From assembly GCF_008086165.1 (NCBI RefSeq), contig NZ_VSKL01000005.1, positions 186,001 to 250,000 of the forward strand: DNA of 64,000 nt, in the 5' to 3' direction. The DNA is from Algorimicrobium algoritergicola (GTDB lineage: Bacteria > Bacteroidota > Bacteroidia > Flavobacteriales > Flavobacteriaceae). Shown here piece by piece: positions 1-64,000 of this stretch. The notes beneath the pieces were generated by a model that saw only the letters and a list, made by a program, of their open reading frames with translations, made no database searches and was not told where the DNA came from. Both the position numbers and the translations under genes were made by a program. The stretch's first letter is position 1, and each line of letters opens with the position of its first letter.

Positions 1-426
1 ACCATTCGTGTGGTATTATTTATGAACGAAGAAAACGGTTTGCGTGGTGCTACAAAATATGCCGAAATAGCAAAACAGAAAGGTGAAAACCATATTTTTT
101 CATTAGAAAGTGATGCAGGTGGATTTACACCTCGTGGTTTTCAATTTGATTGCGACGATGAAGTTTTTGCTAAAATAGAAAGCTGGAAGGCCTTATTTAA
201 ACCCTATTTAATTCATTATTTTGAAAAGGGTGGAAGTGGAGCAGATGTAGCGCCTTTAAAAACAGATACTAATGTTGTTGCAGGACTACGTCCAGATTCC
301 CAACGCTATTTTGATCATCATCATGCAGCCAATGATGTTTTTGAACATGTAAATAAGCGTGAACTGGAATTAGGTGCGGCAACCATGACAAGCTTGGTAT
401 ATTTAATTGATAAATATGGTATTTAG
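1..426 (+). CDS. M28 family zinc peptidase, C-terminal part
   Basis: The reading frame is open from base 1, so the gene begins outside the window and only the last 141 codons are present. The visible part begins RVVLFMNEENGLRGATKYA, matching the M28 aminopeptidase block in which a Glu pair (EE-N-GLRG) carries the general-base and metal-binding glutamates. Further on, ESDAGGF supplies the metal-ligand Asp region, and DSQRYFDHHHAANDVFEHV supplies the C-terminal His-rich zinc-ligand region. Members are usually exported aminopeptidases or carboxypeptidase Q-like enzymes that trim peptides. The signal peptide and first zinc ligands lie upstream and cannot be seen. A second M28 enzyme lies at 10844-12397. 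Confidence 0.9.
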   Translation, partial: TIRVVLFMNEENGLRGATKYAEIAKQKGENHIFSLESDAGGFTPRGFQFDCDDEVFAKIESWKALFKPYLIHYFEKGGSGADVAPLKTDTNVVAGLRPDSQRYFDHHHAANDVFEHVNKRELELGAATMTSLVYLIDKYGI

Positions 427-463
427 CCAATATCAAATCAAGAACAACTAAAAGATTAAAATC

Positions 464-1174
464 ATGAAAAAAATACTACTTATAGGTTTTATAATTTCTG
501 GGTTTATAGGATTCTGCCAACAGCCAGATCTATTGGCGAATACTTGGTATCTACAAAATGTTATTATTAATGGTGCCAATAATTCTGTTCCTGATAATGG
601 TGAAATTGGTGATAATGGTGATGTTTATTTAAACTTTTTAACACCACCTTATGACTTCCAAACATTTGCTTGTAATGGACTAAGTGGTTCATTAAGTTTT
701 AATGATGTTAATTCAAGTTTTATAGTTTCCGATTTGGGGCAAACGCTGGCTTCCTGTGCCATTTCTGCAAATAATGATTTTGAAGTCTTGTATTTTGGTT
801 TATATTGGGATAATTATAGTAATCCTTTTACTTACAATATCACTTCGGAATCAAATATAAGTACACTAATTGTTACAGCCGTAAATGGAGATCAGGCCAT
901 CTATGGAAGTGCTAGACTTCATGTTGAGGCGTTTAAAATGACAGATATAAAAACATATCCTAATCCCGTAATTAACGAGCTCATTGTTGAAAAACAAAAT
1001 ACAACTGAAAGTTTGAATCTTCATGTTTTTAATATGAATGGTCAATTAATAATGTCACAATCAATTCATAGAAAACAAATGGCTATTAATGTCTCCAGTC
1101 TAAAATCGGGTGTATATTTTTTTGTTTTTGAAGACACACATTCTAGAAAAGAAATTAGAAAAATAATAAAATAG
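464..1174 (+). CDS. Secreted T9SS type A sorting-domain protein, META/HslJ-like body
   Basis: This 236-residue protein starts with a signal peptide (MKKILLIGFIISGFIGFCQ). Its C-terminal ~75 residues form a type A T9SS sorting domain: TYPNPV, then LHVFNMNGQL, and SLKSGVYFFVF ending in a basic KEIRKIIK tail. It should therefore cross the outer membrane by the type IX system and be released or anchored at the surface. The body (about residues 20-155) has an FACNG...GSLSF pattern resembling lipocalin/META-type beta domains, a weak resemblance only, so the function is unknown. The gene lies 37 bp after the M28 peptidase and 2 bp before the next gene, which suggests co-transcription. Confidence 0.85.
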   Translation: MKKILLIGFIISGFIGFCQQPDLLANTWYLQNVIINGANNSVPDNGEIGDNGDVYLNFLTPPYDFQTFACNGLSGSLSFNDVNSSFIVSDLGQTLASCAISANNDFEVLYFGLYWDNYSNPFTYNITSESNISTLIVTAVNGDQAIYGSARLHVEAFKMTDIKTYPNPVINELIVEKQNTTESLNLHVFNMNGQLIMSQSIHRKQMAINVSSLKSGVYFFVFEDTHSRKEIRKIIK

Positions 1175-1176
1175 TA

Positions 1177-1752
1177 ATGAAGCACTTATTAATGTTAAGT
1201 TTGGTACTAGTTTTTTCAAAATCTTACAGTCAGTCAGATTCTGAAAAATTACCCTATTATGAAATACCTAAAGCTTCAGAAACTTTTACGGCAGGAACCG
1301 TTGCCGCAAGAGCTATTGATGGATTAGGATTTCGATTTTATTGGGCAACTGAAGGTTTGCGAGAGGATGATTTGAATTTTCGCCCAAATGATGATGCACG
1401 TTCAACTTTGGAAACGATAGATCATATTTACGACTTGTCTAGAATGATAGCCAATTGCGCTTTAAAAAAAGATAATGCTAAAAAAGATACAGATAAACCC
1501 GAAGATTTTGAAGGTTTGCGAAAAGCCACACTTTTAAATTTACAATTAGCGTCAAACATTTTTAAAAAAACCGAAGATGTTGGTGAGTTTAAACTAATTT
1601 TTGAAAAATATGAAGTCGAATTTTGGACACTCATTCATGGTCCAATTGAAGATGCCGTTTGGCATTGCGGACAGGTTGCATTATTAAGAAGATCATCTGG
1701 AAACCCCTTTAATTCTAAAGTGAGTGTTTTTAGTGGAAGATTACAAGACTAA
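1177..1752 (+). CDS. Exported DinB-like four-helix protein
   Basis: This 191-residue protein has an N-terminal signal peptide (MKHLLMLSLVLVFSKSYSQ). The body has the DinB/YfiT layout of a helical bundle with spaced histidines: ETIDHIYDL near residue 86, and HGPIEDAVWHCGQV near residue 161, whose WH..Q..LLRR segment is typical of the family's metal site. DinB-fold proteins are putative metal-dependent thiol-transferases or hydrolases, mostly uncharacterised. Export to the periplasm is less usual for the family. It starts 2 bp after the T9SS gene and its TAA overlaps the ATG of the next gene by one base, indicating translational coupling. Confidence 0.75.
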   Translation: MKHLLMLSLVLVFSKSYSQSDSEKLPYYEIPKASETFTAGTVAARAIDGLGFRFYWATEGLREDDLNFRPNDDARSTLETIDHIYDLSRMIANCALKKDNAKKDTDKPEDFEGLRKATLLNLQLASNIFKKTEDVGEFKLIFEKYEVEFWTLIHGPIEDAVWHCGQVALLRRSSGNPFNSKVSVFSGRLQD

Positions 1753-2129
1753 TGGAAAAAGCATATTTACATCAAATTCATCCCGTTTTACCAGTTCAAA
1801 ATCTTTTGGCTGCTTTATTTTTTTATGTACATAAACTCGGTTTTGAAATTGCGTTTGCAGACGATCCTAAAGTACCTACTTATGCAGGATTAAGACGAGG
1901 TGATGTAGAAATTCACTTGCGCTTTCAGAACACAACGAAACCATTACAAACTGCTATTAAACCCGATTTACGTATTGTAACGCAAAACATAGAAAGTTTA
2001 TATATAGAGTTTGAAGCGAAAGAAATTTTAAAAGAGCAAATTCAGATAATCAATACCGATTGGGGAACTAAAGAATTTACCATTTATGATTTAGATAAAA
2101 ATGCATTGACATTTTATAGTAATTTATAA
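1752..2129 (+). CDS. VOC-superfamily (glyoxalase/bleomycin-resistance-like) protein
   Basis: This 125-residue cytosolic protein shows the vicinal-oxygen-chelate pattern. It opens with HPVLPVQNLLAALFFYV and an LGFEIAF strand, has a central EIHLRF segment, and closes with TDWGTKEFTIYDLDKNALTFY, the usual C-terminal 'refxxxDPdGNxlxf' strand. Bleomycin-resistance proteins and many small dioxygenase-like enzymes share this form. The substrate cannot be deduced, and drug resistance should not be assumed. The start codon overlaps the preceding stop (TAATG), so it is probably translated from the same message as the DinB-like protein. It is the last gene of this plus-strand run. Confidence 0.8.
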   Translation: MEKAYLHQIHPVLPVQNLLAALFFYVHKLGFEIAFADDPKVPTYAGLRRGDVEIHLRFQNTTKPLQTAIKPDLRIVTQNIESLYIEFEAKEILKEQIQIINTDWGTKEFTIYDLDKNALTFYSNL

Positions 2130-2178
2130 GAGTAGAAATCTACTTGGGTATTATTTCTTAAATGCCTAAAAGCGCCTG

Positions 2179-2955
2179 CTATTTCATGTTTATATAAAGA
2201 TATCTCGCTTTTACAAGCATAAACAAACCGTAGCAGGACATTCCAACAGCAACAATGGACAAAACAAATGCACCAAAATTTTGGTCTATAAACTGGAATG
2301 CATCGGTTAATTTGCTCATTTTTTCATTTCTGAAAGTCAGCCCTGTTCGAATCGTTAAAAAGGACATGATACCAAATATAATACCTCTTGCCGAATGACC
2401 AATAATCCCCAAATTGAGGAGTAATTTTTGAATTTCAGGTTTTATTTTTGAGGATTGTACATTTTTCTTAAATTGATTGGATAGTATAAAGTAAATTTCA
2501 AATAGTGCTTTACTACCAAAAATTAATCCAATGATTACCGCACTTATACTGCCAAATGATGAATTTAAAAGTTTGATAACAGATTCTTGCTGTGTGTCAT
2601 AACCAGCTCCAAATAAAAGTTTAAGAGCTATAAAGCCTAGTGATCCATAAAATAATCCACCGGTAAAAAAACCAGCTCTTACAAATAAGGCATTTAATTT
2701 GGTTCCTAAATTCCGAGAATCTGTAAAGGTTTGGTAGAAACGCCAAAACGTATAGCTAAATAAACCAATCGCCACAGCAGCCAATAGCACTTTTGCAACA
2801 GGCTGTCCAGAAAGAAATCCAATTACCCCTTTGGTTCCCACTTCGCGACCGCCCAAATTGAAGGTTTTTAAAGCTGTTAAAACGCCAACAAGAATGTAAA
2901 CGAATCCAATAGCGCTTAAACCAACGCGAGCAATGTTTTCTTTTTTAGTAGCCAT
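2179..2955 (-). CDS. DUF1206 family integral membrane protein
   Basis: This 258-residue protein has six predicted membrane segments arranged as three two-helix repeats. Each repeat carries the family pattern GxxxxGxxY/FxxxG: residues 10-30 (VGLSAIGFVYILVGVL), ~95-115 and ~185-205 (HSARGIIFGIMSFL). That triplicated arrangement is diagnostic of DUF1206. Function is unknown; the protein should lie in the inner membrane. The short N-terminus (MATKKEN) is cytosolic. It converges with the upstream plus-strand run. On its 5' side is a gene-poor stretch holding GC-rich palindromes. Confidence 0.88.
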   Translation of the reverse strand: MATKKENIARVGLSAIGFVYILVGVLTALKTFNLGGREVGTKGVIGFLSGQPVAKVLLAAVAIGLFSYTFWRFYQTFTDSRNLGTKLNALFVRAGFFTGGLFYGSLGFIALKLLFGAGYDTQQESVIKLLNSSFGSISAVIIGLIFGSKALFEIYFILSNQFKKNVQSSKIKPEIQKLLLNLGIIGHSARGIIFGIMSFLTIRTGLTFRNEKMSKLTDAFQFIDQNFGAFVLSIVAVGMSCYGLFMLVKARYLYINMK

Positions 2956-3167
2956 AAATACGTGTACTTTTCTTTTTATAGAAATGTAAAGTAATTAAAA
3001 TGATTTCAGAATAATTATCTGAACCCATATTAAATTGAACGCTTTTACGCGAATTGGACTATAATGTTGTAATACTAAACGTTGAAGTTTGGCAACATTT
3101 TGATTTAGCTATTTGTGCAATGCGCACAATTGATGTTGCTTGATATGGAGAAGGTTTTATCGGATGA

Positions 3168-3188
3168 CCGCCTGAGAGGCAGGAAGGC
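3168..3188. repeat. GC-rich dispersed palindrome, copy 1
   Basis: The island is an imperfect palindrome with arms CGCCTGA and AGGCAG around a short centre, in a strongly AT-rich background. It resembles the 'CCTGCC...GGCAGG' dispersed repeats common between flavobacterial genes and the two other islands in this window (3231-3251, 10244-10280). It may act as an RNA hairpin or a REP-like mobile palindrome; this is inference. Confidence 0.5.
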
Positions 3189-3230
3189 GAGAATATTATT
3201 GGTTCATGGTTCATTTTAAATAGTGTTGTG

Positions 3231-3251
3231 CCTACCTGGCGGCAGGCCGGC
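3231..3251. repeat. GC-rich dispersed palindrome, copy 2
   Basis: CCTACCTGGCGGCAGGCCGG is a near-palindromic island. Read on the opposite strand it closely matches the palindrome at 10244-10263 (CCTGCCTGCCGTCAGGTAGG): the shared core is CCTACCTG-[GA]CGGCAGGC. It lies just downstream of the DUF6090 reading frame's stop codon on the minus strand, where a transcript-end hairpin could form. Confidence 0.55.
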
Positions 3252-3263
3252 TTTCGTTATTTT

Positions 3264-4045
3264 TCAATTTAATTTATTTACTGACTCTTTTTCTATACTA
3301 TCTAAAATTGAATTTACTTGTTCCAACATCTGTCTTTGTCGTTTTAACCTATTAAGCTCGTCGATAGATTTCATAAACAAGTTCCCAAAGTAAGAATCAT
3401 TTGCGAAGAAAGTTTCAGCGATATTAAGACTGTCAATTTTCCTCGATTTATACTTTAATCTTTTTCTAATTTTATTATCGGCTATTTTAAACACAAAAGA
3501 ACTTGTTGCATTTTTTAGCTTTTCTAAAAATTGCATCGAAGATTCTTGGTCTTCAAAGCCAGATTCAAAGTCTGCAACAAACTGTGCTAACAAGCTTCTT
3601 AAGTTTTCATTTTGTATGAGGTCAACTTTTCCAGCACTTATCAACGAATTGTAAGCTCCTATAACTGGTTCTGCGCGATACCACGAAGTGCCCCACTAAT
3701 AAGAAGGCTCAAAGCGTCTAAATGTGTATTAAAATAGTGCTGCTCTTTTTTATTTTGCCTTTCATAAATTTCTGCTAGAACTTTACTGTGGTTTATTACT
3801 TTGGATTGATATTTAATAGTTTTTTCAATTCTTTCTTAAGAGACTTTGAAATCGGCTTTTAACGCAATTAGAATCTTTGCTTCTTCGTTTCTAGATTTTC
3901 TATTTTCATTCCAATTATTAATAGAAAGCGCAATCAAAATACCAAGAACCACAAGAATTATTTCACCAATGGCATACTTTAGATATTTTGAGTTTTTTCC
4001 TGTTTCTAATGATGTATATCCTAATTTTTTGAACAATTTTATCAT
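3264..4045 (-). pseudogene. DUF6090 family membrane protein, interrupted by a stop and a frameshift
   Basis: The reading frame starts at the ATG at 4045 with the DUF6090 signature: a short basic N-terminus, then KYLKYAIGEIILVVLGILIAL and SINNWNENRKSRNEE, one membrane anchor. After ADFKVS there is a TAA at 3838-3836. Beyond it the same frame continues with family-like sequence (ERIEKTIKYQSKVI, then LAEIYERQNKKEQHYFNT). Near 3690-3680 the frame shifts: LSLLISGA is in one frame and WYRAEPVIGAYNSL in another, running on to the stop at 3264. An intact gene would encode ~260 residues, normal for the family, whose function is unknown. It lies 51 bp downstream of the M1-fusion gene, in the same orientation. 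Confidence 0.82.
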
Positions 4046-4096
4046 ATCTATGTCTCTTCCTGTTATAATTTCCGTCCACAAAACATTTCGTAAAAC

Positions 4097-7000
4097 TCAA
4101 TCTAAATTTTCCTCTATATTCTGGAGATTATCATCAGGAATCCGATCTATCATTTTATTGTAAGGATCTATTCCTGCTTTTATGGGAAGTTTTGAAGTGA
4201 TATAAGTAAACGTGGATTTTCCTGGTTTTACCCATACTTTTTCTATAACTAAAGGCGATTTTATTGTCATGCCTTGTGTGTTTTCAATATCAGTATCAAA
4301 AACCGCAATTTCAAGGAGGTTTGGTTTGTCTCCTGTAGCTAGTAGTTTACCATTACCATCAAAATATTTTTTTGAGCTTTCAACTTCCATGGTCACTTTG
4401 TATTTGTTTTCTGCAAGTTTTACATAAGTAGCTTCTGTAACTTTGTTGGAGTAGAGGGTAATCTTTTCAAAACTATCTTTTAAATAATATTGTAGTGAAT
4501 CTGGAGTGACAGATTTCATATAATCATACCATTCTATTGTTGTAGTAAAAGGCGCTTCTGGTCTGAATCGTGCAGCTTCCGTATAGGCTTTAAAAGCGCT
4601 GTTTAACGTGTTTTCACCAATTAAATCTTGAAGTCCAAAAAGAATGAGACCTCCTTTTTGATACCAAACATAGGCTTGATTGTCATTATCTAAAAGTGTC
4701 TTTTCAAATTTACTTTCATTGGCTCTGCCTCTTAAATAGCGATCTAATTCATCTTTAAGAAATCGTTGCATGGCATCTGCTCCATATTCTTCTTTCATTA
4801 CCATAAGTGCAGCATATTCTGCCATAGATTCTGAAATTTGATTTGCACCTCGGGTTGCCGATGGTGTAATTTGATGTCCCCACCATTGATGCGCCATCTC
4901 GTGTGAAGTAACAAAATAAAGGTAGTCTACATCATTCGGATCACTAAAATCACCAACCCAAGCGAAACTCTCTGAAAAAGGAACGGTATTAGGAAATGAT
5001 TGTGCAAAACCTTGATATCTTGGAAACTCTAGAATACGCATTTGTCTATATTGGTAAGCTCCAAAATTTTCAGAAAAGTAATCCATTGAGTGTTTTACAC
5101 TTTTTACAAATCGATCTATATTATACGTATGAGTTGGATGATGAAATATTTCAATATTTACTTTTTCGCCTGATTTCCCTGTCCAAACCTCTCTATGAAC
5201 ATCATATTCTGCAGAAGAAATATTATAGAAGAAATCTAATTCTCCTGACATTTTATAGTGGTAATATTTACGGCCATTTTCTTCCCATTCTTTTTGCAAT
5301 TGGCCAGGCATTATTGCAATTTGATTAGGAGCTGTGCTTACAACACCTTCAAAAGTAATATAATCTGCATCATCATTAAAGAGTAAATTACGCGTTCCCC
5401 AAGGGTCTGTTTGTTCTGGTAGTTGATACTCTTTTATAGGTAAATCATACTTTTTACGGTCTTGGTCACTGGTTAATTCTCCTTGAGCACTATAACCAAA
5501 TGTTGGGAAAAAATTGTTATTTAAAAACGTGCCATTATAAACAATATCAGATCCCGAACCTTCATTAGGGAATCCTTCATAATTAGCTGCAATCTCCAAC
5601 TCTAACGTGATGGTGTCTTTAGGTTGTAACGGTTTTTCAAAAGCATAAATTTCGTAACCAAAATCATCAAAACGTTTACCCAATTTTGGTGATTTACCAT
5701 CTAAAGTTAAGAGTTTTACTTCTTTCTTAAGCAGTCCTTCTGGTCCCCAATTAAGATGTAACGAATCTATTACTTCATCTGTTTTGTTAACCATTACATA
5801 TTTAGTTCTAATTGTAGCAGCACGTTCTTCGGGTACTAAATCTGCAAAGACTTTTACATCAATAACTTTTGGTTGCGCAATTTTATCGTATTTACTTAAT
5901 TGCTTTTCATATTCCGCAGATCCAATGGTTCCTTGTTCTACGGTTCGGTAGTTGTTTAACGTTTTGGTGTTGTAATTAATAAATGCACCCGAACCTATAA
6001 AAATAGCGAACAGAATAACAAAAGCTGAAATCGTTCTGATATTCAATCGTTCTTTAGCTACTTGCCAACGGGCTTTTCTACCGGAATCTGTTCCGCGTTT
6101 CCAAAAAAGATATCCAATAACTAATAATACACCTCCACAGGCCAACCAATAGGTTCTAAACCAGAATAACGCTTCGGCAAAATGCCCGAATCCATTCATA
6201 TCAGAAACCGTATAACCAGGAGCATAGCTATATAAGTATAAATTATTGTTCACATCGCCTATGCTGTTTAGTCCAAAAAGCAATACCCAAAAAGCAATAG
6301 CAATAACGTGGCCTACGAATTTTTTGTTTACTAATGAGTGAACGAAAAAGGCTAATAATACGAAGATGATATATTTAGGAAATTCAATTAAATACAAGTC
6401 TGTAAAGTACTTATCAAATTCAAAATTAAAATACCCTTTCAGAATTTGATTTATAACACCACTAACTAAAATCATGTTGACTAAAACAAAACTGATCAAG
6501 ACTAATGCTAAAAATTTAGAACCATATACTAAACGATTTGGTAATGGAAGGGATCCAAATATTTGATCGTAATTTACATTCCGTTCTCTATGCAATACTT
6601 CACCTGTCATAAATACAATAAGAATAAAAATGAGAATGACATAGGTAGCATTTTTCATTTCTAGCATATAATAGGTGAGTGGCAAGGAAGGTGTTCCATA
6701 AATAGGCGAACCAAACCATCCGTCGAAAAACAGAAATAACACAGCAGCAATTAATATGGCTATAAAAAACTTATCTCTAATAATATTTTTGAATTCCATT
6801 AAGGCTAACCCAAACAATAATTTAATATTTAAACCATTTGAGAAAACTTGTGAAACATTAGGGATTTTAGTTTGTGCAGTTGTTGCAAGCGTTTTATCTG
6901 CATGATCTTTTTTCTTTTTCGACGTATAGTTTTTATTTAAAAACTTCTGAAAATCAAAACGAAATAAGGTAAAAAGAAATACCAATACACCCAATCCAAC

Positions 7001-7741
7001 CCAAATAATCCGATTCCAAATTAACATACCTGTAAACGGAACCGTTAAACTATTTTGTTCTTCGGGTGTCCAGTATTGAATCATATTTTGATACGCACCT
7101 AAACCAAAAGGATCCAATAAGCTTACTAAATCTTTATTTTCAATATCTTGAGTTAAAGTCAAAGTGATTAAATACGTAATAAAAAGGATGGCACCACCTG
7201 CATAAGCCAACATGACCTTTTTAGTTAAACCTACCAAAGCAAAGAAAATACAACCTGCAAAGAAAAAATTAGTCCAATACAAAAATAAGGTAGGTTGTAT
7301 GTAATGCCAAAGGTTAAATGTGGTAAAGCGTTCTGGTTCCTCATAACCTGCTAAAGGACCTACAGCAAAACCTATAATTAATCCTAATTGTAATCCTAAA
7401 CTTACCATGAATAACACGGACATTGAACCGAAAAAACGCCCTAATAAATAGCCTTTTTCACTAATTGGATATGAGAAATAGTAATTTTCTGTTTTGTGCT
7501 CTATATCTCTATAAACTGGAACACCCATTATGGCGCTAGAAAGCATAATACCAAAAATGCTAATGGTTGTTAACATGGTAGCAATAGCAACCGGCGAGTT
7601 TACAAAAACCTTTTCTGAAGCAGGACCATTTCCGCCAATGGCGACTATTAATCCAAATACCATTAGAATTCCAAAATATGCCCAAGTTGCTGGACGTTTT
7701 AATCTGTACTTAATTTCGAATATGAAAATTTCTTTAAACAT
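4097..7741 (-). CDS. ABC-2 type permease fused to an M1 family aminopeptidase
   Basis: This 1214-residue protein combines two parts. The N-terminal ~600 residues have about 12-13 hydrophobic helices in two ABC-2 permease-like sets, separated by a Lys-rich linker near residue 275 (SKKKKDHADK). The C-terminal ~570 residues form an M1 (gluzincin) aminopeptidase. Zinc ligands are visible in HEMAHQWWGHQ (HExxH, about residue 944), followed 18 residues later by the Glu of SESMAEYAALM. An aromatic-rich segment upstream (YQGFAQSFPNTVPFSES) resembles the usual pre-catalytic GAMEN region but is altered. The fusion is known in Bacteroidota but its substrate is not established. The ATPase partner is encoded 34 bp upstream, so the two make an exporter with a tethered peptidase. 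Confidence 0.92.
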   Translation of the reverse strand: MFKEIFIFEIKYRLKRPATWAYFGILMVFGLIVAIGGNGPASEKVFVNSPVAIATMLTTISIFGIMLSSAIMGVPVYRDIEHKTENYYFSYPISEKGYLLGRFFGSMSVLFMVSLGLQLGLIIGFAVGPLAGYEEPERFTTFNLWHYIQPTLFLYWTNFFFAGCIFFALVGLTKKVMLAYAGGAILFITYLITLTLTQDIENKDLVSLLDPFGLGAYQNMIQYWTPEEQNSLTVPFTGMLIWNRIIWVGLGVLVFLFTLFRFDFQKFLNKNYTSKKKKDHADKTLATTAQTKIPNVSQVFSNGLNIKLLFGLALMEFKNIIRDKFFIAILIAAVLFLFFDGWFGSPIYGTPSLPLTYYMLEMKNATYVILIFILIVFMTGEVLHRERNVNYDQIFGSLPLPNRLVYGSKFLALVLISFVLVNMILVSGVINQILKGYFNFEFDKYFTDLYLIEFPKYIIFVLLAFFVHSLVNKKFVGHVIAIAFWVLLFGLNSIGDVNNNLYLYSYAPGYTVSDMNGFGHFAEALFWFRTYWLACGGVLLVIGYLFWKRGTDSGRKARWQVAKERLNIRTISAFVILFAIFIGSGAFINYNTKTLNNYRTVEQGTIGSAEYEKQLSKYDKIAQPKVIDVKVFADLVPEERAATIRTKYVMVNKTDEVIDSLHLNWGPEGLLKKEVKLLTLDGKSPKLGKRFDDFGYEIYAFEKPLQPKDTITLELEIAANYEGFPNEGSGSDIVYNGTFLNNNFFPTFGYSAQGELTSDQDRKKYDLPIKEYQLPEQTDPWGTRNLLFNDDADYITFEGVVSTAPNQIAIMPGQLQKEWEENGRKYYHYKMSGELDFFYNISSAEYDVHREVWTGKSGEKVNIEIFHHPTHTYNIDRFVKSVKHSMDYFSENFGAYQYRQMRILEFPRYQGFAQSFPNTVPFSESFAWVGDFSDPNDVDYLYFVTSHEMAHQWWGHQITPSATRGANQISESMAEYAALMVMKEEYGADAMQRFLKDELDRYLRGRANESKFEKTLLDNDNQAYVWYQKGGLILFGLQDLIGENTLNSAFKAYTEAARFRPEAPFTTTIEWYDYMKSVTPDSLQYYLKDSFEKITLYSNKVTEATYVKLAENKYKVTMEVESSKKYFDGNGKLLATGDKPNLLEIAVFDTDIENTQGMTIKSPLVIEKVWVKPGKSTFTYITSKLPIKAGIDPYNKMIDRIPDDNLQNIEENLD

Positions 7742-7775
7742 AATTGAACGATTTTAAAATGAATTTATGAAACAA

Positions 7776-8663
7776 TTAAACTAAAGTAGCATCCATACGC
7801 GATGTGATTTCAGCAAAATAAACATCTTCCAAATCTGCAGCAGTAGCTTGAAAAGAAGCATCGGGTTGGTTATCACTTAATACGTGAATTATGGTTTTTC
7901 CTGCTTTTAAATGTGTGGAAATAACTTGTAGATCAGATTGGTAGTTTGCCAATTCGCCTTTTTCTATCGCTTTTGTCCAAACCTTGTCTTTAATACCTTG
8001 AGTTAAATCATTTGGAATGCCTTTTACCACGACTTCGCCTAAACAAATTATAGCCATATTGTTACATAAATTCGAAATATCATCCACAATATGTGTCGAT
8101 AAAATGACGATGGTATTTTCGCCAATTTCGCATAATAAATTATGAAAACGATTTCGTTCAGCAGGATCTAAACCAGCAGTTGGTTCATCAACAATTATTA
8201 ATTTTGGATCGCCTATTAAGGCTTGTGCAATACCAAAACGTTGTTTCATTCCACCAGAATACGTTCCTAAACTTTTATTCCGAACATGCCATAAATTGGT
8301 TTTATTTAGTAGTGATTCAACCAAATCTTTACGTTCGCCTTTGTTGGCTATTCCTTTTAGTGAAGCAATATGATTCAGCATATTATAGGAACTAACTTTA
8401 GGATATACACCAAACTCCTGTGGTAAGTAGCCTAGAATTTTTCTGACTTCGGCTTTGTCTTTTAAAATATCTAAATCGCCTAACGTGACAGAGCCAGAAT
8501 CGGCTTGTTGTAATGTTGCTAAGGTTCTCATTAACGATGATTTCCCAGCGCCATTTGGCCCTAAAAGTCCGAACATGCCTTGAGGAATGTTAAGCGTAAT
8601 ATTGTTTAAAGCTTTGACACCGTTTGAATAGGTTTTATTAAGATTTTCGATTTTTAATTCCAT
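7776..8663 (-). CDS. ABC transporter ATP-binding protein, partner of the permease-peptidase
   Basis: This 295-residue nucleotide-binding protein has Walker A GPNGAGKS (residues 35-42), a Q-loop at YLPQEFG, ABC signature YSGGMKQR (~134-141), and Walker B LIIVDEP followed by the D-loop AGLDP. A switch His lies in STHIVDD. The ~90-residue tail after the ATPase core (AEITSRMDATLV end) is typical of CcmA/NatA-like ATPases that pair with ABC-2 permeases. The gene precedes the permease/M1 fusion by 34 bp in the same orientation, so the products almost certainly form one inner-membrane complex. Start codon is ATG at 8663. Confidence 0.93.
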   Translation of the reverse strand: MELKIENLNKTYSNGVKALNNITLNIPQGMFGLLGPNGAGKSSLMRTLATLQQADSGSVTLGDLDILKDKAEVRKILGYLPQEFGVYPKVSSYNMLNHIASLKGIANKGERKDLVESLLNKTNLWHVRNKSLGTYSGGMKQRFGIAQALIGDPKLIIVDEPTAGLDPAERNRFHNLLCEIGENTIVILSTHIVDDISNLCNNMAIICLGEVVVKGIPNDLTQGIKDKVWTKAIEKGELANYQSDLQVISTHLKAGKTIIHVLSDNQPDASFQATAADLEDVYFAEITSRMDATLV

Positions 8664-8742
8664 AATTTATTGTGTTTGGTTGGTTTTATATTGCTAATTA
8701 TCAATCAGATAATCAATTTAGTTTTTAGATAAAGGAATTCCT

Positions 8743-9804
8743 TTAAAATGATCCATTATCCACATCTTTTATAAATTGTATCAATCCAGAGAAATAAGCT
8801 TCAGGATCGTCATATTGAGATATATGTCCTGATTCTGTGGTTAAACTTCTGCCGTTTTGTACTTGGGTACTCATCCATTCTATGTATTTAGGATCCATGG
8901 TGTCATACGTACCACCAATCATTAAAGTGGGAATTTTCAGTTCAGGTAAGCGATTAGAAATATCCCAACCTTTTAACGAGGCATTTCCAGTGACTCCAAA
9001 TTCGCTATAGCCTTGCATGTATATGTAAATGTTTGGATTGAGATGTGAAAAACTACGATTGATAAATTCTGGCCATTCATCTAAAGGCATATGTAAGACG
9101 TGTTTGGTGTAGTAATGCTGTGTGACCAATTCTGTATATCGTGGATTGCCAAAATCTTTCTTGGCTTCCATAGCTTTGATTTCTTTATAAATTTCTGGAG
9201 GTAATTGCGGTCCTAAAACATCTGCCGCATATTTTTCATATTCAGGAAAGCTTGCCATCATATTTGAAATGATTAAACCTTTTAAATTATCTTGATGTTT
9301 CAATGCGTATTCCATCGCTAACATTCCACCCCAAGATTGTCCAAGTAAGTAAAAATTATCTTTGTCAAGACTCAAGGCTTTTCGAACCTGTTCAACTTCA
9401 TCCACAAAATGCTCAATCGTCCAAAGAGTTGAATCGTTTGGTTTATCGCTATGATAACTATCCAATTGATCATAATAGATGTATTCAATTTCTTCGTTTG
9501 GTAAGTAGCCATCAAAATTTTCAAAAAATTCGTGAGTGCCACCTGGTCCTCCATGAAGTAATAACACTTTCATTTTCGGGTTATTTCCCACGCGTTTTGT
9601 CCAAACGTTAAAAGTGCCTTTAGGGGTTTTAATAGGAATCATTTTAATGCCTCCCGTTTTTTGATCGTCACTATTGGAATAATCGAAATATGAAGATTTA
9701 ATTTCGGTTTTGGTGGTTGTTGTGCTCGTTTTTTCGGCTTGTTTTTCACCACAGCTTAAAATAAATGTTGCTGAAAGAATGAGAAGATAAATTGATTTTT
9801 TCAT
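8743..9804 (-). CDS. Lipoprotein alpha/beta hydrolase, proline iminopeptidase family
   Basis: This 353-residue protein begins with a lipoprotein signal (lipobox ILSC, Cys18), so it is probably anchored in an outer or inner membrane leaflet. The hydrolase core shows the oxyanion-hole HGGPGG (residues 84-89), the nucleophile elbow GQSWGG (Ser157), a late Asp in GTYDTMD and a catalytic His in SGHISQYDD. HGGPG with GQSWGG is characteristic of proline iminopeptidases and tricorn-interacting F1 peptidases, which release N-terminal residues, commonly Pro, from peptides. The actual substrate is not shown. It lies 79 bp upstream of the ABC ATPase gene, in the same orientation. Confidence 0.88.
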   Translation of the reverse strand: MKKSIYLLILSATFILSCGEKQAEKTSTTTTKTEIKSSYFDYSNSDDQKTGGIKMIPIKTPKGTFNVWTKRVGNNPKMKVLLLHGGPGGTHEFFENFDGYLPNEEIEYIYYDQLDSYHSDKPNDSTLWTIEHFVDEVEQVRKALSLDKDNFYLLGQSWGGMLAMEYALKHQDNLKGLIISNMMASFPEYEKYAADVLGPQLPPEIYKEIKAMEAKKDFGNPRYTELVTQHYYTKHVLHMPLDEWPEFINRSFSHLNPNIYIYMQGYSEFGVTGNASLKGWDISNRLPELKIPTLMIGGTYDTMDPKYIEWMSTQVQNGRSLTTESGHISQYDDPEAYFSGLIQFIKDVDNGSF

Positions 9805-9932
9805 TTTGGTTGGTTTATTACTTTCTTGAAAGTTAATCAGTTATTGGCTTATTTATGCTTTTTTAAATTATTTTCTTTAAATAAAACGAATGAACAGATG
9901 GAGCAAACCACACATCCGATTTAAATAGGCTT

Positions 9933-10211
9933 TTAGTGTTCTACTTGTATGGAAACTGTAATTGGGTCTATTACGGTATGCTTTTTTTTAAAAACTTCAG
10001 TAGCTGGATCATTTAAAATAGCTTGAAACTTAACCATATCTGTGACTTCGATTGTCATAGCTACAGAATTGGGATCATCAGTATCTTGGAACGTTTTAAT
10101 GCCTGATATGGCAGGTTTAAATATATCAAGTCTGTCTTGATGGCCTTTAAGCCATGTGTCAAAACTTCCTACTTTGTGTCTGGTTACGATTGTTGTTTTC
10201 ATATTTTTCAT
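9933..10211 (-). CDS. Small alpha-beta-barrel protein of unknown function
   Basis: This protein of 92 residues (89 from the second ATG at 10202) has no signal peptide. Its pattern of TTIVTRHKVGSFDTWLKGH, a helix, then a strand with SVAMTIEVTDM and a VFKKKHTVIDP helix suggests a ferredoxin-like fold. This is the dimeric alpha-beta barrel type seen in EthD, Dabb and antibiotic-biosynthesis monooxygenase families. No catalytic residues can be assigned. It sits between the alpha/beta hydrolase and an NTF2-fold gene in a run of small metabolic-looking genes. The upstream gap contains a GC-rich palindrome and AGGT repeats. Confidence 0.6.
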   Translation of the reverse strand: MKNMKTTIVTRHKVGSFDTWLKGHQDRLDIFKPAISGIKTFQDTDDPNSVAMTIEVTDMVKFQAILNDPATEVFKKKHTVIDPITVSIQVEH

Positions 10212-10243
10212 ATTTAAATAGTTTTGCCTACTCTCATCGGTTT

Positions 10244-10280
10244 CCTGCCTGCCGTCAGGTAGGTAGGTAGGTAGGTAGGC
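10244..10280. repeat. GC-rich palindrome followed by six AGGT/AGGC units
   Basis: CCTGCCTGCCGTCAGGTAGG forms a palindrome, and its right arm continues as a 4-bp tandem array (AGGT x5 then AGGC, 10257-10280). The palindrome's reverse complement resembles the island at 3231-3251. The tetranucleotide array probably arose by slippage of the palindrome's own AGGT edge. It lies in the gap between two co-oriented minus-strand genes, where it would be transcribed and could fold. Confidence 0.65.
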
Positions 10281-10296
10281 TTACCTGGTTTTTATT

Positions 10297-10704
10297 TTAC
10301 TTCATCTCCGCATCAGCTAATTTTTTGGTGTCTACATACTGTTGAAATGCAATTACTTTCCCATCCTTTAATGTCCACAAATGTGCGGCTTGCGCATTAT
10401 ATGCTTTACTGGTTTCTTTATTTTTAGCATCATACCTTAACGTAGCTAGAACCTGATTGTTACTCATGTCGTGAAGCTTGATGTTAGCTAGGTTGAAATA
10501 GTCATGATTAGCTCCAAGACGTGCAAAAACCCCATTTAAAATAGCATCTGGACCAATGTATGGATTGCCATCTGCCATAGAGTTACTTTCAGCTTCATTC
10601 CATTCTATTTTAGGATTCATAGAACCCAATACCGTTGGCATATCGCCTGTGGCGAATGCATTATACATAGTGTCAATGATTTGGGTGTTTTGATTATTTT
10701 TCAT
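10297..10704 (-). CDS. NTF2-like (SnoaL-type) small protein
   Basis: This 135-residue cytosolic protein has the NTF2/SnoaL cone pattern. It opens with an N-terminal helix (IDTMYNAFATGD) and the MNPKIEWNEAES strand, with the typical 'GpdaIlngvFarl' turn (YIGPDAILNGV). It closes with the beta-sheet segments VLATLRYDAKNK, QAAHLWTLKDGKVIAFQQYVDT. SnoaL-like proteins include ketosteroid isomerases, polyketide cyclases and many orphan enzymes; none of the catalytic residues can be named with confidence. It is one of at least three NTF2-type genes in 10-17 kb (also 15051-15473, broken, and 16239-16754). Confidence 0.8.
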   Translation of the reverse strand: MKNNQNTQIIDTMYNAFATGDMPTVLGSMNPKIEWNEAESNSMADGNPYIGPDAILNGVFARLGANHDYFNLANIKLHDMSNNQVLATLRYDAKNKETSKAYNAQAAHLWTLKDGKVIAFQQYVDTKKLADAEMK

Positions 10705-10843
10705 GTGTTTATTTTTATTGTTTTTTTAATGGTCACATGCTGTTCGCTTTTAATCATTCCTACAGATGATAACGCTTTTAGCATGCTCGTTTCATAATTC
10801 TTGATTTTAGTTTATGTTTTTTTTAATTGTAATTTATTTTAGA

Positions 10844-12397
10844 TTACTCTTCTCTCGGTAAGCGTAAATCTCTTTGTGCAATTTGATATACCAACGCTGC
10901 AATGACTGTCGCGTTAATCATCATATCGCGTTCTGGAACATATTCTAATGCATCTAAATTTGTGTGATGCGTTACTGTACTATAGTTTAAAGGGTCTTGA
11001 ATGATTTGAAATCCTGGAATTTTGTAATAATCAAATACATCATGATCTGTAAAATTGGTGTTTTGAATGGTTAAATTATTAACATCTAAATACGAATAAG
11101 TTTCTAACATGTTTTCAAAAATGGGTCTGACTGCTTCGTTTCCTTGTAAATAAATACCTCGCATCTGTCCAGCGCCATTATCCATATTTAAGTATGCAGA
11201 GATTTTTTCAACCTCCTTTTTCCGAGTCGTTTCTTTTGCTTTTCCATAGTGATTTTCAGCATACGACATAGAACCTAAATACCCTTGTTCTTCGCCTCCC
11301 CAAAGTGCAATTCTAATCGTGCGTTTTGGTTTTAATCCAGATGCTTTAATAATTCGCATCACTTCCATCATAACAGCAGAGCCTGCGCCATTATCTGTTG
11401 CTCCAGAAGCTGGATGCCAAGAATCAAAATGTGCTCCAATCATGACCACTTCATCTTTTAATTTTAAATCTGACCCTGTAATTTCTGCGATAATATTGAC
11501 ATTGTTTTTAGGGTTTAGATATAATTCAGAATCTAAATGGAATTTAATTTTTGGCGTAATTCCTCTAGCGTTTAAGCGTTTTAATTTTCCGAAACTTTCT
11601 GGCGAAATGGCAAAATAGGGTACAGGCTTTTCATGGCTTTCTCTAAAATTGTACGTGCCACTTGGATGAATAACACCAGGAAAAAATGGCGTTGTTCCTA
11701 AAATACTTAAAGCGCCTTCTGCTTTTAAAAAGGCGAAAAAAGCATCGTCTTTCCTCATAAAAGTCTCAAAAACAACCTCTAAATCTTCAATTAAATTTAG
11801 ATCTCCTGCTGATGAGCCTAATGGATTATTCGGTACAGGTAAAATCGATTTTTCGGCTGTCTCGATTTGGTTTTCCGTAAATCGTGTTGCAAGGGCATTA
11901 AATAGCATGTTTTGTTCTGGTGCTGACCCTATCAATATGGTTTTTCCATTTAGTTTTCCATGCCATTGTTTTTTAATTTGTTCTAAATTAGACCAGTTTT
12001 CAATCCATATCATATCGCCAATTTGTACACCATTGGAACTTTCTGTCCAAGCATACGGATAAGCTTGTATTTTCATATAAGCAGGTTCTGTCATTTCTAC
12101 ATTGAAAGATTTGACTTCCCAACCCATACAATCATCACAATAGTTTTCGAAGTAAACTTTATCAACTCCCCAGCTTTCTATGGTTTTCTTTGCCCATTCT
12201 GCAGCTGTGTAATATTGATTTGTTCCAGTTAAACGAGGGCCATAAACATCAGACAGATCTGAAATAAGACTCATGACTTGCGATTTCTGAAAACCTTCGG
12301 TATTAATTTTAGAAAGTGCTTGCGGCAGTGTTTGGCTGGTAGCAACGTATCCTATGAAAAGGAATGTTGCGATAAGAGTTTTTGATGTGATTTTCAT
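10844..12397 (-). CDS. Exported M28 family metallopeptidase, carboxypeptidase Q-like
   Basis: This is a ~517-residue protein. I chose the ATG at 12397 because it is followed directly by a signal peptide (MKITSKTLIATFLFIGYVATSQ); the frame is open 10 codons further upstream. The catalytic domain has the zinc-ligand signatures IGAHFDSW (His, Asp), SGATDNGAGSAV (bridging Asp), and GGEEQGYLGS (general-base and ligand Glu). It ends with LNMDNGAG and a final His in TVTHHTNLD. A protease-associated (PA) insert probably occupies residues ~120-290. Such enzymes cleave small peptides in the periplasm or outside the cell. It is followed downstream by the NTF2-like gene and preceded, 37 bp upstream, by the RidA lipoprotein gene. 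Confidence 0.9.
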   Translation of the reverse strand: MKITSKTLIATFLFIGYVATSQTLPQALSKINTEGFQKSQVMSLISDLSDVYGPRLTGTNQYYTAAEWAKKTIESWGVDKVYFENYCDDCMGWEVKSFNVEMTEPAYMKIQAYPYAWTESSNGVQIGDMIWIENWSNLEQIKKQWHGKLNGKTILIGSAPEQNMLFNALATRFTENQIETAEKSILPVPNNPLGSSAGDLNLIEDLEVVFETFMRKDDAFFAFLKAEGALSILGTTPFFPGVIHPSGTYNFRESHEKPVPYFAISPESFGKLKRLNARGITPKIKFHLDSELYLNPKNNVNIIAEITGSDLKLKDEVVMIGAHFDSWHPASGATDNGAGSAVMMEVMRIIKASGLKPKRTIRIALWGGEEQGYLGSMSYAENHYGKAKETTRKKEVEKISAYLNMDNGAGQMRGIYLQGNEAVRPIFENMLETYSYLDVNNLTIQNTNFTDHDVFDYYKIPGFQIIQDPLNYSTVTHHTNLDALEYVPERDMMINATVIAALVYQIAQRDLRLPREE

Positions 12398-12433
12398 GGT
12401 TTTATATTTAATGTTTTTCATTTGCATTAATCA

Positions 12434-12955
12434 TTATTGCGTCTTGTGTACTTCCAATTCTATCTCAATCATAAATTCTGGAATTGCCAACTCTTTAACA
12501 CCAAGCCAAGAACCCGTAGGAAATTGTTTTTTATAGATTTCTGTTCTGTAACCTGCAAATTCTAAAAACTTGGCCATATCAGTTGTGAATACGTTTTCCA
12601 CGACTACATCGTCAAATGTGCAGCCATAATGTTTTAATATTTTATATAGATCAGCATAACAGTTTTTCATTTGTTGTTCTAAATCGCCAATGGCAGTAGG
12701 GTTTCCTTCGTCATCCATACTAACAGCACCAGAGACTTTAATAGAATTTCCAATTTTTACAGCATGCGTGTAACCATAAGCCTTTTCTACTTCTGGACGC
12801 AGTAGAAAATAGTCTGGTGTTTCATTTGCAACAACGGTTTCAGTGGATACTGGTTTTTCTACGGTTGTTTCCGTTTTGGTTTTCTTGTTACAGCTTGATA
12901 TTGAAATAGCAGTCACTAAAGCAATTACCAATAGTGTAAATTTTGTTGTTCTCAT
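12434..12955 (-). CDS. RidA-family lipoprotein
   Basis: This 173-residue protein has a lipoprotein signal (lipobox ISSC, Cys22) and a Thr/Glu-rich linker before a RidA/YjgF-type domain (about residues 50-170). Family marks include VKIGNSIKVSGAVSMDDEG, the helix LEQQMKNCYADLYKILKHYGCTFDDVV with the VFTTDM strand, and a C-terminal PTGSWLGVKELAIPEFMIEIE. The canonical RidA catalytic Arg in the 'RA/PR' position is replaced by VKELAIPEFMIE, so deaminase activity on reactive enamines is uncertain. Membrane anchoring is unusual for RidA, which is normally cytosolic. It is transcribed with the M28 peptidase and methyltransferase genes. Confidence 0.82.
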   Translation of the reverse strand: MRTTKFTLLVIALVTAISISSCNKKTKTETTVEKPVSTETVVANETPDYFLLRPEVEKAYGYTHAVKIGNSIKVSGAVSMDDEGNPTAIGDLEQQMKNCYADLYKILKHYGCTFDDVVVENVFTTDMAKFLEFAGYRTEIYKKQFPTGSWLGVKELAIPEFMIEIELEVHKTQ

Positions 12956-12984
12956 ATTTATTCGATTTAATGATTATATGAATT

Positions 12985-14031
12985 TTATAGTTTATAAGCA
13001 ATTGCAGCACTGGATGGTCCTGCCAAAGGCATTAATTCTGTAGTTGAGAAACCTGCTTTTTTTGCCCATTTATTGAAATCGGAGAACGTGTAATTAAAAC
13101 CATCGCCTGTTTCTATAAGCATATTTAGGCTCATCATTAAGCCAAAGACATTTTCTTTTCGCTGGTCATCAATAACATGTTCAATGGCAATAAAAACGCC
13201 TCCTTTTGGTAAAGCATCATAGGCCGTTTTCATGAGTTTAATTTTTGTTTCTTCATCCCAATCATGTAGTATATTTCCCATGGTTACAATGTCTGATTTT
13301 GGTAATGCATCTTTAAAAAAGTCACCATTCGTCACTTTTACTTGTTCTGTCATTTTAAATTTTTGTACCGTCTCTTTCGCCATAAATTCCAACGCAGGTA
13401 AATCAAACGTTGTACATTTTATGTGTGGATTGTGTTTGGCAATCATAACAGAGAGCACACCTGCTGAACCTCCAGCATCTACAAGCGTTTTGTAGTTTGA
13501 AAAGTCGAATTTTTCTGCCAAGGCTATAAAGTTGCCCATTTGCACACCTGTCATACCATCGACGAATTTTTTGAACATTTCAGGATCTTTACTTATAAAA
13601 TCGAAAATGTTCTCGCCATTATCTTTTATTTCATGTTGAATCAAACCGGTTTTTAATCCATTATCGAGTTTTGCCCAAACATTCCAGCCTTGTTCATTCT
13701 GCATTTCAAGAATGCCTCCAATGTAGGATGGTTTGTCTTTGTCTAAAAAAATAGCTGTATCCACAGTATTAGAATAGTGTGCAGTTTCTAAAAGACCTTC
13801 ACGTTCTAAAAAGCTCAAACCGGTTAGGCAATCTAAAAAATCATACAGGTTTCTGTCGCTGCATTTTAATTCTAAAATATTTTTGATGGCTTTTGCAGAC
13901 ATCGATCCGTGTTTCGCTAAATGGGTGAATAATTGAAAATTTACGGCAGTCAATAAAACTTTTGATGCCCAAAATCCTGTTCCCATTTGTAGGATTGCGG
14001 CTGGTGTTGGTTGTATTGTTGTGGTTTCCAT
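12985..14031 (-). CDS. SAM-dependent methyltransferase, hydroxyneurosporene/ASMT-like O-methyltransferase type
   Basis: This 348-residue protein has an N-terminal winged-helix dimerisation domain (about 15-90, AILQMGTGFWASKVLLTAVNF then LFTHLAKHG) and a class I methyltransferase domain. The AdoMet-binding motif I is LVDAGGSAGVLS, followed by TFDLPALEFMA (motif II) and VTNGDFFKDALPKSDIVTMGNILHDWDEE, which holds the HDW(D/N)DE signature with the likely catalytic His. The family methylates hydroxyl groups on aromatic or isoprenoid metabolites. The acceptor is unknown. Its place beside an NAD-dependent epimerase/dehydrogenase gene suggests a small-molecule modification pathway. Confidence 0.87.
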   Translation of the reverse strand: METTTIQPTPAAILQMGTGFWASKVLLTAVNFQLFTHLAKHGSMSAKAIKNILELKCSDRNLYDFLDCLTGLSFLEREGLLETAHYSNTVDTAIFLDKDKPSYIGGILEMQNEQGWNVWAKLDNGLKTGLIQHEIKDNGENIFDFISKDPEMFKKFVDGMTGVQMGNFIALAEKFDFSNYKTLVDAGGSAGVLSVMIAKHNPHIKCTTFDLPALEFMAKETVQKFKMTEQVKVTNGDFFKDALPKSDIVTMGNILHDWDEETKIKLMKTAYDALPKGGVFIAIEHVIDDQRKENVFGLMMSLNMLIETGDGFNYTFSDFNKWAKKAGFSTTELMPLAGPSSAAIAYKL

Positions 14032-14108
14032 TATTTTTAATTATTTAGTATTTAAAATTTTAATTCTGCTTTTGTTCAATTGATTAATGCATTTTTAACA
14101 GCAGTTTA

Positions 14109-15047
14109 TTAAGAATTATATTCCTTTAAAGTTGACATTACAGAATTAAACGGTAATCCCAAATCATGTTCAGCAAGTTGGTTTTGATAAATTATTTTTG
14201 GTAGGTTTTCAGGTGCTTGATTGTTTAGCATCAAGTTGATATCTGAAACAGGATACGTTTCGCTGCTCAATAAATAGTTTTTGCCATGTAACCCAGAAAT
14301 AGTGGCTGCTTTATACGCGGCAATTGCTACATCTGTTACATTAACAACTGCCATTTCCGCATTGGTATCATAAAGCATTTGGATAAACGGATTGGGAGCT
14401 AAATTGTTTTTTATTAAATACTGTAAACCTGTTGAGGTAGAATCTTCTCGTTGTGACATGGATTTTCCAAAAACGGCAACTGGAGACAGACTTGTAATTT
14501 CTACGTTGGCGTTTGGATGGGCTTTTATAAAACTATTTACGGTTTGATTGGCCAGAAATTTTGCCTGTGCGTAAGGATGACTTTCTTCACTAAAAAAAGG
14601 CGTGTCTTTTTCATTAAAAGTATCTGATGCCATTTTGTTACCAGGCGGTAAGGGAAAGTTTGTATTATATGCAGCAACTGATGCCATGATGACCACTTTT
14701 TTAATGGTAGAAACTTTATTAATAACTTCTAGAAAATTTTCGGTGCCTTTAATGGTTGGATCAAATAATTCCGTTTTGGCATCTTTAAAGTCCAATTGAA
14801 ATGGTGTGCCACCATGAATGACAATATCACAGTTTGAAACAAACTGTTTTAATTGATTTTTGTCTCTTACATCCAATTCGCTAATATGTAAGTTTTCAGC
14901 ATTTTTTAAATTCATTAAATGCTGATATTTACTTTCATTGGAAATATCTGTTGTAGAAGCTTTTACCTCAAAACCATTTTCTAAAAATGTTTTGGTAATG
15001 TGGCTTCCTATAAACCCTGAACCGCCGATGATGCCTACTTTTTTCAT
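14109..15047 (-). CDS. NAD(P)-dependent epimerase/dehydratase-type short-chain dehydrogenase
   Basis: This 312-residue extended short-chain dehydrogenase has nucleotide-binding motif GIIGGSGFIGSH (residues ~5-16), an acidic segment LDVRDKNQ, and IVIHGGTPF in place of the usual NxAA turn. The YAQAK pair (near residue 165) provides the catalytic Tyr and Lys; upstream Ser sits in MASVAAYNT. The organisation is closest to dihydroflavonol reductase/cinnamoyl-CoA reductase-like enzymes rather than sugar epimerases. The substrate is unknown. It lies immediately downstream of a decayed NTF2-like gene and upstream of the methyltransferase gene. Confidence 0.85.
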   Translation of the reverse strand: MKKVGIIGGSGFIGSHITKTFLENGFEVKASTTDISNESKYQHLMNLKNAENLHISELDVRDKNQLKQFVSNCDIVIHGGTPFQLDFKDAKTELFDPTIKGTENFLEVINKVSTIKKVVIMASVAAYNTNFPLPPGNKMASDTFNEKDTPFFSEESHPYAQAKFLANQTVNSFIKAHPNANVEITSLSPVAVFGKSMSQREDSTSTGLQYLIKNNLAPNPFIQMLYDTNAEMAVVNVTDVAIAAYKAATISGLHGKNYLLSSETYPVSDINLMLNNQAPENLPKIIYQNQLAEHDLGLPFNSVMSTLKEYNS

Positions 15048-15050
15048 GTC

Positions 15051-15473
15051 CTATTGTTTTGCTAATTTGTTGTCTATTTTGTCATTTTTTCTCCATAAAT
15101 GCCGGAATTTAGTTGTTATAAACTCACATTCCGTTGGTTGTCTTCCTGATAATTCTCTAGTAACTTGAATGATATGATCTTGAATTACCTCCATTTTTAA
15201 ATTACGCACTTCTACTTGTGTCCACTAGTTTTCAATGACCTCATTTAATGTAATCGTGTTTCTTTTCTATTTTTCAGGAACTGAACTATTAGTAAGTAAT
15301 TTTTAATTTGGTATTAATATTTTAAGTGTTTCAGCTGTTGGCATGTTATGAGATAAGGCATCATAAAAAGCCCTTAATTGCGTTTTGTCAGATTTGGTAA
15401 TAGCTGATTGCGCATAAGAGCTATAAAAGCCCAATGGCATAAACAGAAATATTATTGTTTTATAGTATTTCAT
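15051..15473 (-). pseudogene. Exported NTF2/SnoaL-like gene with three in-frame stops
   Basis: From the ATG at 15473 a signal peptide (MKYYKTIIFLFMPLGFYSSYAQ) leads into KTQLRAFYDALSHNMPTAETLKILIPN, which resembles the start of SnoaL-type ester cyclases. A TAA at 15305-15303 interrupts it. The same frame continues without a frameshift through TNSSVPEK, TAG, KRNTITLNEVIEN, TAG and then WTQVEVRNLKMEVIQDHIIQV, ending at the stop at 15051. The middle and end segments fit the beta-sheet half of the same fold. The most economical reading is one decayed gene with three nonsense mutations. An internal ATG at 15194 could still give a 47-residue fragment. The function of the ancestor is a guess from fold resemblance. 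Confidence 0.6.
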
Positions 15474-15646
15474 AATTAATAGCTTTTTAATGTTGAATAA
15501 AAGCAGGTAGAAAAGAATGCATTCGCCACATAAGGGTAATAATAACTTCACTAAAACTAATTTTGACGAGCCTCTATAAATTCCCTCTAAAAATTTTATC
15601 TACCTGTTTGTTTTTATTGTGAGATTTACTCCAAGACTTTTTAAGT

Positions 15647-15946
15647 CTATTTCTTTTTTCTACTTTTAAATGCCCAGCTTGTATTTTTCATAACATTGGA
15701 CATGTCATAATAATACCGAATCATGGAAACCATGGCTTTATCTTTTTTAACCACATCATCTTCTTTGGCGTTGCTTATTTCAGAAGAATCTGCAAGTAGG
15801 TTTCTTTCATGAGATTTATTTCTATAGTTTTTAATTAAAGTTTCACACGTTTTAACTTTTACCAATTTTTGATGAACTGGTTTTTCCAACTTATCACAAC
15901 TGATACTTAAAATAAAAACTAGCCCGAATAGAAAACTATATTTCAT
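15647..15946 (-). CDS. Small lipoprotein of unknown function
   Basis: The protein is about 99 residues from the ATG at 15946, chosen because a lipoprotein signal (KYSFLFGLVFILSISC, lipobox SISC) follows at once; the frame stays open 18 codons further upstream but that extension is not signal-like. The mature part is basic and helical (HQKLVKVKTCETLIKNYRN, then KDKAMVSMIRYYYDMSNVMK) and ends KSRKKK. No family is recognised. It lies between the decayed NTF2-like gene and a second NTF2-like lipoprotein gene and probably belongs to the same transcript. Confidence 0.55.
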   Translation of the reverse strand: MKYSFLFGLVFILSISCDKLEKPVHQKLVKVKTCETLIKNYRNKSHERNLLADSSEISNAKEDDVVKKDKAMVSMIRYYYDMSNVMKNTSWAFKSRKKK

Positions 15947-16238
15947 AATATTTAGCTTTTTGTAAATTATTATCTTGTTAGAATTCAATAAGTTTGACAC
16001 GTTATACCAACATTCAAAAATTAGAAAAACCTCCTGTGTTTTTAATAAATCTTGTTAAACTATAAAACATGTCGGTTGAGAAAAAAGCTCACTTGTTAGT
16101 AGGCAACGAAAATGCCTTGTAAATAATAGACAAACAAATACATTGGTTTAAATTCCCTACTTTATTCCCCACGCTAATGTTTAATTTACTTGAATTCTCA
16201 TGATTCACTTATGAGTTATGCCGGTGATTTATAGGTCA

Positions 16239-16754
16239 TTATTCACTTGGAACTGGCTTGTTTTTAGCTATTTCCATTTGTTGTAAATCCAGAGCTAATT
16301 TTGATATATCCCAATAGCCTACCTCTCTGACTATTTTGCCATTTAGAAAACGGGCTGTAATATGTGCTGGAATTGTATATTCCTTATTATTTTCTTTTAA
16401 ACGCGCTTTCCAATCTCCCCAGAAATTCACCCAAGTTTCACCTTCATCTGTAATTACCATTTCATATTCGACATCTTCAGGGTTATATTTCCAGGAATGA
16501 AACAGGCTCGCATCTTTTTTATTTTGTGCAATTTCTTGATCAATAGTTTTGGCAAATTCTAGAGTTGTATTGCTCATAATTTTGGCCGTATCTGCATAAT
16601 GCGATTTGTATGTTGCCCAATCTTGCTTTTGATATGCATCTATTACTTGTTTGAACGAGTCTATTTCTGGAGATTGCATGGTATATCGCTTTTCTGTTTG
16701 CTCACATGCTGTACATAGGATTATTGCAAACCCTATTAAGAATAGTTTTTTCAT
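16239..16754 (-). CDS. NTF2-like lipoprotein
   Basis: This 171-residue protein starts with a lipoprotein signal (LFLIGFAIILCTAC, Cys17). The mature part fits an NTF2/SnoaL cone: helices FKQVIDAYQKQDWATYKSHYAD and FAKTIDQEIAQNKK, then strands VEYEMVITDEGETWVNFWGDW, IPAHITARFLNGKIVREVGYWDI. The last block matches the common 'h..FrngKIvr...yWD' ending of the fold. Its catalytic role is unknown; anchoring outside the cytosol suggests ligand binding or envelope chemistry. The pattern recurs in this neighbourhood (10297-10704 and the broken 15051-15473). Confidence 0.75.
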   Translation of the reverse strand: MKKLFLIGFAIILCTACEQTEKRYTMQSPEIDSFKQVIDAYQKQDWATYKSHYADTAKIMSNTTLEFAKTIDQEIAQNKKDASLFHSWKYNPEDVEYEMVITDEGETWVNFWGDWKARLKENNKEYTIPAHITARFLNGKIVREVGYWDISKLALDLQQMEIAKNKPVPSE

Positions 16755-16813
16755 ATTATTTAATTTATAATTGAAACCTACTGGATTGTTTCCGGTAGGT
16801 TTCAGTTTGGTTG

Positions 16814-17572
16814 TTATTTTTTAGCTGTATAGCCTAAATCTGGTCTCATACGTCCTGTTTTTACTTCATATTTTTCTAGAAGCACATAGATATCAGCAAA
16901 TAGTTTTGCACCTTCATTTCCTAAAAGTGAGTTGTTTTCGGTGGATGTTTTGGAATAGGTCTGCTCATCTTTTGCAGAAATACTAGCTATGTAATACTCT
17001 CCCATAGTACCAAATCCACTTCTATAAATTCTATAGTATTCTTTCGAATTCTTTTTTTCATAGAGAGCTTTTATTTCCTTAATTTTTTCATACAGTGCTT
17101 GCTCGTTTGCAGGCGTTACATGAAAATAATGCCATTTCCGGTAATTTTGTTCGGGCGTATTGGTTGTTAAACCATTTGGCATATAGGATAAATCCTTCAT
17201 TAGATAAAGAATATAATCGCCATGTTTATCATAGCACGTATCGAAGTTTTCAAAAATGGCTTGGAAATTTTTTTCTCCCATTTTTTCCATTAAAGGAGCC
17301 AAAGGGTTCTTGTCTAAATCTGCCATGTTTGCTATTGGCATGATATTTAAATACATGCCATCATCTGTGCGAGCAGTTACCCAATCTGAATTTTTCAAAT
17401 CATGCTTTTTACAAGCTGCTATAAAATCTTGTGTTATTTGCTCATAATTTGTCTGTTTGCTGGGTTTTACCTGATCAGCATGAATCCAATAAGCTTGGTT
17501 TTGAGCCGTTAATACTACAGGAGTCAGCATGCATATGATTAATAGCAACGTAATTGTTTTAATTGTTTTCAT
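16814..17572 (-). CDS. Secreted protein with two repeated alpha-beta domains, unknown function
   Basis: This 252-residue protein has an N-terminal signal peptide ending near residue 23 (TPVVLTAQ). The mature part seems to contain two related halves. Each has a strand (YWIHADQVKP / HYFHVTPANE), a helix-rich middle, a further strand (DGMYLNIMPIAN / GEYYIASISAK) and a closing helix. This spacing suggests a duplicated dimeric alpha-beta barrel. It is 27 bp downstream of the 17600-18337 gene, which has the same overall architecture although sequence identity looks low. No named family or active-site residue can be assigned. Confidence 0.65.
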   Translation of the reverse strand: MKTIKTITLLLIICMLTPVVLTAQNQAYWIHADQVKPSKQTNYEQITQDFIAACKKHDLKNSDWVTARTDDGMYLNIMPIANMADLDKNPLAPLMEKMGEKNFQAIFENFDTCYDKHGDYILYLMKDLSYMPNGLTTNTPEQNYRKWHYFHVTPANEQALYEKIKEIKALYEKKNSKEYYRIYRSGFGTMGEYYIASISAKDEQTYSKTSTENNSLLGNEGAKLFADIYVLLEKYEVKTGRMRPDLGYTAKK

Positions 17573-17599
17573 AATTGTAAGTTTTAAGTTAGTTGATTA

Positions 17600-18337
17600 T
17601 TATTCCATGCTTAATTCCTTTTCTAGCATAAAAGTGTAGCTCCAAATATCTTTTACGGATTCTCTAAATTTCTCTCGCGTTTCTAAAGTTTTTTTCTCAC
17701 CATGAACACTTTCATAAACCTTCCATACATTGTCTTCATTCATATCCATTGCAGCAAAATCTTTATAGGGTGTTGAAACAAAATAATTAGCTCCCTCGCC
17801 TCCCATTACTCGGTACCAATAGCCTCTTTTGTCTCCTTCTTTAGATGATATGGCAGAAGTGACCTCTTTTATAATTTTATTAAATGTAAAGTCGTCCTCA
17901 ACCTCAAAGTTTGTTACCCAAACAATAGTCGCATCGCCAAAAGGGGCTTTTCGGCTCATTTGTGGCCAAGATCTCGTTGTATTAAATTCTGAACTTTCAA
18001 TGAAAGGCATTATCGACTCTAGGGCAACGTTACGACATGTATTTCCTGCTGCGTCTACCTTGCTCATTTCAGCCCAGTTTGCCATGTTATCTGTAAGTAC
18101 ATACACATTTCCTTTACCTTGCAAACGGTGCCATACATTCCATTTCTCGGTTCCGTTATTGTCTTGATAGCATTTATTCCATTTTTTGACACCATCGGTA
18201 AAATTGTTGTCTTGCCCAAACTTAACCGTGAATTCGGTTAGGTTCATAATAAAGCTTTCTTGTTCTTGAGCGTTTGTAGAACAAGGGATTAGTAATAGCA
18301 AAGTGGCTAATACCATAATTGATTTAATAGTTTTCAT
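17600..18337 (-). CDS. Secreted protein with two repeated alpha-beta domains, unknown function
   Basis: This 245-residue protein has a signal peptide (MKTIKSIMVLATLLLLIPCSTNAQ). Two halves of ~100 residues look alike. Each has an aromatic-rich strand (KWNVWHRLQGKGNVYVLTD / GYWYRVMGGEGANYFVSTP) followed by a short helix (NMANWAEMSKV / YKDFAAMDMNE). This matches the pattern of its downstream neighbour (16814-17572), so the pair probably arose by duplication. No family is recognised. It is the first gene of the minus-strand accessory run and lies 143 bp from the LytTR response-regulator stop, which leaves room for a promoter. Confidence 0.65.
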   Translation of the reverse strand: MKTIKSIMVLATLLLLIPCSTNAQEQESFIMNLTEFTVKFGQDNNFTDGVKKWNKCYQDNNGTEKWNVWHRLQGKGNVYVLTDNMANWAEMSKVDAAGNTCRNVALESIMPFIESSEFNTTRSWPQMSRKAPFGDATIVWVTNFEVEDDFTFNKIIKEVTSAISSKEGDKRGYWYRVMGGEGANYFVSTPYKDFAAMDMNEDNVWKVYESVHGEKKTLETREKFRESVKDIWSYTFMLEKELSME

Positions 18338-18479
18338 GATTACTAGTTTTAAAAGATTAATTAATAGCGTAACACATTTCGTGTTGCTCTAAATAACTGA
18401 TAATCAAAGAAAATGGCAAGTGTGTTAGGATGAGGATATCCTGTGTCTGTCCGAAAGTAGTATTTTATTTATCCGCACT

Positions 18480-19223
18480 TTAAATAGTATGTAACCTATT
18501 GAGTAGTTCTTCTTTTAAGCTCTTGCTCAATGGAATAGCCTTTTTTGAAATAACAACGTGACTGGTTGCTATTTCATCAATATGAGAGATATTTACAATA
18601 AAGGATCTGTGAATTCGTAAGAAGAGATTGGTTGGTAATTTTTCGTCCAAATCTTTTAAAGTCATTACCAGTAGGTATTCTTTTGTCTTGGAATAGATGC
18701 GGCAATAATTACGTTCTGCTTCAATATATAGTATATTACAAATTGCGACTTTTACCATTTTATCATGGTGTCTTACAAATATGCAGTCGCTTAATACAAA
18801 TGGAGCCAGATCATTTTTAGGGTCGCTTTTTACTAATAATTCATCCTTTTGTATGTTGTTTATGGTAAGTTCAATAGCGTGTTGTAAATCTAATTTTTTA
18901 AATGGTTTAGAAATAAAAGCATGCGGATTAGTAGTTTTAGCTTTTGCAAAATGTGCATCGTCTGTATTGGCAGTCAAGTAAATGATGGGGATGTTATAAT
19001 CTTGTTGCATGATTTGAGCCATTTCAATGCCATCAATACTACCTTTTAATTGAATGTCTAATAATAATATATCTGGTTTGTTTTCTTTTATGTGAATAAG
19101 TGCTTCTTCGCCTCGCGGTATAATTCCCGTTACTTCATAACCTAAATTGGTGAGTTGTAATGAAATATTAGCAGCAATAATCATTTCATCTTCAACAATT
19201 AATATTTTTATAGGTTGTTCCAT
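18480..19223 (-). CDS. LytTR-type response regulator
   Basis: This 247-residue protein has an N-terminal receiver domain with EDE (residues ~11-13), a phosphoacceptor Asp in ILLLDIQLKG (~56), a conserved Thr (YLTANTDD) and Lys (FISKPFKK). A C-terminal LytTR DNA-binding domain occupies about residues 140-245 and has the family strands VAICNILYIEAERNYCRIY, LKDLDEKLP and FLRIHRSFIVNISHI. LytTR regulators bind direct repeats, often upstream of envelope or secretion genes. The start codon overlaps the stop of the upstream histidine kinase by one base, so the two are translationally coupled. Confidence 0.95.
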   Translation of the reverse strand: MEQPIKILIVEDEMIIAANISLQLTNLGYEVTGIIPRGEEALIHIKENKPDILLLDIQLKGSIDGIEMAQIMQQDYNIPIIYLTANTDDAHFAKAKTTNPHAFISKPFKKLDLQHAIELTINNIQKDELLVKSDPKNDLAPFVLSDCIFVRHHDKMVKVAICNILYIEAERNYCRIYSKTKEYLLVMTLKDLDEKLPTNLFLRIHRSFIVNISHIDEIATSHVVISKKAIPLSKSLKEELLNRLHTI

Positions 19224-21166
19224 TAAGCTGCTTTTTGGTGTTTAAATTGAAATGAAACGGAGGTCCCTTTTTCTCCATCTTCCTGCATGGTTCCGTTTAA
19301 TTGTTGGGTTAATAGTTGAATAAGTTGCGACCCAAAACCGGTGCCTTTTGGTGCAAGGCCTAATACTTTTCCAATGCCATTATCGGTGACTTTTAAATGC
19401 AGAATTTCATTTGTTTTTTGTTCTAACTGAATGGATATTTTTCCAGTTTCGGTATTCGGAAACGCATATTTTATGGCATTGGTTAATAGCTCATTCACAA
19501 TTAATCCAATAGGAACTGCTGTGTCCACATCCAATTCCAATTGCTCCATGGCACATTCTATTTTAATTTTGTTTTCAGCGTTAAATGAATCTAAAATACC
19601 ATCACTCAAATTCAAGAAATAGTCCTTCATTTCTATAGAACCTAAATTGGTGCCTTGATAGAGCTTCTGATGAATAATTCCCATGGATTGCACCCGATTT
19701 TGACTCGCAATCATAGCGTCCTTTGTGGCAGAATCTTCCAATTGAGCCGATTGTAAAGCAATCAGGCTTTTTACCATTTCTAGGTTGTTTTTTACCCGAT
19801 GATGAATTTCTTTTAGTAGCAATTCATTCTGATTGTTTTTGGTATCCAATTCGGCATTTAAGACTTGTAAAGCCTGCCGTTTTTTCCGAATGTTTCTAAA
19901 ACTTAAAACCATACCTAATAAACTTAATGCTAGAATAGTTCCAATAGTAATGTAAAGGATTTGTGTTCTTTCTTGTTGGGCAATTTGAGTATTTTGAGCG
20001 GTAATGGTTTGATCTTTCTTTTCGGTTTCAAACTGCGTCATTAATTCGGACATGGTTTTATCACTCTCTATTTTTGCCGTACTATCACGCATAACAAGTG
20101 CCTTTTTTTGGAATTCTAATGCCAACGGATAATTTTTCAACTGTTCATAAATAGAACTTAAATGGTGATAGCCTTCTGTTAAATTGGATGCATCACCTTC
20201 AGATTCTTGTGTGGCTACTGTTTGTAATTGATATTTTAAAGCATCTTCATAGTTGCCTAATAGTAGATTAATTTCGCCAAGATTGGCTGTAATCACATAA
20301 ATAGCATTTCCATAATTAACGGATTCTGCTTTGGTTAATGCCTGCTCATAAGCCATTTTAGCTTCTTCGTAATTCCCCATGCGCTTCAAGGCATTTGCGC
20401 GATTATTTGAGAAATTTAAAACATCATAAATTGAAAAATCAAGGGATTTCGCCAAAATAAGGGCTTCATCATAATAACCAAATGATGCTTCACTATTACC
20501 CATAGCTATTTGTGTATCTCCAGCTGCAGTGTAAGCATAAGCCAGTTCAACTTCCAAATTGTTTTCTTTACACAGGGCAATTGTTTTTAATGCATATTCG
20601 TAGGCTTCTTCATGCCTGCCTTGTTTGGTTAAATCTTCTGAAATCCGGTTATAAGCACCAGCAATTCCCAATTTATCATCTATAGACTCCATGAGTTTTA
20701 GAGCTTTCAGGTCAACCTTTAAAGCGTCTTCAATATTGCCTTGCCGCTTATGAACCCAACCAATTTTAAAATAGGTGGTAGCTTGGCCTTTTTTATCATC
20801 AATATCTGTATAACCTTTTAAAGCTTTATCAAAATTGATGGATGCTGAATCTAATTCCAATAGATTCGCATGCATGCGACCTTGCATTTCATAAAATTTT
20901 GGCTGCCAGTTTTTATTGTTAAATTCTTCTGATAATTGAACACCTTTTCTAGCATAAGTTTTAGCTAGATTTAAATCTGATTGGAAAGCAACAGCAACAA
21001 TGTTGTCAAGTATTTCTAACTTTTTTTCTTGATTTTTCTCAAGATTAAGTACCACAGAAAGACTATCTATAGTTTTATTCGAATTGTTTTGGGCTGAAAT
21101 ATTTTGGACGTAGCAAAGCATAACTACCAGAAAGAGCGTAGCAATGGATGGTGTTTTTTTAATCAT
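19223..21166 (-). CDS. TPR-containing sensor histidine kinase (HisKA_2 type)
   Basis: This 647-residue protein has a signal peptide or first anchor (IATLFLVVMLCYVQNISAQ). At least seven tetratricopeptide repeats follow (residues ~60-370), for example YFKIGWVHKRQGNIEDALK and LGEINLLLGNYEDALKY. After a Gln-rich coiled-coil comes one membrane helix (LYITIGTILALSLLGMVLSF, ~405-425) and a cytosolic HisKA_2 core: EIHHRVKNNLEMVKSLIALQ (phospho-His), N-box NELLTNAIKYAF, and DNGIG with a G-rich GTGFGSQL lid. The periplasmic TPR array probably senses a protein or peptide partner. It is coupled to the LytTR regulator; the target genes are unknown. Confidence 0.94.
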   Translation of the reverse strand: MIKKTPSIATLFLVVMLCYVQNISAQNNSNKTIDSLSVVLNLEKNQEKKLEILDNIVAVAFQSDLNLAKTYARKGVQLSEEFNNKNWQPKFYEMQGRMHANLLELDSASINFDKALKGYTDIDDKKGQATTYFKIGWVHKRQGNIEDALKVDLKALKLMESIDDKLGIAGAYNRISEDLTKQGRHEEAYEYALKTIALCKENNLEVELAYAYTAAGDTQIAMGNSEASFGYYDEALILAKSLDFSIYDVLNFSNNRANALKRMGNYEEAKMAYEQALTKAESVNYGNAIYVITANLGEINLLLGNYEDALKYQLQTVATQESEGDASNLTEGYHHLSSIYEQLKNYPLALEFQKKALVMRDSTAKIESDKTMSELMTQFETEKKDQTITAQNTQIAQQERTQILYITIGTILALSLLGMVLSFRNIRKKRQALQVLNAELDTKNNQNELLLKEIHHRVKNNLEMVKSLIALQSAQLEDSATKDAMIASQNRVQSMGIIHQKLYQGTNLGSIEMKDYFLNLSDGILDSFNAENKIKIECAMEQLELDVDTAVPIGLIVNELLTNAIKYAFPNTETGKISIQLEQKTNEILHLKVTDNGIGKVLGLAPKGTGFGSQLIQLLTQQLNGTMQEDGEKGTSVSFQFKHQKAA

Positions 21167-21367
21167 AAGTCTTTTTTTTATGCTATTATTAAAGACTTGA
21201 AGGTTTATAAATGTAGTAAAAAATAATTTAGTTGGGTGTTTATGTTCTTCTAATCTTAAAAAAAAGCTCTGTATGTTTTCGGTAGATAATCAATAAAATT
21301 TGTTTTTGATCAGATTAATAAGCGCGTTTTTGTACATTTAACCCGCTATTAATTAATAAATCATAAA

Positions 21368-22378
21368 ATGAAAAAAACATTACTTTTAATATCAACAGTC
21401 GTAACTTCTATTGGTTTCGCACAATCACCAATTAATGATTTCTTTAGTATTCCGATGTCTTCATATGCTCTTGTAGAATCTACACCAGCATTAGATCAAA
21501 GTGCTTCAGGTGCTGGATTGACGTGGGATTTTACAAATTTAACTTCAGTAGGTACAAATACAGATACCTATGCTGCACCAGATGCTGCACAATTAGCAAC
21601 TTATCCAGGAACAACCAATATTTCAACCATTACAACATCGGGTTCAGCGGACGAAAATAATATTTATGCTAAAGAAGAAATGTCTGGCGCTTTTTCTTTT
21701 ACAGGTGTTTCAGCTGCAGGGTTTGAATTAAATTATGATGATAATAATGCGCTTTTGGGAACATTTCCCTTAAGCTATACTAATACAACATCCGATGCTG
21801 TAGCTGGTAGCTTTTCAAGCGATGCTGCTTCAGGAGATTTTACAGGAACCATAACAACTACGGTTGATGCGCATGGAACTTTAAACATGAATGATGTTGG
21901 TGAAGGTGCTTACAGTGGTAATGTTACTAGACTTAAAGTTGTTCAAAATTTAACCTTAACAGTTGTTATTTTTAATGGAACAGTTAATCAAACATCCTAT
22001 TACTATTATGATAATAGTAACGGGAATCTTGTTTTTAGATCTAATACCGCGGAAATAGTGTTTGCTTTTGCAGGTATTAATGAAACGGTTACGCTTATGG
22101 AAAGTTTCTTAACCAATCCATTATCTACACCAACAAATGCTTTGGTTGCTAATGAATTTCGAGTGGTTCCAAACCCGGTGAATAATGTTTTAAACATTTC
22201 TTATAATGCACCAAATGCAATTCAATCTATTCGTGTTTCAGATATAAATGGACGCGTTATTTTAAGTTCTGTTGGGGCTTCGAAATCTATGGATGTATCT
22301 GGTTTACATAGCGGACTTTATATTGTAGCTGTTCAAACGAAAGGAGGACTTATGACGAAGAAGTTTCTGAAGAAATAA
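21368..22378 (+). CDS. Secreted T9SS type A sorting-domain protein
   Basis: This 336-residue protein has a signal peptide (MKKTLLLISTVVTSIGFAQ) and a C-terminal ~75-residue type A sorting domain: FRVVPNPVNNVLNISY, IRVSDINGRVIL, HSGLYIVAVQT, and a terminal KKFLKK. The body (residues ~20-255) is low in Cys and rich in Ser, Thr, Ala and Asn, probably a beta-rich fold. It contains QSASGAGLTWDFTNL, a phrase often seen near the start of such flavobacterial proteins. No enzyme motif is visible. It is monocistronic in appearance, with a 125-bp gap before sucC. Confidence 0.85.
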   Translation: MKKTLLLISTVVTSIGFAQSPINDFFSIPMSSYALVESTPALDQSASGAGLTWDFTNLTSVGTNTDTYAAPDAAQLATYPGTTNISTITTSGSADENNIYAKEEMSGAFSFTGVSAAGFELNYDDNNALLGTFPLSYTNTTSDAVAGSFSSDAASGDFTGTITTTVDAHGTLNMNDVGEGAYSGNVTRLKVVQNLTLTVVIFNGTVNQTSYYYYDNSNGNLVFRSNTAEIVFAFAGINETVTLMESFLTNPLSTPTNALVANEFRVVPNPVNNVLNISYNAPNAIQSIRVSDINGRVILSSVGASKSMDVSGLHSGLYIVAVQTKGGLMTKKFLKK

Positions 22379-22414
22379 ATTTTTAATCAATCTGAAAACA
22401 ACTTTTAAAAATTA

Positions 22415-22445
22415 TTGGTTAAAAGCGTTAGGTTGATTACTTTTG
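22415..22445 (+). promoter_or_regulatory. Bacteroidota-type promoter of sucC
   Basis: A TTG at 22415-22417 and TACTTTTG at 22438-22445 are separated by 20 bp. This fits the Bacteroidota consensus (TTG near -33, TAnnTTTG near -7). The ATG of sucC follows at 22504, giving a leader of about 50 bases. It is assigned by pattern only. Confidence 0.6.
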
Positions 22446-22503
22446 TGCAACTAAAAATTTAATGATTTTCTCTTGGTGAGAAAACTACAAACGAATTTAT
22501 AAG

Positions 22504-23697
22504 ATGAATTTACACGAATATCAAGGAAAAGAAATGTTAAGTAGTTTTGGTGTACGTATCCAGCGTGGTATTGTAGCTCAAAATGCTCAAGAAGCTGTTG
22601 CAGCTGCCAAAAAACTAACAGAAGATACTGGTACTGGCTGGCACGTTATTAAAGCCCAAGTTCATGCTGGTGGACGTGGTAAAGGTGGTGGTGTGAAAAT
22701 TGCAAAAAGCCTTGAAGAGGTTGAAAGAATTGCAGGTGAAATCATCGGAATGGATTTAGTAACCCCGCAAACGTCTGCTGAAGGTAAGCGTGTTCATCAA
22801 GTATTGGTTGCCGAAGATGTTTATTATCCTGGTGATAATGAACCTGAAGAATATTATATGTCTGTTTTATTAAATCGTGCTACTGGTCGTAACATGATTA
22901 TGTATTCTACGGAAGGTGGAATGGATATTGAAACAGTTGCCGAAGAAACGCCACATTTAATTTTTACTGAAGAAATTGATCCTTCTGTTGGAATTATGCC
23001 TTTTCAAGCTCGTAAAATTGCTTTTAATTTAGGACTGTCTGGTTTAGCTTTTAAAGAAATGACCAAATTCGTAACGGCATTATATACGGCTTATGATAAG
23101 TCTGATTCTTCATTATTTGAAATTAACCCAGTGTTAAAAACAAGTGATGACAAAATTATGGCTGTTGATGCGAAGGTAACAATGGATGAAAATGCATTAT
23201 ACCGTCATAAAGACTATGCCGCTTTACGCGATTTACGTGAAGAAAATGCTATTGAAGTAGAAGCTAAAGAAGCTGGACTAAACTATGTGGATCTTGACGG
23301 AAACGTTGGTTGTATGGTAAATGGTGCAGGACTTGCTATGGCAACTATGGATTTAATTAAGCAAGCAGGTGGTGAGCCAGCTAACTTTTTAGATGTTGGT
23401 GGTACAGCTGATGCTGCTCGTGTAGAAATGGCTTTCGAGTTAATTTTAAGAGATCCAAACGTAAAAGCAATCTTGATTAACATCTTTGGTGGTATTGTAC
23501 GTTGTGATCGTGTTGCTCAAGGTGTTATTGATGCATACAAAAGCATGGGTAATATTGAAGTGCCAATTATTGTGCGCCTTCAAGGTACCAATGCGGATAT
23601 TGCAAAAGAGTTGATTGATAATTCAGGGTTAGCCGTTATGAGTGCTACAGAATTTCAAGAAGCTGCAGATAAAGTACATGAAGTATTATCAAAATAA
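22504..23697 (+). CDS. sucC: Succinate-CoA ligase, ADP-forming, beta subunit
   Basis: This 397-residue protein of standard length opens [12 protein letters not shown] and has the ATP-grasp glycine loop [15 protein letters not shown] (residues ~51-65). The metal-binding Glu/Asn of SLFEINPV are present, and the C-terminal CoA-ligase domain carries the characteristic [10 protein letters not shown] and [11 protein letters not shown]. It converts succinyl-CoA to succinate with nucleotide phosphorylation in the TCA cycle, acting with SucD. The alpha-subunit gene is not adjacent here. A TAnnTTTG promoter lies upstream and a strong hairpin terminator follows, so sucC seems to be a single-gene unit. 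Confidence 0.98.
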
Positions 23698-23718
23698 TAT
23701 AGATGATATTCTAATCAT

Positions 23719-23752
23719 AAAAAAAGCTCTCAAATTATTTGGGAGCTTTTTT
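23719..23752. terminator. Bidirectional intrinsic terminator between sucC and the APS reductase gene
   Basis: AAAAAAAGCTCTCAAA and TTTGGGAGCTTTTTT form a stem of about 14 bp around a TTAT loop, with one G-U wobble and T-runs on both sides. It lies 21 bp after the sucC stop and 3 bp before the end of the convergent minus-strand gene, so it can end transcription from either direction. Confidence 0.85.
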
Positions 23753-23755
23753 AGT

Positions 23756-24454
23756 TTATAGATGTAAACCACATTCGGTTTTCGGATTGTTATTCCATCG
23801 GCCGTTTCTGTCGTCTCCAGGAACTGTACAATGTTCGCATCCAATGGAGTTATAGCCTTTTGCTACTAACGGATGAAATGGTAATTGGTTTTCTTTAATA
23901 TAGGCATCCCGAGCTTCTTTAGATATATCTAATAAGGGATAGAATTTTAAAATGCTTCCGCGTTGTTCAAAAATATCTAAACTCGCACGATGATCACTTT
24001 GCCATTCCATTAAACCAGAAACCCAAATATTAAAATGTTTCTTAATAGATTCTAATGGTTGTACCTTATTAATAGAGCAACAAAAATCAGGATTCTTTTT
24101 CCATGTTTCGTCTTGCGTTGTAAAAGCATGTTCCTCTTTTAATGCTCTAATAGATGTTACGTTTAGTCCATATAAATCTGTTAGCTTTTTCTTATATTTT
24201 ATCGTGTCATCAAAGTGATAACCTGTATCAATGAAAAATACATGTTGCTCTTTATTAACATCAGAAACTAATTTTAGAAGAAACGCAGATGTCGCCGCAA
24301 AAGAACTGGTTAGCATAATTTCTTCTACATTAAAGTCAGTATATAAAGTTTCAATCCTCTGGCAAGGTGTTAAAAGCTTATATTTTTTATTGAGACGTGC
24401 AATGTCTTTCTTCGATAACTGTAAATTGGGAAGCGTAGTAGGTGGTTGAAACAT
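23756..24454 (-). CDS. cysH: Assimilatory adenylyl-sulfate (APS/PAPS) reductase
   Basis: This 232-residue protein is of the PAPS reductase/CysH family. It has an adenylate-binding loop (TSSFAATSAFLLKL), the conserved strand HVFFIDTGYHFDDTI, and a Cys set for an iron-sulfur cluster: FCCSINK (CC pair) and IGCEHCTVPGD (CxxC). The C-terminal ECGLHL holds the catalytic Cys. The CC...CxxC pattern is that of the [4Fe-4S] APS-reducing type rather than E. coli PAPS reductase. It makes sulfite for cysteine synthesis. No other sulfate-assimilation gene is adjacent. Confidence 0.93.
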   Translation of the reverse strand: MFQPPTTLPNLQLSKKDIARLNKKYKLLTPCQRIETLYTDFNVEEIMLTSSFAATSAFLLKLVSDVNKEQHVFFIDTGYHFDDTIKYKKKLTDLYGLNVTSIRALKEEHAFTTQDETWKKNPDFCCSINKVQPLESIKKHFNIWVSGLMEWQSDHRASLDIFEQRGSILKFYPLLDISKEARDAYIKENQLPFHPLVAKGYNSIGCEHCTVPGDDRNGRWNNNPKTECGLHL

Positions 24455-24521
24455 GTAATTAAGATAAATTAGTCTTATATAGCAATATTAAGACGAACTT
24501 ATCAGAGCACAAAGAAAATAC

Positions 24522-24821
24522 CTACTTTTTTTCTGTTTTTTTTATCGGATTCCTTTTAGGCGCTGTAGCTTTTACTTTTCCTGCCAATTTAGGTTTCTTA
24601 TCAGGTTTTGGGCCGCGTAAATGAATAACCAAACCATTTAAGAAATTTCGAAGAATTTGATCACCACATTCCACATAATTTGGGTGGTCTTCTTTTCTGA
24701 AAAATGCACCTAATTCACTCTTAGTAATTCTAAAATCAACGAGTTCTAAAATTTTTACAATTTCGTCATCACGTAATTGTAAGGCAACGCGTAATTTTTT
24801 AAAAATATCGTTGTTTGTCAT
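24522..24821 (-). CDS. DUF1456 (YehS-like) family protein
   Basis: This ~99-residue protein from the ATG at 24821 was chosen over an ATG seven codons upstream because AAAAGGAC sits at ribosome-binding distance. It contains two copies of the DUF1456 helical repeat: NDIFKKLRVALQLRDDEIVKILELVDFRITKSELGAFFRKEDH, then a shorter second one, QILRNFLNGLVIHLRGP, plus a basic tail rich in Lys/Pro (KKPKLAGKVKATAPKRNP). The family's function is unknown. Typical members are ~155 residues; this one is shortened at the second repeat, which is seen in other members too. Confidence 0.87.
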   Translation of the reverse strand: MTNNDIFKKLRVALQLRDDEIVKILELVDFRITKSELGAFFRKEDHPNYVECGDQILRNFLNGLVIHLRGPKPDKKPKLAGKVKATAPKRNPIKKTEKK

Positions 24822-25055
24822 GTTGTCCTTTTGTGTACTCATATAAGTCTGTTTCTAGTGTCAAATTATAAAAAATCGATGAAATGCACTTTTTATATAA
24901 TTCTTTGATTGTCAGTTGATTAATTCGTTAATTTTGAGTAAATGTAAGAAAATAACGATAAAATGCATCCAATTTTTCGACAAGTTACAATTAATCATGG
25001 ATTATCAAATAATCATTGTACGTATCTTTATACTGAAATAATTAATCTATTCCTC

Positions 25056-25460
25056 ATGCTAATAAACAGGGTTGAAAAGTTAAGTCTCCTATCTGAAATG
25101 ATTTCATTTGCTAAAAATGAAAGCGACCTAAAACCTATAGAATATAATTTTCTTTTGGCAATTGCTAGGCAACTTGATATTTCAAGAGAGGACTTCGATT
25201 ACTTAATTGAAAATCCCATTAATTATATTCACTTAAAATCGCATAGTGAACGTATTGTACAATTTCATCGTTTAGTTTTACTCATGAATATTGATGAAGA
25301 AAGTTCACCTAAAGATAAAATTAAACTTCATAACTACGGGTTACGCATGGGTTTGAGCCATGAATCTATTAATAAAGTGTTATATCTAATGGAAAGTTTC
25401 CCTAATAAAGTGGTTCCACCGGATGTGCTTATTGATATTTTTAAAGTGCAGTATAATTAG
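25056..25460 (+). CDS. TerB-like small helical protein
   Basis: The protein is about 134 residues from the ATG at 25056. The frame is open 31 codons upstream but that part is not family-like. It is all-helical: RVEKLSLLSEMISFAKNESDLKPIEYNFLLAIARQLDISREDFDYLIEN, then HSERIVQFHRLVLLMNIDEESSPKDKIKLHNYGLRMGLS. The 'lse.i.fa..d....piE..fl..ia..l.i....f..l' pattern resembles the TerB tellurite-resistance fold, which binds metals through acidic residues. Whether it binds metal here is unknown. It stands alone, transcribed away from the DUF1456 gene. Confidence 0.6.
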   Translation: MLINRVEKLSLLSEMISFAKNESDLKPIEYNFLLAIARQLDISREDFDYLIENPINYIHLKSHSERIVQFHRLVLLMNIDEESSPKDKIKLHNYGLRMGLSHESINKVLYLMESFPNKVVPPDVLIDIFKVQYN

Positions 25461-25935
25461 TTATACTTTCAGTTTTTCTTAATATTTTTTTTATCAAATT
25501 GAGTAACCTAGAATAGGTAGATAGTTTTTAAATTATTGATGCTTTATCTTCTAAATCTTCTTTGGTAGGAACGTTTAATTCCTATCTGCAATCAATGCGC
25601 TTTCAAAATCCAATTCATTTTGAATTTTCCGATTACCATTAAACTTACTAATTATTGCTGTTCCACGGCATCTTTTTATTAATGTTCCTTGTTGGCTTTT
25701 TCTTTACCATATCAATGGGTGCGAAATACAACACAATGGCTAAAGACGCAGAGAATGGTTTTGATTTATAATTATTGTTGTTATAACCGTTTTGGCATTG
25801 AATTCAAGAGGAGCATTCACACCAGTAATTGGTGAGTATGAATATTATTCGTAATAATATTTAAAAGTGATATTAGTCATATTTCAACTCAAACACCTAT
25901 CGTATATTTACGATAAACTATACCATACCAAAAAG
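25461..25935. other. Gene-poor stretch with apparently decayed coding fragments
   Basis: No intact gene is seen in 475 bp. On the plus strand a 38-codon frame from ~25665 reads FHGIFLLMFLVGFFFTISMGAK and ends at TAA after AENGFDL, like the end of a membrane protein. On the minus strand around 25655-25530 two neighbouring frames (IQNELDFESALIADRN and ELNVPTKEDLEDKAS) join across a frameshift. Both look like remnants of broken genes. The origin of either cannot be named. Confidence 0.45.
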
Positions 25936-26643
25936 ATGTCAGAATTTGAAGATGATTATTTAGACAATCACTATATACACCGTAGCAATTGGTTAAGAGC
26001 TGCTGTCCTTGGGGCAAATGATGGTATTTTATCAACAGCAAGTTTGGCAATAGGTGTTGCCGCTGCAAGTAATTTTAGAGAACCAGTTATATTGGCAACT
26101 GTAGCTGGATTAGTTGCTGGTGCTTTATCAATGGCAGCAGGAGAATATGTTTCTGTAAGTTCTCAAACAGATATTGAGCAAGCTGACATTGAAAGAGAAA
26201 AGCAAGAACTAAAAGAAATGCCTGAAATTGAATTACTTCGATTGGCTGAAATTTATGAAAATAGAGGTTTAAATAAGCAAACAGCATTAACCGTGGCTAA
26301 ACAGCTAACGGAAAAAGATGCTTTGGCAGCTCATGTAAGAGATGAGTTAGGTATTAATGATTTGAGTAAAGCAAATCCTATTCAGGCAGCCTTTGCTTCG
26401 GGAGCAGCCTTTACAGTTGGAGGTATACTTCCACTTTTAGTTGCACTGTTTCTACCTTTAAAAAGTATGGAATATTACCTCTACGGTTCGGCCATTTTAT
26501 TCCTAATCATTTTAGGAGGTTTAGCGGCTAAAACAGGAGGTTCTAGTATTGGAAGAGCAATAATTAGAATTACTTTTTGGGGAACAGTTGCAATGGGACT
26601 CACGGCATTGGTCGGCTATTTATTTGGCGTTAGTTTAAGATAG
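25936..26643 (+). CDS. VIT1/CCC1 family metal ion transporter
   Basis: This ~235-residue protein from the ATG at 25936 (chosen because a short acidic N-terminus precedes the first helix) has the VIT1/CCC1 signature. HRSNWLRAAVLGANDGILSTASLAIGVAAAS is the first metal-translocating helix, followed by AGALSMAAGEYVSVSSQTDIEQADIEREKQEL. The latter is the stalk with metal-binding glutamates. Three further helices follow in 395-625 of the gene. Family members move Fe2+/Mn2+ out of the cytosol. Here it probably detoxifies or stores iron or manganese; it begins the metal/redox island. Confidence 0.88.
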   Translation: MSEFEDDYLDNHYIHRSNWLRAAVLGANDGILSTASLAIGVAAASNFREPVILATVAGLVAGALSMAAGEYVSVSSQTDIEQADIEREKQELKEMPEIELLRLAEIYENRGLNKQTALTVAKQLTEKDALAAHVRDELGINDLSKANPIQAAFASGAAFTVGGILPLLVALFLPLKSMEYYLYGSAILFLIILGGLAAKTGGSSIGRAIIRITFWGTVAMGLTALVGYLFGVSLR

Positions 26644-26733
26644 AAAATGAATGCGTGATTTTATTTTAAAAAAACAGTGTTTAATAGTTGCACATTATTA
26701 TGATATCAAAAAAATAAAGCAGACACATTAAAA

Positions 26734-27324
26734 ATGAACATTATGAAAAAAACAGAGTATTCTAAAATATATCGAATTATTCATTGGGCTATTGCTGTTT
26801 CATTTCTGCTATTGTTAATTACAATTTTTTTGCGATTAACGTGGATGAACAAGTATAATGTAGCAGCTATTATACAAGATTATTTGAGTAGTAATGGCCA
26901 GCCTTTATCTCAAGACCAACTCCTTACTTTAGCAAAAAAGATAAGACAACCCATGTGGAATTGGCATATTTATATTGGGTATGTATTAACGGGATTATTT
27001 AGCATTCGTTTAATGCTTCCTTTTTTTGGACACATGAAGTTTCAAAATCCTTTTGGTAAAAATCTATCCCTAAAAGAGAAATTTCAAAAATGGACATATA
27101 TTATTTTTTATATCTGTGTTGTTATTTCTTTAGTTACTGGACTTATAATAGAATTTGGTCCAAAAGAATTTAAAAAACCAATGGAAGAAATCCATGTACT
27201 TGGTATTTATTACTTGATCGGATTTATTATAATTCATGTTGTTGGGATACTTATAGCAGAATTTACAGACCAAAAAGGAATTATTTCTAGGATAATAAGT
27301 GGCTCGAAACCAGAACATAGATAA
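26734..27324 (+). CDS. Cytochrome b561-type (cytochrome b/b6 domain) membrane protein
   Basis: This protein of 196 residues (193 from the second ATG at 26743) has four transmembrane helices. Candidate haem-ligand histidines are in YRIIHWAIAV (~residue 17), MWNWHIYIGY (~75), EIHVLGIYYL and FIIIHVVGIL (~155-173). This four-His arrangement is that of the b561 superfamily of dihaem electron carriers, which link quinol to periplasmic or metal-reducing partners. It lies between the VIT1/CCC1 transporter and the broken ArsR gene. Its electron partner cannot be identified from the sequence. Confidence 0.83.
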   Translation: MNIMKKTEYSKIYRIIHWAIAVSFLLLLITIFLRLTWMNKYNVAAIIQDYLSSNGQPLSQDQLLTLAKKIRQPMWNWHIYIGYVLTGLFSIRLMLPFFGHMKFQNPFGKNLSLKEKFQKWTYIIFYICVVISLVTGLIIEFGPKEFKKPMEEIHVLGIYYLIGFIIIHVVGILIAEFTDQKGIISRIISGSKPEHR

Positions 27325-27344
27325 GAAAAAAGAAAAGAAACTTA

Positions 27345-27625
27345 GAACATACAGAGTATACTAAAACTTCAGTAAATTTTGCAATAGCGGTAGGACATCC
27401 GACACGTGTTACCATTTAAAGCATCTGGAAAATCAATCGTGTTGTTTCACAGGCGATTTGGTAGAAGTTTTTCCTTTGGCTCAATCTACCGTTTCTCAAC
27501 ATCTTAAATAATTAAAAAATGCAGGTCTTATTTAAGGAGAATTAAAACCACCCAAAATAAAGTACTGTATTAATCAAGAAAACTGGAACATGGCAAAAAC
27601 ATTGTGTCAAATTTTTTTTGATTGA
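27345..27625 (+). pseudogene. ArsR/SmtB-family transcriptional regulator, decayed
   Basis: The start region reads EHTEYTKTSVNFAIAVGHPTRVTI, the typical ArsR opening ('lkaLghptRl.IL'). It is cut by a TAA, and after a frameshift the frame continues CCFTGDLVEVFPLAQSTVSQHLK, the winged-helix recognition helix, then TAA, LKNAGLI, TAA, GELKPPKIKYCINQENWNMAK and a terminal TGA. So the gene has one frameshift, at least three stop codons and no start ATG visible. The CC pair in 'SCCFTGDL' sits where metal-sensing cysteines occur in several ArsR members. It immediately precedes the thioredoxin-OsmC-permease operon it would have controlled. Confidence 0.85.
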
Positions 27626-27643
27626 TATTTTTTTCAATAATTA

Positions 27644-27661
27644 TATCACCTTTTGGTGATA
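27644..27661 (+). promoter_or_regulatory. Perfect 18-bp palindrome, operator candidate
   Basis: TATCACC-TTTT-GGTGATA is a perfect inverted repeat (7-bp arms, 4-bp centre) ending 17 bp before the thioredoxin-like gene's ATG and 18 bp after the decayed ArsR frame. Dyads of this size in the 5' region are typical ArsR-family operators. It could also fold as an RNA hairpin in the leader; no T-tract follows, so it is not a normal terminator. Confidence 0.6.
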
Positions 27662-27678
27662 AATAAATATAAATAGTT

Positions 27679-27915
27679 ATGACCAAAGTAATTAAAATAT
27701 TAGGAACGGGTTGTCCAAAATGCCAATCAATGATTGGTGTTGTTAAAGATGTAGTTTCAGAAAACAACATTGATGCAACCATTGAAAAAGTTGAGGATAT
27801 GATGGAAATTATGAAATTCAACGTAATGACAACACCAGCATTGGTGATAGATGATGTCATTTCAATAAAAGGTAGAGTACCTTCAAAAAATGAAGTATTG
27901 GCACTTTTAAACTAA
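27679..27915 (+). CDS. Small thioredoxin-like protein with a CPKC active site
   Basis: This 78-residue cytosolic protein matches the thioredoxin_3 type: VIKILGTGCPKCQSMIGVVKDVV places the redox pair at Cys12 and Cys15. The end of the fold is MTTPALVIDDVISIKGRVPSKNEV with the conserved cis-Pro (TTPAL). Such mini-thioredoxins often accompany ArsP permeases or arsenical/mercurial detoxification genes. It is the first intact gene of a three-gene operon, 14 bp before the OsmC gene. It has no signal peptide. Confidence 0.88.
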   Translation: MTKVIKILGTGCPKCQSMIGVVKDVVSENNIDATIEKVEDMMEIMKFNVMTTPALVIDDVISIKGRVPSKNEVLALLN

Positions 27916-27929
27916 ATCAATATAACGCT

Positions 27930-28337
27930 ATGAATTATCATATCAAAGCTTCATCCACTTCAAATCAGGATGCTATTATTCATATAAAGCAATCGGATAT
28001 AGATTTTGGAACGACTTCAAAAACTTCTGAAACTTTGCCAAATCCTGCGGAGTTATTCTTGGGTGCTTTCTCTGCTTGTATGCTGAAAAATGTAGAGCGA
28101 TTTTCAGGTATGATGAAATTTACCTATTCAAAAGCCACTCTTGAAGTCAAAGCAACACGTCTTGAAAATCCACCAAGAATGGATAATATCATTTATGATT
28201 TAACCATTTACAGCGACGATAAAAAACTGAATACAAACTTGTTAAAAAAGAACATTGAAAAGTTTGGCACTATCTACAATACCGTAAAATTGTCCTGTAC
28301 CATTTCAGGCACTATTAGCACGGAAATTAATGTTTGA
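27930..28337 (+). CDS. OsmC/Ohr-family protein
   Basis: This 135-residue protein shows the OsmC pattern: an N-terminal beta sheet (ASSTSNQDAIIHIKQSD), then LPNPAELFLGAFSACMLKNVERFS, where the Cys is the peroxidatic residue. A second Cys lies in TVKLSCTISGT near the C-terminus. OsmC/Ohr proteins reduce organic hydroperoxides using dithiols. Substrate preference is unknown. It overlaps the next gene by 8 bp and lies 14 bp after the mini-thioredoxin, whose CPKC site could be its reductant. Confidence 0.86.
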   Translation: MNYHIKASSTSNQDAIIHIKQSDIDFGTTSKTSETLPNPAELFLGAFSACMLKNVERFSGMMKFTYSKATLEVKATRLENPPRMDNIIYDLTIYSDDKKLNTNLLKKNIEKFGTIYNTVKLSCTISGTISTEINV

Positions 28338-29307
28338 TTGGGTTCAAAATATAGCAGATTGGTTCGTCTATGATGTTTTGAATTTAAGCAAAGGGCAACA
28401 TTTAGCTGAAGCCCTGAACTTCTTTATTTATGACACCACAAAGATTTTAATACTTCTTTTTATCGTTATCTTTTTTATGGGAATCGTCAATAGTTACTTT
28501 CCCATAGACAAGGTTAAAAACTATCTATCAAGGAATAAATTATACGGATTGGAATACTTAATGGCGAGTCTTTTTGGTGTGGTAACACCTTTCTGTTCCT
28601 GTTCGTCAGTTCCATTATTTATAGGTTTTGTGAGAGGAGGTATTCCTTTAGGTGTAACCTTCTCATTTCTAATCACTTCGCCTTTGGTCAATGAGGTTGC
28701 AATCGGTCTTTTTGTTGGCTTATTTGGAATTAAGACAACCATTATTTATGTTATTAGTGGTGTTCTGTTAGGAACAGTTTCTGGCGTTATCCTTCAAAAA
28801 TTAAAATTGGAATCCTATTTAACACCTTGGGTAAAAGAAGTTTTGGAAACTGCACAAAAAGATCAAGATGCCTTTATTGCCGAAAAACAAACCTTAAAGC
28901 AAAGATTGCCCATAATTTGGAATGAAGTGATTAAAATCCTTAAAGGAATTATTCCTTATGTTATAGTAGGAATCGCAATTGGTGGACTCATGCATGGTTA
29001 TATTCCTGAAGGATTTTTTGAAAAATATATGGACAAAGACAATCTTTTTGCTGTGCCTATTGCTACCATTTTAGCTGTCCCAATGTACTCGAACGCTTCA
29101 GGTATTCTTCCAGTAGTTCAAGTATTGGTAGCAAAAGGCATTCCATTAGGTACCGCAATTGCATTTATGATGGGAGTTGTTGGCTTGTCATTACCAGAAG
29201 CTATGCTTTTAAAGAAAGTAATGACCTTAAAGCTAATCGCTATCTTTTTTGGTGTCGTTACGCTCTGTATCATTATATCAGGATATTTATTCAACATTTT
29301 ATTATAA
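28330..29307 (+). CDS. ArsP/DUF318-type permease
   Basis: This 325-residue inner-membrane protein has about eight helices. Its two family repeats are VVTPFCSCSSVPLFIGFVRGGIPLGVTFSFLITSPLVNEVAI and, later, VPMYSNASGILPVVQVLVAKGIPLGTAIAFMMGVVGLSLPEAML. The CSCSS Cys cluster and the two GIPLG turns are diagnostic of the ArsP/permease family, members of which export trivalent organoarsenicals; others are uncharacterised. The substrate here is inferred only from the ArsR remnant, thioredoxin and OsmC context. The start overlaps the OsmC stop by 8 bp. Confidence 0.87.
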   Translation: MFDWVQNIADWFVYDVLNLSKGQHLAEALNFFIYDTTKILILLFIVIFFMGIVNSYFPIDKVKNYLSRNKLYGLEYLMASLFGVVTPFCSCSSVPLFIGFVRGGIPLGVTFSFLITSPLVNEVAIGLFVGLFGIKTTIIYVISGVLLGTVSGVILQKLKLESYLTPWVKEVLETAQKDQDAFIAEKQTLKQRLPIIWNEVIKILKGIIPYVIVGIAIGGLMHGYIPEGFFEKYMDKDNLFAVPIATILAVPMYSNASGILPVVQVLVAKGIPLGTAIAFMMGVVGLSLPEAMLLKKVMTLKLIAIFFGVVTLCIIISGYLFNILL

Positions 29308-29359
29308 AGAATAAATCTATAAATAATGAAATTGAAGCTTCACAAAAACAAAAATAAAA

Positions 29360-31363
29360 TTACACCTTCAATTTCTCCAGCTTTTCCTGATACCCTTTTA
29401 TCAAATCCCTGAATTGAGCCGCTTCCAAGAAATCTAAAGCTTTGGCAGCTTGTTCCATCATTTTTCGGTTTTCACGAATTTTCTTTTCCAAGGCACCTTT
29501 AGTCAAATATTGACTTTCTGGTTCGGCAGCTTTGGCAGCCTCCAATGCGTAGCTGTATGTACTAACGGAGTTTTTAGTTAAGGCGTTGTCCAAACTTTTA
29601 TTCAATGCTGTTGGTACTAAATTATGTTTGGTGTTGTAGGCTATTTGTTTTTCGCGTCTGTATTCGGTTTCATCAATCGTTTTTTGCATACTTTTGGTTA
29701 TTCTATCGGCATACATAATGGCTTTTCCGTTGAGGTTTCGTGCTGCACGACCAACCGTTTGTGTTAATGAGCGCGCTGAACGTAAAAAACCTTCCTTATC
29801 GGCATCCAAAATAGCGACTAATGATACTTCGGGTAAATCCAATCCTTCGCGAAGCAAATTGACACCAACCAATACATCAAACAAGCCTTTTCGTAAATCT
29901 TGCATAATTTCAACACGTTCCAACGTATCCACATCACTATGAATATAGCGACACCGAATTTGAATCCGATCTAGATATTTGGTCAATTCTTCAGCCATAC
30001 GTTTGGTTAATGTGGTGACTAAAGTTCGTTCGTCTTTTTCAATTCGCAGATGGATTTCTTCAATTAAATCATCAATTTGATTTAGGCTTGGTCGCACTTC
30101 AATGACGGGATCTAATAATCCTGTTGGTCGAATAATTTGCTCGACAAAAACGCCATCAGATTTTTCCAATTCATAATCAGCAGGTGTGGCACTCACATAA
30201 ATAACCTGATTTTGAAGGGCTTCAAATTCTTCAAATTTCAATGGTCGGTTATCCATAGCAGCTGGCAAACGGAAACCGTAATCTACTAAATTTACTTTTC
30301 TACTAAAGTCGCCTCCATACATGGCATGCACTTGCGAAATGGTTACGTGACTTTCATCTACGACCATTAAAAAATCGTCTGGAAAATAATCCAATAAACA
30401 GAAGGGTCTGGTGCCTGGTTGTCTGCCATCCAAATAGCGTGAATAGTTTTCAATACCTGAACAGTAACCCAATTCCCGAATCATTTCCAAGTCGAATTCC
30501 GTGCGTTCCTTTAAGCGTTTGGCTTCAAGATGCTTGCCAATTTCTTTAAAATAATCATATTGTTTTACCAAGTCGTCCTGAATACTTTTTATAGCACCTT
30601 GCAACACATCTGGAGATGTTACAAACATATTGGCTGGATAAATATTGAGTCTGTCGTATTTTTCTAAAACTTCATTGGTTTGGACGTTGAAGGCTTCAAT
30701 CTCTTCAATTTCATCACCAAAAAAGTGAATTCTAAAGGCATGATCGTCATAACTTGGGAACACATCAACCGTATCACCTTTTATTCGGAAATTTCCATGA
30801 TTAAATTCGCCTTCTGTTCTAGAATATAAACTCTGTACTAAACGGTGTAATAATTTGGTACGTGAAATAACCTGATCACGTTCAATAGAAATGACATTCT
30901 TCTGAAATTCCACAGGATTTCCAATACCATATAAACAGGAAACGGACGCGATAACAATCACATCACGACGACCTGAAAGTAGGGAAGAGGTGGTGCTTAA
31001 TCGCATTTTTTCGATTTCCTCGTTTATAGATAAATCCTTTTCTATATAAACACCCGAAACAGGAATATAGGCTTCCGGTTGGTAATAATCATAGTAAGAA
31101 ACGAAGTATTCTACAGCATTTTCAGGGAAAAATTGTTTGAATTCCGAGTACAATTGTGCAGCCAAGGTTTTGTTATGCGCTAAAACCAAGGTTGGCTTTT
31201 GAACCTCTTCAATAACATTGGCAACGGTAAATGTTTTTCCTGAACCTGTAACCCCTAAAAGGGTCTGATATTTTTCTTGTGAATCAATACCTGCAACCAA
31301 CTTTTTAATCGCTTGAGGTTGATCACCTGTTGGTTTAAATTCGGATTTTATTTTGAATTTCAT
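29360..31363 (-). CDS. uvrB: Excinuclease ABC subunit B
   Basis: This 667-residue protein has UvrB's usual length and motifs: helicase motif I GVTGSGKT (~residues 39-46), the beta-hairpin YYDYYQPEAYIP, motif II DESHVT, motif III VSATP. Motif V/VI blocks are LLREGLDLPEVSLVAILDADKEG and QTVGRAARN. The C-terminal UVR domain (ALEKKIRENRKMMEQAAKALDFLEAAQFRD) mediates UvrC contact. UvrB verifies damaged DNA in nucleotide excision repair together with UvrA and UvrC. It is transcribed alone and shows nothing unusual. Confidence 0.98.
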   Translation of the reverse strand: MKFKIKSEFKPTGDQPQAIKKLVAGIDSQEKYQTLLGVTGSGKTFTVANVIEEVQKPTLVLAHNKTLAAQLYSEFKQFFPENAVEYFVSYYDYYQPEAYIPVSGVYIEKDLSINEEIEKMRLSTTSSLLSGRRDVIVIASVSCLYGIGNPVEFQKNVISIERDQVISRTKLLHRLVQSLYSRTEGEFNHGNFRIKGDTVDVFPSYDDHAFRIHFFGDEIEEIEAFNVQTNEVLEKYDRLNIYPANMFVTSPDVLQGAIKSIQDDLVKQYDYFKEIGKHLEAKRLKERTEFDLEMIRELGYCSGIENYSRYLDGRQPGTRPFCLLDYFPDDFLMVVDESHVTISQVHAMYGGDFSRKVNLVDYGFRLPAAMDNRPLKFEEFEALQNQVIYVSATPADYELEKSDGVFVEQIIRPTGLLDPVIEVRPSLNQIDDLIEEIHLRIEKDERTLVTTLTKRMAEELTKYLDRIQIRCRYIHSDVDTLERVEIMQDLRKGLFDVLVGVNLLREGLDLPEVSLVAILDADKEGFLRSARSLTQTVGRAARNLNGKAIMYADRITKSMQKTIDETEYRREKQIAYNTKHNLVPTALNKSLDNALTKNSVSTYSYALEAAKAAEPESQYLTKGALEKKIRENRKMMEQAAKALDFLEAAQFRDLIKGYQEKLEKLKV

Positions 31364-31484
31364 ACGTTCCTTTATATTGATTTTCGAGGGTCATTCCTAT
31401 ATGTATCGGAACTAGTCACAACTAATAACACTCTAAAAATAAATTTCAGTCATGCTCGTATCAAAGTACAAAAATACGTAAATT

Positions 31485-34088
31485 CTAGCGTTTAAGCGTA
31501 AAGTGACCGTTCAGTTGTTCGCCAGTTCGTAAGGTTATAACATACCAATAATCGTTGCTTTCTTTTGGGTAGCCTCTGTATAAACCATCCCAACTTTTAG
31601 ATTGCAATGGAATCTGTTTTAAAAGCTTGCCATATCTGTCATAAACATAAATCTCTTTAATGGTGTTTTGCGTGTCCGTTATTTGCCAAACATCATTTTC
31701 GCCATCATTATTTGGTGTGAAAAATAATGGAATGTGAATAGATACTGCTGTTTCTATTTCAAACTGAATCGATTTTAGAACACAGCCATTTATATCTTGA
31801 ACGTATAATGTATGTGTCCCATTTGAAAGACCGGAAAATACAGGACTAGACTGGAAGCTACCGTTGTCTATCGCGTATTCATATGAAATACTGGAGTCTG
31901 TCATGTTTACCGTTATAGTGTTGTCAACGATTGTAATATTTGAAAGTGTTAAATCGAAATCAATGAATGTTCCAGATATTTCCCATGTACATGTTGTATT
32001 ATTGAAAGTGGCAATTTCCCAACATTCTAAACTTGGTTGTATTGGTTGTGTTCCAGAAATTTCCCAAGCACAAGTTGTGGTATTGAAAGTTGCATTTTCC
32101 CAACATTCTAAACTTGGTTGTATTGGTTGCGTTCCATTTACTTCCCAAGTACAAGTTGTGGTATTGAAAGTTGCAATTTCCCAGCATTCTAACCCAGTCG
32201 GCATCGGGTCTTGTGTTCCCGTTATTTCCCAAGTACATGTTGCGTTATTGAATGATGCATTTTCCCAGCATTCTAAACTTGGTTGTATTGGTTGTGTTCC
32301 ATTTACTTCCCATGTACAAGTTGTGTTATTGAAAGTTGCAATTTCCCAACACTCTAAACCCGTTGGCATCGGGTCTTGAGTTCCAGTAACTTCCCAAGCA
32401 CAAGTTGCACTATTGAAAGTTGCAATTTCCCAACATTCTAAATTTGGTTGAGTTGGTTGTGTTCCATTTACTTCCCAAGCACAAGTTGTGGTATTGAAAG
32501 TTGCATTTTCCCAACATTCTAAACTTGGTTGTATTGGTTGCGTTCCATTTACTTCCCAAGTACAAGTTGTGGTATTGAAAGTTGCAATTTCCCAGCATTC
32601 TAACCCAGTCGGCATCGGGTCTTGTGTTCCCGTTATTTCCCAAGTACATGTTGCGTTATTGAATGATGCATTTTCCCAGCATTCTAAACTTGGTTGTATT
32701 GGTTGTGTTCCATTTACTTCCCATGTACAAGTTGTGTTATTGAAAGTTGCAATTTCCCAACACTCTAAACCCGTTGGCATCGGGTCTTGAGTTCCCGTTA
32801 TTTCCCATGTACATGTTGTATTATTGAATGATGCATTTTCCCAGCATTCTAGACTTGGTTGAGCTGGTTGTGTCCCAGTTATTTCCCAAGCACAAGTTGC
32901 GTTATTAAATGTTGCCGTTTCCCAACACTCCACTGATGGGGCCGTAGTTATATTGTTAATTATTAAATGCGTGGCATCTGTAACAAGATTACAAGTAGTA
33001 GATGTTATTTCGCAATAATATTGGTTGTTATCAAAACTAATGGGCACATTGTTTAAGCTTAATGTATTGGTAGTTGCACCAGAATATGTCGCATTATCAA
33101 CAACATTTACCCAAACACCAGAATTATTTAATATTTTCCATTGATATGTGTACGTTCCTGTAGCAACAGAAACCGTAAATAATGCATTTCCATTTTCACA
33201 AATGGTTTGCCAATCTGGTTGTGTAATAACTGGAATAGTAGTTGTCGTAATAGGATCAGCTGTATGAGAACCTAAATCAGAACACGTTTCATTAAGATCT
33301 GTAACCCAATCTGAAGGAACAAATGTGTTATTTGGAACAACAGCATCTGGATTTCTAATAATGCTGTAACCACGTTCGTTTGGTGCCTCAACCACATCTA
33401 TTACAGTACCATTTTTTAATAGTTTAAATTCATCGTTATCATTTATTCCGGTTCCAACAGTAAAATCGGCAACTAAAGTTGGACAATCGGAACCACCTCC
33501 TAATAAAATAATAAATGTATCTAAAGGCGCTATCGTACCTAACATAGCATAGGTATGACTTGGTGTTGGATTTCCAATATCACCATAACGATCAATGACA
33601 TAAACACCATCTAAAACAATAGGCGTGCTTGTTGGGTTATAAAGTTCTATAACTGCGTAACTTCCAGAAAACGCATCATAAATTTCTGATATATAAATAT
33701 CGCCTGTATCTGTACAACTTGGTTGAATAAACGCAAAATCGGTTGTCGAGTTTCCTACGCATCCGCCAGAACTCGAAATGGAAATTGTAGCACTGGTATT
33801 TAATGCAGATGCGGCATATGCTGTTATTTGATTATCATTAATTATTGTGAAAGCAGCAGTTACGCCATTAAAGGATACATCTACCGCATTGTTGAAATTA
33901 CTACCATTAATAGTTATTAAAGTGTTTTCTGGGCCACTTGTTGGCGAGAAAGCTGAAATTACCGGTGCAGGGCACGGATTATTATGAGTGCTTTCAGTGT
34001 TTGAATGATTTACGTTTATAAATGCAAAACTAAATTTGCTAATAAATAATAAACAGAAAAAGAAAGGGATAAGTTTTGGTTGTTTCAT
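31485..34088 (-). CDS. T9SS type B secreted protein with 12 tandem ECWE repeats
   Basis: This ~867-residue protein from the ATG at 34088 has a signal peptide (KLIPFFFCLLFISKFSFAF). Domains in order are: IPT/TIG-like (PAPVISAFSPTSGPENTLITI), lamin-tail-like (~130-270, IYISEIYDAFSGSYAVIELYN), an Ig-like domain (PDWQTICENGNALFTV), 12 ECWE repeats (~385-710, two Cys and two Trp per unit), a short PKD/SprB-like strand region, and a ~80-residue T9SS type B tail (FFTPNNDGENDVWQI, YDRYGKLLKQI, GHFTLKR). It is presumably exported to the surface as an adhesin-type protein. No enzymatic motif is seen. It is the last gene of the five-gene T9SS block. Confidence 0.92.
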   Translation of the reverse strand: MKQPKLIPFFFCLLFISKFSFAFINVNHSNTESTHNNPCPAPVISAFSPTSGPENTLITINGSNFNNAVDVSFNGVTAAFTIINDNQITAYAASALNTSATISISSSGGCVGNSTTDFAFIQPSCTDTGDIYISEIYDAFSGSYAVIELYNPTSTPIVLDGVYVIDRYGDIGNPTPSHTYAMLGTIAPLDTFIILLGGGSDCPTLVADFTVGTGINDNDEFKLLKNGTVIDVVEAPNERGYSIIRNPDAVVPNNTFVPSDWVTDLNETCSDLGSHTADPITTTTIPVITQPDWQTICENGNALFTVSVATGTYTYQWKILNNSGVWVNVVDNATYSGATTNTLSLNNVPISFDNNQYYCEITSTTCNLVTDATHLIINNITTAPSVECWETATFNNATCAWEITGTQPAQPSLECWENASFNNTTCTWEITGTQDPMPTGLECWEIATFNNTTCTWEVNGTQPIQPSLECWENASFNNATCTWEITGTQDPMPTGLECWEIATFNTTTCTWEVNGTQPIQPSLECWENATFNTTTCAWEVNGTQPTQPNLECWEIATFNSATCAWEVTGTQDPMPTGLECWEIATFNNTTCTWEVNGTQPIQPSLECWENASFNNATCTWEITGTQDPMPTGLECWEIATFNTTTCTWEVNGTQPIQPSLECWENATFNTTTCAWEISGTQPIQPSLECWEIATFNNTTCTWEISGTFIDFDLTLSNITIVDNTITVNMTDSSISYEYAIDNGSFQSSPVFSGLSNGTHTLYVQDINGCVLKSIQFEIETAVSIHIPLFFTPNNDGENDVWQITDTQNTIKEIYVYDRYGKLLKQIPLQSKSWDGLYRGYPKESNDYWYVITLRTGEQLNGHFTLKR
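32061..32384 (-). repeat. 324-bp perfect direct repeat, copy A
   Basis: This 324-bp segment is identical by eye, base for base, to 32472-32795. The offset is 411 bp (137 codons, in frame), which is five ECWE units. The flanks diverge at once on both sides. Such perfect identity inside a tandem array means a recent duplication or gene conversion. Confidence 0.92.
32472..32795 (-). repeat. 324-bp perfect direct repeat, copy B
   Basis: This is the second copy of the 324-bp segment at 32061-32384, 411 bp further along and in the same reading frame. Recombination between the copies would delete or add 137 codons without a frameshift. Confidence 0.92.
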
Positions 34089-34155
34089 GGGAAAAAATAG
34101 TAGCAACCAAAAGTAAGAAATTTTTATATACTGAAAGATTAAATGTATGTTACGA

Positions 34156-36483
34156 TTATCTTACCAATGAAAAATGACCTAGATATTCTTTGCCATTGGG
34201 AAGTACAGCGCGATACCAATAATCATCCGAACCTAATTGTTGACCTTTATACGTGCCATTCCAACCTGAATTAGAAGCATTTATTTGTTTGATAAGTTTT
34301 CCATACCGATCAAAAATACTGATTTGTAATTTGTTGGTTTTCGTGTTTACGCCAAGTGGTTTCCAGACATCATTCATGCCATCGCCATTTGGTGTGAAAA
34401 ATTTAGGAAAACCAAGAACCGAAACATCTTGTGAAACTGATCCACATTCATTGATATCATTTACGGTTATTGTATGAACTCCAGCCGAAACATTTGTGAA
34501 GGTTGGGCTATTTTGGAATGTTCCAGAATCTAAAGCATATTCATAAGTGCCTTCTCCAGAAACAAAAACGGTAATGGTATTGTTTGATGATGCATCCACA
34601 ACTACAATGTCATCTATTGTCGGGATGTTAGATGGTAGAACTTCAATGTTTCTAATTGAAGTACATTGGTTCGTGTTTGTAACAAATACGGTATAAACCC
34701 CAGTTTCATTAATCGCTATTTGATTTGTGTTCAAATTCAAGTCCAAGCCATTTAAATCCCAGCTGTATGTAAAATTACTAGGATTCTGCTGAACACCGGA
34801 ATTTATAAAAACTGTATTTGGAAACTCATTTAAACAGTAAAAGATGCTTTCATCAGGAATTAATTCTGGTGCATCAAAAACTTGCAACGCTAAAGTTGTA
34901 AACGCATAACAATTTCCGTTATCTCTTATTTGAACAAAAAGTGTGACGGAATTAGGGCTGTTCGTGTTTTCATAAGTTCCAGAAACTTCATTGGTTTGAT
35001 TTTCCATATCTGTTTGCGTTTCAAAAAACGAAACAGAAGCGGTGTTTGGAACATCCGGTTGCGAAATAACATAAGATTCTAATTCAGAAATATCAAAATT
35101 AATAATACCATCAAAATCGGTATCACAACTTGTAAAAGGTGCTAAATTAACTGGGTTATTTGCAATATCTAGAATAATTTCGGCAACTGAAATGCAACCA
35201 TTAGAATTGGTAATACGTGCGTAAACTGTTTCTAATATACTGGTGTTGTTGTAATTAGATGGGTTTGTAATAAGTCCGTTTCCAGTTTGTTCTGCACCTA
35301 TAAAAGTGTTGTAAAAACTATCTGCTGACAATTGAGTGTCACCATTGGTAATGGTGGTTTCAGCATCAAATAAATTATATGTTGTAAAGCCATTTAAATC
35401 CAAATCACAAGCAATTAAAGTGGTATTTGAAACGATAGGATCTGGCGCATATTCAATCGTAACCTTACCAGTACTGAAGCACGTTCCATCAATATTTACT
35501 TCCACCGCATAATTGCCTGGTTGTGTTACGGTAAATGTAGCGTTGGTTTCAGTTAGGAGTTCTGTGCCGTTTCTGAACCATTTATACATATTGTTTCCTG
35601 GTTGAAAGGCATCTAATTGAACACTTTCATCAGCACAAAGCGCTGTATTTTGGGCAATTAATAAATCTGGACCTAAATTAGAACTTAATTGAAAACTGCC
35701 AGCTTCTAAATATACAGCAGAATCATACCGGTAATTTTGCTCATCTGAAATAACCAGCTTTACATGATACGTTGTATTCGGAATCACATCGGCAACAGCT
35801 GTTAATACTTCTGTTTGACCATTAAAATTTATGGGAGCTGTTGGGCCGTTCCAACCGCCAAAATATTGTTCGTTAATAGGATTACAACTGCCTGGAATTC
35901 CTGAATGTACGGTTGTTACTTTTATAGGTGTTCTGGTATTTGGAACAACAGCAATATTGGTGTAACGCGTTTCATTTACTGGTCGGATTAGGAAACCGAA
36001 TAAATCAGAATAACGACACGTATTTGGATCCCCTTGCTGATATTCCTCCGAAGCAAAAATATAACGAAAGCTAATTTGATCTGCAATGGCTTCAAATTCA
36101 AACTCTAAAATGGTGGCATTGATTGTATTGGATTCGTTTAAAGCACTTTCTAAATCAGTATCACCTATCCAATTAGGTGCAGTATCATCACTTAAGGACG
36201 TATTGGGACCTGCAGTGTTTTGTAAACGCCCTGTCGACATAACAATACCACTTTGAAATGGAAAACTGGAACCATTGGCTTCAAAATAGCCGTAGCTTAA
36301 ATCCGATCCATTAAAATTTCCGCTCACAGCATTGGTTACAACCACATTGGAAATACAATCGCTATCAATTAACACATCTTCAATAAGTTCTTGAGGTGTA
36401 TACGCGAAAGCATCAGCAGTCACATTTTGAGACCATGACATGAGTGACCATAAACAGGCCATTATAAAAAGGGCATTTTTCAT
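34156..36483 (-). CDS. T9SS type B secreted protein with choice-of-anchor-L domain
   Basis: This ~775-residue protein from the ATG at 36483 has a signal peptide (MKNALFIMACLWSLMSWSQ). It has a choice-of-anchor-L domain (~30-265): SFPFQSGIVMSTG, DTDLESALN, ISFRYIFASEEYQQG, and the later AVYLEAGSF. An Ig-like domain follows, then two acidic modules starting CDLDLNG and CDTDFDG with YNNTS...VYARITN-type endings, a PKD-like stretch, and a type B sorting tail (FFTPNGDGMNDVWKP, FDRYGKLIKQI, YWYRAVL, GHFSLVR). It is probably a surface-exposed adhesin or matrix protein. It is neighboured by larger paralogs of the same architecture. Confidence 0.9.
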   Translation of the reverse strand: MKNALFIMACLWSLMSWSQNVTADAFAYTPQELIEDVLIDSDCISNVVVTNAVSGNFNGSDLSYGYFEANGSSFPFQSGIVMSTGRLQNTAGPNTSLSDDTAPNWIGDTDLESALNESNTINATILEFEFEAIADQISFRYIFASEEYQQGDPNTCRYSDLFGFLIRPVNETRYTNIAVVPNTRTPIKVTTVHSGIPGSCNPINEQYFGGWNGPTAPINFNGQTEVLTAVADVIPNTTYHVKLVISDEQNYRYDSAVYLEAGSFQLSSNLGPDLLIAQNTALCADESVQLDAFQPGNNMYKWFRNGTELLTETNATFTVTQPGNYAVEVNIDGTCFSTGKVTIEYAPDPIVSNTTLIACDLDLNGFTTYNLFDAETTITNGDTQLSADSFYNTFIGAEQTGNGLITNPSNYNNTSILETVYARITNSNGCISVAEIILDIANNPVNLAPFTSCDTDFDGIINFDISELESYVISQPDVPNTASVSFFETQTDMENQTNEVSGTYENTNSPNSVTLFVQIRDNGNCYAFTTLALQVFDAPELIPDESIFYCLNEFPNTVFINSGVQQNPSNFTYSWDLNGLDLNLNTNQIAINETGVYTVFVTNTNQCTSIRNIEVLPSNIPTIDDIVVVDASSNNTITVFVSGEGTYEYALDSGTFQNSPTFTNVSAGVHTITVNDINECGSVSQDVSVLGFPKFFTPNGDGMNDVWKPLGVNTKTNKLQISIFDRYGKLIKQINASNSGWNGTYKGQQLGSDDYWYRAVLPNGKEYLGHFSLVR

Positions 36484-36576
36484 TCCTAGCAATTGGATTG
36501 CAAAGATACGTAATAAGAATTTTTATAAAGCAAAAGCATGGGTTGCTTTTTATAGAGAATTATAATAATTTATGAA

Positions 36577-39500
36577 TTAGCGTTTTAGGGTGAAATGGCG
36601 TTTTACTTCAAAAGAAATAGCGCCTTTTTTGACTTTTGCTAAAAACCAGTAATCGCTTGAAGGCATATTTTGCCCATTATAAGTACCATCCCAACCAGAA
36701 GATGTATGTCCTAAAGTTTTAAGAAGTTTTCCATAGCGATCAAAAATGTAAACAATTGTTCCGGGAATTTGATTAATTCCTGTAATATGCCAGGTGTCAT
36801 TTTGTCCATCCTGATTGGGTGTAAAAAAGAGTGGTGCATCAATGATTACAATTTCTTTAATTGCCGATGCGCACCCATTTAAATCATACACTTCAATAGT
36901 ATGTGGGCCCAAGGTTACATTATAAAATACATTAGAAGATTGAGGAACGCCATTGTCTAAAATATACATGTAATTACCAATTCCACTTATGGTGACCGTA
37001 ATATTGTTAGGGTTTGAAAAATCGATTGTTTCTGTAAAATCTATAGTAGCTTGTTCAGATTCTATAACATTGAATGTTACTGATGTGGTACAACCATAAT
37101 CCGACCTAACGGTTACAGAATAGCTTCCTATTTGGGTGATTTCAATTTCGGGAGTTGCTGCATTGGTAGACCATAAATACGTATCGGTATCAAATCCTGT
37201 TTCAGCTGAAACAACTAAAGGTAAATTATCTAAACAAACCGTCTGGTCTGGAATTTCAACAAAAGGTTTTCTTTGAACCAAAGTTAAAAAACTAGTTGCC
37301 GCAAAACACCCTGTGGTATTGTTTTGAACACGTACATAAATAGTTTGATCATGAAACGCATTGTAATTTAAATCTGTAATGGGATTTTCATTTTCTAATG
37401 CTTCAATTTCTAGTTCAAAATAGGTCACGGTAAAATTAGCTGGATTTTGACCACCTAAAATTGTGTTTGTTTGTTGTGATAAATCGAAAATACGCATCCC
37501 ATCAAAATCATCATCACAAGCCTCTAAATTTGTAGGTGTGACTGCTGTAGGGTTTGGATTTACCAATAGCGTGAATGAACTTATTGCAAAACAATTTGTA
37601 AGTGTATTTTCAGCACGCACATGAATGGTGTCGTTATTAGAACCATAATTGTAATTACTATCTAATGGGTTTTGTCCTGATTCAGCATCGGTTTGAGAGG
37701 CATAAAACGTAACAGCTACATTGGGTTGTGTATCAATTAAACTCGTGATGGTTTCATTTAAATCAAACATATTATCAACAGCATCACAGGTGTTATAATC
37801 CGTTATTGGGTTTATGGTTGGTGGTAAATTCACTTCCAAGTCCAATGGTACCATTACATAACATTCTGAAACGGTATTGGTTACACGAATATACACGGTT
37901 TGTGGATTTTCAATATTTTCATAAGCATCTGGATTAGGAATGTTATTAATATTCGCTTCCAAATCGGCTAAATTTTCATGATAGGTCACTAAAATATCGT
38001 TTTGTCTGATTTCCAATACTTCAAGTTCTGCAACTGTTAAGTCGAATGTTGTAGATCCATCATAATCGGTATCACATGCGGTCATAAGCGAAGCCTGGTT
38101 TACATTTGGAACCTGGATAACATTCAAGCCAAATTCAGCAATACCATGGCAATAGGTGCCATTTTCTATCCGTGAATAAATCTGTTGTGGATTACTTTGG
38201 TTGGTGTAATTTAAAGCGATTGGATTTTCAGCGCTTTCAGCATCTTCTAGACTTTCATAAAACGTGATGGTTAAATTATCTGTACTACCCAGACTCATGG
38301 CAGCTTGAATTTCGGCTAAATCAAAAGATTCCTGTGCATCATTAGAAATATCATCACATAAAAAGGTGTCTAAAGGTGGATTAAAAATTGGAACAGAACC
38401 GACTTCAATAAAAAAGGTGCTTACACCAAAGCAACTGGTGTCACTGATATTTTCAACACGAATATGAATACGTTGCGGATTAGTCAGGTTTTCATAAACA
38501 GTTGTTTTATCAATTATATTGGTTCTGTTAATGGCATCATTTGGATCTTCAAAATATAAAACCCGTTTTCCAGTTTGTCCATTTAAGATATCCGCATCCT
38601 TTTCTTGGAATATAAATTCTGCAATTTGATTACCATCGGTTTCACAGTTATTGAAGTCGGCAATTGTAGTAAAAACAGGTAAGGTATTAACGACAATGTC
38701 GAAATTTTCAATAGCAAAACATCCGGTGGTTATACGCTCCACTCTAGAAAACACGGTTTGTGTATCTGCGTTATAAGCATCGGTATTTGTAATTCGGTTT
38801 GTATTGGATTCGGCATCCATTAATGATGTATGAAACGTGATATTTAAACCTTCGGTAGCTGCTACAATTTCTGGAATTTTAGCATCTAAATTAATAAGCG
38901 TAAAGGCATCCTGATCATCATCACAAATAATTTCATTACTAGGCTGTGTGGTTGTTGGTGCTGGTAACACTTCAATTTCTAAAGTGGCAATATCATAACA
39001 ACCCGTATTACCATTTCTAACACGAACAAATACTTCAAAAGGATTGCTGGTATTGTTATAAAAAGGCGGTAATGCATTCACATTATCCGTGGCATCATCT
39101 TCCGTTTGAAAATAGCTAACCTCTGCATTTGGAATTCCTGAACTTACATAGGTATTGAAACTAAATAAATCTACCGATGTCATGGCGTCATCATCCGTAT
39201 CGCAATAGGTTACGGGAACTAAAGTTGGCAATATGGTTGCTGGATGAATAATAAGTTCTATTTCCGAATCAACCGAACAACTAGTACCTATAATTGTAAT
39301 GAACAATGTGAAAGGTGTTTCTGTAACTTCATACGGAACGGCTTGGTCAATGGCATTATTTCCAGCAGTTTGATCAGCTTCTGTTTCATAAAAAGCAACG
39401 GTAACATCTAATAGCCCATTAATAATGGTTGTTGCAATATTCTCTAGGTTAAAATTGACTATACCATCATTAGATGCATCATCACAGCGCGAAAAATTTC

Positions 39501-41406
39501 TAATATTACTTTCATTAAGGAGTAAATTAGCGTGTAATTCTATAGTAGCAATAGAGGGGCAACCTGTAATATTATCTACTACTCGAATATAAATGACTTG
39601 AAATTCAGGCGTTGTGTTTGTGTAATTATTGATATCTGCAATGGGATTATCACCCGTTTGAGCATCTTCATAGGTTGTATGAAATGTGGTTGTTACGTTG
39701 GTTACTCCATTTAAAACATCGTCAATAATTGTTGTTAAGTCAAAATCTTCAAACCCATCATCGTCTTGTTCACAAGCGTCTATGGTGTGTGAGGCATTAT
39801 CAATAGCAGGACTATCAAGAACCGTAACATCTAAAGTTGTTGTGCTTCTACATCCAGTAGCCGTATCCAAAACACTCACGAAAAGCTGATCGTTCAGAGT
39901 GGTGTTTGAGTAGGGTTCAGGTACAGGATTTGCACCGGATTCCGCATCTGTTTGATTGTAATGATATGTTACCGCATAGCCTGGATTTCCTCCAGTAATT
40001 TCAGTGTCTTTTACGGTTAGGTCTATTAGTGTAAATCCATCTCCATTACCATCGTCACATACTTCTAAAAGCGTTGGAGGTGTAATGGTTGGTACAGGAT
40101 TAACAATAAGATTAAAGGTACCGAAAGCCAAACAACCATTATCAGTATCTAAAATCCGTACATAAATAGTTTGCGGATTTGCTGAATTTTGAAACGGTGC
40201 TACAATTGGAAAACTACCATCTTGAGCGCTGTTAGAATTAAAATGATAAGTAATGTTGTAATTTCCTATCGGAACTGCCGCAAGTACATCAGCATCTTTT
40301 ATAGAAACATCAAACAGATAAAAACCATCATTACTTGGATCATCACAAACTACAAAATCTGAAATAGCATCAGCAGACTGTTCAGAGCTTAATGTAATTG
40401 TTACGGTATCTTCAATTTCGCAAATGGTGCTATTGATAGGAATAGAAATAGAGACCGTATAGATTCCAGAATTGTTAACGGTTAATGTTGGATCTGTTTC
40501 ACCAGGTATTGGTGTTCCATTTTCCAACCAAACATAGGTTGCTAGTGGATTTTGAATATCCCCATTTAAAATGACACTATCCGCACAGGTTGTAATGTCT
40601 GTACCTAAATTAACGGTTGAATTAAAACTATTTCCTTGAATAAAAACAGCCGAATCAAAATTTTCATCTTCTTGATCGGCAATCACTAATTTAATATGAT
40701 ACTGGACGTTGGGTTCAATGTTAGCAGATGCTGTAAGAATAGTTGTGCGACCATTAAAATTAGTGTCGCCTAAATTATAACCTTCAAAATATTGTTCGTT
40801 TTCAGCAGGGCAAAATCCAACAACTTCCTCATGAATAGTACTCGTATTTACAGCTGTATCTGTTCCCGGAATTAAAGCAACATTTATATAAGGATTTGTT
40901 GTGCCGGCTTCTTTAATTAGGAACGCAAAGCCATCAGAATACTCGCAAGGATAATTAGCAAAATATTCTTCGGAAGCTAGAATGTAATTGAACTGAACTT
41001 GGTTTGAAACAGAAATAAAATCGAATTCTATAGATGTGGCATTTAGCGTATTCGTAATTCCTAGGGCAGTTTCTAAATCAGAATCTGTAAGCCAATCTAC
41101 TTCACCGTCATTTAAAGGGTTTGCATTAATAGTATTTCCAGCTGAAACGGCCGCTCCAGTTGATAATACAATTCCGTTCTCAAAAGGAAAAGTGGAATTT
41201 GCACGCTCAAAATAACCAAAACTATTTATACTATTTACGGAGCCGTTTATAACGGATTGCACATTAGAAATCTCTACACAACCATCAATTAAACGGTCCT
41301 CTATAAGTTGCTGTGCTGTAAACGTATCATTTATAGATATTTGTTGTGCATAGCTATTATTGATTAAAGCTACTAATAGTGAGGTGAATAAGAAGATTTT
41401 CTTCAT
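36577..41406 (-). CDS. Giant T9SS type B secreted protein with 11 acidic modules
   Basis: This 1609-residue protein has a signal peptide (KIFLFTSLLVALINNSYAQ) and a choice-of-anchor-L domain (~25-265, including FNYILASEEYF and SAVFIQGNSF). An Ig-like domain follows, then 11 consecutive modules of ~85-90 residues. Each module starts with an acidic Cys motif such as CDDDFDG or CDTDYDG, then FDL, a V(T)YH/FY strand, and a PQ.IYVRV.N...GC ending. The DxDxDG-like loops suggest calcium binding. A further Ig-like domain and a type B tail (FFTPNQDGQNDTWHI, FDRYGKLLKTL, DYWFLAKV, HFTLKR) close the protein. It is the largest gene of the block and likely forms a long extracellular fibre. Confidence 0.92.
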   Translation of the reverse strand: MKKIFLFTSLLVALINNSYAQQISINDTFTAQQLIEDRLIDGCVEISNVQSVINGSVNSINSFGYFERANSTFPFENGIVLSTGAAVSAGNTINANPLNDGEVDWLTDSDLETALGITNTLNATSIEFDFISVSNQVQFNYILASEEYFANYPCEYSDGFAFLIKEAGTTNPYINVALIPGTDTAVNTSTIHEEVVGFCPAENEQYFEGYNLGDTNFNGRTTILTASANIEPNVQYHIKLVIADQEDENFDSAVFIQGNSFNSTVNLGTDITTCADSVILNGDIQNPLATYVWLENGTPIPGETDPTLTVNNSGIYTVSISIPINSTICEIEDTVTITLSSEQSADAISDFVVCDDPSNDGFYLFDVSIKDADVLAAVPIGNYNITYHFNSNSAQDGSFPIVAPFQNSANPQTIYVRILDTDNGCLAFGTFNLIVNPVPTITPPTLLEVCDDGNGDGFTLIDLTVKDTEITGGNPGYAVTYHYNQTDAESGANPVPEPYSNTTLNDQLFVSVLDTATGCRSTTTLDVTVLDSPAIDNASHTIDACEQDDDGFEDFDLTTIIDDVLNGVTNVTTTFHTTYEDAQTGDNPIADINNYTNTTPEFQVIYIRVVDNITGCPSIATIELHANLLLNESNIRNFSRCDDASNDGIVNFNLENIATTIINGLLDVTVAFYETEADQTAGNNAIDQAVPYEVTETPFTLFITIIGTSCSVDSEIELIIHPATILPTLVPVTYCDTDDDAMTSVDLFSFNTYVSSGIPNAEVSYFQTEDDATDNVNALPPFYNNTSNPFEVFVRVRNGNTGCYDIATLEIEVLPAPTTTQPSNEIICDDDQDAFTLINLDAKIPEIVAATEGLNITFHTSLMDAESNTNRITNTDAYNADTQTVFSRVERITTGCFAIENFDIVVNTLPVFTTIADFNNCETDGNQIAEFIFQEKDADILNGQTGKRVLYFEDPNDAINRTNIIDKTTVYENLTNPQRIHIRVENISDTSCFGVSTFFIEVGSVPIFNPPLDTFLCDDISNDAQESFDLAEIQAAMSLGSTDNLTITFYESLEDAESAENPIALNYTNQSNPQQIYSRIENGTYCHGIAEFGLNVIQVPNVNQASLMTACDTDYDGSTTFDLTVAELEVLEIRQNDILVTYHENLADLEANINNIPNPDAYENIENPQTVYIRVTNTVSECYVMVPLDLEVNLPPTINPITDYNTCDAVDNMFDLNETITSLIDTQPNVAVTFYASQTDAESGQNPLDSNYNYGSNNDTIHVRAENTLTNCFAISSFTLLVNPNPTAVTPTNLEACDDDFDGMRIFDLSQQTNTILGGQNPANFTVTYFELEIEALENENPITDLNYNAFHDQTIYVRVQNNTTGCFAATSFLTLVQRKPFVEIPDQTVCLDNLPLVVSAETGFDTDTYLWSTNAATPEIEITQIGSYSVTVRSDYGCTTSVTFNVIESEQATIDFTETIDFSNPNNITVTISGIGNYMYILDNGVPQSSNVFYNVTLGPHTIEVYDLNGCASAIKEIVIIDAPLFFTPNQDGQNDTWHITGINQIPGTIVYIFDRYGKLLKTLGHTSSGWDGTYNGQNMPSSDYWFLAKVKKGAISFEVKRHFTLKR

Positions 41407-41450
41407 TTTTTTATTTCAGGTTGTCACTAACAGATTTGGGGCTAGCAAAA

Positions 41451-41458
41451 CAAATGTA
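41451..41458 (-). promoter_or_regulatory. Promoter -7 element of the giant T9SS gene
   Basis: CAAATGTA on the plus strand reads TACATTTG on the minus strand, an exact TAnnTTTG element. The ATG of the 1609-residue gene follows about 45 bp downstream, at 41406. No clear TTTG element is visible at the -33 distance. It suggests that the block has at least one internal start of transcription. Confidence 0.4.
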
Positions 41459-41514
41459 ACAAAATAATCAGATGAAGCGCTAATTTTATCGTTTAAATGC
41501 AAATATAAATATAT

Positions 41515-43359
41515 TTAGTAGTTGACATAGACCCAACCTGTCATATTCTCATAACTGGAATCATTTAAATAGAGTACATAAAAATAGGTGCCAACCGGCA
41601 CTAAATTTCCTTGATTTGTTATGCCTTTATTGGATTTTCCATCCCATGGCAAATCATTATTTCCTTCAAAAATTAGCGTTCCCCAACGGTTATAGATTAA
41701 CAGTTTGTGATTCTCAAAAATAGTGTAAAGCCCTTGAATATTAAACCAATCGTTAAATCCATCATGGTTTGGTGTAAAGACTTGGGGAATATAAGGCGGA
41801 CAATTTTTTACACTAACAATAAATTTATAAAAATTAAAGCAGAAATCCGTATTTACACGAATAAAAATTTCTTGAGGAGACGTGTCGTTGTCAAAATATT
41901 CAGGAATTAATATTTGGTTTTCCTGATTAAACAAGTCATTTTCCGCTTCATAATAACTTACATCTTCAAGAGAGTCATAATCAACAAATTGAAGTTGTTC
42001 GGTTAAATTGAAGGTTGCTTTATTAAATCCAATATCGCAAGCTTCTAAAGGTTGTAGTTGTGTAACTTCAGGAATAGGTAATAATGTAACACCTTCTGTT
42101 GTCGTGTTATTTAATTCGTTTAATTCGGTAACAATGCCAGTTCCATTTCCTACATCATCAATTACAATTTGAAGCGTAAAACTATCAGGAATAATGTCGG
42201 GAATGTTAATGGTTATTGATTGTGTTTCAAAACCATCTATGGGGATTATGTCTAGTGTTTCACTTTGAGCCACTAAAAAACCATCTGCGTAAAAGGCAAT
42301 AGGCGTGGCAGCTGGTAAAATTTCGGTAGAATTACTATTGTAAGCAGTAAAATCTATAGTAACATTTCTGGTGGCACATTCTAAAAGATACGTGTTTAAA
42401 ACAACCGTAGCATCTGGCAGCTGACTGTTTAATACCGTAATCATGTTATTCAAAATTATGAGATCAGCTTGTAGATTACCAAATTCATCAAGATCACCCG
42501 TTGTTAATTTAATTTCAACGGAATTATCGCCAATGGCAATATTATTTTCAATGTTGTACACATCTAAATCACCATTGTAAAACGTGTTACTTCCCGTAAA
42601 GGAGTTTGTACCGTTAAAGGCATTGTTCGCTGGATTTAAAGGTGGGTTTGAAAGGACATTGTTATTAATTAAAAGCGATTCGCCATAATTTAAATTCGCA
42701 TCGCCTTCCCAAGCTAAAAAGCCAATTTTTGCGCCTTCATTATCTAATACATTAATGTTGTCCAATAAAATGGTTTTTTCTTGAACATTTCTGCTAATAA
42801 TCTCCAACCCTTGGAACAGGTTTATTTGATTAAGCGGTAGGTTTGTGTTTTCATAAATAATGTAAATACTCCAACCAGCAAAATTAGTCCGGTTGTTACA
42901 GTAGCCATCATTGGTGGTTAAAATGTCTGAAATATCAAGATCTGAAAACGTGTACATACTATTTCCAGCTGTAAGAATATAATCTGTAATGTCTGTATAG
43001 CTGGAAAAATAGGTGAGGAGGCCGTAATTTGGATCGTTATAATCTACCAAATAGGTGTTGTCCGCAATAAACGGATTTCCATTTAAACTGACTTCGGTAT
43101 CGCCACTTCCGGACCCAGCCCAATATAAATAGGCTGCTATAATATTCCAGTCGGGATTTAGCGTTAACTCGGCTTCGGATGCTGGTAAAATTTCACAAAA
43201 ACTTCGGTCTAAATTATTTTCAGACGGATTGAGCGTATTACCTATTGCTAAATAATCATACCGACCATTAAATTGCTGAAATAGTGATATTTCTTGACTG
43301 CATGCCACAGAGGTAGCAATACAGCAAATGAATACTATAATTTTCTTTAACTGAAACAT
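41515..43359 (-). CDS. T9SS type B secreted protein with one acidic module
   Basis: This 614-residue protein has a signal peptide (IIVFICCIATSVACS). Residues ~20-310 form a unique domain (YLAIGNTLNPSENNLDRSFCEI, AAYLYWAGSGSGDTEVSLNGNPF, and NFAGWSIYIIYEN) that resembles DUF3344-type beta-rich ectodomains. Residues ~310-430 look like a CARDB/Ig-like domain (LLECATRNVTIDFTAYNSNS). One acidic module (CDIGFNKATFNLTE...FIRVNTDFC) follows. The type B tail differs slightly from its neighbours (VFTPNHDGFNDWFNIQGL, YNRWGTLIFEG) and ends WVYVNY instead of FTLKR. The adaptor for export should still be T9SS. Confidence 0.88.
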   Translation of the reverse strand: MFQLKKIIVFICCIATSVACSQEISLFQQFNGRYDYLAIGNTLNPSENNLDRSFCEILPASEAELTLNPDWNIIAAYLYWAGSGSGDTEVSLNGNPFIADNTYLVDYNDPNYGLLTYFSSYTDITDYILTAGNSMYTFSDLDISDILTTNDGYCNNRTNFAGWSIYIIYENTNLPLNQINLFQGLEIISRNVQEKTILLDNINVLDNEGAKIGFLAWEGDANLNYGESLLINNNVLSNPPLNPANNAFNGTNSFTGSNTFYNGDLDVYNIENNIAIGDNSVEIKLTTGDLDEFGNLQADLIILNNMITVLNSQLPDATVVLNTYLLECATRNVTIDFTAYNSNSTEILPAATPIAFYADGFLVAQSETLDIIPIDGFETQSITINIPDIIPDSFTLQIVIDDVGNGTGIVTELNELNNTTTEGVTLLPIPEVTQLQPLEACDIGFNKATFNLTEQLQFVDYDSLEDVSYYEAENDLFNQENQILIPEYFDNDTSPQEIFIRVNTDFCFNFYKFIVSVKNCPPYIPQVFTPNHDGFNDWFNIQGLYTIFENHKLLIYNRWGTLIFEGNNDLPWDGKSNKGITNQGNLVPVGTYFYVLYLNDSSYENMTGWVYVNY

Positions 43360-43398
43360 AGAAAGGTGTTACAGTTTTAAATGTACGATTTTTTACTG

Positions 43399-46300
43399 TT
43401 AACGCTTTAAGGTAAAATGACTTTTAAAAATACGACCATCTTGTAGTTTTACTGAAAACCAATAATCGTCATTTGGCATAAATTGACCATTATAAGTTCC
43501 GTCCCAGCCACCATTTAATGGGCTTAACTCTTTTAATAATTTTCCATAGCGGTTAAAAATCTGAACACGTGTACTTGGTTGAAACATGGCCGTAACACCT
43601 TGAACATTCCAAGTATCATTGGTGCCATCGCCATTTGGTGTAAACACATTAGGAAAACCTATAACGGAAACCATATCCTCAATAATACCACAATTGTTTT
43701 TAACGTCGCGAATGCTAACGGTATAAATTCCTGGATCAACATTGGTGAATTCATTGCTTGTTTGATAAAATGAATAAAGTGCTCCAGTGGCATCAAAAAG
43801 AGCGAATTCGTATTCACCTTCACCTGAAACAATAACCGTTATGGTATTGTTACTATGAAGTGCATCTTGAATAGTAATGGTTTCAATTGTTGCAATATTG
43901 GAAGGTTCAACAGTAATAGAACGCATTTTTGTACAACCAAATGCATTGGTAGCTGTAACTGTATAGGTGCCAACTTCATTTACAGCAATACTATTTGTGG
44001 TTTGACCAGAAGTCCACGAATAGGTATAATTGTTAGCCGAATCATTTAAAATACCTGCATCCAAAGTAATTGTATCGGGAAAGGTGTTTAAACAATATAA
44101 TACGGTTTCATCTGCCTCCAATTGAGGTCTTGGGTTAATGGTAAGTGAAACTTCACCAATACCATAACACGCATTGTTATTTTCTACACGTGAATATAGT
44201 GTTTGGTTATAAGGTATGGTGTTATTAAATGGTGTTGATAACGCATTTTGCTCTAATAAAGCATCATTATAATTTTCATAATAAGTTACTGGAAATGTAA
44301 TGGTATTGTCTTGCTGAATAGCTGTAGTTATAGCGTTTAAATCGAAGGTGTTAATACCATCTTCAGAATCTAATTCATCACAAACATCAGGCACTTGATA
44401 ATTACTTATTTGGGTGGTGCTAACTTCTAGTGATACATCAGCCAAACTGTAACAAAGGGTTGTATTATCAATAATTTTCGCGATAACTATTTCTGGATTG
44501 GCCGTATTAATATAACCTAAAGGGTCTAACATGTCTGTGGCAGAATCTGCATCTATTTCATTGTCATAATATTCTATAGAAACCGTTGTGGAATTTCCTG
44601 ATAAGGCATCAAAAGCTTCATCTAGATTAAAGCTGGTTCTACCATCGTTATTGCCATCTACATCACATTGAATCAAGCTACTATTGAAAGCAGGTGGTAA
44701 CGGGTTTATAATTACAACAAAGGATGTTGTACTATAACAATCTGTGTTTAACACATTTTCCACGCGCACAAAAATTTCTTCTTGAAAGGCTGTTTGGTTG
44801 TAATAACTGTTAGGAAGTGGACTCATTCCAGATTCCGCGTTTGCCAGCGAGGCATGATAACTAACGGCGAAATCTGCAGGATTTTGAGTGTCTAATACCA
44901 AAGCGTTAAAATCTAACAAATCAATTTCTGATTGACCGTTGGATGGGTTTCCGTCCGTGGCATCATCACACCAAGTTTGATTATCAATTACGTTAGCAGT
45001 TGGTGTTATAAACACTTCCGCTAAAAATGATGTGGTATCATAACAATTCGGATTGTTTTTATTTTGAATTCGAGCAAATATAGGTGTTGGATTTATTGTG
45101 TTGGTAAACAAACCAGTTATCTCATTTTCGTTATTATCAGCATCTATTTGCGATTCAAAATAGTAAATAGCAAAAACACTAGCGTCTTGAGTTCCTAAAA
45201 TAGCTGCATCACGATCGGTTAAATCAAAGTCTGTAGTTAAATCATCACTGCAGGCATTTAATTTTAGTGCTGTATTGGCGACAGGAATATCATAAAATGT
45301 TACAATGGCTTGGCCTTCTTTCGACTCACAATCATTGCTAGGGATTTCTATAAAAACCGAGTAATCACCTCCCGTATTTAAAAACAATTCATTTGGAGGA
45401 GTTGGTGTTGGAATTGGGTTGTTGTCCAATGTCCACGTGTATGTTGCTCCTGGAATATCTTCTGCAATTAATGTAAAAGTATCGCCTGTACACAGTAATA
45501 AATTATTGGCTTCAGCAACACCATTAGTAATATCAATTTTTTCTGTAAAAAACGATGCAATAAAAGGCGGTAAACCTTGAGTTGAATTATTAGTGCCTAA
45601 TGAAACGGCATTGTGTTGGTAATTAGCATCAGTACCAAGCATATTTGGATTATTAATGACACTTAAAAAAGGCAGACCACGAGAATAAGTTTCTGCCATA
45701 GATCTATATATTTTACCATCTGGACCCAATTGCAACGCACTTCGGTAAGCGTTTCGGTTGTCCAAAACAAGTGCCGAACCACCAATATCAGCAGCTGTTA
45801 AGTCAAATTGTATAAGTTTGGATTGATGAGAATTGGGATTATTGTCACCTCCACCAAAAAAATCATTAGAAGCGGTTACGTATAAAATTTGGCTGTTTGG
45901 TGAAAATTCAGCACCATAAGGCTGATTATTATTTCCAGAAATTGGTATAAGTTCATTGTTACTCATTGTACCCGTTGAAACATCAAAATCGAAAAGGTAT
46001 AAACCATCATCTACATTAGCCAAAGCTACTTTTGTACCATCTGGTGATAATTTAAGATAGCCTCGTGCATCACCAAGATTCATCGGACTAAAAGTGGATG
46101 TTACAGCCGTTGTATTGACGCCAGCGTCTGTAATTTCGAACGCATGAAAGGTATCTAAATCTGCAGTAGCGGGATTATTGAATGCGCCTTGAAGGTTCGA
46201 AAAAGTAATAACCCAAATGGCACCCGTTTGACAATCTTTTAAAACTGCGGCAATTTTTTCAGCACATTGTGCTAGGAGATTAACGTTTTTTAAGGTTATT

Positions 46301-46716
46301 GCTCCACGACCAGAATCCAAAGTTATATCAACAATGGAATACTTTAATCCAGTAAAAGACTGATTGGAACCAACAGTAAAAATATAGTATATATTTGTGT
46401 CGTCTGGTTTTGGTACAACAATAGCCGATTGGGAACTTGATAAATCACCTAATAATCCGGTACCATTTACCATAATATTATGTTCACTATTATAAACTAG
46501 TGAGCCATCCGTATAGAATAATAAATTTCCGTCGCCATCTGATATGGAGGAGCAACCTTCAACCGTGTTAAGTTGACCATCATCTAAAGCGGTAATAGTA
46601 CCATCTTCTGCAAATTGAATTCCAGCATTTTCGCCAAAATACCAATTGGCAGCTTCCCGTTGACTATAAGCACCAACAAAACACAGTAAAAACGTATAAA
46701 AGAGTAATTTTTTCAT
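43399..46716 (-). CDS. T9SS type B secreted protein with beta-propeller-like N-terminus and four acidic modules
   Basis: This 1105-residue protein has a signal peptide (LLFYTFLLCFVGAYS). About residues 20-390 resemble a WD40/PQQ-type propeller: ANWYFGENAGIQF, GDGNLLFYTDGSLVYN, LKLSPDGTKVALAN, YGAEFSPNSQILYVT. An Ig-like domain (CTGDTFTLIAEDIPGATYTW) follows, then four acidic modules (ACSDDLTTDFDL, CDDATDGN, CDVDGNNDG, CDELDSEDG). A second Ig-like domain and a type B tail (VFTPNGDGTNDTWNV, FNRYGKLLKEL, DYWFSVKL, HFTLKR) end the protein. It heads the T9SS block, 26 bp downstream of the ABC permease gene, so the transporter and the secreted proteins may share a transcript. Confidence 0.9.
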   Translation of the reverse strand: MKKLLFYTFLLCFVGAYSQREAANWYFGENAGIQFAEDGTITALDDGQLNTVEGCSSISDGDGNLLFYTDGSLVYNSEHNIMVNGTGLLGDLSSSQSAIVVPKPDDTNIYYIFTVGSNQSFTGLKYSIVDITLDSGRGAITLKNVNLLAQCAEKIAAVLKDCQTGAIWVITFSNLQGAFNNPATADLDTFHAFEITDAGVNTTAVTSTFSPMNLGDARGYLKLSPDGTKVALANVDDGLYLFDFDVSTGTMSNNELIPISGNNNQPYGAEFSPNSQILYVTASNDFFGGGDNNPNSHQSKLIQFDLTAADIGGSALVLDNRNAYRSALQLGPDGKIYRSMAETYSRGLPFLSVINNPNMLGTDANYQHNAVSLGTNNSTQGLPPFIASFFTEKIDITNGVAEANNLLLCTGDTFTLIAEDIPGATYTWTLDNNPIPTPTPPNELFLNTGGDYSVFIEIPSNDCESKEGQAIVTFYDIPVANTALKLNACSDDLTTDFDLTDRDAAILGTQDASVFAIYYFESQIDADNNENEITGLFTNTINPTPIFARIQNKNNPNCYDTTSFLAEVFITPTANVIDNQTWCDDATDGNPSNGQSEIDLLDFNALVLDTQNPADFAVSYHASLANAESGMSPLPNSYYNQTAFQEEIFVRVENVLNTDCYSTTSFVVIINPLPPAFNSSLIQCDVDGNNDGRTSFNLDEAFDALSGNSTTVSIEYYDNEIDADSATDMLDPLGYINTANPEIVIAKIIDNTTLCYSLADVSLEVSTTQISNYQVPDVCDELDSEDGINTFDLNAITTAIQQDNTITFPVTYYENYNDALLEQNALSTPFNNTIPYNQTLYSRVENNNACYGIGEVSLTINPRPQLEADETVLYCLNTFPDTITLDAGILNDSANNYTYSWTSGQTTNSIAVNEVGTYTVTATNAFGCTKMRSITVEPSNIATIETITIQDALHSNNTITVIVSGEGEYEFALFDATGALYSFYQTSNEFTNVDPGIYTVSIRDVKNNCGIIEDMVSVIGFPNVFTPNGDGTNDTWNVQGVTAMFQPSTRVQIFNRYGKLLKELSPLNGGWDGTYNGQFMPNDDYWFSVKLQDGRIFKSHFTLKR

Positions 46717-46742
46717 TTAGATAGCAATATGATCCAAATATA

Positions 46743-47570
46743 TTACAAATCTCGCTTCTTTAATAATCTTAAGGACAAAAACACGAATATAGCAGTCCAT
46801 CCTAATACGATAGCAATTTCATACCAATGCACGGCATAGTCATAAGCTAAATCGGCCTTTTCAGGAAATTTGGTCATCATAATACGCTGAATTGGTTGAT
46901 CTATTAATTTGTACATAGACTCCAATGGCATAAAGTTTTTAACCTTGAAAGCCGTTTCTGCACTTCCAAAAATTTCATAAGCTCCCCAAAACACAAGCCA
47001 TTCAACTATATAAAGCACGAATAAAAATGCTAAAGCAAATGCGGATCGCCTTAATAGCATGGCAAAAAATAAACAGAGTGTGAAGAATCCAACAAGCTTT
47101 ACAAAATAGGCTAATAAGAACTCGGTTTCTCTAAAAATGATGCTCGCTTCCGTATAACTGGAATAGTACATGCCGATTATAAATGAAGCGACTGTAATTA
47201 AAACCGTTGCAAATAATGAGAAAAATACAATGGTATAAAATTTAGAGAGTATAAATTCTTTTTTACTTAAACCGTCAATTAAATTTTGCTTGATGGTTTT
47301 GTTGCTGTATTCATTTCCAATCATGCTCACGACAACAATAGCAAAGAAAAATTTGAAATACGATGCAAAAAAGGTCGTAATATGCCAGATTAATGGAAAA
47401 TTAAAAATGCCTAATTCGCCTAATTCTAGAGTAAAAAATCCGAAGAAATTTATTTTTATGGAAGACAATACCAAAACCGTAAAAGGCAAAATGAATGAAA
47501 TAAATATTAATATTTTATTCGTTCTGCTTAACAGTAATTTTTGCAATTCTAAATTTACTAGTCGTAACAT
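46743..47570 (-). CDS. ABC-2 type transporter permease
   Basis: This 275-residue membrane protein has about six helices (for example LIFISFILPFTVLVLSSI, FFFAIVVVSMIGNEYS, LALAFLFVLYIVEWLVFW, YEIAIVLGWTAIFVFLSL). The conserved cytosolic sequence GNEYSNKTIKQNLIDGLSKKEFILSK follows the second helix. This is the NatB/ABC-2 layout of drug, lantibiotic or lipid exporters. The ATP-binding subunit is encoded 18 bp upstream. The transported substrate is unknown. It is followed 26 bp later by the first of five T9SS genes. Confidence 0.9.
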   Translation of the reverse strand: MLRLVNLELQKLLLSRTNKILIFISFILPFTVLVLSSIKINFFGFFTLELGELGIFNFPLIWHITTFFASYFKFFFAIVVVSMIGNEYSNKTIKQNLIDGLSKKEFILSKFYTIVFFSLFATVLITVASFIIGMYYSSYTEASIIFRETEFLLAYFVKLVGFFTLCLFFAMLLRRSAFALAFLFVLYIVEWLVFWGAYEIFGSAETAFKVKNFMPLESMYKLIDQPIQRIMMTKFPEKADLAYDYAVHWYEIAIVLGWTAIFVFLSLRLLKKRDL

Positions 47571-47588
47571 GAGGTTGGTTTTGATAGG

Positions 47589-48482
47589 TTAGTTGTCTGT
47601 TAATTGTAAGAATTGTTCTTCAAGACTCTCTTTTCGTTTTACTAAATGCGTTAAAACAATACCGTTATCAAACAACAATTTGTTAACGCTTTTGGCATCC
47701 ATAGGTTCATCTAGAAACGCTGTAATTAAACCGTCTTCAACTTTAATTTTTCCAAACATTTTTTTACTTTCCAAGAACGCCATTAAGTTATTGGTATCTT
47801 CTGCTTTAAGTTCCAGAAAACCATGACTAGATATCATTTCATCTACAGGGCCAGAATATAATTTTTCGCCTTTACGAAGAATGACCACGTGTGTACATAC
47901 TTTTTCCACTTCGTCTAATAAATGAGACGCTAATAAAATAGTGGTGCCTTGGCTGGCAATTAATTGAATTAAACTTCTAATTTGATGAATTCCTTGCGGA
48001 TCTAAACCATTTGTAGGTTCATCTAAAATCAGAATTTCTGGATCGTTTAATAAAGCTGATGCAATGGCTAAACGTTGCTTCATACCCAAAGAAAAGGTTT
48101 GAAACTTGCTATCTTTTCTATCTAAAAGTTTAACGAGTTCTAGCTTTTCATCTATTTTACTAAAATCGACACCTTTAATTTTACATACCAATTTCAGGTT
48201 TTGATAAGCCGTCATGTATGGATAAAAATTTGGTCGCTCAATAATAGCACCTACTTTTTTTAAGGCATCATGTGTTGTGGTGTTACCATCAAACCAATGA
48301 AAGTCACCTGATGTTTTATTTACAACATTTAAAACGATGCCTAACGTGGTGGATTTTCCGCTACCATTAGGTCCTAGAATTCCGTAAACATTCCCTTTAT
48401 TGATGGTGAATGATAAATCTTTAACAGCCGTAAGGAAGCCAAATTTTTTAGTCAGATTATTAATTGTCAGTATGGTTTCCAA
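47589..48482 (-). CDS. ABC transporter ATP-binding protein (TTG start)
   Basis: This 297-residue ATPase has Walker A GPNGSGKST, ABC signature FSLGMKQRLAIA, Walker B EILILDEPTNGLDPQG, and the switch His in LLASHLLDE. The frame's N-terminus (METILTINNLTKKF) is conserved, but the initiator codon is TTG at 48482; no ATG precedes it in frame and none occurs before Walker A. A C-terminal ~85-residue extension typical of NatA-like ATPases follows. It pairs with the permease 18 bp downstream. An unusually large hairpin precedes it (48557-48684). Confidence 0.92.
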   Translation of the reverse strand: METILTINNLTKKFGFLTAVKDLSFTINKGNVYGILGPNGSGKSTTLGIVLNVVNKTSGDFHWFDGNTTTHDALKKVGAIIERPNFYPYMTAYQNLKLVCKIKGVDFSKIDEKLELVKLLDRKDSKFQTFSLGMKQRLAIASALLNDPEILILDEPTNGLDPQGIHQIRSLIQLIASQGTTILLASHLLDEVEKVCTHVVILRKGEKLYSGPVDEMISSHGFLELKAEDTNNLMAFLESKKMFGKIKVEDGLITAFLDEPMDAKSVNKLLFDNGIVLTHLVKRKESLEEQFLQLTDN

Positions 48483-48556
48483 AATAGTCTTGTTTTTGGT
48501 TAATGGTTACTTGTAGGACGAGCAAGTTATTAATTTGTTACATGCTACAATAAAAA

Positions 48557-48684
48557 AAGCTGGTTAAAAAATGATAAACTCTTGTCTAACTGAGCGCAGT
48601 CCAAGTTTTAGTGTTCTGGAAATCAAAACATTTCGACTGCGCTCAATGTGACATTTAGAATTATAATCACTTTTTAACCAGCTT
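48557..48684. terminator. Large composite hairpin: terminator arms around a dispersed repeat
   Basis: Two near-perfect inverted arms (48557-48575 and 48666-48684; 18 of 19 bases pair, core AAGCTGGTTAAAAA) enclose ~90 bp. Inside them a second inverted pair, TGAGCGCAGTC (48591-48601) and GACTGCGCTCA (48635-48645), is itself palindromic in arrangement. In the minus-strand transcript of the upstream gene the outer stem is followed by a T-run (GCTTTTTTTATTG), so the outer part is a rho-independent terminator. The inner TGAGCGCAGTCGAAA sequence resembles a known flavobacterial dispersed repeat. It ends the 48728-49243 transcript. Confidence 0.7.
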
Positions 48685-48727
48685 CTATTATATAAGCTGT
48701 TTTTTATTTATCTACTTATCAGGAAAT

Positions 48728-49243
48728 TTAGTTCCAGTTTTCGTCAAAATCTAAATTGTCATAATCGTCCACATCTAAATCGTCTTCAAATTCATTATAG
48801 TCGTCAAAACTTTCAGCTTCAAAGTTTTTTTCTGGCGCTTCATCAGGAATTTGACCATGAACAAACATGAGGTTTGGGTAATCTGTACCTTCTGTTTCTT
48901 CTACAATTTCAGCAAGTTCAACATAAAATGTCCACATGCTTAAAAAATCATAAACATAAATAAGTTTGTTCAATCCTTCATGAACGGTTTCTTTTAAAAC
49001 CGTTCTACTCATCAGTTTTACTGGATTTAAGCCGTCGCTCATATCAAATAATGAAATTTCTTCACCTTGATTCCATTCATCATCAGACAAATAGAACGAT
49101 GCCATTTCTGTACCATCAAATCCAAAGGATTGTGTAATGGTATTATGCAGGTCTTCCATGGTATCCGTTTCACGAATTTCTATATCGCGAAAAACGTCTT
49201 GATCCGTGTCGTTATCTAGTACTATTCGAAATCTGTATATCAT
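48728..49243 (-). CDS. pRiA4b ORF-3-like / IS1096 passenger TnpR-family protein
   Basis: This 171-residue protein starts MIYRFRIVLDNDTDQDVFRDIEI. The pattern of an initial strand, DLHNTITQSFGFDGTEMASFYLSDDEW, and a KLIYVYDFLSMWTFYVELAEI beta/helix pair fits the PRiA4b ORF-3-like (MM3350/IS1096 TnpR) domain. The domain's 'vYDFGDxW' motif is here 'VYDFLSMW', lacking the usual GD. The ~35-residue tail is extremely acidic (EFEDDLDVDDYDNLDFDENW). No transposase or inverted ends occur nearby, so this is a chromosomal copy, not part of an insertion sequence. Function is unknown. Confidence 0.8.
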   Translation of the reverse strand: MIYRFRIVLDNDTDQDVFRDIEIRETDTMEDLHNTITQSFGFDGTEMASFYLSDDEWNQGEEISLFDMSDGLNPVKLMSRTVLKETVHEGLNKLIYVYDFLSMWTFYVELAEIVEETEGTDYPNLMFVHGQIPDEAPEKNFEAESFDDYNEFEDDLDVDDYDNLDFDENWN

Positions 49244-49279
49244 AATTTTATTTATGCCGCAAAGGTAGTTATTTTAAAA

Positions 49280-50293
49280 TTATTTGCTAAATCGATGCAG
49301 CGTAAATGTCATAGCTGAAAGCAAGAAAAATGCACCAACTTGATGTGCCACACCTAACCACAATGGAACTGCATAAATAATGGTTAATACGCCTAATAAA
49401 AATTGAAAACCGACTAAAATCAGCAAAGCATTTATACTTTTTTGTTGCACGTTTGTAAGGGTCATTTCACGAGCTTTAAACCATAATATAAATATGGATG
49501 CTACAACCAAATAAGCCAACGTTCTGTGAATAAATTGAATTCCACTTGGGTTTTCAATGAGGTTTTTATAAAACGGTTCTAAAATATAAACCGTGTGATG
49601 CATGAATTTGTCTTCATTCATAAAAGGCCAATGGTTATGCAGTAAACCAGCTTTTAAACCTGCCACAAATCCACCATAAATAATTTGAACAATGAGGATG
49701 AGGTAGCTAACAATAATAAGGTTTCTAAACTTTTTGTCAATGACTTTTTTATTTGGATACATTAAATCTAAAGCTACCCAAAGTGTTGCAGCAAAGGTTA
49801 AGAATGCCGTTGTTAAATGGGCTGCTAATCTGTAATGACTTACATCTGGCATGTCTACCAAACCACTTTTTACCATATACCAACCTAAAAAACCTTGAAA
49901 ACCACCTAGTCCTAATAAAACCAAACATTTTTTGATCGTACTTTTTGTAAGTTGCTTGCGAAATAGAAAATATAAAAAAGGAATAATAAAGACTAATCCT
50001 ATTACTCTGCCAATTAACCTATGAAACCATTCCCAAAAATATATACCCTTAAAATCTTCTAACGTAAAGTGTGAATGCAACTTTTGAAATTCCGGATATT
50101 GCTGATACAATGCAAAAGCATCTTGCCATTCCGCATCATTTAATGGCGGGATAGTTCCTGTTATAAGTTTGTAGTCGGACATAGATAAACCGGAATCTGT
50201 TAATCGGGTAATACCACCAACGACGACCATAATAAAAATAAGAACGCAACCTGTAAGGAGCCAGTAGATTACTTTTTTATTGTCTTTTTTCAT
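49280..50293 (-). CDS. ctaA: Heme A synthase
   Basis: This 337-residue membrane protein of the COX15/CtaA family has about eight helices. Conserved His residues are in FWEWFHRLIGRVIG (~residue 90), HYRLAAHLTTAFL (~155), QFIHRTLAYLVVAS (~260) and GVAHQVGAFFLL (~320), in the family's two-repeat arrangement. It opens VIYWLLTGCVLIFIMVVVGGITRLTDSGLSM, the family's hallmark 'GGxTRLTxSGLSM'. It oxidises heme O to heme A for cytochrome oxidase aa3. Its neighbours are not respiratory genes. It lies 36 bp upstream of the pRiA4b ORF-3-like gene. Confidence 0.95.
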   Translation of the reverse strand: MKKDNKKVIYWLLTGCVLIFIMVVVGGITRLTDSGLSMSDYKLITGTIPPLNDAEWQDAFALYQQYPEFQKLHSHFTLEDFKGIYFWEWFHRLIGRVIGLVFIIPFLYFLFRKQLTKSTIKKCLVLLGLGGFQGFLGWYMVKSGLVDMPDVSHYRLAAHLTTAFLTFAATLWVALDLMYPNKKVIDKKFRNLIIVSYLILIVQIIYGGFVAGLKAGLLHNHWPFMNEDKFMHHTVYILEPFYKNLIENPSGIQFIHRTLAYLVVASIFILWFKAREMTLTNVQQKSINALLILVGFQFLLGVLTIIYAVPLWLGVAHQVGAFFLLSAMTFTLHRFSK

Positions 50294-50347
50294 TTTTTTT
50301 AAGTTTTCAGAGTTACAGAGTTTGAGAGTTTCAGAGTTTTGAAAAGG

Positions 50348-50716
50348 TTAGTTTTTTATTTTACGAATAAAACTGGAAAGCATCCGTTCAATTTCTCTAC
50401 TGTCATTCTATAATTTATTAAAATTATCTTGTTTCAAAAACTTTAAATTGTAAGCTATTTCAAGTTGTGTTTGTAATTCAAACAGCGAACTTAAAGCAAT
50501 GTTCAAAAAACGCAAATAATCTTTCTTTCCTTCTCTACCGTAACCTTCTGCGATATTACTCGGAATAGAGGTTGCAGATCTTTTTATTTGAGACGTTAAC
50601 GCATACAATTCATCAGGCGGAAAAACCATTACTTCACTATAAATTAAAGTCACCAATGCCATAGACTTTTGCCAGACTAATAATTTTCTGAAGGTGCTAT
50701 TTTTTGAACTTTCCAT
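50348..50716 (-). pseudogene. Four-helix-bundle protein (23S rRNA intervening-sequence family) with a premature TAG
   Basis: From the ATG at 50716 the frame reads FRKLLVWQKSMALV, then TSQIKRSATSIPSNIAEGYGREGKKDYLRFLNIALSSL, the hallmark of the four-helix-bundle family. It meets a TAG at 50410-50408 after DNFNKL. The same frame then continues with NDSREIERMLSSFIRKIKN to a TAA at 50350-50348, the normal C-terminal helix of this family ('y...rEi.rML.sli.kik'). A single Tyr-to-stop change would explain it. A shortened 102-residue product may still be made. It may therefore be either a pseudogene or an allele that has lost its fourth helix. Confidence 0.8.
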
Positions 50717-50750
50717 TTGTGAATTATGTTTTTTAGTGTCAAATTATTTT

Positions 50751-50790
50751 ACCGCTTTACCGCTTTACCGCTTTACCGCTTTACCGCTTT
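50751..50790. repeat. 8-bp tandem repeat, five copies
   Basis: ACCGCTTT occurs five times in succession, followed by degenerate units (GCCACTTT, CAACTTTG, CCTCTTTG). It lies immediately upstream of the four-helix-bundle gene on the minus strand, at the point where its promoter should be, and abuts the end of the CCA-transferase gene. The array could change promoter spacing by slippage. Confidence 0.8.
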
Positions 50791-50819
50791 GCCACTTTTC
50801 AACTTTGCCTCTTTGCAAC

Positions 50820-52235
50820 TTATACTCGCGTCAACCCCAAACGTTCCCCTTCTTTCAACATGAGTTGAAAAGCCGCTTCATGTTCATTAGGAATATCACC
50901 TTCTAAAATGGCTTCTTTAATTTTTTCTTTAATGGTGCCGATTTCTCGTGAAGGTTTAATACCAAACGTTTCCATAATTTCTTCACCCGAAACCGGTGGT
51001 TGAAAATTTCGTACCTGATCACGTTCTTCAACTTCTACAATTTTATCACGTACAAGCTTAAAGTTATTGTGGTATTTCTGGAATTTCTTCGGATTTTTCG
51101 TGGTAATATCGGCTTCGCAAAGCGTCATTAAATCGTCCACATAATCACCTGCATCAAAAACCAAACGTCTCACAGCAGAATCTGAAACCATATCATCCGC
51201 AAGTGCAATAGGTCTAGAACTCATAAACACCATTTTTTGCACAAATTTCATTTTATCATTCAAAGGCATTTTCAAGCGTTTGAATAAATGGTAAACCATT
51301 TTGGAGCCTTCAAATTCATGTGCATGAAAGGTCCAGCCATTTTTTTTATGAAAGCGTTTTGTGGGCGCTTTTCCAATATCATGTAATAAAGCAGCCCAAC
51401 GGAGCCAAAGGTTATCCGTGTTTTCTGAAATATTATCAACGACTTCTAATGTGTGATAAAAATTATCTTTATGACGTTGCCCTTCAATTTCATCAATACC
51501 TTTTAAAGCAGTTAGTTCAGGTAGTATTTGTTTTAATAACCCCGTTTCTTCTAACAATAAAAAACCAATGGACGGTTTTGGCGATTCTAAAATTTTATTC
51601 AGTTCAACAACTATGCGTTCGTTTGTAATAATCTCTAATCGGTGATTGTTTTTTGTAATGGCATGTAACGAATCTGGTTCAATAGTAAAGTGTAACTGTG
51701 TTGCAAAACGGATGGCACGCATCATACGTAACGGATCGTCACTATATGTAATATCTGGATCTAGAGGTGTGCGGATTATTTTGTTTTCCAAATCTTGAAC
51801 ACCTTTAAAAGGATCTGACAAATCGCTAAAATTAGATTTGTTCAAACTCAACGCTAAAGCATTTATGGTAAAGTCACGACGATTTTGATCATCTTCCAGC
51901 GTGCCATTTTCTACAACAGGATTTCGGCTGTCTTCATGGTAACTTTCTTTACGAGCGCCTACAAATTCTATTTCTATATCTTCAAAACGCAACATGGCAG
52001 TTCCGTACGTTTTAAATACTTGAACTTTAGGTTTATTTGGAAGGTTTTTAGCCACTTGTCGGGCCAATTCAATGCCACTTCCAACGGCTACAATATCAAT
52101 ATCCTTTGGATTTCCACGTTTCAGAAGAAAATCGCGAACAAAACCACCAATCACATAACAGTCAACCTGTAATTCTTCAGCAGATTTTGAAATGGTTTCA
52201 AATATAGAATGCTCTAATGCGTTTTTATAATTCAT
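50820..52235 (-). CDS. cca: CCA tRNA nucleotidyltransferase with HD domain
   Basis: The protein is ~471 residues from the ATG at 52235; a TTG three codons upstream also opens the frame but is less likely. The nucleotidyltransferase head has VIGGFVRDFLLKRGNPKDIDIVAVG (the GGxVRD and DxD catalytic pair), then ARKESYHEDSRNP and RRDFTINALAL. The polymerase-beta neck (DPLRMMRAIRFATQLHF) and an HD phosphohydrolase domain (WAALLHDIGKAP) follow. It adds or repairs the 3' CCA end of tRNA. The HD domain suggests additional phosphatase activity. It is otherwise standard for the Bacteroidota. Confidence 0.95.
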   Translation of the reverse strand: MNYKNALEHSIFETISKSAEELQVDCYVIGGFVRDFLLKRGNPKDIDIVAVGSGIELARQVAKNLPNKPKVQVFKTYGTAMLRFEDIEIEFVGARKESYHEDSRNPVVENGTLEDDQNRRDFTINALALSLNKSNFSDLSDPFKGVQDLENKIIRTPLDPDITYSDDPLRMMRAIRFATQLHFTIEPDSLHAITKNNHRLEIITNERIVVELNKILESPKPSIGFLLLEETGLLKQILPELTALKGIDEIEGQRHKDNFYHTLEVVDNISENTDNLWLRWAALLHDIGKAPTKRFHKKNGWTFHAHEFEGSKMVYHLFKRLKMPLNDKMKFVQKMVFMSSRPIALADDMVSDSAVRRLVFDAGDYVDDLMTLCEADITTKNPKKFQKYHNNFKLVRDKIVEVEERDQVRNFQPPVSGEEIMETFGIKPSREIGTIKEKIKEAILEGDIPNEHEAAFQLMLKEGERLGLTRV

Positions 52236-52331
52236 AAGTTTCAAATTCCCTGTCTGATTGATTAACAGACACTCTTCGCATTCAAAATCCCAAATTGAAT
52301 TTCAGGAATTTACTACTTGAATATTGAAGGT

Positions 52332-52889
52332 TTATGGCCTAACTACTTCAACTTTTCCGTCCTTATTTAATTTAATAATTGTGGAAGGCTGTGTGTTGAT
52401 TTTTTCGTTTTGCAAATTTACAACATAGTCCACATCTTTTAAAATGTCTGCATGTATTTCTTTGAATGATTTTGGCGATGGATAATCACTCATATTTGCT
52501 GAAGTTGAAACAATGGGTTTTTGGAATAATTCAACTAATTCGTAAGCAAAACCTTTATGTACAATCCGGATGGCCAACGTATTATCTTGGGCTACTAAAT
52601 TTGGTGCCACTAAACGTGGTTTATTATAAATTATAGTCGTTGGTTTTGATGCCGTTTCTAAAAACTTTAAAGCTGCTTCTGGTACATCTTCAATATAGGT
52701 TTTAAGCATTTCCAAACTAGATACTAAACAGATTAAGGCTTTACTTTCTACACGTTTTTTTAGCGCGTAAATTTCTGAAACGGCTTTGGTGTCTGTAGCA
52801 TCACAGCCCAATCCCCAAATGGTATCTGTAGGGTAGAGGATGGTTTTACCTTGTTGCAGATTCTCTAAAGCTGTATACAATTCTGACAT
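52332..52889 (-). CDS. tsaC: L-threonylcarbamoyladenylate synthase (Sua5/YrdC/YciO type)
   Basis: This 185-residue protein has the YrdC fold marks: GKTILYPTDTIWGLGCDATD, then AVSEIYALKKRVESKALICLVSS, and VAQDNTLAIRIVHKGF with FQKPIVSTSANMSDYPSPKSFKEI. It makes threonylcarbamoyl-AMP from threonine, bicarbonate and ATP for the universal tRNA modification t6A at position 37. It lacks the C-terminal Sua5 domain, so it is the short TsaC form. It is placed 96 bp downstream of nothing else of the t6A pathway; the neighbours are cca and the glycosyltransferase locus. Confidence 0.92.
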   Translation of the reverse strand: MSELYTALENLQQGKTILYPTDTIWGLGCDATDTKAVSEIYALKKRVESKALICLVSSLEMLKTYIEDVPEAALKFLETASKPTTIIYNKPRLVAPNLVAQDNTLAIRIVHKGFAYELVELFQKPIVSTSANMSDYPSPKSFKEIHADILKDVDYVVNLQNEKINTQPSTIIKLNKDGKVEVVRP

Positions 52890-52906
52890 GCGGTTATGAT
52901 TTGTTT

Positions 52907-54094
52907 TTAATTGTAAAAGTCCGTCATGGTTCTAATAAAAGCATCTCGGCCACTTTTTTCAATAATATAATTCCTGATGGTTTCTGGGGAAAAAACTAAT
53001 TCTTTATTTTTTATTTTCAGCAGATTTTCGGCAATAGCTTCTGCATCTTTCAAATTGACCAAAACACCAGTTTCTTCTGTTATGGAGTCTTCTACACCGC
53101 CACTTTTTGTTGCTATAACGGGTTTGCCACATAGCATGGCTTCCCTAACGGCAACACCATAAGTTTCAGCTACACTTGTGGAAACAAAAACATGACACGA
53201 TTGCAATTTGGTATTTATTTCCGCTCGTGTGAGTTGCGGATAGAATGTGCATTTATCAAACACCTGATATTTTTTAGCCAAGGTTTCAAAATGTGAACTG
53301 TTGGCTTTGCTGCTATCACTAAAGGAGTCGTTACCAATAATAATGGCTTCAAAATCATCTTCACAAATAGTTTGAAAAGCTTCTAAACTCCTAAAAAACG
53401 TTTCAGTATCTTTTATTAAATGTGGATAGCTTATGGTTAAAATGGTGAATTTAGTATTTGTCTGTTTTGTATTTATTTCAAATTTATTTTCATCCATTAG
53501 ATTCCAAATAATTGTTGGATTGCAATCCATGCTATTCATCAAAATACAACGTTGTTGGTGGTAACTAACAGTTCCAATTTTAGAGGCATTTTCAACAGCT
53601 TCACGAATGCCTTTTTGAACGTACTTCTTATAGTAATTGAGAAGAAATATTTGATGTTCAATAATTACAAAAGGAATGCCATTTGTTTTCGATAAATAGT
53701 GTGCATAAATACCACCATTAGCACTGCATTGTGCATGAATAAGTTCAGGCTGCCAAAGTGTTGTAATGGTTTTAAAAGCCTGCTGATACTTCTCTTTGCT
53801 AGACTTAAGTTTCCGTTTTTCTGGCCATTTTTTATAATGATAAATAGGAAAGGAGAATGCTTCAGGCTCTTGTTTTAAGTATGTTTTATTTAAGCCGTTT
53901 TTTTTACTAAAAAGTTGCGTAAAACGAATAGATAGATATTTAAAAAGTCCCACCTCATGCGCTACACCAAAAAGGATTTTTATGTCGAATCCATTTGTAT
54001 TCAAAAGATGTGCCTGCTCCCGAAAAAATGTCCCAACCAATTCATTATCAGAGTTTGGATACCAAGAAGGGATAATTAGGATTTTTTTAGGCAT
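52907..54094 (-). CDS. Glycosyltransferase family 4 protein
   Basis: This 395-residue retaining glycosyltransferase has a GT-B fold. The N-terminal domain opens KKILIIPSWYPNSDNELVGTFFREQA, and the donor-binding domain holds VSTSVAETYGVAVREAMLCGKPVIATKSGGVEDSITEETGVLV, the EX7E motif of GT4 (E in AETYGVAVREAM). Family members transfer nucleotide-sugar residues for LPS, capsule or glycoprotein synthesis. Donor and acceptor are unknown. It opens the glycan locus and diverges from the aminotransferase gene, with 112 bp between the two starts. Confidence 0.9.
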   Translation of the reverse strand: MPKKILIIPSWYPNSDNELVGTFFREQAHLLNTNGFDIKILFGVAHEVGLFKYLSIRFTQLFSKKNGLNKTYLKQEPEAFSFPIYHYKKWPEKRKLKSSKEKYQQAFKTITTLWQPELIHAQCSANGGIYAHYLSKTNGIPFVIIEHQIFLLNYYKKYVQKGIREAVENASKIGTVSYHQQRCILMNSMDCNPTIIWNLMDENKFEINTKQTNTKFTILTISYPHLIKDTETFFRSLEAFQTICEDDFEAIIIGNDSFSDSSKANSSHFETLAKKYQVFDKCTFYPQLTRAEINTKLQSCHVFVSTSVAETYGVAVREAMLCGKPVIATKSGGVEDSITEETGVLVNLKDAEAIAENLLKIKNKELVFSPETIRNYIIEKSGRDAFIRTMTDFYN

Positions 54095-54206
54095 ATTTTT
54101 TGAACTTTATAACCGTAAAATTATACATTTAGGAAGCAAATCTTTCAATTATAAAAAAAAATATTTTTATAGCTATTAGAACGCGAAGTTTGTTAATTTT
54201 GTTTTG

Positions 54207-55283
54207 ATGATAAACGTTACACAATCCTTTCTACCACCAATCCAAGAGTTTGAAGCCATTTTAAAACGTGCTTGGGATAAAAAATGGATGACTAATAGAG
54301 GTGAATTACTTCTAGAATTAGAATCTAAATTATCTACATATTTAGGTGTTTCCAACTTTTTTATAACCACTAATGGAACCTTGCCGTTACAAATTGCATT
54401 GAAAACATTAGGCATTACAAAGGAAGTGATCACCACGCCATTTAGTTACGTGGCAACAACATCGGCTATTATTTGGGAAAACTGCACGCCTGTTTTTGTG
54501 GATATTGAACGCGATATGCTGACCATAGATCCAGTAAAAATAGAAGCAGCAATTACCGAAAACACCGAAGCTATTTTAGCAACACATGTGTTTGGAAATC
54601 CTTGTGATGTGGAAGCTATTCAGGCAATTGCTGAAAAATACAATTTGAAAGTTATTTATGATGCAGCACATTGTTTTGCTGTAACCTATAAAGGTAAATC
54701 CATTTTTGAGTATGGTGATATAATTTCCACCAGTTTTCATTCAACCAAATTATTTCATACAGGTGAAGGTGGTGCCATATTTGTTCCTAATGATGCGCTT
54801 TATAAAAAATGTTATTATCATCATAATTTTGGACATAATGGACCATTAGAATATCATGGTTTGGGAATAAATGCCAAAGCTTCAGAAATGCAAGCTGCTA
54901 TGGGTTTAAGCGTACTTCCTTATATTGATACTATTATTGCCAAGCGCAAACTTTTAACTGAAACGTATGAGTCTTTACTAAAAGACAATGCGAATGTGTC
55001 GCTTTTTGGCTTTAGAGAATTTGCAGAGAAAAATTACTCGTATATGCCTGTTATTTTTAAAGATGAAGCCTTTATGCAACTGGTTTTAGAAAAATTAGCA
55101 GCTCTAAAAATATATCCTCGACGCTATTTTTATCCGTCATTAAATAAGTTGCCTTATTTAGAAAAATCGGTGAGCATGCCGATTTCTGAAGATATTTGCA
55201 GTAAAATTCTTTGTTTACCCTTATATTTCGAATTAGAAAAACAGCAAGTTGCAGAAATCTGTAACGTTATTAATTCTCTGTAA
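54207..55283 (+). CDS. DegT/DnrJ/EryC1/StrS aminotransferase
   Basis: This ~358-residue PLP enzyme starts with ATG at 54207 (or 54204, one codon earlier). It has the family's PQxNPxY-like opening (VTQSFLPPIQEFEAILKRAW). The PLP phosphate loop is NFFITTNGTLPLQIAL, DAAHCFAV supplies the pyridine-binding Asp, and the Schiff-base Lys lies in TSFHSTKLFHTGEGGAIF. These enzymes make amino-sugars, or act as sugar oxidases, in surface-glycan pathways. Its partner at 55284 begins 1 bp after its stop, so the two probably act on one nucleotide sugar: amination, then N-acylation. Confidence 0.92.
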   Translation: MINVTQSFLPPIQEFEAILKRAWDKKWMTNRGELLLELESKLSTYLGVSNFFITTNGTLPLQIALKTLGITKEVITTPFSYVATTSAIIWENCTPVFVDIERDMLTIDPVKIEAAITENTEAILATHVFGNPCDVEAIQAIAEKYNLKVIYDAAHCFAVTYKGKSIFEYGDIISTSFHSTKLFHTGEGGAIFVPNDALYKKCYYHHNFGHNGPLEYHGLGINAKASEMQAAMGLSVLPYIDTIIAKRKLLTETYESLLKDNANVSLFGFREFAEKNYSYMPVIFKDEAFMQLVLEKLAALKIYPRRYFYPSLNKLPYLEKSVSMPISEDICSKILCLPLYFELEKQQVAEICNVINSL

Positions 55284-55907
55284 ATGATTGTACTTGGTGC
55301 AAAAGGTCACGCAAAAGATGTTTTAGTTGTTTTAAATGAAACGATAACAGTAGAATCTGCTTTATCCTTTTTTGATGATTATACAAAACCTGAAGAAGCA
55401 CTTTTTTTAGGAAAATATCCTATTATACATTCTTTAAATAAAATTGATTTTAGTGCAAATCCACATTTTGTTTCGGCTATTGGAACACCGCATTTACGCA
55501 AACAAGTGGTAGAAAAATTTAAAAAAGCAGGAGGTATTTATCAAACGGTTATTTCAAAGCATGCCATTATTGGTGCTTTGGATGTTCAAATTGGTCAAGG
55601 ATCCAATATTATGCCTTTTGTATTTATTAGTAATAGCGTTCAAATGGGTGAAGGTTGCTTGATTAATACATCGGCGCAAATTCATCATGATGTTAAAATT
55701 GGTAATTATTGTGATGTATCTCCAGGTGCCAAAATTTTAGGTCGTGTAACCATTGGGAACAATTGCAATATTGGTTCAGGTGCTATAATTTTGCCAAATA
55801 TTATTTTAGGCGATAATGTAACCGTAGGAGCTGGAAGTGTGGTTGTAGAAAACTGCTTAACAGAAAATACCATTGTTGGAATTCCTGGAAAGCTAAAAAA
55901 TAAATAA
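55284..55907 (+). CDS. NeuD/PglD-type sugar O/N-acyltransferase
   Basis: This 207-residue protein has an N-terminal PglD-like Rossmann-type domain (MIVLGAKGHAKDVLVVL) and a C-terminal left-handed beta-helix of hexapeptide repeats (about 95-207): VISKHAIIG, FISNSVQMGEG, INTSAQIHHDVKIG, ISPGAKILG, IGNNCNIGSGAIIL and VGAGSVVVEN. The family acetylates nucleotide amino-sugars or sialic acid. The catalytic His of the first turn is in IHHDV. It is directly downstream of the aminotransferase (start at the next base), which supports an amino-sugar acylation role. Confidence 0.9.
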   Translation: MIVLGAKGHAKDVLVVLNETITVESALSFFDDYTKPEEALFLGKYPIIHSLNKIDFSANPHFVSAIGTPHLRKQVVEKFKKAGGIYQTVISKHAIIGALDVQIGQGSNIMPFVFISNSVQMGEGCLINTSAQIHHDVKIGNYCDVSPGAKILGRVTIGNNCNIGSGAIILPNIILGDNVTVGAGSVVVENCLTENTIVGIPGKLKNK

Positions 55908-55909
55908 GC

Positions 55910-56827
55910 ATGAAACCAGTATTAACTATATGTTGCACCACATTTAATCAGGAGAAATATATAGAACAAACGTTGGAAGGTTTCTATCTTCAGAAAACTA
56001 ATTTTCCTATAGAAATTCAGATTCACGATGATGCATCAACCGATGGTACGCAAGCTATTTTAAAAAAGCACGCTGAAAAGGATCCACGAATTAAACTCAT
56101 TCTTCAAACCGAAAATAAATATTCCCAACATATTATGCCTTGGTGGCATTACAGTTTTCCGCAAGCTGAAGGAAAATATATAGCTTTATGTGAAGGTGAT
56201 GATTATTGGACAGATCCATTAAAAATTCAAAAGCAAGTCGATTTTTTAGAAGCAAATTCAGGTTATGTAATCTCTTGGACTAATTATCAAATATTTAATG
56301 GTAGTAGCTTTTCATCCAATGCATGGAATCACCAAACTGAAAACACAACCATTGATTATAACAATATATTCTCACCATATTGCACGTTAACTTTAACAGC
56401 TGTTTTTAAAAAAGAAGCTTTGGACTTAGCGCTTTTAAAATCCTTCAAATATTCAAAAGATAATTCACTTTATTTAGTATTACTACAAAAGGGGAAAGGT
56501 GTTTTTATGGATTTCGAAGCTGCTGTTTATCGCGTTCATCAAGGTGGTGTTTATTCTTTACAATCGGAATTCTTTAAAAATTATTCGTCTTATTTAAATG
56601 TAAAAGAAGTTACAGATGCCATTCCAGAATCGAAAACCGCTAACCTTAAGAAGGTAGTGAAATCGCTAGGAAATGCTACAGCTTTTGAAGTCTTGAAGTT
56701 GAAAAATGCTGGCCAAGATTTATCGGAAATCCAATTAAATTTCATGAAAAGCTATTTTCTGGAAGCCGATTTTAAAACGAAATTCAAATATTACAAACGC
56801 TTACTAAAATATCGACTTTCAAAATAA
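55910..56827 (+). CDS. Glycosyltransferase family 2 protein
   Basis: This 305-residue GT-A enzyme opens LTICCTTFNQEKYIEQTLEGFYLQKTNFPIEIQIHDDASTDGT, the classic GT2 nucleotide-sugar binding half. It has the metal-binding DD of CEGDDYWTDPLKIQKQVDFLE, and a later LTAVFKK acceptor segment. It follows the acyltransferase by 2 bp in the same operon, so it could transfer the modified sugar those genes make. Its stop overlaps the end of the convergent neighbour by 9 bp. Acceptor is unknown. Confidence 0.9.
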   Translation: MKPVLTICCTTFNQEKYIEQTLEGFYLQKTNFPIEIQIHDDASTDGTQAILKKHAEKDPRIKLILQTENKYSQHIMPWWHYSFPQAEGKYIALCEGDDYWTDPLKIQKQVDFLEANSGYVISWTNYQIFNGSSFSSNAWNHQTENTTIDYNNIFSPYCTLTLTAVFKKEALDLALLKSFKYSKDNSLYLVLLQKGKGVFMDFEAAVYRVHQGGVYSLQSEFFKNYSSYLNVKEVTDAIPESKTANLKKVVKSLGNATAFEVLKLKNAGQDLSEIQLNFMKSYFLEADFKTKFKYYKRLLKYRLSK

Positions 56828-57814
56828 ACATTTAAAGTAGAAATTTAGTTTGTCCATAGGTTTAAGCGCATTAAAAAAACCGGAATCATGTTTCACAAAC
56901 TTATAAAACGTTTTGTCATAACTACCAGCATTTCTAATCGTGCGTACGATTGTTCTCTTAATATGATTTTCAAATAACGCTATATTATAAATCTGTAAAT
57001 TTTTATTGTGTTCCAATAAATCTTTAGCAGCTTTAATGGTTTTTATAACGTGCTCTGATGCTTGATCCCGTTGCAATGAAACGGCATAAACATAAAATAA
57101 AATATCGGGATTTGAGGCTTGAATTCTCAACTGCTCTAATTGTTTCGTTTTAATGAGAATTTCAGACTTCCGAAGGTTAGCTTCTTTCGTCTGACTAATA
57201 TTAGCATCATGCCAACGATATTTTAAAAGCGATTCTGGAATATTATGAAATTGGGTTCTAAAAATTAGTTGACTCCATAAGCCATAATCTTCAGCAGGAA
57301 CATATTGATGTTCAAACCGTAAACCATTTAAAACAGATTTCCGGAACATAACCGTAGGGTTTCCAATACCACAACTGTGTAAAAATTGAACTTTTAGCGC
57401 GTCGTGTGAGACTTCGTGCTTGACAGTCTTCTCTTTTTTGTCGCCAAAAAATGTAAACCACGTGCCACAAACACCAACTTCAGAATGATTTTTCAAAAAG
57501 TCTAATTGTTTTTCAAATCGGGAAGGTAAGGCAATATCATCAGCATCAAGCAAGGCTATAAATTCTGTGGTGGCGCGTTCAATACCTTCATTTCGTAGGT
57601 TTGCTGGACCTTCATTTTTGGTTTTTGTAATAACGGTAATACGCGAATCTTGCTTTATATAAGTGTCTAGAATTTCTGACGTTTTATCAGTAGAATTATC
57701 ATTTAAAACCAATATTGTAAAATCGGTAAATGTTTGATTCAGTAAACTGTCAATAGATTCTTTTAAGAATTTTTCGCCATTATAAACAGGCATAATTACA
57801 GTTAATGCAGACAT
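56819..57814 (-). CDS. Glycosyltransferase family 2 protein
   Basis: This 331-residue GT2 enzyme opens LTVIMPVYNGEKFLKESIDSLLNQTFTDF and has DDIALPSRFEKQLDF after the metal-site DADD (LLDADD). An acidic EDYGLWSQL motif near residue 175 supplies the family's ED catalytic pair. It lies on the strand opposite to both neighbours, overlapping the end of the previous gene by 9 bp; the two are convergent. Substrates are unknown. It belongs to the same LPS/glycan locus. Confidence 0.9.
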   Translation of the reverse strand: MSALTVIMPVYNGEKFLKESIDSLLNQTFTDFTILVLNDNSTDKTSEILDTYIKQDSRITVITKTKNEGPANLRNEGIERATTEFIALLDADDIALPSRFEKQLDFLKNHSEVGVCGTWFTFFGDKKEKTVKHEVSHDALKVQFLHSCGIGNPTVMFRKSVLNGLRFEHQYVPAEDYGLWSQLIFRTQFHNIPESLLKYRWHDANISQTKEANLRKSEILIKTKQLEQLRIQASNPDILFYVYAVSLQRDQASEHVIKTIKAAKDLLEHNKNLQIYNIALFENHIKRTIVRTIRNAGSYDKTFYKFVKHDSGFFNALKPMDKLNFYFKCLF

Positions 57815-57870
57815 TTATGGAGATTTTAGTACATTTTAGTAACAAAAGTAGTTATTTCTATGGCTTAAAC

Positions 57871-57878
57871 TATATTTG
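57871..57878 (+). promoter_or_regulatory. Promoter -7 element upstream of 57902
   Basis: TATATTTG fits TAnnTTTG exactly and lies 23 bp before the ATG at 57902. A -33 TTG is not apparent. It would allow independent expression of the hypothetical protein gene that stands alone on the plus strand between two minus-strand genes. Confidence 0.45.
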
Positions 57879-57901
57879 TAAAAAATAATCCGCAATTATC
57901 C

Positions 57902-58768
57902 ATGAAAAAAATTCACGTTGGTTTTTTACTTTCTTATGATTACGATAAACTAAAAAAATCCATTCCACCTGTTTATAAGGAATCGGATGCTATTTTTATT
58001 GCTATGGATCATAAGAGCAGAACGTGGTCTGGGGAAACCTTTGAAGTAGATCCAGCTTTTTTTGAATGGTTGGAAGCTTTTGATGTGGATAATAAGATTC
58101 AATTGTATAAAGATGATTTCTACGATGCGAATTTAATTGCCATTGAAAATGATAATCGCGAAAGGCACATGTTATCGCTTAAAATGGGTATTGGAAATTG
58201 GCTAGTACAAATTGATAGCGATGAGTATTTTGTAGATTTTGCAAACTATGTAAAAGACTTAAGACGCTTTGATAGTTATTTGGACAATCCTGAAAAAAAG
58301 AACATTCAAATTGCTGCCTATTTAATTAATTTATACAAGTATACCGATAATGGTGTGTTGTTTATTAAAGAGCCAACACGCGGGATTATTGCCACCAATT
58401 ACCCGAATTATAAGGTTGCCAGAAATACCCGGAAGCGTATTGTTTACACACAAAATATTTTACTGCATGAAAGCATTGCTAGAGATGAAGCGGAACTGGT
58501 ATTAAAATTGGATAATTGGGGACATAACATTGAAGTTCAGGATAAAGACGCTTTTTTAGAAAAATGGCGAACCACCAATAAATCCAACTATAAGGAACGT
58601 GAAAACTTCTTCTATATTGAACCCGAAAAATGGAAACATTTGGAGTTTTGTGAAGGGAATACGATTGAAGAAATTAGAAAAAATATTAATTTAGAAGGGA
58701 TTATGCCGTCCAAATTTTTTATAGCGAAAAAGAATTTTGGTCAATATTTCAAACACTTATTTAAGTAG
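57902..58768 (+). CDS. Putative GT-A glycosyltransferase, unclassified
   Basis: This 288-residue protein begins KKIHVGFLLSYDYDKLKKSIP. It has an internal acidic motif QIDSDEYFVDF (~residue 105) that could be the DxD metal site of a GT-A fold, and a region LYKYTDNGVLFIKEPTRGIIAT. It lacks the usual GT2 N-terminal DDxS sequence, so its sugar-transferase role is inferred from the DxD-like motif and its place in the glycan locus, not from a clear family match. It overlaps the convergent neighbour's end by 12 bp. No signal peptide. Confidence 0.6.
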   Translation: MKKIHVGFLLSYDYDKLKKSIPPVYKESDAIFIAMDHKSRTWSGETFEVDPAFFEWLEAFDVDNKIQLYKDDFYDANLIAIENDNRERHMLSLKMGIGNWLVQIDSDEYFVDFANYVKDLRRFDSYLDNPEKKNIQIAAYLINLYKYTDNGVLFIKEPTRGIIATNYPNYKVARNTRKRIVYTQNILLHESIARDEAELVLKLDNWGHNIEVQDKDAFLEKWRTTNKSNYKERENFFYIEPEKWKHLEFCEGNTIEEIRKNINLEGIMPSKFFIAKKNFGQYFKHLFK

Positions 58769-59833
58769 ACTTTCGTAAACTTTTAAATACTGTTTAGCGG
58801 TTTCATCCCAAGAATACGAATTGGCATGCAGCTGCAGTTTCTCCTTGTATTCTGTTGGGTTTTCATTGTAGGTGGACATACCATGTTTGAGTATATCAGC
58901 CATATATTTAGGTTCAAAATGTGCCCAGTAAAATGCGTGTTTACCACCAACTTCTGGAAGCGAACTTTTATCAGATAAAAACACAGGTTTACCATATTGC
59001 ATAGCTTCAATTGGGGGAATACCAAAGCCTTCTCGCAGAGACGGAAAGCAAAACGCATAACAGTTTTTTAAATAATAGGCTTTGTCTTCTTCACTAATTT
59101 TTCCTGTTAGAAATACGCGATTTTCAAGTTTTAAATCATCAACTAATTTCATGATTTCTTTGGCGTAATCGGTGGTATTTTTCCCTGAAATTATCAAACT
59201 CAATTCGGGAAGATGGGCAAGCATATCTACTAATGTGTGAAAGTTCTTTTTTTCTAAAAGTTCACCAATTGTAAATAGAAAATGGCCTTTTGGAAGCAAT
59301 TCGGGTTTATGGTTTTTAGCTAACTCAAAAGGTTTTGAGCTGCCATTGTAAATAACATATTCAGGAACATTTGGTACTTTAAAATACCTATGGGTCATGC
59401 TTTTAGCATATTCTGAAATGTATGTAATAGCATGACTTCGCTTTAGTTTAGCATTGAAAAGTGCTACGCGTTTGTTTAAATCCTTTCCTGATAATTCTTC
59501 CATGAAATTGACATCATGAACCGTTAATACATACGGTATGTTTTTATAAGGTTCTACTTTGGTATTTTGATTTAAGGAATGCCATAAATCGTAAGGTTTT
59601 TTAATTCGGAATAATTTTTTTCGCTGTAAGGAATTGTATTTTTTATACGAAAACGTGCTACCAAATTCAGCTTCCAGCTTTTCAGGATGTTTACTAATTA
59701 ACGTGATGTGGAAATCCAAGGCTTTTAAAATAGCCTGATTCTCATAAAAACCTTTAATAAGCTGATAGTTAAACTGACCAAACCCAAAGAAGAGATTATC
59801 AATATTATGAGATTCCAAACAAATTGTAGGCAT
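58757..59833 (-). CDS. Glycosyltransferase family 4 protein
   Basis: This 358-residue GT-B enzyme opens PTICLESHNIDNLFFGFGQFNYQL, with HDVNFMEELS in the N-terminal domain. Its C-terminal donor site shows PSLREGFGIPPIEAMQYGKPVFLSDKSSLPEVGG, the GT4 EX7E motif (E in REGFGIPPIEAM) plus the later LPEV. LEKKNFHTLVDML carries the usual nucleotide-sugar phosphate contact. It is probably a mannosyl-, glucosyl- or similar transferase for LPS core or O-antigen. It is convergent with the 57902-58768 gene. Confidence 0.92.
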   Translation of the reverse strand: MPTICLESHNIDNLFFGFGQFNYQLIKGFYENQAILKALDFHITLISKHPEKLEAEFGSTFSYKKYNSLQRKKLFRIKKPYDLWHSLNQNTKVEPYKNIPYVLTVHDVNFMEELSGKDLNKRVALFNAKLKRSHAITYISEYAKSMTHRYFKVPNVPEYVIYNGSSKPFELAKNHKPELLPKGHFLFTIGELLEKKNFHTLVDMLAHLPELSLIISGKNTTDYAKEIMKLVDDLKLENRVFLTGKISEEDKAYYLKNCYAFCFPSLREGFGIPPIEAMQYGKPVFLSDKSSLPEVGGKHAFYWAHFEPKYMADILKHGMSTYNENPTEYKEKLQLHANSYSWDETAKQYLKVYESLLK

Positions 59834-59924
59834 ACGAAAAGCTTTTGTGCAAATTATTAAAAATGAAATCGAACTGCTAATTTAATTCCGAATAAAAATA
59901 AAATAAATATTGTAATATTGTAGC

Positions 59925-60686
59925 ATGAATTATACAGTGCATAAGGCGTTCTTAAAGGATAAGCAACAGCTTACATCTTACATTGAAAATTATGAAACGG
60001 CTGGTGAAAATTTTGGTAATCAGGATCGGAATTCGCTTAAATTATACGACTTAAACGGTTTAACTATTAATGTGAAATCTTTTAAAATCCCGAATTTGGT
60101 GAATCAGATTGCCTACCGGTTTTTTAGAAAAAGTAAAGCACAACGCTCTTTTGAATATGCTAATCGGCTCCTGCATTTAGGCATTGGAACACCGCAACCT
60201 ATTGCTTTTTACGAGTATAAAACACCATTTTTATTTAAGAAAAGTTATTATATCAGTGAGCATTTACCCTATGATTTAACCTATCGTGAATTGACTTTCG
60301 ACTTTAATATGCCGAATCACGAAGCTATTTTACGCGGCTTTACACGTTTCACATTTGGATTGCATAAAGCAGGTGTGAATTTTTTAGATCATTCGCCAGG
60401 AAATACGTTGATTCAATTAAACGATGGAGCGTATAAATTTTATTTAGTGGATTTAAACCGGATGGAATTTGGCGATATGGATTTTGAAACTCGTATAAAA
60501 AACTTTGCACGCTTAACGACTCACAGATCTATGGTGGAAGTCATGAGTGATGAATATGCAAAATTAGGAGGTTATGATTATAATCGCGTCTTTAATTTAA
60601 TGTGGGAAGAAACCGAAGCATTTCAAAATCGGTTTCATAGAAAAAGACGTATTAAAAATAAGGTGTTCTTCTGGCGAAAAAAATAA
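59925..60686 (+). CDS. InaA/WaaP/Kdo-kinase-type LPS kinase
   Basis: This 253-residue protein has the atypical kinase fold of the InaA/WaaP/KdkA group. A lysine-containing strand (LTINVKSFKIPN) precedes YISEHLPYDLTY. The catalytic loop is HKAGVNFLDHSPGNTLIQL (HxxD-type, D near residue 155 and N at GN), and FYLVDLNRMEF carries the DLN metal-binding Asp. Members phosphorylate core heptose or Kdo of lipopolysaccharide. It lies beside a KdtX/WaaE-like transferase and a heptosyltransferase-type GT9, which supports an LPS-core function. Confidence 0.85.
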   Translation: MNYTVHKAFLKDKQQLTSYIENYETAGENFGNQDRNSLKLYDLNGLTINVKSFKIPNLVNQIAYRFFRKSKAQRSFEYANRLLHLGIGTPQPIAFYEYKTPFLFKKSYYISEHLPYDLTYRELTFDFNMPNHEAILRGFTRFTFGLHKAGVNFLDHSPGNTLIQLNDGAYKFYLVDLNRMEFGDMDFETRIKNFARLTTHRSMVEVMSDEYAKLGGYDYNRVFNLMWEETEAFQNRFHRKRRIKNKVFFWRKK

Positions 60687-60688
60687 TA

Positions 60689-61441
60689 CTATTTCAAGTT
60701 TCTTCGTAAAAGCCACAATTTCACATAGCGCATATAAACTACATAACCTTGAATAAAACCAATGGTTAAACCTACAACACCATCGCGAAATCCGCTTTGA
60801 ACAATATAATGTTTGAAAAATCCCCAAAAGGGTTTAATCACGAAGTGATACGGATTTAGTTTTCCGGTTTTTTTATCGTAATCTTCGGCTTGTTTGGTTG
60901 CATATCGATTCATTTTTTCGATATAAGCATCCATAGTTGTGTATGTGTTGTGTGATAGTTTGGATTTTAAATGGCCAACAGATCCTTGAGCAACTATTTC
61001 TTCATGCACCAATTTATCTTCATATAAACAAAAATCACGTTTAAACAAACGGATAACTTTGTCATTTCGCCAACCGCTATAATTGACGCGTTTACCCATA
61101 AAATGGTTGATGCGGCCAATCCAAAAAGCAACATCTTGTTGTTCGGTACTTAAAACTTTAAGTATCTCTGTTTGTAATTCAGGTGTTATACGTTCGTCAG
61201 CATCAACAATTAAAACCCAATCATGTTTTGCTTGTGGAATTATCCAGTTTTTCTGTTCCGCATGATAGGAAAATTTTCGCTGAATAGCGGTAACATCCAA
61301 TTCTAAAGCTTTTTCAAACGTGCCATCAGTACTTAAGCTATCAACCACAATAATTTCATCTGCAAAACGTACAGAATTTATAACGGATTCTATATTGAGA
61401 ATCTCATCTTTGGTTATAATAATAGCTGTTAGTTTTTCCAT
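60689..61441 (-). CDS. Glycosyltransferase family 2, WaaE/KdtX-like
   Basis: This 250-residue protein opens MEKLTAIIITKDEILNIESVINSVRFADEIIVVDSLSTDGTFEKA, close to the WaaE/KdtX LPS core glucosyltransferase group. It has the DD of ILIVDADERITPEL and an EE-type catalytic pair in KLVHEEIVAQG. The C-terminal segment (WGFFKHYIVQSGFRDGVVGL) is membrane-associating, as in related enzymes. It is convergent with the InaA-like kinase (2 bp between ends) and precedes the GT9 gene downstream of 62504; substrate is inferred from neighbours. Confidence 0.9.
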   Translation of the reverse strand: MEKLTAIIITKDEILNIESVINSVRFADEIIVVDSLSTDGTFEKALELDVTAIQRKFSYHAEQKNWIIPQAKHDWVLIVDADERITPELQTEILKVLSTEQQDVAFWIGRINHFMGKRVNYSGWRNDKVIRLFKRDFCLYEDKLVHEEIVAQGSVGHLKSKLSHNTYTTMDAYIEKMNRYATKQAEDYDKKTGKLNPYHFVIKPFWGFFKHYIVQSGFRDGVVGLTIGFIQGYVVYMRYVKLWLLRRNLK

Positions 61442-61442
61442 A

Positions 61443-62504
61443 TTACGAACGGAACATTTTTAGAAACCGATTTAACTTTCCATCAAATAAATCTGGTGTA
61501 AATTTATGATATAATTCCATGGCGTGTGGTTTCATATCTTTTTCAGTTTTCCCTTTGTATAATTCTGGTTTGTAATCCTTTAAATGTACGGATTCATTTA
61601 CGGTTTTTTCCTCAAAAATATTCCAAGTTTCCTTATCAATCCAGGTTGAAAAAATGGTAAATGTCTTTATATTTAATGCTTTTGCCATATTTACAGCACC
61701 ACCTTCATTGCCAATTAAAGCATGACAGTGTGCTGTGAGTGCTAAAAATTCTCGCAGACTTTTCCCAAATAAATTTAGATAAATATGGTTTTGTGTTTCC
61801 GGTTTACAGAGGTTAAAAATGGCTTGAGCATCGGCTTCCTGTTTTGGAATATAATTAAATAAAATCTGACCATCCGTTGTAGCTACAATTTGGTCAATTA
61901 CTTGTGCCATGTATTCAAACGGATAGGTTTTATTGGAGCCACTTCCCAGCACACTAATCATAATAAGTGGTTTACCAAAGCTTATCCCGTTTGAAATTAA
62001 AAACTGTTTACTTGTTTCAAGCTCTTCAGAAGTTAAATAAATTTTAGGCTTAGCAGATGTGATAAAAACATCCAAAGGTTCCAACAACTGCAAACGATTC
62101 ACTATTGCCAAACCACAAACTTCATGCGTTTGATTTGTGCGTTTTATATTATGATCATATATGAATGTTGAATAATGCTTGTAATATGAAATTTTAGTTT
62201 TAGAACCAGATAAAGCTGAAATTAGGTTACTAGATATTTTTGAATACACATCAACTACCACATTGTATTGTTCCTTTTTTACAGATTTAGTCAATGACCA
62301 AAGTGCCCTTTTGCTTTTTTCGGCTTCAGGTGTAAAGAAGATGAAATTATCAATAAAAGGATTGTTTTCAACAACAGGAAATGTGTGGGAATTGATTAAA
62401 TAATCTAATTGCGCATTTGGATAACGTTCACGTAAAGCCTCAAATAAGACGCTAGATGTGAGTACATCACCAATCATTTTTTGTTGTATAATTAATACTT
62501 TCAA
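61443..62504 (-). CDS. Glycosyltransferase family 9 (heptosyltransferase-like), TTG start
   Basis: This 353-residue protein opens KVLIIQQKMIGDVLTSSVLFEALRERYPNAQLDYLINS, a classic GT9 N-terminus. VEDVYSKI-like and DVVVDVY-like phrases (YNVVVDVYSKISSNL) follow, and the donor domain ends ALTAHCHALIGNEGGAVNMAKALNIKTFTIF, with the GT9 acidic pair. The initiator is TTG at 62504; the first in-frame ATG is nine codons further in, after conserved sequence. It transfers heptose or similar sugars during LPS core assembly. It ends 1 bp before the neighbouring GT2 gene's start codon, so the two are transcribed together. Confidence 0.9.
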   Translation of the reverse strand: MKVLIIQQKMIGDVLTSSVLFEALRERYPNAQLDYLINSHTFPVVENNPFIDNFIFFTPEAEKSKRALWSLTKSVKKEQYNVVVDVYSKISSNLISALSGSKTKISYYKHYSTFIYDHNIKRTNQTHEVCGLAIVNRLQLLEPLDVFITSAKPKIYLTSEELETSKQFLISNGISFGKPLIMISVLGSGSNKTYPFEYMAQVIDQIVATTDGQILFNYIPKQEADAQAIFNLCKPETQNHIYLNLFGKSLREFLALTAHCHALIGNEGGAVNMAKALNIKTFTIFSTWIDKETWNIFEEKTVNESVHLKDYKPELYKGKTEKDMKPHAMELYHKFTPDLFDGKLNRFLKMFRS

Positions 62505-62651
62505 ATGAATTTCTTTTACTAAAGTTAAAATGCGTTATTAGATTATTGGGTTAGTCAGTTGTTATGGCATTCCTACATAATAACCCAAAAACGCCTTATC
62601 ATTAAAGACAAAAAGTAATAAACGTCAAGTTATTATATTTAAATTTTTAGC

Positions 62652-62693
62652 TGAACACTGAACACTGAACACTGAACACTGAACACTGAACAT
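62652..62693. repeat. 7-bp microsatellite, six copies
   Basis: TGAACAC occurs five times in a row followed by TGAACAT. It lies in the 206-bp gap between dapD (minus, ending at 62711) and the GT9 gene (minus, starting at 62504). It is on the transcript between the two minus-strand genes and could vary in length by slippage. Confidence 0.85.
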
Positions 62694-62710
62694 TGCTGCT
62701 GCAAACTACA

Positions 62711-63526
62711 TTAAACCGCTACATCATATTCACGCAAAGCATCATTTAAAGATGTTTTTTTATTCGTGCTTTCTTTACGTTTTCCAATGATTAAAGCACA
62801 AGGTACTTGAAATTCACCAGCTTTAAATTTTTTGGTATAACTACCAGGAATTACAACAGAACGTGCAGGAACAACGCCTTTCATTTCAACAGGTTCATCA
62901 CCCGTTACATCAATAATTTTAGTACTCATGGTTAAAACAACATTCGCGCCTAAAACGGCTTCTTTCTCTACTTTAACACCTTCAACAACTATACAGCGTG
63001 AACCAATAAAAGCGCCATCCTCTATAATAACTGGGGAAGCTTGAAGCGGTTCTAAAACACCACCAATACCAACACCTCCAGAAAGATGCACATTTTTACC
63101 TATTTGCGCACAACTACCTACTGTTGCCCAAGTGTCCACCATGGTTCCTTCATCTACATAAGCGCCAATGTTTACATAACTAGGCATTAAAATAACGCCT
63201 TTAGAAATATAAGCACCATGTCTTGCAACCGCATGCGGAACAACACGAATACCTTTATCTTTATAACCTGTTTTTAATGGGATTTTATCATGATATTCAA
63301 AAATACCGACTTCAAATGTTTCCATTTTCTGAATAGGGAAATAAAGCACCACGGCTTTTTTAACCCATTCATTTACTTTCCAACCTTTATCCGTTGGTTC
63401 GGCAACACGCAAGGTACCTTCATCCAATAAGTCAATAACACTTCGAATGCTATCTATGGTAATTGTATCGGTTAGTAATTCGCGATTATCCCACGCATTT
63501 TCTATAATTTGTTGTAGTTGCTTCAT
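62711..63526 (-). CDS. dapD: Tetrahydrodipicolinate N-succinyltransferase
   Basis: This 271-residue protein begins at the ATG at 63526; the GTG 18 codons upstream is unlikely. It is a left-handed beta-helix acyltransferase: MPSYVNIGAYVDEGTMVDTWATVGSCAQIG, VHLSGGVGIGGVLEPLQASPVIIEDGAFIGSRCIVVEGVKV and VLTMSTKIIDVTGDE. It catalyses the succinylation step of the lysine/meso-diaminopimelate pathway and so feeds peptidoglycan. The length matches the ~271-residue family norm. It is divergent from ruvX, with 150 bp between the two starts. Confidence 0.96.
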   Translation of the reverse strand: MKQLQQIIENAWDNRELLTDTITIDSIRSVIDLLDEGTLRVAEPTDKGWKVNEWVKKAVVLYFPIQKMETFEVGIFEYHDKIPLKTGYKDKGIRVVPHAVARHGAYISKGVILMPSYVNIGAYVDEGTMVDTWATVGSCAQIGKNVHLSGGVGIGGVLEPLQASPVIIEDGAFIGSRCIVVEGVKVEKEAVLGANVVLTMSTKIIDVTGDEPVEMKGVVPARSVVIPGSYTKKFKAGEFQVPCALIIGKRKESTNKKTSLNDALREYDVAV

Positions 63527-63579
63527 AATAATTTTACTAAAAAATTGAGCGTCTAAATGTATAATTCTTGCTCTTTTCA

Positions 63580-63587
63580 CAAAGATA
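63580..63587 (-). promoter_or_regulatory. Promoter -7 element of dapD
   Basis: CAAAGATA on the plus strand reads TATCTTTG on the minus strand, matching TAnnTTTG. It lies 54 bp from the dapD ATG. No convincing TTG at -33 is visible. Confidence 0.4.
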
Positions 63588-63662
63588 AAGTTATAATTGA
63601 ATTCTTTATTACTGATTGCTTTTAAAAAATAGGTTTTCTGATTAAGTTTTAGTTTTAAATGG

Positions 63663-63670
63663 TAACTTTG
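63663..63670 (+). promoter_or_regulatory. Promoter -7 element of ruvX
   Basis: TAACTTTG matches TAnnTTTG and ends 7 bp before the ruvX ATG, so the transcript would be leaderless or nearly so. The element is divergent from the dapD one. Confidence 0.4.
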
Positions 63671-63677
63671 CCACTAT

Positions 63678-64000
63678 ATGGGACGTATACTTGCAATAGA
63701 TTTCGGAAAAGTTAGAACAGGAATAGCTGTTACAGATGAGATGCAAATAATAGCATCTGGCTTAACAACGGTAGATACCAAGAAGCTGATTAGCTTTTTA
63801 ATGGACTATGTTAAAACGGAATCGGTTGAGTTATTTGTGGTTGGCGAACCCAAACAAATGAATAATCAGGCATCTGAAAGTGAAGCGCTTATTTTACCAT
63901 TTTTAGAAAAGTTGCAAAAATCAATTCCTCAAATCCCTATTACACGTGTTGATGAGCGATTTACATCTAAAATGGCTTTTCAGACAATGATAGACAGTGG
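63678..64000 (+). CDS. ruvX: Putative pre-16S rRNA nuclease / RuvX (YqgF), N-terminal part
   Basis: The window ends 107 codons into the gene; a complete protein would have ~136 residues. It opens MGRILAIDFGKVRTGIAVTD, the RNase H-like YqgF start with the first catalytic Asp (AIDFG), has FVVGEPKQMNN (Glu), and ITRVDERFTSKMA (the conserved DERFTS). The family trims pre-16S rRNA ends and was first proposed as a Holliday-junction resolvase. Start ATG at 63678; the last part is beyond the window. Confidence 0.93.
   Translation, partial: MGRILAIDFGKVRTGIAVTDEMQIIASGLTTVDTKKLISFLMDYVKTESVELFVVGEPKQMNNQASESEALILPFLEKLQKSIPQIPITRVDERFTSKMAFQTMIDS

Follow-up and report, generated by a model that had tools for sequence, protein, structure and literature searches.

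A cluster of T9SS type B proteins with a conserved, predicted Ig-like module, and a candidate orphan shuttle for their export

Five co-oriented minus-strand genes adjoin at positions 31485-46716 of the window (the whole stretch of 64,000 nt analysed, from a relative of Bizionia), and four of them contain one module in 11, 4, 2 and 1 copies. The locus raises the question of how old these unequal arrays are, what they build, and by which route the proteins leave the cell. We consider it reasonably likely that the cluster encodes old, conserved surface stalk proteins, the length of which is set by the module count, and that a single orphan shuttle encoded on contig C11 exports them.

Gene cluster and module

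All features of the cluster lie on the minus strand. P1 (31485..34106; 873 codons from TTG, 867 from ATG) is a type B protein of the type IX secretion system (T9SS) with TIG, LTD and ECWE repeats and a C-terminal sorting domain (31488-31736). P2 (34156..36492; 778 or 775 codons, alternative starts; Ig-like tail) and P3 (36577..41406; 1609 codons) each carry a choice-of-anchor L domain (35692-36324 and 40624-41304, respectively) and a type B sorting domain (34159-34413 and 36580-36843, respectively), with two modules between them in P2 and 11 modules in P3. P4 (41515..43359; 614 codons) has one module and a divergent type B sorting domain (41530-41790), and P5 (43399..46716; 1105 codons) has an N-terminal domain without assignment, four modules and a type B sorting domain (43402-43662). 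The co-oriented uvrB gene (29360..31363) lies downstream of the cluster and is present in 49 of 60 P3 loci; the remaining 11 retrieved stretches are without uvrB. All five proteins pass the TIGR04131 model (NCBIfam, cut-off 35) with 99.6 (P1), 109.7 (P2), 112 (P3), 47.5 (P4) and 115.3 bits (P5), which bears out an earlier note, made on the letters of this DNA, that had described five co-oriented genes with T9SS type B tails. The choice-of-anchor L model NF038133 (NCBIfam, cut-off 27) is matched by P2 and P3 only (153 and 147 bits), and in both the match stops before the modules begin. A literature search for "choice-of-anchor L" found no paper, and in broader searches neither the cluster nor the module was described in the titles or abstract beginnings among the matches listed.

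A profile built from the 11 P3 modules was searched against the five cluster proteins (E-values for five sequences); it found four modules in P5 (E <= 7.3e-15), two in P2 (E <= 9.2e-13), one in P4 (E 6.9e-10) and none in P1, with E 0.048 for the best non-module match, and a profile rebuilt from all 18 modules was stable at 18 over three rounds. The counts of 11, 4, 2 and 1 in the earlier note are therefore exact and far above chance; its module length of about 85-90 residues is corrected to 85-97 residues, and the CD.D.DG start that it gave as typical is, in that spacing, a minority form. The modules of P3 are encoded, in order from 1 to 11, at 40093..40365, 39811..40077, 39520..39792, 39238..39504, 38959..39222, 38680..38943, 38392..38664, 38110..38376, 37822..38094, 37552..37806 and 37267..37536; those of P2 at 35155..35427 and 34870..35145; that of P4 at 41800..42057; and those of P5 at 45004..45270, 44698..44988, 44413..44685 and 44128..44397. 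Two cysteines are invariant in 18/18 modules, and each module is probably closed by one disulfide between them. The genome as a whole holds 33 module copies in seven genes, thus reaching beyond the four of the cluster, and one type A protein also carries four modules.

At E <= 1, none of the Pfam and NCBIfam families matches two or more of the 18 modules (best single-module E 0.0011 in Pfam and 0.016 in NCBIfam). The comparison with Pfam that the earlier note proposed thus leaves a domain that occurs in 218 of the 249 genomes sampled from the family without a name in either database; a well-known domain at normal copy number is rejected. One weak match was obtained in PHROGs (one of 18 modules, E 0.009), and the module as query against PDB sequences retrieved nothing but a nucleoplasmin-like chain (E 0.3-0.4). 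Module 11 of P3 (P3.11) was modelled confidently as a single module by AlphaFold (mean pLDDT 95.6, pTM 0.84); the module may be an Ig-like beta-sandwich. The model of whole P2 (7 sequences) is poor (pTM 0.38, pLDDT <50 for most of the N-terminal domain), and stalk geometry, the choice-of-anchor L fold and the way in which adjacent modules pack therefore lie outside what it supports; the similarity of residues 351-694 of this model to tandem Ig domains of animal proteins is generic only. In a structural search, the top eight rows were structures of GhpA (PDB 9fly, 9flx and others), the grappling hook protein of Aureispira, a heptameric protein of 5,898 residues as stated in PMC13319060, with a Z lead of 0.5 to 1.1 over unrelated Ig domains (5.9); the module profile gives no sequence match to GhpA up to E 10, and GhpA is absent among the best 50 structural matches to residues 351-694 of the P2 model.

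Module number across the family

P3 regions were selected on similarity to the N-terminal domain of P3, a choice that tips the sample towards true orthologues of P3. Among the complete ORFs, 11 modules were counted in 61 of 69 of the P3 type, two in 28 of 29 of the P2 type and one in 26 of 28 of the P4 type; the P5 type is less fixed, with four modules in 24 and two in 17 of 50. Of the 62 loci that carry a complete P3-type ORF, 57 have an 11-module copy (51 other genera and the window genus), and whole-gene tandem copies of P3 in three loci (L096, L098 and L107) likewise hold 11. The comparison of counts, which the earlier note had suggested for strains, thus gives near-constancy across genera for P3, P2 and P4, and because this extends over dozens of genera, the three proteins look like old, length-controlled surface stalks, not recent expansions. 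Stalk length would be set by the number of modules (11 in P3, two in P2, one in P4, four or two in P5), with the choice-of-anchor L domain of P2 and P3 at the far end of the stalk.

Position-wise conservation points the same way: when P3 modules were matched between the genomes of 56 loci, the best match stood at the same position in 32,017 of 33,880 cases (1 in 11 expected), and in the module tree, likewise a check that the note had named, modules group by position across genera. A recent module amplification in this genome is ruled out by this position-wise orthology, and since the P3, P2 and P4 counts are near-frozen as well, the amplification predates the sampled members. Later duplications do occur and leave a mark: P3-type variants with 14 and 17 modules contain internal pairs at 81% and 86% identity, and a third variant (17 modules, cut by the end of the stretch) a pair at 58%, whereas in sixty 11-module proteins all internal pairs are at <=47%.

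The constancy might alternatively be that of a passive fossil, in which the modules diverged early and, lacking DNA similarity, no longer recombine, with no constraint on length; this is a genuine though lesser possibility. It agrees with the internal identity of 28% and the near-lack of DNA repeats within P3, and with the existence of P3-type ORFs with 7, 9, 14 and 17 modules. However, losing one module needs no inter-module recombination, and shuttle-adjacent module genes of the same family, the mutual orthology of which is not established, range from 2 to 16 modules although those with >=5 modules also have low internal identity (27-42%). The steady 11 of P3 versus 2-16 elsewhere offers a natural contrast for asking whether surface-stalk length is under selection.

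Export and the orphan shuttle

Eleven type B tails of the genome exceed the cut-off, and five of them lie directly beside five of its six PorP/SprF genes. The six orphan type B genes (P1-P5 and a gene for a 2657-aa module protein) face one orphan PorP/SprF shuttle, on contig C11; modules are present in five of these six and in none of the five shuttle-adjacent genes. Because P1-P5 served to train the sorting-domain profile, their own scores are circular; its non-circular scores are 86-112 bits for foreign genes, 110 bits for the 2657-aa gene and 38-68 bits for the other tails of the genome. A tree of the 11 sorting-domain tails left the groupings without resolution. A profile built from the six PorP/SprF proteins of the genome found none in the 562 ORFs of 65 cluster loci (best E 0.0094); blastp is the weaker tool here, recovering only five of the six known in the genome.

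An orthologue of the C11 shuttle (E <= 1e-60) is present in 124 of 133 module-positive versus one of 16 module-negative genomes; nine module-positive genomes are without it at this line and the module-negative genome G012 has it, the line itself being arbitrary, as the module-negative genome G021 reaches 3.6e-56. In a tree built from uvrB for 31 genomes (every one of the 16 module-negatives, 14 hand-picked positives and the window genome), two to four of five supported independent pairs favour co-occurrence and none the opposite (median p 0.25), and the co-occurrence is therefore not significant once kinship is considered. The shuttle lies directly 3' (4-12 bp) of a gene with modules and a type B tail in six of the 20 genomes that comprise all single-contig, shuttle-bearing genomes of the draw (shuttle identity 42-71% in the six); in 12 of these 20 unselected genomes, the shuttle has no module gene beside it. 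Also against the link, genome G264, from a different family of the same order, has modules but a shuttle match at only 4.3e-17.

A precedent is found in Flavobacterium johnsoniae, where, in the accessible text of the source, the three orphan type B proteins Fjoh_1123, Fjoh_1720 and Fjoh_4934 use the shuttle Fjoh_1677 (PMC12618676); a literature search gives this one paper for both Fjoh_1720 and Fjoh_1677. Common to both organisms, by published description and not by sequence, are the type B sorting domain, the lack of an adjacent PorP/SprF gene and one orphan PorP/SprF per genome (PMC12618676), the difference being that here five orphans sit in one cluster. By analogy, the cluster products would be directed to export by their type B C-terminal domains and most likely use the C11 shuttle, which would serve several clients as Fjoh_1677 does. 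With this link, the question of which orphan clients use which shuttle becomes testable beyond F. johnsoniae.

Such proteins may act in adhesion or gliding, and instead of forming static stalks they could be gliding adhesins that move, as SprB does, an alternative that we take seriously while rather doubting it. SprB of F. johnsoniae is, as far as its source was available, also a large repetitive type B surface protein (PMC9143113); chimeras of SprB with the sorting domain of Fjoh_1123, a client of Fjoh_1677, were reported on a helical track in 3% of cells, and mobile substrates were tied to the absence of an adjacent PorE-like gene, but most of the chimera foci were static (PMC12618676, accessible part). 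This precedent, moreover, reaches the C11 shuttle by analogy with Fjoh_1677, not by established orthology, and SprB has its own adjacent SprF (PMC9143113), whereas the cluster has none in 65 loci. A 3216-aa gene of this genome that does lie beside PorP/SprF is a separate gene and contains no module. The stalk reading can be extended to P3 as a molecular ruler: an 11-unit, disulfide-stapled Ig-like stalk under family-wide length selection, belonging to a second class of type B proteins that is defined by its shuttle (a single orphan serving many module-bearing clients) and is distinct from the SprB/SprF gliding pair, and having its building block in common with predatory grappling hooks; this extension is speculative, and we would regard it as rather improbable in full.

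Order of duplications and the acidic loop

The earlier note had suggested that, once the genes had been duplicated, the module multiplied inside them and that acidic, calcium-binding loops might stiffen the arrays into fibres. Identities are divided on the first point: modules within P3 are slightly more alike (29.0) than modules of different genes (25.7, 23.4 and 27.0), whereas those within P2 (19.3 versus 25.7 to P3) and P5 (25.4 versus 27.0 to P3) are not. Trees in which the P3, P5 or P2 modules were each held together were not rejected (p-AU 0.129, 0.105 and 0.27, respectively), and the AU tests fit either order of module and gene duplications. In one careful tree, P2.1 paired with P5.3 (98/83) and P2.2 with P5.4 (98/91), from which a two-module unit would precede the P2/P5 gene split; in another tree, the first pair reached only 70/53 and the second fell outside the best tree, without being rejected (p-AU 0.338). 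A first tree had placed module 2 of P2 of the window genus as a copy of P3 module 4, a placement that was gone with all 28 P2.2 rows in the tree.

The strict motif Dx[DN]xDG occurs in five of 18 modules (P2.2, P3.2, P3.9, P3.11 and P5.3) versus 0.11 expected from shuffles, and nowhere outside the modules; in the P3.11 model the loop sits between two strands, which is a known setting of such calcium loops in the accessible part of PMC3123361. The likeness in sequence extends to these five, the motif being altered or absent in the other 13, so that the calcium-type acidic start described in the note holds for some copies; a subset of modules may bind calcium. Most orthologues conserve the looser form [DN]x[DN]x[DN]G at P2.1 (25 of 28) and, among 56 orthologues, at P3.03 (34), P3.05 (41), P3.06 (42), P3.09 (47) and P3.11 (41). 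At P3.10 (loop shortened in the window) and in the P4 module (loop degenerate), most orthologues have no loop and retain the cysteine pair, which weakens calcium stiffening as a general principle. Amplification within each gene followed by calcium stiffening is thus unlikely, given an amplification older than the sampled members, the P2/P5 pairing in one tree (weaker in the other) and these loop-less positions. The loop of P5 module 1 is degenerate in this genome; 14 of 24 orthologues show the canonical spacing there.

Gene cluster and module counts

The region 31485-46716 (minus strand) is filled by five co-oriented genes, P1 (873 codons; the ECWE gene), P2 (778 codons), P3 (1609 codons), P4 (614 codons) and P5 (1105 codons), followed by uvrB at 29360-31363. 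The C-terminal end of all five proteins is a T9SS sorting domain of type B (TIGR04131; CHU_C in Pfam). A profile built from the 11 probably Ig-like repeats (modules, 85-97 residues) of P3 was searched against P1-P5 and detected four modules in P5, two in P2, one in P4 and none in P1, the weakest true match reaching E 6.9e-10 against E 0.048 for the best false match; 18 modules were retained after three rebuilding rounds. The cluster is a real feature, and the earlier note had described it exactly, including its module counts (11, 4, 2 and 1). Type B surface proteins composed of Ig-like repeats are ordinary; unusual are the unnamed module, its near-invariant copy number in three genes across numerous genera (P3: 52), and the signature of a shared shuttle (PorP/SprF-type protein).

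An N-terminal choice-of-anchor L domain (NF038133) is common to P2 and P3. P4 has a divergent sorting domain (51 bits with TIGR04131, versus 105-121 for P1, P2, P3 and P5) and may use a different shuttle. Among named relatives, Bizionia echini comes closest at the P3 locus (88%, best segment).

The genome contains 33 modules in seven genes. The module is present in 6/6 genomes of the genus, in 218/249 of the family, and in 53/395 of a phylum-wide draw, 45 of the 53 belonging to the same order. Ten modules, more alike internally (mean 35%, best pair 58%), are found in an orphan type B gene of 2657 aa elsewhere in the genome (L027, 2177-10150; G000:C25:72000-84000). The module is not restricted to type B proteins, since a 1258-aa protein with four modules (L028, 4924-8700) has a sorting domain of type A at its end. 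Each of ten genomes of a different genus (g127) has a P2-type gene of 762-784 aa with two modules.

Copy number and history of the module

The P3 region was retrieved for the five remaining genomes of the genus. A further 96 family genomes match the N-terminal domain of P3, and 59 of these were added, starting with the best matches. Exactly 11 modules are present in 61 of 69 complete P3-type ORFs (62 loci), 60 of them at 1597-1653 aa and one, in L025, at 1477 aa; the other eight contain 17, 14, 9, 7, 7, 6, 4 and 0 modules, the last three being pieces. An 11-module copy occurs in 57 of the 62 loci (52 genera), and whole-gene tandem copies of P3 (L096, L098, L107) have 11 modules as well. P2-type genes encode two modules in 28/29 cases and P4-type genes one in 26/28, while the P5-type genes (n=50), more loosely defined and including shorter paralogues, encode four in 24, two in 17, one in seven, and six and nine in one each. 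The genes are co-oriented in 60/60 loci with a P3 of at least nine modules; uvrB is next on the same strand in 49 of these (median gap, 46 bp), and the fetched stretch contains no uvrB in 11.

In sixty 11-module proteins the internal module identity averages 28% and no pair exceeds 47%, whereas the 14- and 17-module variants hold pairs at 81 and 86%, and a 17-module variant cut by the stretch end holds a pair at 58%. Recent duplications thus happen and show, yet 11 persists. Selection on P3 length is a fair inference from this, though not proof, because almost no DNA repeats remain in P3 that could recombine.

The earlier note had suggested that the module was amplified within genes after gene duplication. 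Recent amplification finds no support, as P3 modules match the same position between genomes in 32,017 of 33,880 comparisons (56 loci) and counts in three of the genes are near-constant over many genera. When 126 modules taken from seven genomes were placed in a tree, a single branch set off each of 16/18 positions, but not P2.2 and P5.1 (second module of P2, first of P5). In a denser tree all P2.2 rows stand beside P5.4, and P2.1 beside P5.3; the order of duplications was not settled by AU tests.

The ECWE repeats of P1 (31969-32925; unit 81/84 nt) include two 300-nt stretches 95% identical in DNA, a sign of recent amplification, unlike the frozen P3 modules. P1-type genes vary in length (L023, 1056 aa; L066, 906 aa; L074, 818 aa). 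An extra module gene of 787-825 aa, with one or four modules, lies between P4 and P5 (43359-43399) or nearby in four of the genus's other five genomes (L021, L023, L024, L025) and is absent from the present genome. In L025, from a metagenome-derived genome, a second P3 copy is in pieces (six and five modules) and P2 is split (7368-18103), which may represent frameshift error or decay.

Acidic loop and cysteine pair

The acidic start of the module had been likened to a calcium-binding loop. The strict motif Dx[DN]xDG is present in the loop of 5/18 modules (1000 shuffles: mean 0.11, maximum 2) and nowhere outside the modules of P1-P5. The spacing C[DNE]x[DNE]x[DN] is common in orthologues of P2.1 (27/28), P5.1 (14/24), P3.03, P3.05, P3.06, P3.07, P3.09 and P3.11 (50, 45, 48, 34, 49 and 46 of 56), and rare in those of P2.2 (9/28), P4 (0/26), P3.01, P3.02, P3.04, P3.08 and P3.10 (5, 3, 18, 7 and 3 of 56) and P5.2, P5.3 and P5.4 (6, 4 and 0 of 24). 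At several of the rare positions the loop is acidic but longer; in P3.10 and P4 even a loose acidic-loop pattern is found in just 16/56 and 7/26 orthologues. The calcium-loop idea survives for a minority of modules. The cysteine pair is present in all or all but 1-2 orthologue sequences at 15/18 positions, and in 52/56 at P3.02 and 19/24 at both P5.1 and P5.2. Judged from these sequence patterns, a disulfide would be the more general staple, and calcium binding would at best be confined to a subset.

Shuttle genes and predicted export

The genome encodes 11 type B tails above the cut-off (a twelfth match, below it, in a 57-codon frame, was excluded) and six PorP/SprF genes. Five of the latter directly adjoin five type B genes, none with modules; the six remaining type B genes (P1-P5 and the 2657-aa gene) have no shuttle nearby, and the 14 kb fetched around the sixth, orphan shuttle (C11:1133533-1134531) contain no type B gene. 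A profile of the genome's six PorP/SprF genes, run on 562 ORFs from 65 cluster loci, detected none there (best E 0.0094), and neither did blastp, which picks up just five of the six.

An orthologue of the orphan shuttle (E <= 1e-60) is present in 124/133 module-positive versus 1/16 module-negative genomes, and in 92/98 genomes with versus 33/51 without the P2/P3 N-terminal domain, figures that are inflated by relatedness. The contrast is not merely whole-system loss, since 13 of the 16 negatives still match some PorP/SprF more weakly; two match none. Of five supported independent pairs on a 31-genome uvrB tree, two to four were concordant and none discordant, which is not significant.

Gene order gives independent support for the link. 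Among all 20 single-contig shuttle-bearing genomes in a draw of 149, a type B gene with modules ends 4-12 bp before the shuttle in six and lies 1.6 kb away in one. An eighth genome has a type B gene next to the shuttle in which no module was detected. In the remaining 12 the stretch is free of module genes; two of these contain a type B gene at a greater distance and with a lower score. In 12 further shuttle regions, half of them chosen because coordinates hinted at nearness, a module gene is adjacent in five, within 1.6 kb in one, and neither in six. A profile of the P1-P5 tails scores 86-112 bits with the tails of the foreign shuttle-side genes versus 38-68 with the genome's own tails of other shuttles.

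In the most likely mechanism, the cluster proteins would exit the cell via the T9SS, passed by their sorting domain to a common shuttle, and would form surface-displayed chains of Ig-like modules, each chain having a fixed length. P3 would be the longest and P2, P4 and P5 shorter, and the tips of P2 and P3 would bear a binding domain, for instance choice-of-anchor L. F. johnsoniae likewise has orphan type B proteins and an orphan shuttle: three such proteins were shown to share Fjoh_1677, and a minority of chimeras carrying the sorting domain of one client reached the gliding track (PMC12618676). Type B proteins are usually inferred to act in adhesion (PMC12618676).

Next after the orphan shuttle stands a gene (L133, 7766-9931) whose 721-aa product has weak matches, histidine-kinase-like among others, and is perhaps a regulator; a relative lies near the shuttle in many other genera examined. 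The shuttle gene often starts about 100 bases from a contig end (e.g. G034:C6:105, G134:C10:104, G145:C5:98), as if the assembly were broken by a repeat-rich giant upstream.
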